Assembly (NCBI GenBank): GCA_009760855.2
Contig: WPIO01000007.1
Location: 2,443,501 to 2,507,500 of the forward strand
DNA: 64,000 nt
Reading direction: 5' to 3'
Source: Cristatella mucedo
Taxonomy: Eukaryota > Bryozoa > Phylactolaemata > Cristatellidae
Within the stretch, counting starts at the first letter, position 1. Each line of letters opens with the position of its first letter. The position numbers and the translations under genes are program-made. Shown piece by piece: positions 1-64,000 of the stretch. The notes beneath the pieces are model-generated. The model was given only the letters and a program-made list of their open reading frames with translations. It was not told the origin of the DNA and did no database searches.

Positions 1-129
1 TGAGTGATAACAGGTACACTTTAGCATGCAAATGCACACTAAAGCGCACCACACGGATAGAGCAAATCTGTGAGGAGCAAGTCAGGTTTAAAATTAATGT
101 TCTTTCTCCTTAGAGGACAAGGCAAGCAC

Positions 130-780
130 TGCATGTTGGAAATACAACTCACATGAATGTAATGTATTCCATCTGTAACCCACGTAGCCATAAAGACTAA
201 GTGGGTGTTACGCAGGACAGTTTTGTATAGCTGCAAGCACAGCCCTACGCGGCTTTTCTCTATGCATTCGGTAACTAATAATAATATTAACGCACTTGAT
301 TACAGCGCCCTCGAGAACTCAATCTATTCTAGGCGCTTACTTGCTGCAAGGGGAAACACGATGAGATGATGAGTAATACATTATTGGTGAGCCCGTGCTG
401 AACATAGGTAAGGCGGTTGCTTCACGAACTCGGTCCGATGGTCGGGGGTTGCGATTGCTGCAGTGTGCACGATCTTATAGCCACTGCAAAGACGGGGGTG
501 CTTAGCCGCTAAAGGCTCTTCTTTTGCTATACAAAAAGACGGCTGTTAAAGCTAGGATTCGAATGGTGGGTGTATCATGCTTGCTAAACAACATGAATAA
601 CATGGTTCGGGGTGACATGAACAGGGGTCAGCATGCAGTGTGGTTAGTGGCAGAAGCAGTGTCAGCACGAATAAGCACATGAAGGACAAATCGACAGGGG
701 GGACCCACTAAATGCGTACTAAAGTAGGTGTGTTTCAACGGAGTCAAAGAGACAGTGGGAGAGCGATAGCAGAGGCAGGA
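130..780 (-). mobile_element. L2-like LINE 3'-end fragments, nested and degraded
   Basis: 130-260 carries the 3' end of the TAATGTA-tailed subfamily. 280-400 and 560-780 carry the 3' end of the (ATT)n-tailed subfamily on the minus strand (CGCCCTCGAGAACTCAAT, AGGCGCTTACTTGCTGCAA). A SINE-like block splits it. Many small indels are present. Confidence 0.6.
405..565 (+). mobile_element. tRNA-derived SINE, degraded
   Basis: Contains GCCACTGCAAAGACGG, TAAAGGCTCTTCTTTTGCTA and ACAAAAAGACGGCTGTTAAA, the same body as the better copy at 16680-16905. The B-box region is eroded. Confidence 0.55.
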
Positions 781-959
781 GAGCAGTGAGGCAGGTGAGT
801 AGCATGGGAAAGTAGCAGGCTCACGACTGCTGAAAAGGATGAGACCATAGTCAGGCTTCAGGGAAGGAGTTGTCAGTTTTGTAAAGACTTTTGGTGGATG
901 CGAGTTCTAACAGTCTAGGACGCTGCAGAGCTAAAGCTTCTGTCGCGCAACGGTTTTAA

Positions 960-2035
960 GAGGAGAAATGGTTACAAGCTGCAATTTATTGTCTACACAG
1001 ACTTGGCTGAGGGTCACGAAGGATGGCTGAAACTGGTGCAGCAGTTCATGGGCAGGTAGAGATACGGAGCCATAGCCGTGGCGTGGCGGAAGGGTGGGTC
1101 AGCGATAAGATACTTTGCTCTGTAGACAGCTGTGATGTACACTTCGATAACCGTCTTAGCTCTTTAGGGCAAAGGAGACACGTGGGTCTTAACATCGTGA
1201 AACTTGAAGAAGCTAGCCTTGGCTGGGCACGCCATATTTCATAGCCTGATTTTGTGGTGGGCCTGGACTTGGCATTCTTGAGGATAGCTCAGGCCGAAAG
1301 GAATTACAATATATCACGCCGAGACAGAACTAGAGGAGCTTGTCTAATTATTTTTTACAAGCCAGCTGTAAAGAAGACAGCTGCCTAATAAGGCGATTTG
1401 GGATTCCGGGAGGTGATGGGCAAGCTGTGGTCAGCAATCTTCTGAATGGAAGCATTTAAAATTTAGGCGGTTGTCGAAAACGACCCTAAATTTCTAGCAA
1501 ATCGTGGATGGTCGCATCGACACTATCATAAAGAGTAACTGCCGTTTTATATCGCAGCCTAGAACGCATGTTGGGGTGTGTTTCCTTAGTGAGCAGATCA
1601 GTTCGCTTTAATTCGGTCATTTAGGTTCAATTAAGATTTTTCCGACATCACGTGATTGAATGTCGGCAAGGCAAGCGATTCCGTTTATCAGTTTGCTGAG
1701 GCAGCAGATTCCGACGTCTGTGAATGACAAATAGCAGAGCTAATCGTCAGCATAAAAAGTGATATCCTACTCCATGGGCCTTAAATCACTTTTTTCCCAG
1801 AGGTTGAGGTGTTAAATGGAGAATAGGCACGGGAACATGTGACCGGACCCTTGAGGGACTCCAAATGGTTACCCGTCTTGCGTGTGAGACCTGACGCCCC
1901 ACACGACACAAGATTGAACACGATCAGACATGTTATGATTTTTAAACCAATGTCCCAGTTGCCAAATCATGTTGCCAGACGCGACTTCATTGCGCTATCA
2001 CATGGTGGCCAGCAGGAGAGGGGGCAGTGCATGTG
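960..2035 (-). mobile_element. L2-like LINE ORF2 remnant (TAATGTA-tailed subfamily)
   Basis: Aligns along its length with the better copy at 5870-7510. Markers include AGCAGTTCATGGGCAGGTAG, GTCGAAAACGACCCTAAATT and GACCCTTGAGGGACTCCA on the plus strand. Reading frames are broken by numerous indels. Confidence 0.6.
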
Positions 2036-2100
2036 AAGCAGCCAAGGCAGCAGCCAAACGCAGCAGCCAAACGGCGGCAGCCAAACGCAGCAGCCACAGC
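2036..2100 (+). repeat. Short tandem repeat of CAGCCAAACG type
   Basis: About five imperfect copies of a 10- to 13-base unit (GCAGCAGCCAAACG) in a row. Confidence 0.8.
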
Positions 2101-2475
2101 ACTCGTGCATTTCTATGTCCGATAACTGGTAACATCAGCCGTGGTTGAGGCATGCATATCTTTCTAGGACAAAGACGATGCTGAGCTTAGCGCAGCGATT
2201 GAACTTTACAACACTCTCAACAGACAGTTTCTATATTCGGTACACACGTTTTCTTCTAGTCATTGCATCGTTTTAAAGTTCCTAAGGCATCTGCCTTCTA
2301 ATCGTGTGCACGATTAATATAATAATAATAATAATTACCGATCACTCTTTTGCCTTTCCAGCTGGGCCAATATTATGTCAGATATTTACACTATGCGGAA
2401 CTCCTGCACTCCTCAGGCAATTTTACAAAAATCACGTTTATTCAGAATTTGCTGCAACTGACGCATGGGATTCAC

Positions 2476-2635
2476 CTGCTGGCTGACGACCAACTGATGA
2501 TAGATGCCCCCAGCGCCATGAGCTCGTCGTGCGTTCCGCCTCGACTGCGACTCCATCCTTGATGCCGACGATGATGTCGCCGTGCGCACGTGGACAGGCG
2601 ATAAGCAATGACTATAGTCTGCGGCCCTCGTGAGC
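2476..2635 (-). pseudogene. ABCB1-like: Gene B NBD1 H-loop exon with single-base losses
   Basis: Aligns base for base with gene A 54510-54346 but is about 160 instead of 165 nt, with five separate one-base deletions. The acceptor is lost: TTGCAG in gene A is TGCG here. The end still reads [11 protein letters not shown] with a good GTGAAT donor. Confidence 0.8.
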
Positions 2636-3064
2636 CGCAGCAGTGACAACAGTGCGATGTCAGCATTAAGCACCTCCTGAGGAGGCCTGTGCAGCTAGCT
2701 ATTAAGCATCATTCGAACAGCAGGAAATCAAGCAATGCAAGCTAACGAAATGCCAAACTGAGCTGCACAAGACTGCCAAGGCACCATTACTCCGTGGCAT
2801 TAAATAGAACAACAAACAGGGGTCCAAGGAAGGTCGTAAATGCTCCACAGATGTGCTGAGCAACTCTAATCCCACAAGGACAGAAAGCCCATTAAGACGC
2901 TCAGTAGCAGGCAGTCTGCCGGCGTAATATCGGCTACAGATTTCCCCATTTCTTTTAAGGAAAAGGAAAATCAAGGAACGTCGAGACAACTGGAAGCCAA
3001 CGATGGGATGGCATGACAGCGCACTGAAGAAGCTGGACGTCACATGTGTGATGCTACCTTGCAC

Positions 3065-3380
3065 TCACCCCCCACCCGATTTGCGTCACAACATACCCTG
3101 ACTTGACCACATTTAAAAAGAACTTATTTAGGACAGCATTTAGTGGGTCCTGTGATTCGTCCTTTATGTACTTATGCGTGCTGACACTGTGCATGCTGCC
3201 ACTAACCACACGTGCATGTTGACCCTGCAGCATGTCACCCTAACCATGTTATTCATGTTGTTTATTAAACATGATACCACTCACCATTCAATCACATTTC
3301 CCCTTTTGCAGCAAATGTAAAGCGCCTAGACAAAAGATTGAGCTCTGAGGGCGCTTTTATTAAGTGTGTTATCATTTTAA
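3065..3380 (+). mobile_element. L2-like LINE 3' end ((ATT)n-tailed)
   Basis: Plus-strand copy of the 3' UTR: GACAGCATTTAGTGGGTCC, GTGCATGCTGCCACTAACCA, GTAAAGCGCCTAGACAAAAG and GAGGGCGCTTTTATTAAGTG. It is inside a gene B intron. Confidence 0.8.
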
Positions 3381-3823
3381 TTGAGTATCTGGTGAATATG
3401 CACCTTCTCTCCTAGAGAAGCTTGAATAGAACGGCGCTTGATATATAGTCCCCGGAGCTCAGACAGAAGTCGTGCGTGTGGCACTGCATCTATGACACGA
3501 CCATACAATTCGCTAATTTTTTGCACCAGTTTGCAGACAATATAGGGCACTGGCCAAAAGAATTGAGAGTGTGTCGTTGGATGAAGGTGCCGCCGCCCCT
3601 GTCGTTGTGGAGTGAGCCGTAACCATTCGAATGTGGTATGGTAGATGGTGCCTGCGAGTAAATAGATGTGCATGGGGCAGTCGCGGGGAGCCAGGATTCC
3701 TCGGGGAGAGAGGTGTAGGGAGTCATGCTTCCCCGCTCCGTGCGCCGTGAAACTACCTCGCGATGGTTCGTACGTCCGGCAGACGTTCTGCACTGTCAAT
3801 GCGGCGAAACTTCGGTTGATCAT
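3377..3823 (-). other. Unrecognised 148-codon open frame
   Basis: An uninterrupted frame lies in a gene B intron. It begins MINRSFAALTVQNVCRTYEP and contains PTTHSQFFWPVPYIVCKLVQ. No domain was recognised. It could be a piece of an unclassified retroelement or chance; its distance from L2 proteins argues against it being L2. Confidence 0.2.
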
Positions 3824-4189
3824 AATAGAATTCGCTTTGTACCGATTGCGCTCGCAGAAGTTGGCATGGCACCTCCGCGGCCATAGCAGATAGTTGACTG
3901 CACGTTTAGGCCGTTATAACAGATATAAGTTATTAAAACACATAAGGCCGGACATCACCTAAACCGAAAACTGAAAACGCGCTGGCTCTGTGTTTGCTAT
4001 AGTCGGCTCGCTGCCGCACTACTGCGCTGCATCTCACTGAACTGCTCTGCTGCCACTGTAAGCTGCTGCCACTGCATCTGCAGCCACTGAAACTGCTGCC
4101 ACTTGTACTCTGCTGCCAACTTAATCTGCGTCTAACTTCACCTGCTGCGCAACTGAGGCATGCCGCAACTGCATTCACGAACACTATTT

Positions 4190-4380
4190 CCCAGTCGGCT
4201 TGCACCAGTGCCAAGAATTCGCTCTCCATGATCAGCGCGCTGAACTGGCCTCGTCCAGCAGTAAGTACTTCTGGTCAGTTGTTGAAACGGGTCCCGCGAC
4301 ACTTGCCTATTGCGCTGCTGTATCCTGGCCGCCGCGTTCAGCTGAGCGCCTCGCTCACCAACGACGAGCGTGTCGATTCC
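4190..4380 (-). pseudogene. ABCB1-like: Gene B decayed NBD1 signature/Walker B exon
   Basis: A CGCAG acceptor precedes GIDTLV, then VGERGAQL, homologous to the gene A exon 54899-54729. After that the LSGGQ region is disrupted by small insertions and many substitutions. A later stretch still aligns to LLDEA-SAL at DNA level (GGACGAGGCCA). No functional ATPase motif remains. The left boundary is approximate. Confidence 0.65.
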
Positions 4381-4399
4381 CTGCGGCAAAAAATTACCA

Positions 4400-5650
4400 G
4401 CCCTGACGCACGAGCAATGGGGGAAATAGCCTGAACGCCTGCGTTGTAATTAGGGTCGTGGATGTACATACCTAGGATTAATCCAAGGATAGTGGACACA
4501 TGACAGTGCACAAGGCAGTAACCAACTAGAGGACTAAAGTGCGCCCGTCGAGTGGCTCACCGCTCTACATGCCCATTCGAGCCAATGGAGCATTACGGGT
4601 CTCTCCTTTGGTACTCCCAGTGTTCTATTGCTTTAGATCTCTGACGACTATTGCAAGAATCTGAAAAACTTAAATAATAGTTTTTTAAAAACCATAAAAA
4701 CGTTAGCGCTGCTACAACCAAATAACAATGCAACTTATATGTGTTTTCGGATTACAATTTTCTAAAACTTTTCAAGTTCAGCCTAACAGAAGAAAAATGT
4801 GATTGAGAGGGAAGCGATAAAGCAAACCTGCCTGGCCTCCGCTAAACCACTGTCCGCAAAAGGCTTTGAGCTCGCCCTGCTCTGGAAACGACGTCGAGCC
4901 TGTGAGTAAGCTGCAAATTACTTTTTACTTCACCTCGGAGTAATACAATAAATCTCGGAAATAAGAAGCAACCAGACAGACAAAAATCTGTCCACAGTAA
5001 TTGCTAGCAGCTCCAGACGGATTAGATTTTCACTTCTGCAGCTTAATAACTTTGGTCTCCAGCTCAGAGGCAATGACTAGTATATATAAACGCAGCTATC
5101 CGGTGTAGCTTCGTTAAACTAATGTGCGACTGTATGCCACCACACCACGGAAATTTGCCTAATTAGTGACAACCAACAAGCCGCCACCGGGGGGAACTAA
5201 GCGAGGAAGAATAGGCCAGAAAAAGCATTAGTCAAAGGTTATGTTTTTCAAAGTTGTTCTTTTTAGAATTACAGCCGTTCCCGTGTTTTTCTCTATTTCT
5301 CTTGCGCTATTTGTTTGCTCGTCCATCTTTTTGAACAGCCTCGACCGACCCTATGCAAACGACCATTGTTCATTTTGTACATGTTTAAGCCAATACAAAG
5401 TTGCTTGTGCGGCAGCAGTTATTTTGGGTGGTTAGACCCTTTTCAGAATACTGTGCGGTGTCTGAAAATTCGTCTCAGTCTTAGCCTTTCTTAAGCTTGT
5501 TGCTATTTCGGAGCTATTTTGCAGTGATATCTGCATTTAGGCATCTTCAAACGTTAGCCATTTGAGATGGCATTTAGTTGCAAATGAGTACAACGTGGAA
5601 CTGAGTCCTACAGGAATCTACACTGAGGGTACAGAGAAAAATTCTCACCT
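4400..5650. other. Intron sequence, nothing recognised
   Basis: AT-rich stretch without exons, recognisable transposon or simple repeat. A short Phe/Leu-rich frame at 5241-5435 has no supporting feature. Confidence 0.5.
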
Positions 5651-5868
5651 CTGCCCACAAAGCCTTTTTTTATACCTAGCTAAACTGCTGCCACCAGTTT
5701 CAGACTCCTCATACCCTCAGGACCTCGACAGAAAATAAATGAGGCATTCCGTCTTTTCACTTAAGACTATGGTGACAAAACGCTTGAGCTCCGGAGGCTC
5801 TAGACTATGGACCTCACGTCCACAATTCTTATGCAGCTGCGTCTTAGCTTTGTAGAGTTGTACGTACT
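5650..5868 (+). mobile_element. L2-like LINE ORF2 C-terminal fragment, degraded
   Basis: Plus-strand segment matching the C-terminal region of the copy at 13360-13570 (ATACCTAGCTAAACTGCTGC, ATACCCTCAGGACC). It converges with the minus-strand copy that starts at 5870. Confidence 0.55.
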
Positions 5869-5869
5869 A

Positions 5870-7510
5870 AGGATGTAATGTAATGTATCTGCGTCAGTAA
5901 CTCCACAAAGTCATAAAGACCATGTGGGTGTTACGCAGGAGAGTTTTGTATAGCGCACTCACAGCCTAAGCGGCTTTCGGTACGCATTCGGTACCCAACA
6001 GACTTCGTAGTCTATAAGCGGAGGAAAGGGACAGCTAATTTATTGTCCACACAGGACCTGAGGGCGCGAACAGACTGAAACTGATGCAGCAGTTCAGCTA
6101 GGTACGAAGGAGCCAAGCCGTGGCGGGCCTTGTGGGTCAGCGTAAGAACTTTGCTCTGTATCCTTTGCTCAACCGGCAACCATCCTAGCTCTTTCAGCAA
6201 AAGTGACACGTGCTCAAACCGCTGGGACTTGAAGACCAGCCTTGCAGCCATATTCATAGTCCGCTGTAGTGGCATAATGGCTTTCTTTGGCAGCCCAGCC
6301 AAAAGGGAATTACAATAATCAAGCCGAGACAGAACTAAAGAGCTAGTTAAATTTTTACAAGCCACTGTGGGAGACAGCTTCTAATCTTGGATAGGGATCG
6401 GATGTGATGGCTAGCTGTAGAGGCAGTCTTCTGAATGAAGCTTTTGAAATTGAGGCAGCTGTCGAAAACGACACCTAAATTACGAGCACGTGGTGAAGGT
6501 CGCACAATAGCATCACCTATTAGAACAGCAAAGCCTTTTAATCCAGCCACACGCTTAGGGTGTCCTATGAGCAGCAGTTCGGTTTTATCGTCATTTAATT
6601 TCAGGAAGTTTTCCGACATCCAGGATACAATTGAGTATCGTCAGCATAGAAGTGATATCCTATTCCATGGGCCTTAATCACTTTTCCCAGAGGTTGTGTA
6701 TAAATGGAGAACAGCAAGGGACCGAGTACAGACCCTTGAGGGACTTCACAGGTGACCCTTCTCATGTCTGAGACCTGACCCCCACACGACACGGATTGAA
6801 CACGATCAGACAAGTATGATTTAAACCACGCCAGTGCTTCGTCTGCCAGACCGATCGTTGTTCTCAATCGTTCAAGCAGAACTTCGTGATCAATGGTGTC
6901 GAAGGCAGCAGACAGATCTAGCAGAGCTAGGGCAGTGACATTCCCGTCGTCGTTGCCACGTAGAATGTCATTGTTAACACGGAGGAGAGCAGTTTCAGTA
7001 GAGTGCTGCCTCTTGAACCCTGATTGAAATGTTTCTGATATTCCATTATTTTCAATATGTTCAACTAGCTGCTTAGCAATAATTTTTTCAAGAATCTTTG
7101 ACAAGAATGGAAGAAGGGAAACTGGACGATAGTTTGCTAGGACCTCTGCGTCTAATCCAGGCTTTTTAAGAATAGGTCTAACGATTGCCGATTTGAAGCC
7201 CAAAGAAGCATTAAAAATCTTGGTTATGGCAGGGCTAAGTTGGTCTGCAAGTGAAGACCACAGAGATGAAGGTATAGGGTCTTCAGGAGACGAGCTCTTT
7301 TTGCTAGACCTTATTAAGGCAGCCACATCACAGGCAGAAACATCGGAGAATCTTTTAAGAAAGGTCACAGGTTGAGGAACGGCGATTGATTTGGTCGGAG
7401 GGGGCTTAATGGAGGCACGAATGTGCACAATTTTTTCAGTAAAGAAGGCTGAAAACTTTTCGGCTGAGCCCTTAATATCTGGGGAGTAAGACCTCACAGC
7501 ATTGGCCAGT
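5870..7510 (-). mobile_element. L2-like LINE with reverse transcriptase (TAATGTA-tailed subfamily)
   Basis: Best copy of this subfamily. From 7510 leftwards the frame reads NAVRSYSPDIKGSAEKFSAF, then RT motifs SLLPFLSKILEKIIAKQLVE, ALLDLSAAFDTIDHEVLLER, PQGSVLGPLLFSIY and the catalytic box FYADDTQLY. Two further frames carry ENFLKLNDDKTELLLIG and LDYCNSLLAGLPKKAI, so at least two frameshifts separate the parts. The 3' end at 5870-6000 holds CCACAAAGTCATAAAGACCA and a TAATGTAATGTA tail. The 5' part with the endonuclease is missing. It is not an active element. Confidence 0.88.
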
Positions 7511-7599
7511 AAAATGATAATGGTAGTAATCATAAGACATTTACGTAGCATCCTAAAAAAAACTAAACATTTCTTTGGGCAATCTTGCATATATGCTGT

Positions 7600-8160
7600 A
7601 GAAGAAACAAGTTCATTGATCAGTGATAAAATGCTCAGTGCCATCATGCATAAACACACTAAAGACAATTCACAAGGACCCAGCAAATGCTGCTAGGAAC
7701 AGGTGTGTTTTTAGCTTATTTTTAACTGTTAAATCGGGTGGGGGAGGGGTGTCACGACGTCAGTCGGAGCGAGTTCCAGGCTTTGACAGCACATAAACTT
7801 AAGGCACGATTCATAAAGGATTTGACTTAGGTTTGAAGCGCAGCTCAACGCCTTGAATCAGAAGAACGACAGTATGTATGTATCCTGTCTGTAACTCCAC
7901 AAAGCCACAAACACTATGTGGGTGGTAGGAAGATGAGTTCTCTATAGCTCACTCAAAGCCTAAGCTTTCGGTACGAATTCGGTAGCCAACAGTGTATGGT
8001 GCTTAAATCTGATTGAAAAGTAGTCTGGATAGGTGGGCTTGAGCAAGAGAATGAAGGATCTTAAGTTGAGTGACAAAACATTGAAGTCGATATGCTACTT
8101 TATGAGGAGCCGGTGCAAGTCAGTAAGAAATGGTGTAATATGACAACTGCAACGTTCATG
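7600..8160 (-). mobile_element. L2-like (ATT)n-subfamily 3' region with nested tail of the other subfamily
   Basis: 7620-7860 and 8000-8160 match the minus-strand 3' region of the (ATT)n subfamily (GAGTTCCAGGCTTTGACAGC, GTGAGTGACAAAA-like). 7872-8000 is the 3' end of the TAATGTA subfamily (CTGTAACTCCACAAAGCCAC), apparently inserted in it. Confidence 0.6.
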
Positions 8161-8653
8161 ATGCTACTATAGATGTTTAGGTAGAATTCAGATATATGAT
8201 CTCCTAAACTATTCAAATGACTTAATTATGCAAATTATATCTATAAGTGACATTTTTCATTTTTTTAACCATTTTTCAATGGAAAGGTCGTATGGATCAT
8301 GCTGATACAAAGTTAATTTGCAAAGGCTGGAGCTTGGGTGAATCTAAAAAAGTTTAAGTCAAGAATATCTGTAAATAGCATGGTGAGTTTAGGCTAGCAT
8401 AGGCCACGAGTGTCCTGAAAAGTGTTGCCTCCTGCCGTATGAATAGCCCTGTGGCAACAAAACGTTCCAAGTATTTTCTTGTCCCACTCCTAAATATAAA
8501 ATACAATCTTTTAGCATGGGATTCTTTTTACTGATGTAAAACATCTGCTTGGCTTGGCTAGTCTTTAAATCACGACCGTCGATGGAAGCACATTGATGGC
8601 ATGCGGGTATCGCTGCTGCAGAGGGTGCAACCTAGGAGCCGGCGGCCACTCAC

Positions 8654-8856
8654 CAGGGCAACTTGGTTATGAACTCGTGAGCGTTTGCCTCCATGGCAGC
8701 CTTCTCGATATCCTGCTGTGTCACGCCATCACGTCCATAGCGGATGTTCTCGGCGATCGTGGTGGCAAAGAGCACGGGCTCCTGGCTCACGATGCCGATC
8801 TGGCGCCTCAGCCAGCGCAAGTTCAGCTTCCGGATGTCCTGCCCGTCCAGCTCCAC
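8654..8856 (-). pseudogene. ABCB1-like: Gene B NBD1 Q-loop exon, one base short
   Basis: Reads [20 protein letters not shown], then [20 protein letters not shown] and a helical part to FITKLP. It is 203 nt versus 204 in gene A because of a missing base next to the donor GTGAGT. The body is otherwise open. Confidence 0.85.
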
Positions 8857-8966
8857 CTGTGACGAGGAGATGGTACAACATAACAACAGAAGGAGCCAAG
8901 CGGCCATAACGCTGTGCTGCTGCACAGATGTGTTGCAGGTCTGGAGGGATGCAAAGTCGGCCGAAC

Positions 8967-9097
8967 CTGTCCGCTCAGCGGGTCGTAGAAACCTCTGTAT
9001 GAGCTGCACGGTCGGTCGTGCTCTTGCCGCAGCCGCTCGGACCGACGAGTGCTACGGTCTGGCCAGAGCGGACTTGCAGAGTCAGCCCTCGAAGAAC
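8967..9097 (-). pseudogene. ABCB1-like: Gene B NBD1 Walker A exon with insertions
   Basis: Reads [19 protein letters not shown], then PSGCGKSTT, then loses frame. Relative to gene A there are four extra bases just after Walker A, duplicating GTCG on the plus strand, and one extra A in a short run, 131 versus 126 nt. Splice sites are intact. The surrounding DNA is almost identical to gene A. Confidence 0.85.
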
Positions 9098-9343
9098 CTG
9101 CCCACAGCGAAAGGCTGCCAGTGCATGTGCTGCTGCCTGCAAAGCTGCTTTACTTTGTGCCAGCAGCAGCACGGTGTGGCTGAAAAGGGCACTTGCCAGC
9201 AACGAGTCACTGTCAACAGTAGCAACAGTTTCAAATGTGTGATGGCAGATATGTGCATTTAGTTTACAGAAAAATAAGAGCAGATGAGTACCATTAGCCT
9301 GGCAACAGTGACAATGGACTCAATGCAAAGTGATGCCCAATAC

Positions 9344-9453
9344 CTTCACGTCAGGCCTCGATGGGTAGTTAAAGTGGACATCGTGAAATGTGATATTGCC
9401 AGAAATTGATTGTGGTCGCTCCCCTGCTTCGGATTCACTGTTAATGTGTGGAC
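9344..9453 (-). pseudogene. ABCB1-like: Gene B NBD1 first exon, frameshifted
   Basis: Acceptor TACAG and donor GTATTG are kept. In the second frame it reads SEAGERPQSISGNITFHDVH, then [10 protein letters not shown], clearly homologous to gene A 55707-55597. It is 110 nt instead of 111; one base is missing near the start. In the phase set by the previous exon a TGA appears close to the exon end. Confidence 0.8.
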
Positions 9454-9884
9454 CTGTAAAGGACCTAGATCGGATGGCCATTCACAGTCATCCCACCATA
9501 TTTATGCCGGCTAGTCAACTCGGCAAAAAAACACTTTACAATCGTTATAAGAATGGTCAATTGCAAGTACATGTATTTGCACATATAGAAACTCACCGCA
9601 AGAAATTGTTTGCATCTCGAATCTTGCCATAAATTACCTCTGAATTTGTGGACTCTTTTGTCGTGTCATTGATAAATACAGAAAATGTTTGGGATTACAG
9701 TACACAGTAATTTTCATGCACCAGGTGCCCAAAACGTTCATGCTGAGGCTATCTCCCGTATAATACCATTGCATGGTCGGATATAGACAGCTTTGTTTGA
9801 AATGACTATTAACACATCCTGCTCTTATGCCTAAACCTTGTGCTCATTTTCACCTTCTTGTCCGTATAAAAGATAAGAGATAAA

Positions 9885-10030
9885 AGAAACTAGCCGATTT
9901 AACAGCCTTTTTTATAGCAGCCGAAAAGACTATCACCAGCCTTTGCAGCGATAATATAAGATTGCACATCAAAGGATTCGGACCTGCGACCTCGGCACCG
10001 AGGTCGGGAAGAGCAGCCGCCTAATGTGAT
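9885..10030 (-). mobile_element. tRNA-derived SINE
   Basis: Minus-strand copy: TTTAACAGCCTTTTTTATAG at the tail, then AAAGGATTCGGACCTGCGAC, a B-box-like block, and CTCGGCACCGAGGTC. The same family occurs at 38425 and 40640. Confidence 0.65.
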
Positions 10031-10049
10031 ATACAAAGTAAAATAAATC

Positions 10050-10700
10050 TGATGGACTAATAATAATACACTTGGTATACCACCCTCAGAGAACTCAATC
10101 TCTTTCTAGGCACTTTACAATTGCTGCAAAGGAAGCACGATCGAATGGTTAGTGGTAGCACGCTGAATACACAACAAGAATAACAAGGTTTGGGCTGACA
10201 TGCACAGGGTCAGCGTGCAAGTATGGTTAGTGGCAGATGCACAGTGTCAGCATGCATTAGCACATAAAGGAAGAATCCCTGTAAACCACTAAATGCTGTG
10301 AAGAATAGGTGCGTTTTTTGTTCTTTTTAAATATGGACAAGTCAGGAAATGCCGTGAGTGAGTGAGAGCACGTCGGGAGTGAGTTCCGGGCTTTGGAAGC
10401 ATACGAACTAAAGGCACGGCCTCCTTTGGATTTGAGATTTGTAAGAGGTATGGGTAAACAGTTGGATTCCAAAATAAGCGAGTGGTACGATGCTTAGCCT
10501 GGTGGTGGTGGAGTAGATCTGATAAGTAGGCTGGAGCCACAGAATGAAGGGACCTAAAAGTGAGTGACAAAACCTTGAAGCCGATTCGTTGCTTGACTGG
10601 GAGCCAGAGCAGGGTCGGCAAGGAGTGGTGTGGTGTGGCAGCTGCTACGCTCACGACAGACAAGTCTAGCTGCACGGAAGAGATTCTCAGTATTCCTTAA
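10050..10700 (-). mobile_element. L2-like LINE 3' end and ORF2 C-terminus
   Basis: The minus-strand frame 10675-10289 reads ATPHHSLPTLLWLPVKQRIG, then FKVLSLTFRSLHSVAPAYLS, the conserved L2 C-terminal block. The 3' UTR runs left to an (ATT)n tail at about 10060. Confidence 0.85.
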
Positions 10701-11134
10701 TTTTTGTAAATCAGACAAACAGCGGATTTAAGTTCCTACCATAGTGTGGTCATCGATATATTTCAAATTTTCAAGATGTTCAGTCCATGGCTGGGAATAC
10801 CTAAAATGGGGCACTTTCAAACGCTGATGTTGAAAGAGCGATGTTGTATTACAGTGGTTCCGGCAGCGGCAGGTCTTATGGAGTCTCACTGAGACACGAG
10901 CGATTTCCTCAACCCATACATATACGAGAGCTCGACGAATCACAGAAGACGTCAAGATATATAACAGATATTAATGACCTGCCGCTGCACTCCGTCAGTG
11001 GCTTAATTACTAGCCACAGGTGAAGAGTAGGCTGTGCTGTGTCAATGGTGTAACTATTGGCCGTAATCGAGGCATACATTAGCCTCAGGGCGCTTTGCTA
11101 ATTGCAAAAGCAGAAGGCGCAGGTGAACATAACA

Positions 11135-11172
11135 GCAATAATAATTAGAATAATAATAATAATAATAATGGT
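11135..11172 (+). repeat. (AAT)n microsatellite
   Basis: ATAATAATAATAATAATAAT-type run in intron sequence. It may mark an eroded LINE or SINE tail. Confidence 0.8.
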
Positions 11173-11476
11173 AATTCGTGCACATACAGGATAACTAAAA
11201 CTTTTTCTAAGCAATTGGACCCAAACTAGAAAGGAAGCAAATCAATTGATTTGTGATAACATGTAAATGCATAAGCATGCATAAGCACACAGTAGACAAG
11301 TCGAAAAGACAGAAAAGGCTACCAGAACATGAAGTCTAATAGCACTTTTTACATCATCATCAAGTCGGGTGATGATACAATTGTGGTTGTGTTTCTCTGT
11401 GTGCATAATTAAGATCGCTGGGAATGCCGGCACACTGCCGGTGCAGGCAGACCGGTAGTGCCCTAAGGTAGTGTTT

Positions 11477-12181
11477 TAATGATGAGGAACAGAGCGCCAG
11501 GCAGTAGCTCTAGAGAGAGTGTCGTAGAGCCAGCCTGATATACACCATGTCTATGGTACTGGGTGCACCGGGGCGGGTCCACAGGGTGATTGATAGCAGT
11601 GTCTAACAAACCCCCAGGGTCTAACAGCTGGTGGCTGTGGTCTTGGGACTGGCGGTGCCCCTCTGTAGTCTGGTGGCTGTGGTTTATCCACAGGTCGGCT
11701 TTGTCCTCCCTCTAACCCACTGGGGTGAGCTGTGGCTGGGAGGGAGTGGGAGAAGAGGGAACGCCAACCTGAGAGAGAACGCTTGTGTCGGGGGGGGGGG
11801 GGGGAGCGCTGCAGGTGCCAGCGAGAATACAGTTCCTGCGAACCAGCTTCTGTGTTCTGCCTGCGCCGGCGTATGTACTCAGTTGGAAGAGCATTGTTTA
11901 ATCTACAGCAATATCGGTCACTGTGAATTCCAGGGTTTGGGAATGTTGTGGTGCCACCTAGCACACAGCAACAGGCGGTTGGCTGACGAAGTTTTTAGGC
12001 TTGGCCCGAATGGGCCAACCTCGTGCAGTGGCTATTCAGCCCGCCCATTTGGCTGACCACTGCTATCAATCACCTGTGGACCCGCCCCGGTGCACCCAGT
12101 ACCATAGACATGGTGTATATCAGGCTGGCTCTACGACACTCTCTCTAGAGCTACTGCCTGGCGCTCTGTTCCTCATCATTA
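11477..12181. mobile_element. DNA transposon with 125-bp terminal inverted repeats, non-autonomous
   Basis: The left arm 11477-11601 is repeated in inverse orientation at 12058-12181, differing by very few bases. With TA on each outer edge, ends read ATGATGAGGAACAGAGCG and its complement, consistent with a TA target duplication as in Tc1/mariner-type elements. The 456-bp interior has no transposase, a long G run (11791-11805) and a tRNA-like segment. It is probably a MITE. The superfamily is uncertain because it rests only on TA. Confidence 0.88.
11864..11933 (+). other. tRNA-like segment inside the inverted-repeat element
   Basis: GTACTCAGTTGGAAGAGCAT resembles a tRNA D-arm/A-box, and GGTCACTGTGAATTCCAG sits at T-arm/B-box distance. 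The anticodon stem would need a 10-base loop and the T-loop lacks TTCGA, so it looks like a tRNA-derived relic, not a functional gene. Confidence 0.4.
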
Positions 12182-12239
12182 CAACTGACTACTTTCAAAT
12201 GTGCATCTCTTAGCGGTATTTCGCCCTAAGAACACAACA

Positions 12240-12780
12240 GGGAACATTAAAACCGAAGAGATCTTCAAAGATTTAGAGTTTGGTTTGAAGAATCGCTCTA
12301 AAGGACTTTAATCAGAAGAAAGGTTGTTACAATGAAGAGCCTGATAGTATTTTAGATGGAATGAAGAAATTTAAAGTGAGTGACCAAGCCTTCAACTCTA
12401 TACACGGCGTGATTGGGAGCCAGTGCAAGTGGGTTAGAAGTAGTGTGATGTTACAGCAGCAACGTTAACGAGGGAGACTTGCCTAGCAGCAGAGTTTTGC
12501 ACCGTCTGTAAGCTTCTTAGTGCTCAATCAGAAAGGTCTGCAGGTAGTTAGTTATGTAAGACTAGCAAGATTGTCGCATGGAATCGCTTGATATGGTATC
12601 CTTATTCCTAAGCATGCCCAAATTTTGCAATGGAACAAAGCTGAAAGTAGACATGCTAGACCAAGGAGCTGCTAATGTGGTTATCCAATTAAAGGACATT
12701 TTGGATGACCGCATCCAGATTCTACCTCGTGGAGGCCATGCTGAGAGGACACGCTGCTGTGGTCATGTGGGTTTAAACTA
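12240..12780 (-). mobile_element. L2-like LINE ORF2 remnant
   Basis: The plus strand shows GTGAGTGACCAAGCCTTCAA, GGGAGCCAGTGCAAGTGGG and GTGTGATGTTACAGCAGCAA, the complement of the L2 C-terminal region. Frames are broken. Confidence 0.65.
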
Positions 12781-12984
12781 ATTTGGGGGTTAGGTTTTCC
12801 AGTCTCGGACTGAGCTGGTTGCATTGTCATTGAATCTGTGATAATTTGCTGCCAACGAACGTCAAGAATGCATCTGGAAAGAAATTTGAAAGAGCTTGTG
12901 CCTAGCCGGAAAGCAGGGAGGGCATGAATGCAACTGCTTGTCACAAGCATAACAATGAAAGCCTAGATTGCGCTTCCTGCTTAA

Positions 12985-13865
12985 ATTTGCAAGATATCAT
13001 ATAGGTTGTTGTGCCATCATCACCACGTGCTCGAAATTTAGGTGTTTCGACACCTGCCTAAATTTTAAAAGCTTTATTCAGAAGACTGCTTTTACAGCTT
13101 GCCATCACGTCCGATCCCTATCTAAAATTAGAAGCTGTCTTTCACAGGGCTTGCAAAAAATTTAACTGGGTCCTTAGTTCTGTCTCGGCTTGATTATTTT
13201 AATTTCTTTTGGCTGAGCTACCTAAGAATGCAAGTAGGCCACCACAAATAGCTATGAATATGGCTGCAAGGCTAGTTTTCAAGTCTCAGAGGTTAGACCA
13301 CGTGTCTCCTTTGCTAAAAGAGCTAAGACGGTTACGGTTGATCAACGGATACAGAGCTCAGTGCTTTCGCTGACCCACAAGTCCCGCCACGGCTTGGTTC
13401 CTCCATACCTAGCTGAACTGCTGCATCAGTTTCAGCCTCTTCGTGCCCTCAGGTTCTGTATGAACAATAAATTAGCTGTTCCATTCCTCTGCTTAAAAAC
13501 CGTTGGCGACAGAAGCTTTAGCTCTGCAGGTCCTAGACTGTGGAACTCACTTCCACAATTCTTAAAAAAATGACAACTGCTCCTCTGCTGCCGACTACGG
13601 CTCATCGCTCCCAGTGGTCCTGAGCTGCTACTTCTATGCTACTAGCTACCTCAACCGCTCTCCTAAATTTGCTATGCTACCCACTTTCTCTTTGTTGCGT
13701 GAGATGAAGTCTGTTGGCTAGCAAATGCGTAGCAAAAGCCACTTAGGCTGTGAGTACGCTATACATAAAGAACTCTCCTGCCAGAACACCCACTTGGCTT
13801 TGTGGAGTTACAATTACTATGGCTTTGTGGAGTTACAGTCAGAGATACATTACATTACATAGGCT
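12985..13865 (+). mobile_element. L2-like LINE 3' half (TAATGTA-tailed subfamily)
   Basis: Frames read CLNFKSFIQKTAFTACHHVR, then SLSKIRSCL, and later SRHGLVPPYLAELLHQFQPL with WNSLPQFLKK at the C-terminus. The 3' UTR has GGCTTTGTGGAGTTACA twice and ends ACATTACATTACAT. Confidence 0.85.
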
Positions 13866-14182
13866 TTAAAAAAATTGTATTGATGTCCATTGGTGTCTAG
13901 GTTCTGTAAATTCTTTCTGAGAACAGACATCGTCCATTGCACTACCAGTGAGGCCCAGGCGAGAGGGCAGGTTCTTAAGATTGAGCTCACCAATGTTATC
14001 ATAAGCTGCCAAGAGATCCAGAAGAACCATCAGTAGCTCTACCCAAAGTCAGCCTTCCTGAAAAGATTTTTTTACACTCACAGCCGTGTACGATCAAGTG
14101 AGATTTGCTCGAAACCTGTTTCTAATTTAACTTGCTAGGTTGGATATTTTGAATAGAAGTACAACTAGTCTGCTACTAATCC

Positions 14183-14362
14183 CTCTAGAGCAGTGGTTCT
14201 CAACCTTCCTAATGCTGCGACCCTTTAATACAGTTCTTCATATTGTGGCCACCCCAACTATAAAATTATCGCGTGCAAAATGTATAAATGCGTGTTTTCC
14301 GATGGTCTTAGGCGACCCCCAAAAGGGTCGCGACCCTCAGGTTGAGAACAGCTGCTCTAGAG
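14183..14362 (+). mobile_element. SPIN-like hAT non-autonomous element with 8-bp target duplication
   Basis: The element body is 14191-14354 (164 bp). Ends are CAGTGGTTCTCAACCT and the complement of CAGCTGTTCTCAACCT, near-perfect terminal inverted repeats. It is flanked on both sides by CTCTAGAG (14183-14190 and 14355-14362), a perfect 8-bp duplication matching the nTCTAGAn hAT preference. Internal blocks GCTGCGACCCTTTAATACAG, GATGGTCTTAGGCGACCC and AAAGGGTCGCGACCC are those I know from SPIN-group (Space Invaders) elements. No transposase is present. Confidence 0.9.
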
Positions 14363-15109
14363 TCTCGTGGCTAACTTGGCAAAATATTATCCTCTTAAGT
14401 CTAATCCCTAGCTTGTCAAACGTTTCTACGCTTTCAATGTTGAGAGGATGCTTCCGGTGAATTACACTCCTCAAAAATCGCGACACTGTGAGAATTCAAA
14501 AGTGAGCCCAGAAGCCGCCCAAGCAGTTTTTAAGTTTTCACTAATCGCGAGAAAACCTAGGAGATAACTTACACCATTTGTACCTTATAATAGTTTTCAA
14601 TGAAAATCCTGTTTTGCACTGTCAGTTTGGTAGGTCATAATTGAATAAGAGTGGCAGTTTTGGGCAAGCCCCAGGGTGTAAAGAGGTTTCAGCAGCACTA
14701 ATTAATATTTAATAGTGACGTTCATCTGCGCACTAATAGCACAGCACAACGAACATACATGCACCCAGTCAAAGCCCGAGACAGGAGATTGACATTCTGC
14801 TGTTTTCGACCATCATGCTTGCATACACGGTAATGTAGCTGACCCCGAATTCCAGGATTTGGTGACTGTCAGCCTTAGCAACAAATTGGTGCCATTGCAA
14901 CTCGTGGCGGGCAGTTAGTTTTAGTGTTAACCTCAAACTGTGCCCGAGAGGTGTTCACTTTCCTTTTGATGTCGATGAGGGAAACAAATCGAACAAGTGC
15001 TCCTGCACACCATGCAAGCACCCGCATGAGTGGCTGCCCAATGCACAGCTGTACATACACGTAAACACTCACACACATAAAACAAACACACAGTCTCACA
15101 CACACATTT

Positions 15110-15139
15110 TCTCTCTCACACACACACACACACACACAG
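15110..15139 (+). repeat. (CA)n microsatellite
   Basis: CACACACACA run preceded by other CA-rich sequence from 15060. Confidence 0.9.
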
Positions 15140-15164
15140 CTACTCGTGACCTCTAAACAGTATT

Positions 15165-15262
15165 GCTTGCAGCCCAGGGGTAAAGCACTCTCACTTAACG
15201 ACTCAGGTCGTGAGTTTTAGTCCTTTAGCAGGCGATTCTGTATTGCTCCCTGCAAGCAGAGG
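15165..15262 (+). mobile_element. tRNA-derived SINE fragment
   Basis: GCCCAGGGGTAAAGCACTC, then CAGGTCGTGAGTTTTAGTCC at B-box distance, followed by GGCGATTCTG and CCCTGCAAGCAG, the SINE body order. Confidence 0.5.
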
Positions 15263-15264
15263 GG

Positions 15265-15985
15265 ATCCAGAGTATTGACGTGAATGGTCAAAGATCATCT
15301 GAAGTACCTCTGAAATATGGAGTACCTCAGGGCTCAGTGCTAGGTCCGGTTCTTTTCACGGTTTATACTCTGCCTCTTGCTGATGTGATTGCCAAGCACA
15401 ATCTAGGCTTTCACCTCTATGCGGATGACACTCAGTTGTACCTTTGCTTTGATCCCTCCCAGCCTTCGAGCACCTCAAATTCTCTCAACTCACTAGCTGC
15501 ATGCATTGATGACATCCGCACATGGATGGCAGCAAATTTTCTAAAACTTAACGATGATAAAACTAACTTACTAGTTATGGGCAAACCCAGTGTGATCCAG
15601 AGATTGGAAAGGCTGACTCTCAAAATTGGCTCTGCCAGCATATCTCCTGTCGAATCAGCTCGGAATCTAGGTGTCATATTCCAAAGCGACCTCTCGTTAG
15701 ACGACCACATCAGCTCCACAGTCAAATCCGCCTATTTTCAGCTTCATAACATTGCTAAAATTCGGGCTTGTTTAGATAAAGATACCACGTCCAAGTTAGT
15801 TCATGCATTCGTGACATCCCGTCTCGACTTCTGCAACTCACTGCTCACTGGCCTACCAGCATGTGCGATCAGGCGATTGCAGCTTGTGCAAAACTCAAGT
15901 CAAGGCTCGGGCAAAACTCAAGTCAAGGCTTGTGCAAAACAAAAGTCAAGGCTCGGGCTTAGCTGGCAGCTTTGTCTATTCTAAG
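15265..15985 (+). mobile_element. L2-like LINE reverse transcriptase fragment, longest open frame
   Basis: An open frame of 234 codons from 15280 reads YGVPQGSVLGPVLFTVYTLP, the catalytic FHLYADDTQLY, then AANFLKLNDDKTNLLVMGKP and SRLDFCNSLLTGLPACAIRR. It ends in a triplicated block (15885-15960) that replaces the rest of ORF2. It is the least damaged RT piece of the (ATT)n subfamily here. Confidence 0.9.
15885..15960 (+). repeat. Tandem triplication within the L2 copy
   Basis: Three imperfect copies of a 24-base unit (CAAAACTCAAGTCAAGGCT) in a row. L2 homology stops here and only a small block recurs at about 16140-16235. Confidence 0.75.
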
Positions 15986-16134
15986 CGTCCAAGCTTCTGT
16001 AACTCTCTCTCCGTTCACGTCGTCCTGCTTCTTCATTAAGACCCTTATAAATGTTGCCCAGCTCACACTATGCACACTGTAACTAGGCTGTCTGCCGAGC
16101 ATGTCGAAACTGCAACATTACACGACGTCTCGTT

Positions 16135-16682
16135 AACCTGCAGTGGCTGCCCATCGAGCAGCATATCAGTTTTGGAATTCAGTAACTTTTGACTTCAAGC
16201 CACTCAATTCTCTTGCTCTGGGCTGCTCGACCAATAACTCCCCACACCTGTGTACACATAGATATAGATGAGGGTGCCACGTGGCCGGTTCCATCTCTGG
16301 ACCGACCCGAAGCAGCATGTACGATGGCTTCCTACATTACCTGCCCTCTTCAATATTGATATAATTGGCAGTCTTTTGAAAGGTCAAGTCATGACTCCTC
16401 CCTGTGCATACTCCCCCCCAACTTGGGTATACAACGCGTCAAACTGACCTCATTTTTCAAGAGGTCATCAAACTAGTGGCATTTACATGCTCTTGGACCG
16501 TCCTCTGTAAGCTGATTTAGCAGCCTCATATATGATGTGAATGGACAAATATCATCCGAGGAACCACGGAAGTATGGGGGTACCTCAAGGCTCCATGCTT
16601 TGGTCTGGTCCTTTTCACGGTTTGTACTCCCCCTCTTGCCAGTGTGATTTCCAGGCACAACCTGGGCTTTCACTTCTATGCC
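16135..16682 (+). mobile_element. Two small L2-like LINE fragments
   Basis: 16135-16235 matches the CACTGGCTGCC-GTCAAGCA region. 16510-16682 matches the RT entry (GGTACCTCAAGGCTCCATG, GGGCTTTCACTTCTATGCCG), stopping inside the catalytic box where the next SINE begins. Confidence 0.65.
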
Positions 16683-16910
16683 GTGCTGGTTTGGACAGTG
16701 GTTAAGGTGTAATGGCTCACTAGGTATGGTGGTTGCTTTTCACGACCTCGGGCCCCAAGGTCGTGGGTTCGAATCCTATGTTGGGCGATCCTTTATCGCC
16801 ACTGCAAGCGGTGGTGATAGCCGTAAAGGCTCTTCCATCGCTATACAAAAAGAGGCTGTCAAATCAGCTAGTATTTTTTTCTTGCCCCGACCAAGGTCAA
16901 CTTGAATGCA
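16683..16910 (+). mobile_element. tRNA-derived SINE, best copy
   Basis: A-box-like TGGTTAAGGTG at about 16697 and a perfect B-box GGTTCGAATCC at 16766-16776, then GATCCTTTATCGCCACTGC, GTAAAGGCTCTTCCATCGCT and ACAAAAAGAGGCTGTCAAAT. Relatives in either orientation lie near 405, 9885, 24150, 38425, 40640 and 49400. Confidence 0.75.
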
Positions 16911-16919
16911 ATTGAATAT

Positions 16920-16985
16920 TAAGGTCGTGGGCTCGTGCCCCGGGGCATATGTGAAGTGCCTGAATAAAGATTAAGTTCTCTTAGG

Positions 16986-16988
<3 letters not shown>
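16920..16988 (+). mobile_element. SINE with L2-like 3' tail, fragment
   Basis: GGTCGTGGGCTCGTGCCCC (B-box-like) followed by GAAGTGCCTGAATAAAGATT and AAGTTCTCTTAGGGTG, the tail shared with the (ATT)n L2 subfamily. It runs directly into the microsatellite. Confidence 0.65.
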
Positions 16989-17051
<63 letters not shown>

Positions 17052-17129
17052 TGTATGCATGCATGCATGCATGCATGCATGCATGCATGCATGTATGTAT
17101 GTATGTATGTATGTATGTATGTATGTATG

Positions 17130-17165
<36 letters not shown>
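16989..17165 (+). repeat. Symmetric compound microsatellite (AT)(GTAT)(GCAT)(GTAT)(AT)
   Basis: About 177 bases in five blocks arranged as a mirror: AT, GTAT, GCAT, GTAT, AT. All units are near-palindromic, so the tract can form cruciforms. Long Tyr/Ile/Met-rich frames over it are artefacts. Confidence 0.95.
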
Positions 17166-17166
<1 letters not shown>

Positions 17167-17169
17167 GAA

Positions 17170-18240
17170 CTACAAATCCATGCACCCTGCACCACTCTCC
17201 CGTCGGACTCGGGTCGTTTATTTGTGCCTACCATGAATACCGTGCGTCAGTTGCTACTCATCTAAAGCACATAGCTTTCTGCCGCTTGACATTATGACGT
17301 CAACAGACTCAATGACATTGAACGCAAAACTAAAAATCCGTCTATCCCTTGCAGCATATGCTCCGTCCACGTGAATTGCCTTTTAAGTGAGTATGCATTC
17401 TCCTGTTTGAATGTTTTCATTGCTAATAAGTTAATATGCTTTTTTCATTCTGCTTCCGTGATTTGCCTAGAAAAAAGACTTAATTCACGGAGCCGTCTAT
17501 TAAAATTCATTATTGTGATTATTGTTGCTTACAGTAGGCACGGCATAGTCAAACCACCCTTCTTGCTGGAGGGTAATCTGCAGGTAGCCATGTAGGCAAC
17601 ACACTAGGTGCAGCAACCATCTAGGCATTATAGCATATTTTAGCCACTAGTCGGTACAATAGCAAGCACGTGCTCTAAAATCAAGCCTGGCTGGAGGGGG
17701 CAACACTCAAGATGGCTTCCAAAGGCAGTGGCAGCCTTCTTGGATATAATAAATCCATGCACTTCTTTCTTCCCTTAAAATGCATCAACAAACCTCAAAC
17801 GATTTTAAAGATTTTTTTGCCCATCGGCATGTGTATAGGCGTTCCCACTAAAGACATGTTGCAAAAGGATAATATTCTGTCTTGCTAAAAACCAGGCTAG
17901 CCCATTGCAAAAATAGTCACAGGCAAATGGGTAGTAACATGAGTGACCAGAAAACGGTCAAATTAGATTTCAGCCGAATGCTCTGAATCGCTCACACTGA
18001 TACATTACAAAATTCTTATAACAGTCAGGAAGATCAAGATGCATTTCTATGGCAGAGCCGTGGTAGCCGAAAGCAGAAGCACATGTGCCTTAAAATGGAC
18101 CACCTTTCATTCAAGTGACTACATTGAAAAAAGTGAAAGAGAGAAAAGAAAACAGCTGGAAACTCATCTGCTGCTCCTTATCGGAGCCTTGCTCATTCCA
18201 CAACGTCACCGATAAGTGCTCCGACCGAACGCCGCTGAGT
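17170..18240. other. Gene B intron sequence, nothing recognised
   Basis: No exon, transposon or RNA signal found on either strand. Confidence 0.5.
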
Positions 18241-18249
18241 TGAACTCAC

Positions 18250-18363
18250 CCTGTCAATAATCTGGTATACAGCAAAAGCTGCTCCTCGAGCTGTCGCCAG
18301 ATTGCTGATGTTTGGTGCGGCGTTACCAAGGGAGAATGCAGAAGTGATGACACAGAAGAATAT
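18250..18363 (-). CDS. ABCB1-like: Gene B exon 9: TM6
   Basis: Acceptor TGCAG, donor GTGAGT, 114 nt. Reads IFFCVITSAFSLGNAAPNIS, then NLATARGAAFAVYQIIDR. It is the last clearly intact exon of gene B. The next intron is 8.8 kb and full of transposons. Confidence 0.92.
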
Positions 18364-18534
18364 CTGCAAATAATAGAAGTGCCATGAGAACTCCCTGCTC
18401 TAGGAAACTATTGCCAAAAATACCGAGGGATACAATCATGGGCACACGAAAGGGTGGGCCGGAGGTATGAGAATTTGCTTTCACCGCTTCATAATTCCAT
18501 CTTTGCAAAGTCAAAGTGCTTGGAAGTGAGAGAA

Positions 18535-19975
18535 GTTAGCATTGCTTCGGGTATACAACGACATACTTAGGAATGTAGACATGGGTAGAGTATCTCTGCT
18601 TGTTTTGCTCGATCTTTCGGCAGTTTTTAATACTATCGATCACCAAGTCCTTCTTGAACGCCTCTCATCTCGCCTGGGCATCACTGGCACTGCGAATGAT
18701 TCAGGTCCTATCTCAGTGGAAGACTCCAGAGTATTGGTGTGAATGGATAAAGATCACCTCAGGAACCTTCTAAATATAAGGCTCCTCAGAGGTCTGTGCT
18801 TGGTCATGTTCTTTTCACGATTTATACCCTCCCTCTAGCCGTTATGGTTGCCGGGCACAACCTAGGCTTTCACTTCTATGCGGATGACACTCAGTTGCAC
18901 CTTTGCTTTGATCCCTCCCAGCACTCCAGCTCGATAAATTCTCCCAACTGCCTTGCTGCATGCATGGCTGACATCAGCACTTGAATTGTAGCAAACTTTC
19001 TCAAATTTAATGAAAATCAAACCAACTGACTAGTTAAGGACAAACTTAGTGTGATTCAAAAATTGGAAAGGTTAACACTCAGAATCGGCTCTGCCAGCAT
19101 ATCTCCTGTTGAATCTGCTCGAAATCTAGGTGTAATGTTTCAAAGTGACCTTTCATTAGACGACCACATCAGCTCCACAATCAAGTCTGCCTACTTTCAG
19201 CAACATAACATGCTAAAATTCGGGCTTGGTTAGACAGGAATACCAAATCTAAATTGGTCCATGCATTTGTGACATCCAGTCTTGACTTCTGTAACTCACT
19301 GCTTGCAGGCCTATCGGCCTGTGCACTCAGCTGGTGCAAAACTCTACCGCTAGGCTTGTTCATCGTGACCGTCGCAGTTGCCATATTTCACCACTTCTCA
19401 CTGACCTGCACTGGCTCTCAGTCAAGCCAAGCTCAGTCAAGTCATCGACTTCAAGGTTTTGTCACTCAATTTGAGGTATGTTTCATTCTTTGGCTCCAGC
19501 CTACCTATCAGATCTACTCTCCCTTCAGGCTAAGCATCGTACCACCTGCTTTTCGGAATCTAATTGTTTAATTTTACCTCGTACAAACCTCAAATCTTTC
19601 CGAGACCGTGCCTTTAGTTCATATGCTCACCAAGCCTGGAACTCATTCCCGACTTGCGCCACGGCATCCCCTGACTTGACTGCATTTAAAAAGAAACTAA
19701 GAACTATCTATTGATCACAGCATTTTGTGGGCCGATGTGATTCGTCCTATATGTGCTTATGTGTGCTGACACCGTGCATGCTGCCACTAACCATACTTTC
19801 ATGCTGACCCCTGCATGTCACCCCTAACCATGTTATTCCTGTTTTTTATTGAGCATGCTGCCACTAACCATTCGATTGTGCTTACTTTGCAGCAAATGTA
19901 AAGCACCTAAAACAAGATTGAGTTCTCTGAGGGCAGTTTATCAAATTTATTATAATTATTATTAACATCACCTGG
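18535..19975 (+). mobile_element. L2-like LINE, RT through (ATT)n tail, degraded
   Basis: Frames read LLDLSAVFNTIDHQVLLERL, GFHFYADDTQLHLCFDPSQH, LRIGSASISPVESARNLGVM, then RTTCFSESNCLILPRTNLKS and SYAHQAWNSFPTC. The 3' UTR ends GAGGGCAGTTTATCAAATTT and an AT-rich tail. Stops and frameshifts separate the parts. It lies antisense in the large gene B intron, close to exon 9. Confidence 0.88.
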
Positions 19976-20400
19976 CTTTACCATTCTGTCTGGCCCCAGT
20001 GCCGGCTCTAGCCCTGGCACCTCCGTGCAACTAAGCATGCTCTATTATACAATAAACCGAGTTTGCCTCTTGCTAAGTTCTCACAAGCCTGGTGACAACA
20101 ATTGTTTTCAGTTTCACAACTAACTGAACTACTGTGAACACTGTCGTTAATAATAATTTAAATTTGTACACCCACGGTTTTAGCGTAGCAAAGTAAGGGA
20201 GTTCGCTCAGCTACGGGGTTCAAGCAAGTGGAGAAAATGATGTAACGACCAATGACTTCCGCCTACTTCTACTGAAGTCTAATGCTTTAAACACCAGGCA
20301 CAATTACTGCCAACGGGCCAGCAATCAACAGTGAACATTACACAAGCGAAGAGCCGCCAATGCTTCTATGCATTACTGCATCGATGTAATGAATACTTGC

Positions 20401-20572
20401 CACCACCATTGTGCCGACTGTGATTTCTCCAGCAATCACAAGTGTGGTGCCGTACCAGAAGCCCAGTGCATATGCAGCAAAAACGACGAAGAACAAATAG
20501 CCCAGGCCAGCTCCGGTGGTGATGCCCTTCTTGATACCGAAATCTCTAGCCTCCTTCAAGAGTTCGGCATAC
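20401..20572 (-). CDS. ABCB1-like: Gene B exon 8: TM5
   Basis: Acceptor TGCAG. Reads YAELLKEARDFGIKKGITTG, then AGLGYLFFVVFAAYALGFWY and GTTLVIAGEITVGTMVV. Donor TG|GCAAGT (GC type) or G|GTGGCA three bases upstream. It is more diverged from gene A than exons 6 and 7. Confidence 0.88.
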
Positions 20573-21846
20573 CTGCACAGACAGTGTGCAAATTACCAGT
20601 TGACACTTACTTTATGTAGCTGCTATCGACATGGGAGACTAAACACATGGAAGTAAAAAACCTAAAAAGCAAGCACAAAGTAAGACTGCAATCGAGATAC
20701 AGGTGTTCCGAGACTGAACAGAAGCTGTCAAGCAAACCAGTTGTCCCGATTGGTTTTCACATTATCGATGCTTGAAAGCTCAGCTCGGCTCTAATGCAAA
20801 TCTCAACTTACTGCCGTGCACAATCACCCGTGTCCAGACAGTGCCCACACTAGGAGGTATGCATAGGAAGACGATATGGACACCCTCTTCTACTGCATCT
20901 GGCACATTTATTTTCTACTACAGTGAGGGAGCCGATTTCTACTATCGAATAGGCAGGCCGGAACGGGCAGGCCGGACAGACTTACGAGGTATTCATGAGG
21001 CATTCTGATTCATGAGGCCCGCTGCATGTCAGTGCCTGTGTGGATACTTGTGTGGATACTGTGTGGATACTCACTTGCAACCATTATCCACATGTTGGGT
21101 CAAAACAGGGCAGCGGCCTTAGAAGGCAACGCATTGGATCAGTTCGCTGTGCCTCCCAGTCTCAGCCACACCGAGCATGCATGCCTACGAGCGCTGGCTT
21201 CATCAGTCCAGGAGTATTTCGAGTTCGAGCTACATTATTATGAGCCGACTAAAGGGCTAACAGTGCTGGCCTTAGTTTTAGTGGGCTCACTAGGCTATTG
21301 GTGGTCATGCGCATCCCTCACACTGACAAACGAGCAACCACTCGCCAGCAAGATGGTGTAACAATTGCAGCCCTATTACAGGCGTGGCCCTGCTTTTTGT
21401 GTGTGGACCATTGCGGATTCTGGCGTTTGCTCGCATTGTCTGCTGACCTCCACAACACTCTACCGGGATGACGAATGACGAATACCGACGATTAATTTCA
21501 GGTAGCACGACGGGTGTGCAAAAACAAGCAGAAAATCCTTGGAGGGAGGCCTCGCATCATAGTGGTGTGCAACAAGGAACGTGAAGATGCAAGCTGCCGG
21601 CCACCGCGACTTTGCAATCCCCTGCACGCCTCCATGCCATGCCTCAACACGGCTGAGCGAGCCACTGCGTGCCCCTTACCCTGGCGAGTCGACTAGCAGC
21701 GATGCCCCAAGCAATTGCATTGAGCAGTGAACGGCCACAACTGATGCTCGCTCGGCAGCGGAAAGACGATCGCAAGCACCGCTCAAAAGCATAGGGCCAG
21801 CTTCCGGTGCACACTGCCATTTGAGCACGCTGTCTCATGCACGTGC
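20573..21846. other. Gene B intron between exons 7 and 8, nothing recognised
   Basis: No repeat family or exon seen. A short GTGTGGATACT triplication occurs near 21038-21072. Confidence 0.45.
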
Positions 21847-21971
21847 CTGGTGCTCTCTTTCTTCTGGCCACCGAAAGCCGCCACGGTGCGAATGGACGAG
21901 AGGACTTCTTCGGCCACGCCTCCGGCGCACGCGTACGCCTTCTGCTCCTTGCTGGTCACGTCCGACGTCAC
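21847..21971 (-). CDS. ABCB1-like: Gene B exon 7: ICL2, apparent GC donor
   Basis: Acceptor TCCAG, 125 nt. Reads [17 protein letters not shown], then [20 protein letters not shown]. Only a donor at AG|GCACGT keeps frame with YAELLKEARDFG in the next exon, as in gene A. The exon is nearly identical to its gene A counterpart. Confidence 0.85.
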
Positions 21972-22163
21972 CTGGACGAGCCAACCGTATAGGTGGGCAA
22001 ACCGAAGCGGAAAAGCTGAAGCTCATGCCCATGGGGACAAGAAGCTGGTACGAAATGGGTACTGACGCATCGGACGACGTGTGCATGCACTTCATGCAAC
22101 CGGGCCAAGCTGTCGACACAGCAAGTCAGATGACGGAGCACTAAGCGCACTGGCGCCTTGCAC

Positions 22164-22341
22164 CTTGGCCATGATCATGGCGCCGACGACGAGCAGCGGG
22201 CTGCAGGCGAGAATGACGAGCGTGAGCTTCCAGCCGAGTCCGAACGAGAAGCTGACGACGATGCCCGCGATGCTGGCGGCAGTGAACTGGAAGAACGTGC
22301 CCAGCTTGTCGCCTATGCCGTCCTGGATCTTGTCGATGTCG
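22164..22341 (-). CDS. ABCB1-like: Gene B exon 6: TM3-TM4
   Basis: Acceptor CCAG, donor GTGCAA, 178 nt. Nearly identical to the gene A exon at 62856-62679: DIDKIQDGIGDKLGTFFQF, then two membrane segments around GWKLTLVILACSP. Flanking introns do not match gene A. Confidence 0.93.
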
Positions 22342-23214
22342 CTGGAAATCAGACTCCAGTCGTTATCGACGACTGAACGATGGCCTTGCATACCTCTGAT
22401 GCGCCACTATACGGCCAAGTCGCCAAGATTGAATGGCAAGAGCCAAGGGCATGCAGCACTTTGCACGGGAAGCAAGTGTGCGCCAACGTGGAAGCGACGG
22501 ATCCACTCAAAATAGCACGGCCATCGACGGTTCAGTTCGTTTGAAATTCGTCGTGAGTTCCATAGCAGCGTCTTCTCTCGGCTTACTTTTAGGTTTCTGC
22601 AAGCGCGACCGGACCGATGCTTGATTCCTTTCCAAAATAAACCCTCTGTTATCAAACCTCGGCGACCCCTAGGGAAAGCCTGAAAATACTCCTGAGTGCT
22701 AGCTAGCTATTGGCTTGGCGATCGGTAAACCACAAAATGCCCCCCCCCCCGTTTTAGCAGAGGTAAGGCCAGGAGCAATTATAGCAGCTTGCCGGCATGT
22801 TACAATACATGCAGCTGGATAAATGCTCTCTACTCTTGCCGTGTCCACCCTTTTACTTATTCTTCGCGTGAGCATCTGACATGACTGCCAGTCGCAAACT
22901 CAATTGTTGAAGGAGCAGGCATGATGATTTGCAATTTCGAGTTGCCTTCCCTGATCGTAACCTTGTGGACTGCCTTCGATCAAAGGGATCCATTAAACGG
23001 TGCCATGCAATTGGGGGCTCTGACGCTGAGCAAAGCAAAGCAGCTCACTAATTAATTTTAGCCTTTGTGTCACAGCTGATAGAGCAGCATGTCTGCAAGT
23101 CTCTGCCCCAGTCATTTTCTAAAAACTCTTGAATGATCCTTAAAGAACCGGGTGTGTCTGCCATTGAGCATGTGCAAGCACTCCTCGAACGACCTACTGG
23201 ACGTTCGAGTGAAT

Positions 23215-23335
23215 GAGTAACAATAACAACAATATTTGTACTGCATTTGTTATAGCGCCCTCGGAGAACCCACTCTCTTTCCAGGCACTTTACATTTACT
23301 GCAAAGGAAGCATGGTGGAATTGTTAGCAACTTCA
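23215..23335 (-). mobile_element. L2-like or SINE 3' tail
   Basis: AACAACAATATTTGTACTGC, then AGCGCCCTCGGAGAACCCAC and CAGGCACTTTACATTTACTG: the complement of the (ATT)n L2 3' end. Confidence 0.75.
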
Positions 23336-23447
23336 AGTGGCAGGTCATAGCAGCCAGCAAAAAGCAGCCTCTGCAGTCTGCCCAGAGTGAGCCGCCGATC
23401 TAGCTCACTCGTGGTGTGAACGGCAGCTACAATGCGGAAGCGCTTAC

Positions 23448-23619
23448 TCGGCGAGCCGTGTGCTGAGCTCTCCCGGCTTGGAAGTGTCGAACCAGCTCAT
23501 GTCCTGCCGCAGGATGGAGCGGAAGAAGCCGAGCTTGATGCGATGCGCCTGCCGATGAGCAGCCAGTGACCAGAGGCCCACTTGCAGGTACGCGGACACG
23601 AAGACGCCGCAGGCGATGG
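23448..23619 (-). CDS. ABCB1-like: Gene B exon 5: TM2 and ICL1
   Basis: Acceptor TTCAG, donor GTAAGC, 172 nt. Reads IACGVFVSAYLQVGLWSLAA, then HRQAHRIKLGFFRSILRQDM and SWFDTSKPGELSTRLA. It matches TM2 and the WFD...GEL-TRL motif. It joins in phase to DDIDKIQDGIGDK. Confidence 0.93.
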
Positions 23620-23699
23620 CTGAAGCAATTCCAAGCACAGCGAGCAGCAGTTTGTCAGTAGTGCTGATGACATTGGCCAGATGAGACGTGCCGAGTCAT

Positions 23700-23790
23700 A
23701 AGTATAATAATAATATATTTGTATAGCCCCCTCGGAGAACTTAATCTCTTTCTAGGCACTTTACATAGGTATAATGCAAGAGATTCAACA
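23700..23790 (-). mobile_element. L2-like or SINE 3' tail
   Basis: ATAATAATAATATATTTGTA, then GCCCCCTCGGAGAACTTAAT and TAGGCACTTTACATAGG. Only the tail is present. Confidence 0.75.
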
Positions 23791-24149
23791 ATTTTTAACA
23801 AAAAGCTTCTTTTACTGCAGTGAACTATCACCCGAGTCTTCCAGTGCTTTCACTAGGAGATAAGCACAAGAAGATAATACAGGTGCTGATATAAACTTGT
23901 CAACTGCCACGAGTGAGACCATCGCTTCTCTCGAATAGCAGGCAGGACCAGGCAGGTCGAGCAGACAAACGAGGCTGTGTTATTTCATGCACAGACGACG
24001 GAATGCTTCAGTAAGCAGGATTGAAAAGGTGGGACACGTTAACGATGGTAAACTAACAGTCAAGTCGAGGTCAGCCGCATTCGACTTGATGCACCTCACC
24101 CGATCGAGGCAAGGCACGGCAAGTAAAAGTGTAACGTAAAGCTGGCGAT

Positions 24150-24330
24150 TCAATTGGCCTCACTCGCGAGACAGAAGAAAGCGATAGTAGCTATCACTTC
24201 ACTTGCATTAGGCAATCCGATTTTTTCATGGGTGCAGGACTCGAACCCACAACCTGGGTCGTGAAGTGCGAGCACCTGACACTTGGGATAAGACCCGAGG
24301 GTGCTGAATGCCGTGTTGCTCCGTTGGGCG
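24150..24330 (-). mobile_element. tRNA-derived SINE
   Basis: GCAGGACTCGAACCCACAAC (B-box, minus strand), CTGGGTCGTGAAGTGCGAGC and an A-box-side block CACTTGGGATAAGACCC. It lies in the intron between gene B exons 4 and 5. Confidence 0.65.
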
Positions 24331-24394
24331 TGAATACCAAACGCTTTGCCACTTTGCAACGGACAGCTTCGGATTGACCCCACCACAGACGTAC

Positions 24395-24531
24395 CGATGT
24401 AGTAGAGGGCGTACATAAAGATGTCAGCCAGAAGTCGGTCCTGACCCAGGGAGGCTCCGCTGCAGCTGCTGCTCGACATGTTGATCTGCAGCTCAGCACT
24501 AACATTCGTTTCCAGGAAGTTCTGAAACTCT
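24395..24531 (-). CDS. ABCB1-like: Gene B exon 4: end of ECL1 and start of TM2
   Basis: Acceptor TTCCAG lies directly after a (GT)n run on the coding strand; donor GTACGT. Reads EFQNFLETNVSAELQINMSS, then SSCSGASLGQDRLLADIFMY and ALYYI. Sequons NVS and NMS add to those of exon 3. Confidence 0.88.
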
Positions 24532-24536
24532 CTGGA

Positions 24537-24576
24537 ACACACACACACACACACACGCATGCATGCATGCATGCAC
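24537..24576 (+). repeat. (CA)n and (CATG)n tract at the exon 4 acceptor
   Basis: CACACACACA then GCATGCATGCATGC. On the coding strand it is a (GT)n run ending at the acceptor AG of gene B exon 4, so it takes the place of the polypyrimidine tract. Confidence 0.85.
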
Positions 24577-24750
24577 ACGTCGGCTGCTTGCCATTGCTGC
24601 TGCAAGGGCACGCAGGCAGCAGCGTGAGCACGAGCTGCAGGAGCCGGTGGCAGGAAGCGGCAGCAGCAGGAGCAGCTGCGGGCATAGCCGAGAGCTAGCC
24701 CGGAGGAGAGGCAGCAGTGGCAAGAGTCAGTAGAGCATGCAGCCACTCAC

Positions 24751-25073
24751 GTTGCCACACTCGCACTCTTGATCAGATTGCTGCACGTGTAACCTAGGCG
24801 CTTCAGGAAGTAGGGCACTGCCCCGGGCAAGTTCGAAAAGGCCGAGCACGACGAGCCATTGGTGCCGCCTTTGACTGCCTCGACCAATATCGTATAAGTA
24901 TCGTTGTTGACAGCGCTGTCGTTGCACTGCCGGCAGAACTGGCCGACGTCGACGAACGAATCGATCATGTTGCCGAACACCAGAATCATGACGGGCATGC
25001 CAGCGCCGTGCACGAGCGCGCCCAGCGTCCCAAAGACCATCATCAGCCAGTCGAGGCCGTCGGCGTACTTGAA
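24751..25073 (-). CDS. ABCB1-like: Gene B exon 3: TM1 and extended extracellular loop 1
   Basis: Acceptor TGCAG, donor GTGAGT, 323 nt. Reads FKYADGLDWLMMVFGTLGAL, then VHGAGMPVMILVFGNMIDSF, the strongly conserved TM1. A loop with CRQC, two further cysteines and sequons NDS, NDT and NGS follows. Confidence 0.93.
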
Positions 25074-25187
25074 CTGCAGCGCAGCAAGGTAGAGTGTGCT
25101 GGAGAAGATTGCATCCGCACGCAGCCACTTCACGGTGGCAAGCTCGAATTTGCCAGCGGCCATCATACATGAAGTTCACGCTCACCG

Positions 25188-25213
25188 ACGGCCGGCCGGC
25201 CGGCCGGCCGGCA
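25188..25213 (+). repeat. (GGCC)n tract
   Basis: CGGCCGGCCGGCCGGCCGGC, a self-complementary GC run of about 25 bases in the short intron between gene B exons 2 and 3. Confidence 0.9.
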
Positions 25214-25282
25214 CTCGTATGGACTGCCGAGCTTGCATTACAGATGCATGCACGGAGGGCACGCTCGACACACGGCACTCAC

Positions 25283-25392
25283 CAGAGTGGAAAGAGAGAC
25301 CACTCCTGTCGGCGCTTCCTTTGTTGGTTCAACAGTTTCACTGCCAACTTGCCCATTTCGATGAGGGTCTTGAACTGCTGTCGATGTGCTGT
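25283..25392 (-). CDS. ABCB1-like: Gene B exon 2: N-terminal tail before TM1
   Basis: Acceptor TGCAG, donor GTGAGT, 110 nt. Reads STSTAVQDPHRNGQVGSETV, then EPTKEAPTGVVSLSTL. It joins in phase to FKYADGLDWLMM, giving the V-S-F-x-x-L-F-x-Y-A-like entry to TM1 seen in ABCB proteins. Confidence 0.8.
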
Positions 25393-25549
25393 CTGCAAAG
25401 CACCGAAGTCACCACAAGCTAGACTGCAGATGCCGTGTGGCTACAATCTCACCAAGAGCTCTGCCAACCCAGCAGCCTCCATCGACCAAACACTAATGTC
25501 ACCATTAGCTCATAGACATAGACTGGGTACAAAACTTAAGTTGCAAACC

Positions 25550-25720
25550 GGTGGCAGCAGCAGCAGCAGTGGCAGCATCAGCAGCAGCATCGGCGGCGGT
25601 GGCCGCAGTAGCAGCACTAGATGTGCCAGCAGCCGAAAAACAGTGGCTAGGTTCAGTAGCGTGTGCAGGTGCAGGCAGAACTCTAGAACTCTCAGAACTC
25701 AGAACTCTCAGAACTCTTTG
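25550..25720 (+). repeat. Cryptic AGC-rich and AACTC-type tandem repeats
   Basis: 25554-25600 is rich in CAGCAG triplets. 25678-25718 repeats AGAACTCTC about five times. Ala-rich and Ser-rich frames over it are low complexity. Confidence 0.75.
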
Positions 25721-25739
25721 TGCTACCAAATAATCAGCA

Positions 25740-26950
25740 TCCAAAATGTAATTATCCCATATGAACCGGCCTTATGTGAAAGGTAGACATGACAGAAGCT
25801 AACTACTCAGGATTTGTTTTTGGCTTCGTGCCACGAGCAGGATTCATGCTTTTGACTGTCGTGAATAGTAAATGTACGTGCTCTGAAGGTTTGACCGTGA
25901 GATCATCAAGTAAACCCAGTGGGCTGCATGAGTGCACTGTGCACTACATGAAAGAGAAGTTTTACCTCTACACATCTTGGATCTTTTTCTGTTGCCCCGT
26001 GTCCTGATGCTCTCTTCGGAGCTAAGATCGGTGCAAAGTGAATGCATACAAAGCTATTGAGATTTGCTGAAAGCAAGCCCGAGTGGACGACTCAGGGTCT
26101 GACTGAGCACCGTTATGAATAACAGCCAGCCCCAAGCAACTTTCGACTCACCGTGTCCTGCACAGAACTCTATTACACCCGGTCACTTCTGCATAGCAAG
26201 CCAGCCAATGTTGCCCTCCCAGAGGCTCCCGAGGCCCTACAGATACACTCGGGCCTCTGAGGAACACTGCCTAGGAGGTGGAACATGCTCTGCCACAGTC
26301 TGGCCCCACGAAAGCGATGTCTGAACGCCTGCTGACGTGAGCTTGCAAGAGCATGTGCCCACTGTGTGTGTCCACACAGTGGGTCCACACGTGCTAGCTC
26401 AAGCCGTGTCAGACAGTTTCCTGTCAATACGCTTGCATCAAGAGGCCCGCATGCACGGCTCCTTTAGTGATCGAAGTAATGTGGCTCTAACCTCTTCCCC
26501 AAGGCCTTGCCGTGTGGCCATGCTTTGTCGATGCATCGTGCATGACGACCGCCAGGCATAAGTCGGAAGCATAGCTTCGATTTCAAAATTCCTGTAGACG
26601 TAGCTAACCATACACATACAGTGGTAGTTCCTGGAGATTCTTTGGGCCAATGCTGATTGTCCTATAAAATCAGTGCAGTCGCTGCCTGGCACCGACCCTG
26701 ACTGGCACACAGACGAGCCACTTCCAGACACAGAGCCTTAGCCTGCCATTTACTGCCAGATAGCTCGGATGCCGTCTGGACATGCACATCAGTCTGGGCT
26801 GCTAGAAGGCTGAGCAGAGCACCAGCAGTTGGTGCGCCAGTGAGCTACTTGTCGGAACACTGCCGGCCAATATGTCAGGCAAGCGTGGCTCGGCATAGCT
26901 TGACTATGAGGCCCCTCGTCAAGGCTCTTCTTACAAACACATGTAGCCAG
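25740..26950. other. Gene B intron 1, nothing recognised
   Basis: No exon or repeat family identified in this 1.2-kb stretch. Confidence 0.45.
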
Positions 26951-26953
26951 GCA

Positions 26954-27004
<51 letters not shown>
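26954..27004 (+). repeat. (CA)n microsatellite
   Basis: About 25 CA units followed by CGCATGCATG, in intron 1 of gene B. Confidence 0.95.
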
Positions 27005-27007
<3 letters not shown>

Positions 27008-27164
27008 TGCATGTGTGTACTCTCGCACTTTCTGATCAACCTGTTGATGGGTTGTCTGGGACTATAATTTCACTGGGCCCTCTGCATTGAAACCGTGCCT
27101 TACGCGTTTGAGACCAGCTAGGAAGCAATCGTTGCCGACGTCACGTCACGTAAGCTTTCGATGG

Positions 27165-27340
27165 TGACAAATAATAATAATAATAATAATAATATAATTC
27201 ATTTGTATAGCACCCCAAGAGAACCTAATCTCTATCCAGGCGCTTCAGATATGCCTCCGGGCTCGAGCCCACGACCTCAGCCAGAGCTTGGTCGGGGGGG
27301 GGGGGCGAGCACCTTAATCGCTGGACCACTAAACCTTGGT
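27165..27340 (-). mobile_element. SINE with L2-like tail
   Basis: (AAT)n tail, then AGCACCCCAAGAGAACCTAA, TCTATCCAGGCGCTTCAGAT (complement of the L2 3' end), then GGGCTCGAGCCCACGACCTC (B-box-like) and GCGAGCACCTTAATCGCTGG (A-box-like). A G run at 27295-27305 interrupts it. Confidence 0.75.
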
Positions 27341-27632
27341 CACAGGGGTCGGCCGTGGTGTGGTCTACCTGTGGCCAAGGGTGGGTAACGGGACAAGAGC
27401 CCAATGAGATCAGCTAGGAAGCAATCATCGCCGACGTCACATGACGTCAGCTCAAGTAAGTGGGCTACCAAGCAGAAGAGGCCTACTTAGCAGACTGAGG
27501 CTCGAGAGACCGAGCTCTGCGGGTTTACTGTCAGCTCTTTCCGACTGCTAGCATTTTGGAGGTAATTTTGCCCGAGAGCTTAAGCTTTCTATGAAATCAT
27601 TATTCTCCCTGGGCTCCTTGCAGGTAACACTC

Positions 27633-27663
27633 AAAATGGCCCCCTTTCGATGGGGGCCATTTT
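27633..27663. repeat. Perfect hairpin, 12-bp stem
   Basis: AAAATGGCCCCC, seven bases, then GGGGGCCATTTT. It lies in intron 1 of gene B, about 0.25 kb past the exon 1 donor. Confidence 0.85.
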
Positions 27664-27889
27664 GTCACGGCACACGTTCGTCGCTAGTTGATCGCTTGCA
27701 CCCAGTGCTCCCCTTGAAGCGTCCAAACCACAGCATGCCACACATTATCGCTTGGTGCGCCGCCTAGAACTCTATGTGCACACGGGCTCAAATCGCACTT
27801 TGGCGGATTGTCGTGCGTAGGCGCACGTGGAGATACGTTCGGCGACTGAATGCCACAGGACAGCGCCCTTTCCCAAACAAGCTGCTCAC

Positions 27890-28001
27890 ATATCTGAGGC
27901 TCGGGCTGAGCACACTCCTCGACCAGTTTTACTGGTGCTGGAATATTTTCGTAGCTTGGAGGGAGCTCATCTGCAGTAATAGGATAGCTTTTGCCATTCA
28001 T
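27890..28001 (-). CDS. ABCB1-like: Gene B first coding exon: cytosolic N-terminus
   Basis: The ATG at 28001 is the first in frame, and an in-frame TGA lies a short way upstream. The exon reads MNGKSYPITADELPPSYENI, then PAPVKLVEECAQPEPQI plus one base, with donor GTGAGC. Phase fits the next exon at 25392 exactly. A PPSY motif is visible. An acceptor-like CAG at 28070-28068 suggests a 5'-UTR intron further upstream. The assignment rests on phase, position and length rather than conserved sequence. Confidence 0.65.
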
Positions 28002-28374
28002 TGCCAGCTGCTGATTTGAACTCCAAGGTGCCGAGCTGTCGGTCAAGTTTCACGTGAGATCGAGGCTCTGAAACATGAAAGAAAGACAGTGACACAATGC
28101 TTTAGCTAAGGGAGAGCGCATGCTAGCCTGGATAAGCAGTACCTGCTGACGAGGAGCCGCCCTTAGGGGTGACACAAAATGAACATGTCGAACAATGCAG
28201 TAGACGAAATGCACCTTCAGCCCCAACGGCTGATGTGCTTGCAGTTAGATTTGCATTGAGTGAAACCGACGTTGCCATGTCAGCACGAATGTAAAAACAG
28301 TAACAACAGCCAAGGCAGAATATAACGAGCACAAATAAAGGGTACAGCTATGGGGTGAATAAAATAGCCGAAAT

Positions 28375-29085
28375 GTAAGTGTAATAATAAAAACAATACA
28401 CTAGTATCACTCTCTCTGAGAAACGAATCTCTTTCTAGGCACTTTACAGATGCTGTATAGAAAGCATTACCAAATGATTGGTGGTAACATCCGCGAGCAG
28501 CAGGCACAGTGTAAGCATGTCCATGCACACGAAGGAAGAATCACAAAGACCCAACGAATGTTGTAATAAACAGGTGTCTGAAATTTCTCTTTAAAAGTCT
28601 TCATGTCAGGGGACGTCGTGATTTGCATTGGTAGAGAGTTCCTGGCTTTGGGAGCATATGAACTAAGGACACGGTCTCCAAAGGATTTGAGGTTTGTACC
28701 ACGTATGACTAAATGATTCGAGTCAGAACAATGGGTTGTACGATTCTTCGCCTGGCTAGTAGTAGTTTTGATAGGTAGGCTGGAGCCATAGAATGAAGGG
28801 ACCTAAAAGTAAGTGACAGAACCTTGAGGTTGATGCGTTGCTTTATTGGGAGCCAGTGCAGGTTGGCAAGAAGTGGTGTGATGTGGCAATAGAATCACTC
28901 ACGACTGATGAGCCTGGCTGCAGAGTTGTGTACCCACTGTAAGTGCCTGATTGCACATGCATGGAGACCAGCAAGCAGTGAGTTACAGATGTCGAGATGG
29001 GATGTCACAAATGCATGGACCAATTTGGACAAGCCGACTGGAGCTTGTGGATTAGTTGTGGATAGTTGCACCCAAATGTAAGGCA
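28375..29085 (-). mobile_element. L2-like LINE 3' third ((ATT)n subfamily)
   Basis: The minus strand carries LVHAFVTSHLDICNSLLAGL, then HACAIRHLQWVHNSAARLIS, and the 3' UTR down to 28380. It lies upstream of the gene B start codon, in the same transcriptional direction. Confidence 0.85.
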
Positions 29086-29089
29086 TGTG

Positions 29090-32000
29090 GGGCTGTCAGA
29101 TTCCGGGTCTTTCTAGTCTTGGCTGTCTCTTTTTTCAGCATACCACTCCTGGCTGCTAGCACTGGGTAGTGCACGCGAAGCAAAGGCACACGACAGCTTG
29201 GCTGGTGACAGTCTGCAAAGTGCCAGCTGCGGTCAGCCAGAGGAAGGATCACACTCTCTGCCGTCAAATCGGATAGGTGCTGACTTCTGCATCCGCACCG
29301 TCGACTGACAGAACGAAGCAATTCACAATCATGCTGGCTACGACCGTCACGAAATCTACATAAAAGCCGAGTTCATGCCTGCTAGTGCAAACGCCAGGTG
29401 AGAGGCCGCAGTAAGTGGCTCCACACACCATGCGGGTTGAGAGGCCGAAGCAGGACGTCTTAGGGTTTCAGGTCTACTTTACGTCGGAGCATCCCACTAA
29501 AATATCATTGCGATGGCATAGCAGATTGGTGAACTAACCGAGTTGCCAGTGGAGACCTGGCGAGCAATGAGCGTATAGCGTGAGTTCTATTCGAACAGAT
29601 TCCTGCATTCCAGCCGAATGACACGACTGTGGGAATGTTTATACCAGCCCCCTTATAATCAAGGGGTTTGGATTTCACACTTGAGTGGGTTCAATGAATA
29701 ATCTCTCTGCACTCTAGCTCGGTACCCCGAGCTGCTGCACATTCCGGCAGCAGCAGCAGCAGCAGCTGAGAATCTGGTTAAAAGAAAAAAGGTCCTCGGT
29801 CTGTCCTCGGCCACGACCTGAGAAGTAGAAGAGAAAATCGGCAGACTGCCCACGGGGTGGCTTGCATTCTGAGGATTTCTGCCCATGTCTCGACCTCTAG
29901 CGACAGCAGCCACGCAAGGACTGCCGATGACGATCGGCTGTTGAGCAACAAGTCGGGCGCAGGAACAGGCACACGGTGAGTCTGTGACATCGTCGCCGAA
30001 CAAAAGCGCAGTGCAGCCTCACATGGTCGAGACAAGAGGAGAGTGCCAAAGTTCAAGAGCAGCTATCGTCCCTCGTGCTCGCGATGTCTCGGTATGCTCC
30101 TCGTGATCTCTGGCATTTATGCCGTGTTTCGCAAGCTGCCTGACGTAAGTGGGATCCGGAAGGGGAGCGGCAGGGTGACTATCGGCGAAACAAACTAGCT
30201 GTCGGCCACATATGCCACAGCTGCTCGTGAATCTGACGAATAAACATACCGTTGTTATCACATCACTAACCCGGTGCAATTCGTAGCACTGGCAAGTGGC
30301 TCAAAGGCGTCCTTGGTTGGTCAGGGGTTTCAGCCTGTCTCGTGAGCATTTCAGCAGTGCAGTAGAATTAGTTCGAGTACTCTGCAGATACTATATGTGT
30401 TTTTCGTGTAACCCCCTGAGTCCCCAGGCGACGGGTGATTCGGACGGCCAGCTGAAATTGAATTAATGATGGTGCTGGCACCCCTCAGCCTCACTATATA
30501 CCTAAGTAGGTGGCCGGATTGACAGTACTCAGGGGGAGGGGTAGGGCATGCAAAGGGCCCAGTATATGCAGCCGAGCAGCTCGAGATGAGAGCTGGATTG
30601 CCGAGGGCTCGTTGTAAGCACTTTATTAAGAAAATACTGTTGCCTACTTGCTAATATCACAGCATGGTAATTTCATTTCCTCGAAGCAATATACCCAAAG
30701 ACCAACATCAGGTGACAAAAGCCTCATAAGCTCAGATAACCGATCATCATCAAAGGATGTCTCTAGAAGTTTTATTCGAGCTTGATCTATGCCCGTATCA
30801 TCAGTTTGATGGGGAGCTGGCAGCAATCGGACGGTGGTGTATATTCTCCTTTCAGATCCTATTCCTCGGATCACGGGTCGTTTCCCAGTGGACTGATCCA
30901 TTCTATCGGACTCATGGTGCTTTCGGTACAAACTGTCTTCCAGAAGAGTTACTACAATAGCGTCCAAGCAATGCTAGCTTGGAGCTGAAGTCATCCATTC
31001 TAGGCAAAAAAGCATGCATAATCGTATTTGAGACCCATTCGGAAGAGGGAGGTGGCACGTGTCCAATCACTGGTCATGGGAAAAGGGCACTGGCTATGCC
31101 GCAGTGATGCTTTACATAGCCGGCTGGTCGTGTGCCTGCTCCAAGCAGCGGTTAGGTAGCCTGCGTGCCAGTGATGACACTACTTTTACCTGCCACTTGC
31201 CACTTCGTGCTTTCTTGTGCTTCTCACTTGCTTGGCTGTCCTTTCAGAAGCGCAGTCAGCTTTGCATGGGAAGAAAGGGCGTTGGAACTGCTGTACTGTG
31301 CGAGTCTACTCCGGCAGAAGTATCCAAGAGGAGAACAATGGACCCAGCAATACACTTATGGATTTTTCCGGACTAGGGCGGCCATCATGGCCACTAGAAA
31401 CCCTCCGTGGCCTCCTTCGATTGCTAATAAACTGCCTGCCGTGTTGTCGATTCGATCTTCGGGTGTGTGACTGCTCACACAAATACTCATAAATGACATG
31501 AACCTAATCAGCAAGACTATTAAAGTAGCTATGGCGACCACTCGCTAGCACCCCCAGGTTGACAAAAGATCTTTCTTACAAAAAGATCGTCCAAACAAAA
31601 GTGTCAACCAGAGATAAAGGAATTTAATAGTCTAAAACATGGGATCTTGGAGTGGGGGCCATACTGCTGAAGGACTTACACCTATGTTCCAGACTGAGTC
31701 AGCTGGAACAAGGCAAAATCCCACTAACCACATTTCCCCAATTCCAGCATCACATATACAATCAAACTAGTCATGCAGACGTGACCGAAGCTTTTTCCAT
31801 TTAAAGCCTTGCAGCTAAGTACATTCAATTACTGGCCGACAAGTGCAATCGTTCCACTACTTTTAACTGAGCATTACAGCTTGAGGCTCCACAAGCACTG
31901 TTGCTATTCCGGTCGGTGGCTGTCAAAATAGCTCGTGACAATGCCAGCTCGGCATAGCATTCCAAATAAGATCAGCTAGTCGGCCAAATCTAAATGCAAG

Positions 32001-32900
32001 CACTGTTGTAGTCAAACGGCCGTCTGTGGTCAAGAGATCAAAAGTCACTCTAAAACAGTGCACTCTGTAATCATCAATCTCAGTTGGGTCTGGATGAGCA
32101 ATTTTACCAGTGCAATTTCATGAGAATACACATTCTGGAAAGAGACAGACAGACTGCACGGTGTCTGCAGAGGCTCGAACGTGGCAAACCTGAAACCGCC
32201 AGAAGCAGTAAAAGGTAGAGGGAGGCAGCTGAGCCATAACCGACTGGAAGACACGACAGACGCCAAGTTTAGCCAGTGTGAAATTTATTCGCACAGGACA
32301 ATGTGGCCATCACCGACAGCAGCTGCTCATCACTAGTAAGCCCATCTGTGAGACCCGCCTGTTTAAGCAAGTGTTCGCAAATCTAACTACTGTAAATGCA
32401 GTGGGCTAGCAAAACGTACCACAGCTCAACAACTCACCCTTCTGCGAGGCTCTTTAGTGAGGGCTATTCCTCGAACGGCTCACTTGAGCTCACTGCCGGC
32501 CAGTTACTGCAGTACCCCCTCTGTTAACCTACGCTCTTTCTAAGCTACGCCCTTCCTCAAGGTGTGAGTGGCTACGCTCAGTTAGCTGAGAGCTTCCTAT
32601 CTCTTATTCAAACACCTTATCTGGTGGAGATATAAATGACCAGTGCATGAGAGAATTCAATAATCTAGCAATCCACCCCTGCCAGCGCTGCTGCTTCCTA
32701 CTGTTGCTGGTTGCTCCAGATGCCACTACTGGCAGTGACACTAGCTATCACAGCTGCTACTGGTGCTGCTGCTTATTAATGCTGCCGGACGATCGCACTG
32801 TGGCTGGGTTGCCAAGCTGCTGGTTGGGGCCGGTAGGGCCTTCGGTAATAAGGACAGTTAGAGCCAACTCACTCCTGCGGTAGACCAACACGCCTGACAA
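29090..32900. other. Intergenic DNA, no gene recognised
   Basis: Several frames of 80-115 codons occur (for example 30644-30967 minus), but none shows a known domain or splice context. A short (AGC)n run lies at 29745-29767. Confidence 0.45.
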
Positions 32901-33100
32901 ATGGGCAAACTTAGTGTCGCCTAAATATTGGAAGATATTACTCCCAAGATGGGTTCGGTTAGCATCACACCTCCCCCCCCCCCCCCCCCCGTGACTTCTG
33001 CCAGTAACCTAGGTGCATTATTCCAAAAAGACCTGTAATTAAATGAGCACATTGCCTCCACTGTTGAGTCGGCCTACGGCCAAAAGAGACATAAAAGCAC
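32900..33100 (+). mobile_element. L2-like LINE fragment
   Basis: AACCTAGGTGCATTATTCCA, AAAGACCTGTAATTAAATGA and CACTGTTGAGTCGGCCTA match the ARNLGVIFQ-DL-LDEHI-STV-SAY region of the RT ORF. A run of 19 C bases (32972-32990) interrupts it. Confidence 0.65.
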
Positions 33101-33775
33101 CTCTGATCTCTACAAGCAAAATCACTTGCTTTGCACCATTCTTGTTCCTGCTGAGAGGCAAGCCTAGAAGCGTCGAGGCCAATTATGGGGTCATATGACC
33201 CATGCATCAATTCATCGGCTCGATATGGCAGTTTCGCCAGGGCAAGGTAACTGACCCCTGCGGTTGATGCTCCGGAAATTAAAACGTCGCTGGGGTAGCT
33301 CGGCTGAGAAACACCCCATAGCTGAGCAGCGCCCACTTGGGATCAGGAGTGCAGCAGAGGCGCATTCGTGAGTCTTTAAGGTCAAAAACTTACCTGCGCT
33401 ATAGGATACCCTCTCCCTCTCTACTTCACCGAATCCCAATACCTTTGAACATTAGCAGTAGTGGAGCGCTATTGCCGGCACTCATACTCACCAGCGGTCC
33501 GACGGAAACTTTGACAGAGCAAGTACTGTATGTAATTCGCTATGGCAGTAGGGGTCCACTCGTGGGTCGAGAGGTCTTTCGGAGGTGGTACATACAGATG
33601 GTGCACAGTGGTACACGGCAAGATACTTCGATAGCTGGCGAGTACTCACGAAACGATGCCAACACATATCTCAAGCTAGATATCTATTATAATGCTTTTT
33701 CTTCGAACTATGGGTGTGTGGCGAGTTTATGCACTATTTAGTAGTGATGTTAAATTTCGGGGCTCACCTCACCGT

Positions 33776-33801
33776 GACTATGAGTGTGTACACTCATAGT
33801 C
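33776..33801. repeat. Perfect hairpin, 12-bp stem, 2-base spacer
   Basis: GACTATGAGTGT, GT, then ACACTCATAGTC. No neighbouring gene explains it. Confidence 0.85.
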
Positions 33802-33809
33802 GCGTCCAA

Positions 33810-35600
33810 CGCTCCATGTGAGCAAGAAGATTGTATTCGTTGCAGCCGACGGACAGACAGGAAGTACGCAGTCTTTACAAAGTCGAGTGCTATATCGACC
33901 AATGCTGTGATTGGCTGAGGTGTGGTCACGTTATTGGTCGCTAGCCAGGGAAGTAGCAAAACGGCCGAGCGAATCAAACGGCAAGGACGCCGCGCTGCTG
34001 CAGCACCCCCAAGGTTAATAGGGGTTGTCCAGGGTTGCAAACGACCGCAGGTCAGCAAGTGCTTCAGCTCCACGACGCCAACAGGCCTGCACCACAGTAA
34101 CCACATGTGTGTTAACATTTTCGCCTCTCGGTGGAAGAGCCAAGGGTGGAGGCGATCCAAGGGCTCCTTGCTAGCAACCCAATTATCACCCCTGCCTAGC
34201 GAGGAGCACAGAACTAACCTGTGTATTACGCTGTATCCGGTAAAAACTCAGCAAGATTTAGTACCAAAGGTGCATCTAAGGGGCCCCATCGGTAAACTTT
34301 TTGGCACGACCAATAAATAATGTATTGAATCTTTTTTATGGTTATATGGCTTTACTGTCTTCGACAGTGTGAAGTGACGTGCAGTGAAGTGCAAAGTGAC
34401 TTCAAAACTTCGGTGCATCACAGTGCAGTTTTGACTAGAGGCAGAGTTATCTTTGACAGCCGGCAGGTGAAGAATTTTTTGCTTTAACCAACAATTGCTG
34501 TTGCGGCTTGGTTAATGGTTGTATGTGTAGATTGGCTTAGTTTGAATCGTGGCTTTATAAAGAGATTAAATGGTTACAATAAACTAGCTGCACTAAGGTT
34601 AGATTTGCCCCTGACCAAAGGATGATCATAAACCACTTAAGTCACTCTCACGATTCAGCTGCATAGTATTATTATTTTGCAAACAACATTAACACGAGTA
34701 GCGAGTAAGCTTGTAATTGGCAAGGGTTAAATGTTAAAAGTGACAGCACACAACATAACCTGAAACTGTAAGGCAAAAGGTCGATACAGTTTCATAGATA
34801 TGCTAACGACAGAAGAAACCTGGCCACTGGCTGCTAAGGAGATAGCTAGCAAATGGTGGGGGAGAGAGAGAGAGAAAACTGAAAGGAAAATACATGGGTG
34901 GGAAGGTAGGGGTGAGGGGAGTAGGAATTGTTAGTGGACTGGGGGAGAAGAAAAATAAAAGGGGCGTGGAGGTAAACGAGAAGGAATGAAAGAAAGGATC
35001 GAACGACACAGGTGCAGATGACTGAAAGACTCAGAGAGGGGCTACGATGAGACAAGTAATAGGTCACCTCACATTTTGCAGACAGGCTACCAATGCAGCC
35101 ATTGAGTGAATCCTTAGTTGGTAGAATCAGGAGAGCCGGATGTGGAGGATAAGCAGCAGAAGCTGCAGATCGATGGTGGCTGGGGCTGAACTGAACGACT
35201 GGTGGTCCGAAGACTTCGTGCAGTCTATGCACATGCGCGGCAACCTATCCAGCAGCCAATTACAATGCAGACAAAGTTCACAGCAGTCGTCAATTCATAC
35301 CTGCTGAAAGGTTAGGGCCACGGGATGGGAAGGCCGTCTGACACTTCAACATCAAAGACGGTTGAGCTAGGGTGTCGTGCACCATCGGCAAGCTCGCGCC
35401 AAGCGTAGCTCCCAGAACTCGGTGACAGGCTGGCTAGCCGAGGGGAGCAGAGCACGATCTTACATGACTTGTTGCACGATCTCTCACCATTGGCGCTCCG
35501 GGAAAATGTGTGCGTCCATAGCAAGTCCAGGACGATATATTTTTGCCCAACAGCGCCAGTGGTCAGCACAAATCCAAATCAAGGTTGTAACTCTCTGTCT
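33810..35600. other. Intergenic DNA, no gene recognised
   Basis: An AG-rich strand (34850-35000) gives Ser/Pro-rich frames of low complexity. No supported feature. Confidence 0.45.
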
Positions 35601-35609
35601 CTCTCTTTC

Positions 35610-35611
<2 letters not shown>

Positions 35612-35680
<69 letters not shown>
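35612..35680 (+). repeat. (CT)n microsatellite
   Basis: About 69 bases of CT with one TTT interruption, extending loosely back to 35591. Confidence 0.95.
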
Positions 35681-36185
35681 ATTCAACCCTGCTGTCTCAC
35701 AACTAACATACTTCACCCTCATCGAAGGACCCAACCATAAAAATCACATCAAAAGTCTGGCCATAAGCAGACATCAGAGGGCAGTTGCCCATATCAAATA
35801 GTAATTCTGAGGCTCTGCCAACAAGCCACACCCCCGAGATCTAAAAATCATGTGTAAATCGGGGCAACACAACCAAAACAGAAAAGATAGCTCTTCGTGC
35901 AAGCGAAAGCACAACATGGCACTACGTTGTAAGCAACAGGCAGAACAGTTACGCAGGCATCGGCTGTTGGCGATACCTGTAGTTGTCACTCTCGGGTGCA
36001 TTTGTGACAGCCACTCGGAGGAAGGATGCCAGAGCACGACCATTATCGATCAACCGGCCTTGCATGCTGCCAGCTTTTAGAGACCACTGGGGCAAAGCCA
36101 ATGCCCTTTCCACATGATCGGGGAGGGGGGTGGGAGAGGCATGAGCCTCCTCCCTCTCCTCCCACGGCTCCCCCTCCCCGTGTTT

Positions 36186-36289
36186 CGAGGATCTCCATCG
36201 AAGCATCGCTAGGATCTCCATCGTATCGCTAGGATCTCCATCGTAGCATCGCTAGGATCGCTAGAATCTCCATCGTAGCATCGCTAGCG
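36186..36289 (+). repeat. Minisatellite, about 23-bp unit
   Basis: Four to five copies of a unit containing GCTAGGATCTCCATCGTA and GCATC, with one internal deletion. It lies about 0.85 kb past the gene A stop. Confidence 0.85.
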
Positions 36290-36413
36290 GTCGTCACCAC
36301 AGCGCAAAACGGCGGGCAGCAGTTCACACATGTTCGTGCGAGGCATGCAACAAAGCCGAGCTCGGCCAGACCAAACGAGCGCAAATGTTGCCGAGGAGAA
36401 CACGTGAGCTTTC

Positions 36414-36419
36414 TTTATT
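36414..36419 (-). promoter_or_regulatory. Candidate poly(A) signal for gene A
   Basis: AATAAA on the minus strand about 0.7 kb past the gene A stop codon. It is the first canonical hexamer I noticed downstream. It is a six-base match in ordinary sequence, so support is weak. Confidence 0.25.
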
Positions 36420-37136
36420 TGTGAGAGAAAAGCAATTGTGTCATCTCGAGTGTCGCCTAAACGGTCGAGTAAAGAGCACACAATCAAGGCAACGCACCGA
36501 TGCCCGTAAAAGCAGACAATAGAGTAGAACAGTGAGACAAAAATCAGGGCATGTCCTACGCAACTTACATGGCTGCCTTGCTATATGCAAGGATGCAGGC
36601 ACGCACACTGAGCTGCCAGAGAGAGAGGAGTCACGATTTCAGAGCACAACCGTCAACAGACGTGAACGCCTGCTTCAATCGGGCGAGTTATTGTTAGAAA
36701 AATAAAGGGCAAGATTATTTGCTGGGGTACGGTAAGCCTTGATGAGAGCCACAGGGCCAAGCCAAACGCTGAGGAATAAGATGTCCCGATAGAGCAAATC
36801 CGAAGGCATTTAGTAGCAGCGAAGGCCCACTGCCACCGAACGAGGCCGTGCAGCAGAGGCAACACTCTGGCCAACTCGGCTACGCTGCAGCAGCAGTGCT
36901 TCGACAGCAGGTATTAGTGGCCAACGAAGGATGCCGGCCGCTAGAGGACAATGCAGTGAGGGCATGTGTGTGTAAGCATTCGTATGACGGGAAGTGAGCG
37001 CTCCGTTCCGTAAGGTGCATGCTCGTACGGGCTCAGGTGGACACAGAGAAGTCTGACTGACGTCAAAGTCTGGTGCGAGTCCTGGGAGCGTAATCGGCTG
37101 CCAAGCAAGCCGTCAGCAGCGGCCGGTGTGAGGTCC

Positions 37137-62856
<25,720 letters not shown>

Positions 62857-63044
62857 CTGGAAGCGAGACGGCATACAGTTGAATCCGAGGCACCAATAAC
62901 GGCACTCACTTCGATAGGCTGAATGAATGTACGCCTGATGGCAACTGGTCTTGCAAGGCTCGATGATTCTCTCAGCTGAGTCGACGACAAATGACACACT
63001 GACACGCTCGCTGTTGAGAACTTAATACGAGGCTTCATTCATCA

Positions 63045-63118
63045 AGTTACAAAGCACCTGGATACATAGTTAATTCTCTTAGGGCGCTTTAAAAACTATC
63101 TGTTAGCCTTATTATTAA
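63045..63118 (+). mobile_element. SINE/L2 tail fragment
   Basis: CAAAGCACCTGGATACATAG, TTAATTCTCTTAGGGCGCTT, then TTATTATTA. Confidence 0.6.
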
Positions 63119-63119
63119 A

Positions 63120-64000
63120 TGTTTGTAGCCCGAGTTTCCTCCTTAATGCCCACCATTCGGCTTTCATCGCAAGCACCATATGGGCACCCAGCAGCTCAAA
63201 ACTTGAAACTAATTGACTGCACTACCAGCTCAACAGAAAGTGGCGTACCAGCCGGCTTGCCAGCCACAATGTCCGTATCCAGTCCTCCTACGATTGCCCT
63301 GTGGTTTTCAAGGTTTGCTGGATATGGCGCTGGCCGCTGTGGGCCCCACCAACTATCCAAATTCTGATATCATGCTTGGTGCTGCCCAATGAAGCAGAAG
63401 CGAAAGCGTCATTGTGCTGCCTGATGGAGACCACTCTGCTTTGCCGTGAGGGCTCTACATCTGCTGTGCATTATTACTCAAGTCGCCTGTGTCGTGTGTC
63501 AATACACAAATTATTTGCCTTTATTTTATGGACCGCTTGATGTCCTTAACAGTCAAGGTCGAGTATACCCTTGGTAATAATACCCTTGGTAATAAGAACA
63601 GTAACAAAAATAAGACTGTTTTTCAGTGTGCTTGCTGAATTTGCTTCACAGCCAGTATGCCTAGGTGTAACGAGCGATCTCCCCTTGACCTTCAGCAAAA
63701 GCACTCGATGAACTAGAACATATCTATTTATGCAACTCCAGCCCACTGCTGGTTGGCTGGACATCGAGTACCTCATGGCCAATTGAACTCTTCCTTGGCC
63801 ACATGAGTTACGGTAGATCGATGCTGAATTCCAAAAAAAAAAGCAAATAGCAATAGTAACAACAGGCTTTCTTTAACAAGGGCTCACTGAGCCAATAGTT
63901 GTCATTTAGCACTAGTATATATCGAACCTGTTTCTATCAGACTCACTGTTTGCCCTTTCTACGGCATATGTTCTGATGATGGCTGCATCCTGTCCCTGCA
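63120..64000. other. Upstream intron of gene A, nothing recognised
   Basis: No exon for TM1 or TM2 was found, so the 5' exons of gene A should lie to the right of the window. Confidence 0.5.

What the first reader, a model, noticed from the sequence alone, without database searches (positions are those of the whole stretch)
14183..14362. SPIN-like hAT element with perfect 8-bp target duplication
Ends, duplication CTCTAGAG and internal blocks (GATGGTCTTAGGCGACCC, GGGTCGCGACCC) match what I know of SPIN (Space Invaders) elements, a hAT group known for horizontal transfer between tetrapods and some invertebrates such as a triatomine bug and a pond snail. Finding one in this genome may mark another host. 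The intact duplication suggests a single clean insertion, not contamination inside the element.
Basis: partly seen in the sequence, partly recalled or inferred. Interest (0 to 1): 0.88.

Follow-up and report, generated by a model that had tools for sequence, protein, structure and literature searches.

The report
SPIN-like jumping DNA, bryozoan-like genome
A short "Space Invaders"-type jumping element, closely matching a repeat scattered through mouse and rat DNA, sits in this invertebrate genome (most likely a moss animal) as one of a large family of copies, which points to DNA that crossed between very distant animals.

Summary
Confirmed. At 14191-14354 lies a 164-bp non-autonomous hAT element with 16-bp inverted repeats and a perfect, palindromic 8-bp duplication CTCTAGAG. 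The 572-Mb host genome holds a large family: 70 distinct places scored, over 2,000 unscored first-look candidates. Of 39 further places fetched, 12 have exact and 26 near-exact duplications around a TA core; six lie in a host repeat whose other copies are uninterrupted. ABCB1-like exons of the host group with the bryozoan Bugula neritina (bootstrap 100) and reject a vertebrate. Best reading: SPIN entered a bryozoan-like lineage by horizontal transfer and spread as a short derivative. None of the 40 best scored copies exceeds 96% identity to the consensus; no autonomous SPIN was found in the 64 hAT loci read. A known family in an apparently new host phylum.

The parts
14183..14190 (.). left copy of the 8-bp target-site duplication CTCTAGAG
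   Evidence: duplications within one mismatch in 26 of 39 fetched places, with a TA core
14191..14354 (.). 164-bp non-autonomous SPIN-like hAT element (MITE)
   Evidence: 152 of 164 aligned positions equal the 187-bp family consensus; too short to encode a transposase
14191..14206 (+). left terminal inverted repeat CAGTGGTTCTCAACCT
14339..14354 (-). right terminal inverted repeat, CAGCTGTTCTCAACCT on the minus strand
14217..14223 (+). subterminal motif GCGACCC, left side (possible transposase-binding motif, inferred)
   Evidence: sequence
14301..14318 (+). internal block GATGGTCTTAGGCGACCC, overlapped by mouse primers (Ate1, Elmod1, Kcnq1ot1)
14325..14336 (.). palindromic subterminal block GGGTCGCGACCC, right side; a 22-bp deletion seen only at this locus (and its second assembled copy) lies just before it
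14355..14362 (.). right copy of the 8-bp target-site duplication CTCTAGAG
9323..9451 (-). exon of an ABCB1-like gene copy on the low-coordinate side of the intron that holds the element
   Evidence: tblastn
18247..18363 (-). exon of the same gene copy on the high-coordinate side of that intron
   Evidence: tblastn

Best explanation
The feature is one copy of a non-autonomous SPIN-family (hAT, Buster group) transposon in an intron of an ABCB1-like gene of an invertebrate, most likely a bryozoan. A SPIN element entered this lineage by horizontal transfer (inferred). An internally deleted derivative of about 187 bp kept both ends and was cut and pasted by SPIN transposase supplied in trans (inferred), preferring targets with a TA core such as CTCTAGAG and duplicating 8 bp each time (shown). 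It reached at least 70 scored places (shown) and perhaps on the order of two thousand (suggested by unscored first-look candidates). Spread then seems to have stopped, since none of the 40 best scored copies is more than 96% identical to the consensus. The window copy later lost 22 bp, in a stretch flanked by a 7-bp direct repeat CGACCCC (deletion shown; mechanism inferred).
For: Ends and duplication. Family: 40 places scored of 2,098 first-look candidates; with the consensus as query 41 matches of 2,336 candidates, 40 of them at 94-96%; together 70 distinct places by my count. Duplications: 12 of 39 exact, 26 of 39 within one mismatch; in those 26 position 4 is T in 25 and position 5 is A in 26. 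Empty sites: 6 of 39 copies lie in a host retroelement whose paralogues lack the insert, cleanest for L033 and L042. Same repeat in rodents: of four printed oligos that were not search terms, three exceed the best of 300 shuffles against the family consensus: 18 of 20 (mouse Ate1 R2), 18 of 21 (rat Avpr1b 8F), 15 of 20 (mouse Kcnq1ot1 F), with shuffle maxima 14-15. Recalled rodent sequence typed, before the family was fetched: 175 of 181, first 85 of 85 and 80 of last 81. Host is not a vertebrate: ABCB1-like exons 0.599 identical to rat, UFBoot 100 with Bugula, vertebrate placement rejected.
Against: No SPIN reference sequence was available, so the family name rests on recall plus primer-length matches. 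The primers were found by exact 12-15-mers taken from the window or from the recalled form, so only the parts outside the search term and partner primers count as independent. Of the four partner primers, Pqbp1 +3965 gives 17 of 30 against the host consensus, inside its shuffle range (maximum 18), because it falls where host and recalled rodent forms differ; Kcnq1ot1 F (15, maximum 14) is only just above its range. Against the window copy itself Pqbp1 +3965 and rat 8F are both within their shuffle range. No transposase with SPIN ends was found. The bryozoan assignment rests on one gene, and by plain identity abalone (0.668) is above Bugula (0.649).
Confidence: 0.9

Rival explanations
1. Vertebrate contamination: the element comes from vertebrate DNA in the assembly or a chimeric contig.
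For: The family consensus is almost identical to a recalled rodent repeat and matches printed rodent oligos.
Against: Host-specific repeats flank the element on both sides. It lies between exons of an invertebrate gene. Six of 39 family copies sit inside a repeat shared with the window. Copies are spread over many contigs, most of them megabases long. A second contig (C436) carries the same insertion with 99% identity over 2,180 bp.
Confidence: 0.01
2. Vertical inheritance: an ancient hAT MITE kept since the common ancestor of bryozoans and tetrapods.
For: Terminal repeats like CAGTGGTTCTCAACC occur in several hAT-Charlie families (recalled), so ends alone are not specific.
Against: Non-coding sequence would not stay at about 97% (to the recalled rodent form) while ABCB1-like proteins fell to about 60% identity. 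The 39 sequences measured are K2P 0.033-0.123 from their consensus, so the burst is far younger than the animal phyla (inferred).
Confidence: 0.03
3. A related but distinct hAT-Charlie/Buster family (for example an OposCharlie1, hAT1 or MER5-like MITE) rather than SPIN itself.
Against: The match runs beyond the ends through internal blocks also present in mouse and rat oligos, and 85 of 85 bases at one end equal the recalled SPIN/URR1 form.
Confidence: 0.06
4. Horizontal transfer did happen, but the direct donor was not a tetrapod: another aquatic invertebrate such as a snail, or a shared parasite or virus, delivered SPIN. (Compatible with the best explanation; it concerns the donor only.)
For: A Biomphalaria glabrata hAT transposon of about 1,000 copies is reported to have significant identity with SPIN (PMC5440852, passages); SPIN is known from Lymnaea (recalled).
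Against: No snail copy could be compared here.
Confidence: 0.5

Closest known systems
SPIN (Space Invaders) non-autonomous elements of tetrapods, and URR1 of rodents (names and sequence recalled; rodent oligos read in papers)
   Same: Ends CAGNGGTTCTCAACCT, 8-bp duplications with TA core, internal GGGTCGCGACCC and GGTCGCCTAAGACCATCGGAAAACAC blocks; 175 of 181 aligned positions with the recalled form
   Different: Interior differs: the 187-bp host form lacks a stretch of about 40 bases present in the recalled 225-base form and has a few bases of its own; host is an invertebrate outside tetrapods
SPIN_NA elements of the triatomine bug Rhodnius prolixus (PMC11614815, passages)
   Same: Non-autonomous SPIN in an invertebrate, attributed to horizontal transfer
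   Different: Rhodnius is a blood-feeding insect (fewer than 5 SPIN copies reported within its piRNA clusters; genome-wide number not seen); here the host looks like a bryozoan and the family is large
SPIN-related hAT of the snail Biomphalaria glabrata, about 1,000 copies (PMC5440852, passages)
   Same: Lophotrochozoan host, large copy number, no intact transposases of DNA elements detected in that assembly
   Different: Different phylum; no sequence available here to compare
OposCharlie1, hAT1 and other horizontally moved elements (named in PMC11614815)
   Same: Horizontal transfer between tetrapods and Rhodnius
   Different: Not compared: no sequences held

Membership tests
hAT superfamily, non-autonomous | 8-bp target-site duplication | tested here: met
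   Window copy exact; 12 of 39 fetched places exact, 26 of 39 with at most one mismatch, 13 of 39 with two or more. One of the 12 (L030) is a second copy of the window locus. Ends were chosen to minimise mismatches including the duplication, which favours matches slightly.
hAT superfamily, non-autonomous | short terminal inverted repeats of about 15 bp (value given in PMC11008031, passages) | tested here: met
   16 bp, 14 of 16 equal in the window copy
hAT Buster group | duplication of the form nnnTAnnn (recalled) | tested here: met
   T at position 4 in 25 of 26, A at position 5 in 26 of 26 left copies with at most one mismatch
SPIN | sequence identity to a SPIN consensus over the whole length | tested here: inconclusive
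   No reference held. Recalled rodent form: 175 of 181. Printed rodent oligos agree.
SPIN | same repeat present in rodent genomes | tested here: met
   Twelve mouse and rat oligos from eight papers; eleven of twelve exceed the best of 300 shuffles against the family consensus, Pqbp1 +3965 does not. Eight of the twelve contain a search term, which inflates their score; of the other four, three exceed. The two non-rodent controls reach 15 of 20 (shuffle maximum 14) and 13 of 20 (maximum 15); the first has only 3 of 8 positions equal outside the search term.
SPIN | autonomous partner encoding a Buster-type transposase with the same ends | tested here: inconclusive
   PF05699: 138 matches, 34 loci read; PF14291: 46 matches, 30 loci read; none carries SPIN ends. 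Most loci reach only about 1.5 kb beyond the match, and 104 and 16 matches respectively were not read.
SPIN | patchy host distribution explained by horizontal transfer | not testable with these tools
   No other animal genomes are searchable here

The most novel reading that the evidence does not exclude
SPIN invaded a bryozoan: a sessile, colonial, filter-feeding aquatic phylum with no blood-feeding or parasitic link to tetrapods, where one short derivative multiplied to a large family, perhaps some two thousand copies, while its consensus stayed almost base-identical at both ends to tetrapod SPIN. This would extend the SPIN wave to a new phylum and argue for transfer through water, shared micro-organisms or intermediate aquatic hosts such as snails.
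Probability: 0.72. Interest if true: 0.72.

Novelty: new member of a known kind. Interest (0 to 1): 0.62.

Why it matters
SPIN is one of the clearest cases of repeated transposon transfer between animals, but routes and vectors remain unsettled. A further invertebrate lineage, probably a new phylum and aquatic, with a large family gives a new point for testing how and when SPIN moved, and whether blood-feeding vectors are needed at all. With many copies, empty sites and a consensus, the timing becomes directly testable once a second bryozoan genome is compared.

Tried and rejected
Exact-word scans of viral contigs and of prokaryote genomes with pieces of the element: 1 viral contig and 20 prokaryote loci; the local alignments cover 16-31 bases and none extends over the element, so I read them as chance. 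Four further viral patterns gave none. BLASTN against phages, plasmids and E. coli: none. Rfam: none. No empty site was found in the paralogous intron of the second ABCB1-like copy, because the near flanks do not match there. The reverse-transcriptase ORF at 6601-7692 did not place the host. A first FastTree without Bugula put the host with Lingula and three unnamed proteins at support 0.80; adding Bugula changed this. The mollusc constraint in the AU test was badly specified, since three unnamed proteins nested among molluscs were forced outside, so its huge penalty is not used; that run also warned of too few replicates. The abundant hAT transposase with intact frames was considered as the partner and rejected because its ends are TAGGGCTGTACC, not CAGTGGTTCTC. 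Searches on SPIN and invertebrates or bryozoans listed no paper on SPIN in bryozoans; searches matched 762 and 375 papers of which 25 each were listed, only listings were seen, and only open-licence papers are held. Oligo searches listed 20 papers; I read passages of 12. The other 8 are, by title, on Bordetella (two), wheat, a cell line with AChR, breast cancer cells, Staphylococcus, shrimp and cytomegalovirus, and were not opened. One rodent paper read (PMC11247941) was not scored, and PMC2837401 repeats the Ate1 primers. The last search (7 papers) was not followed up because the cap on different papers had been reached.

Full report
What is there. Positions 14191-14354 hold a 164-bp element flanked by the perfect 8-bp duplication CTCTAGAG. 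Its ends are 16-bp inverted repeats, 14 of 16 equal. The 24-nt inverted repeat reported includes the duplication because CTCTAGAG is palindromic. A scan for this architecture found three hits in the window and none in 30 first-order Markov copies; the two other hits lie in one long inverted repeat.

Where it sits. It lies in an intron of the first of two tandem ABCB1-like gene copies on the minus strand, between exons 9323-9451 and 18247-18363. Repeats shared with the rest of the window flank it on both sides, so it is embedded in host DNA.

The family. After many busy answers the host genome was searched: 572,011,866 bases in 688 contigs. Of 2,098 first-look candidates 40 were scored, giving 44 rows; four rows are second pieces of a listed place. 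I fetched the 39 places other than the window itself. One (C436, locus L030) carries the same insertion and is 99% identical over 2,180 bp; it is taken as the other allele or a duplicate and was left out of the consensus. A pair of ends was assigned in 39 of 39, but in seven of them one end has 7 or more mismatches over 22-26 bases (L031, L053, L057, L058, L061, L062, L064). Duplications are exact in 12 of 39 (L030 among them), at most one mismatch in 26, two or more in 13. In the 26, position 4 is T in 25 and position 5 is A in 26. The exact duplication CTCTAGAG recurs at three other loci (L033, L052, L054), which looks like target preference.

Copy number and age. With the consensus as query 41 matches were reported of 2,336 first-look candidates, 40 at 94-96% and one at 85%. 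Eleven of these overlap, so 70 distinct places have been scored; the figure of about two thousand rests on unscored candidates. The consensus is the same with or without the window copy. K2P distances of 39 sequences (window plus 38) to it run from 0.033 to 0.123, mean 0.068; these were chosen by likeness to the window copy. Ignoring gaps the closest is 96.8% (L032). No very young copy appears among those scored, so spread seems to have ended. The window copy differs at 12 of 164 positions and has lost consensus positions 124-145, a deletion shared only with L030 in the set.

Empty sites. Joined flanks of 6 of 39 copies (L033, L042, L051, L054, L056, L058) align across the junction with uninterrupted related repeats in the window or other loci. 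Base-level views were made for four. L033 (CTCTAGAG on both sides, CTCTGGAG once at the empty site) and L042 (CACTAGAC on both sides, CACCAGAC once) are clean. L056 is compatible. L058 has a damaged right end.

Is it SPIN? No reference was held and the original SPIN papers were not available. Two lines were used. First, rodent DNA printed in open papers. Searches with exact 12-15-mers found mouse and rat primers (passages). Against the family consensus, eleven of twelve rodent oligos exceed the best of 300 shuffles; Pqbp1 +3965 (17 of 30, maximum 18) does not, and Kcnq1ot1 F (15, maximum 14) and rat 7R (17, maximum 16) are close. Eight of the twelve contain a search term and are therefore favoured. 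The four that do not are Ate1 R2 (18 of 20), rat 8F (18 of 21), Kcnq1ot1 F (15 of 20) and Pqbp1 +3965. The two non-rodent controls reach 15 of 20 (maximum 14) and 13 of 20 (maximum 15); the first exceeds its shuffles by one, through the search term, with only 3 of 8 positions equal outside it. Against the window copy, rat 8F (13 of 21) and Pqbp1 +3965 (18 of 30) are within their shuffle range. The mouse Kcnq1ot1 qPCR pair and RACE primer come from one mouse transcript and fall in one element in a consistent layout: the forward primer and the RACE primer overlap near the left end, and the reverse primer faces them from the internal block. This includes the 22 bases that the window copy lacks, so that part of the recall was not copied from the window. 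The distance between the two Pqbp1 sites as printed (129) is larger than in the recalled form (102), which I cannot explain beyond an insertion in that mouse copy. That rodent URR1 equals SPIN is recalled.

Host. Eighteen ABCB1-like exon translations of the second gene copy were joined as a query. In an IQ-TREE of 44 sequences the window pairs with Bugula neritina (Bryozoa) at ultrafast bootstrap 100, and that pair joins Lingula and three unnamed proteins at 74. Nine residues are shared by window and Bugula alone; the next best is two. AU tests reject vertebrates, Owenia, and the Lingula group without Bugula; the SH test rejects only vertebrates among these three at 5%. Percent identity alone is highest to Haliotis (0.668), with Bugula 0.649 and rat 0.599, so the bryozoan reading depends on the tree. 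It is one gene, and phoronids, entoprocts and flatworms were not sampled by name.

Mechanism. Shown: insertion with 8-bp duplication at TA-core targets, many copies, no room for a transposase gene in the MITE, later decay. Inferred: mobilisation in trans by a SPIN transposase that bound the terminal repeats and the GCGACCC-type subterminal motifs; entry by horizontal transfer, because non-coding sequence is about 97% alike (to the recalled rodent form) while ABCB1-like proteins are about 60% alike. Donor and direction are unknown.

Autonomous partner. PF05699 gave 138 matches; 30 loci plus four weaker ones were read. PF14291 gave 46 matches; 30 loci were read. None has SPIN ends. Most loci reach only about 1.5 kb beyond the match and most weak PF05699 matches were not read, so absence is not shown.

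Literature. SPIN in Rhodnius (PMC11614815) and a SPIN-like family of about 1,000 copies in Biomphalaria (PMC5440852) were seen as passages. Lymnaea as a host is recalled. Searches listed nothing on SPIN in bryozoans; these are listings, capped, and of open-licence papers only.

Verdict. It is a new host record, probably a new phylum, of a known horizontally moving family.

Noticed in passing
G000 loci L069-L102 (for example L099-L102): A different, apparently young autonomous hAT family: about 3.2 kb, L099 98-99% identical to the three other copies compared, ends TAGGGCTGTACCGG, an 8-bp duplication read in L099, open frames up to 635-642 aa with BED finger and hAT dimerisation domain; 55 of 138 PF05699 matches share the same 76.8-bit score.
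   Followed up: partly
L129, L131-L136: Another hAT (DUF4371) family: six loci alike over about 2.7 kb at 91-97% (L134 over 2.1 kb), frames up to 472 aa among them.
   Followed up: no
window 2476-22352 and 37140-62867: Two tandem ABCB1-like gene copies on the minus strand with exons up to 95-96% identical in DNA; the first copy has a diverged nucleotide-binding exon near 4219-4390 (74%) and may be partial or run off the window.
   Followed up: partly
window 11473-11585 and 12073-12185: Long inverted repeat, 113 nt at 99%, 487 nt apart; foldback-like, family not identified.
   Followed up: partly
window 6601-7692 (-) and 15229-15984 (+): Fragments of reverse transcriptases, probably non-LTR retrotransposons; the second belongs to a repeat that recurs in the window near 18.7-19.9 kb and 56.3-57.6 kb and into whose relatives several SPIN copies have inserted.
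   Followed up: partly
G000:C436:25770-27949 (L030): 36.6-kb contig carrying the same SPIN insertion, 99% identical over 2,180 bp; likely an uncollapsed allele, so assembly copy counts may be inflated.
   Followed up: partly
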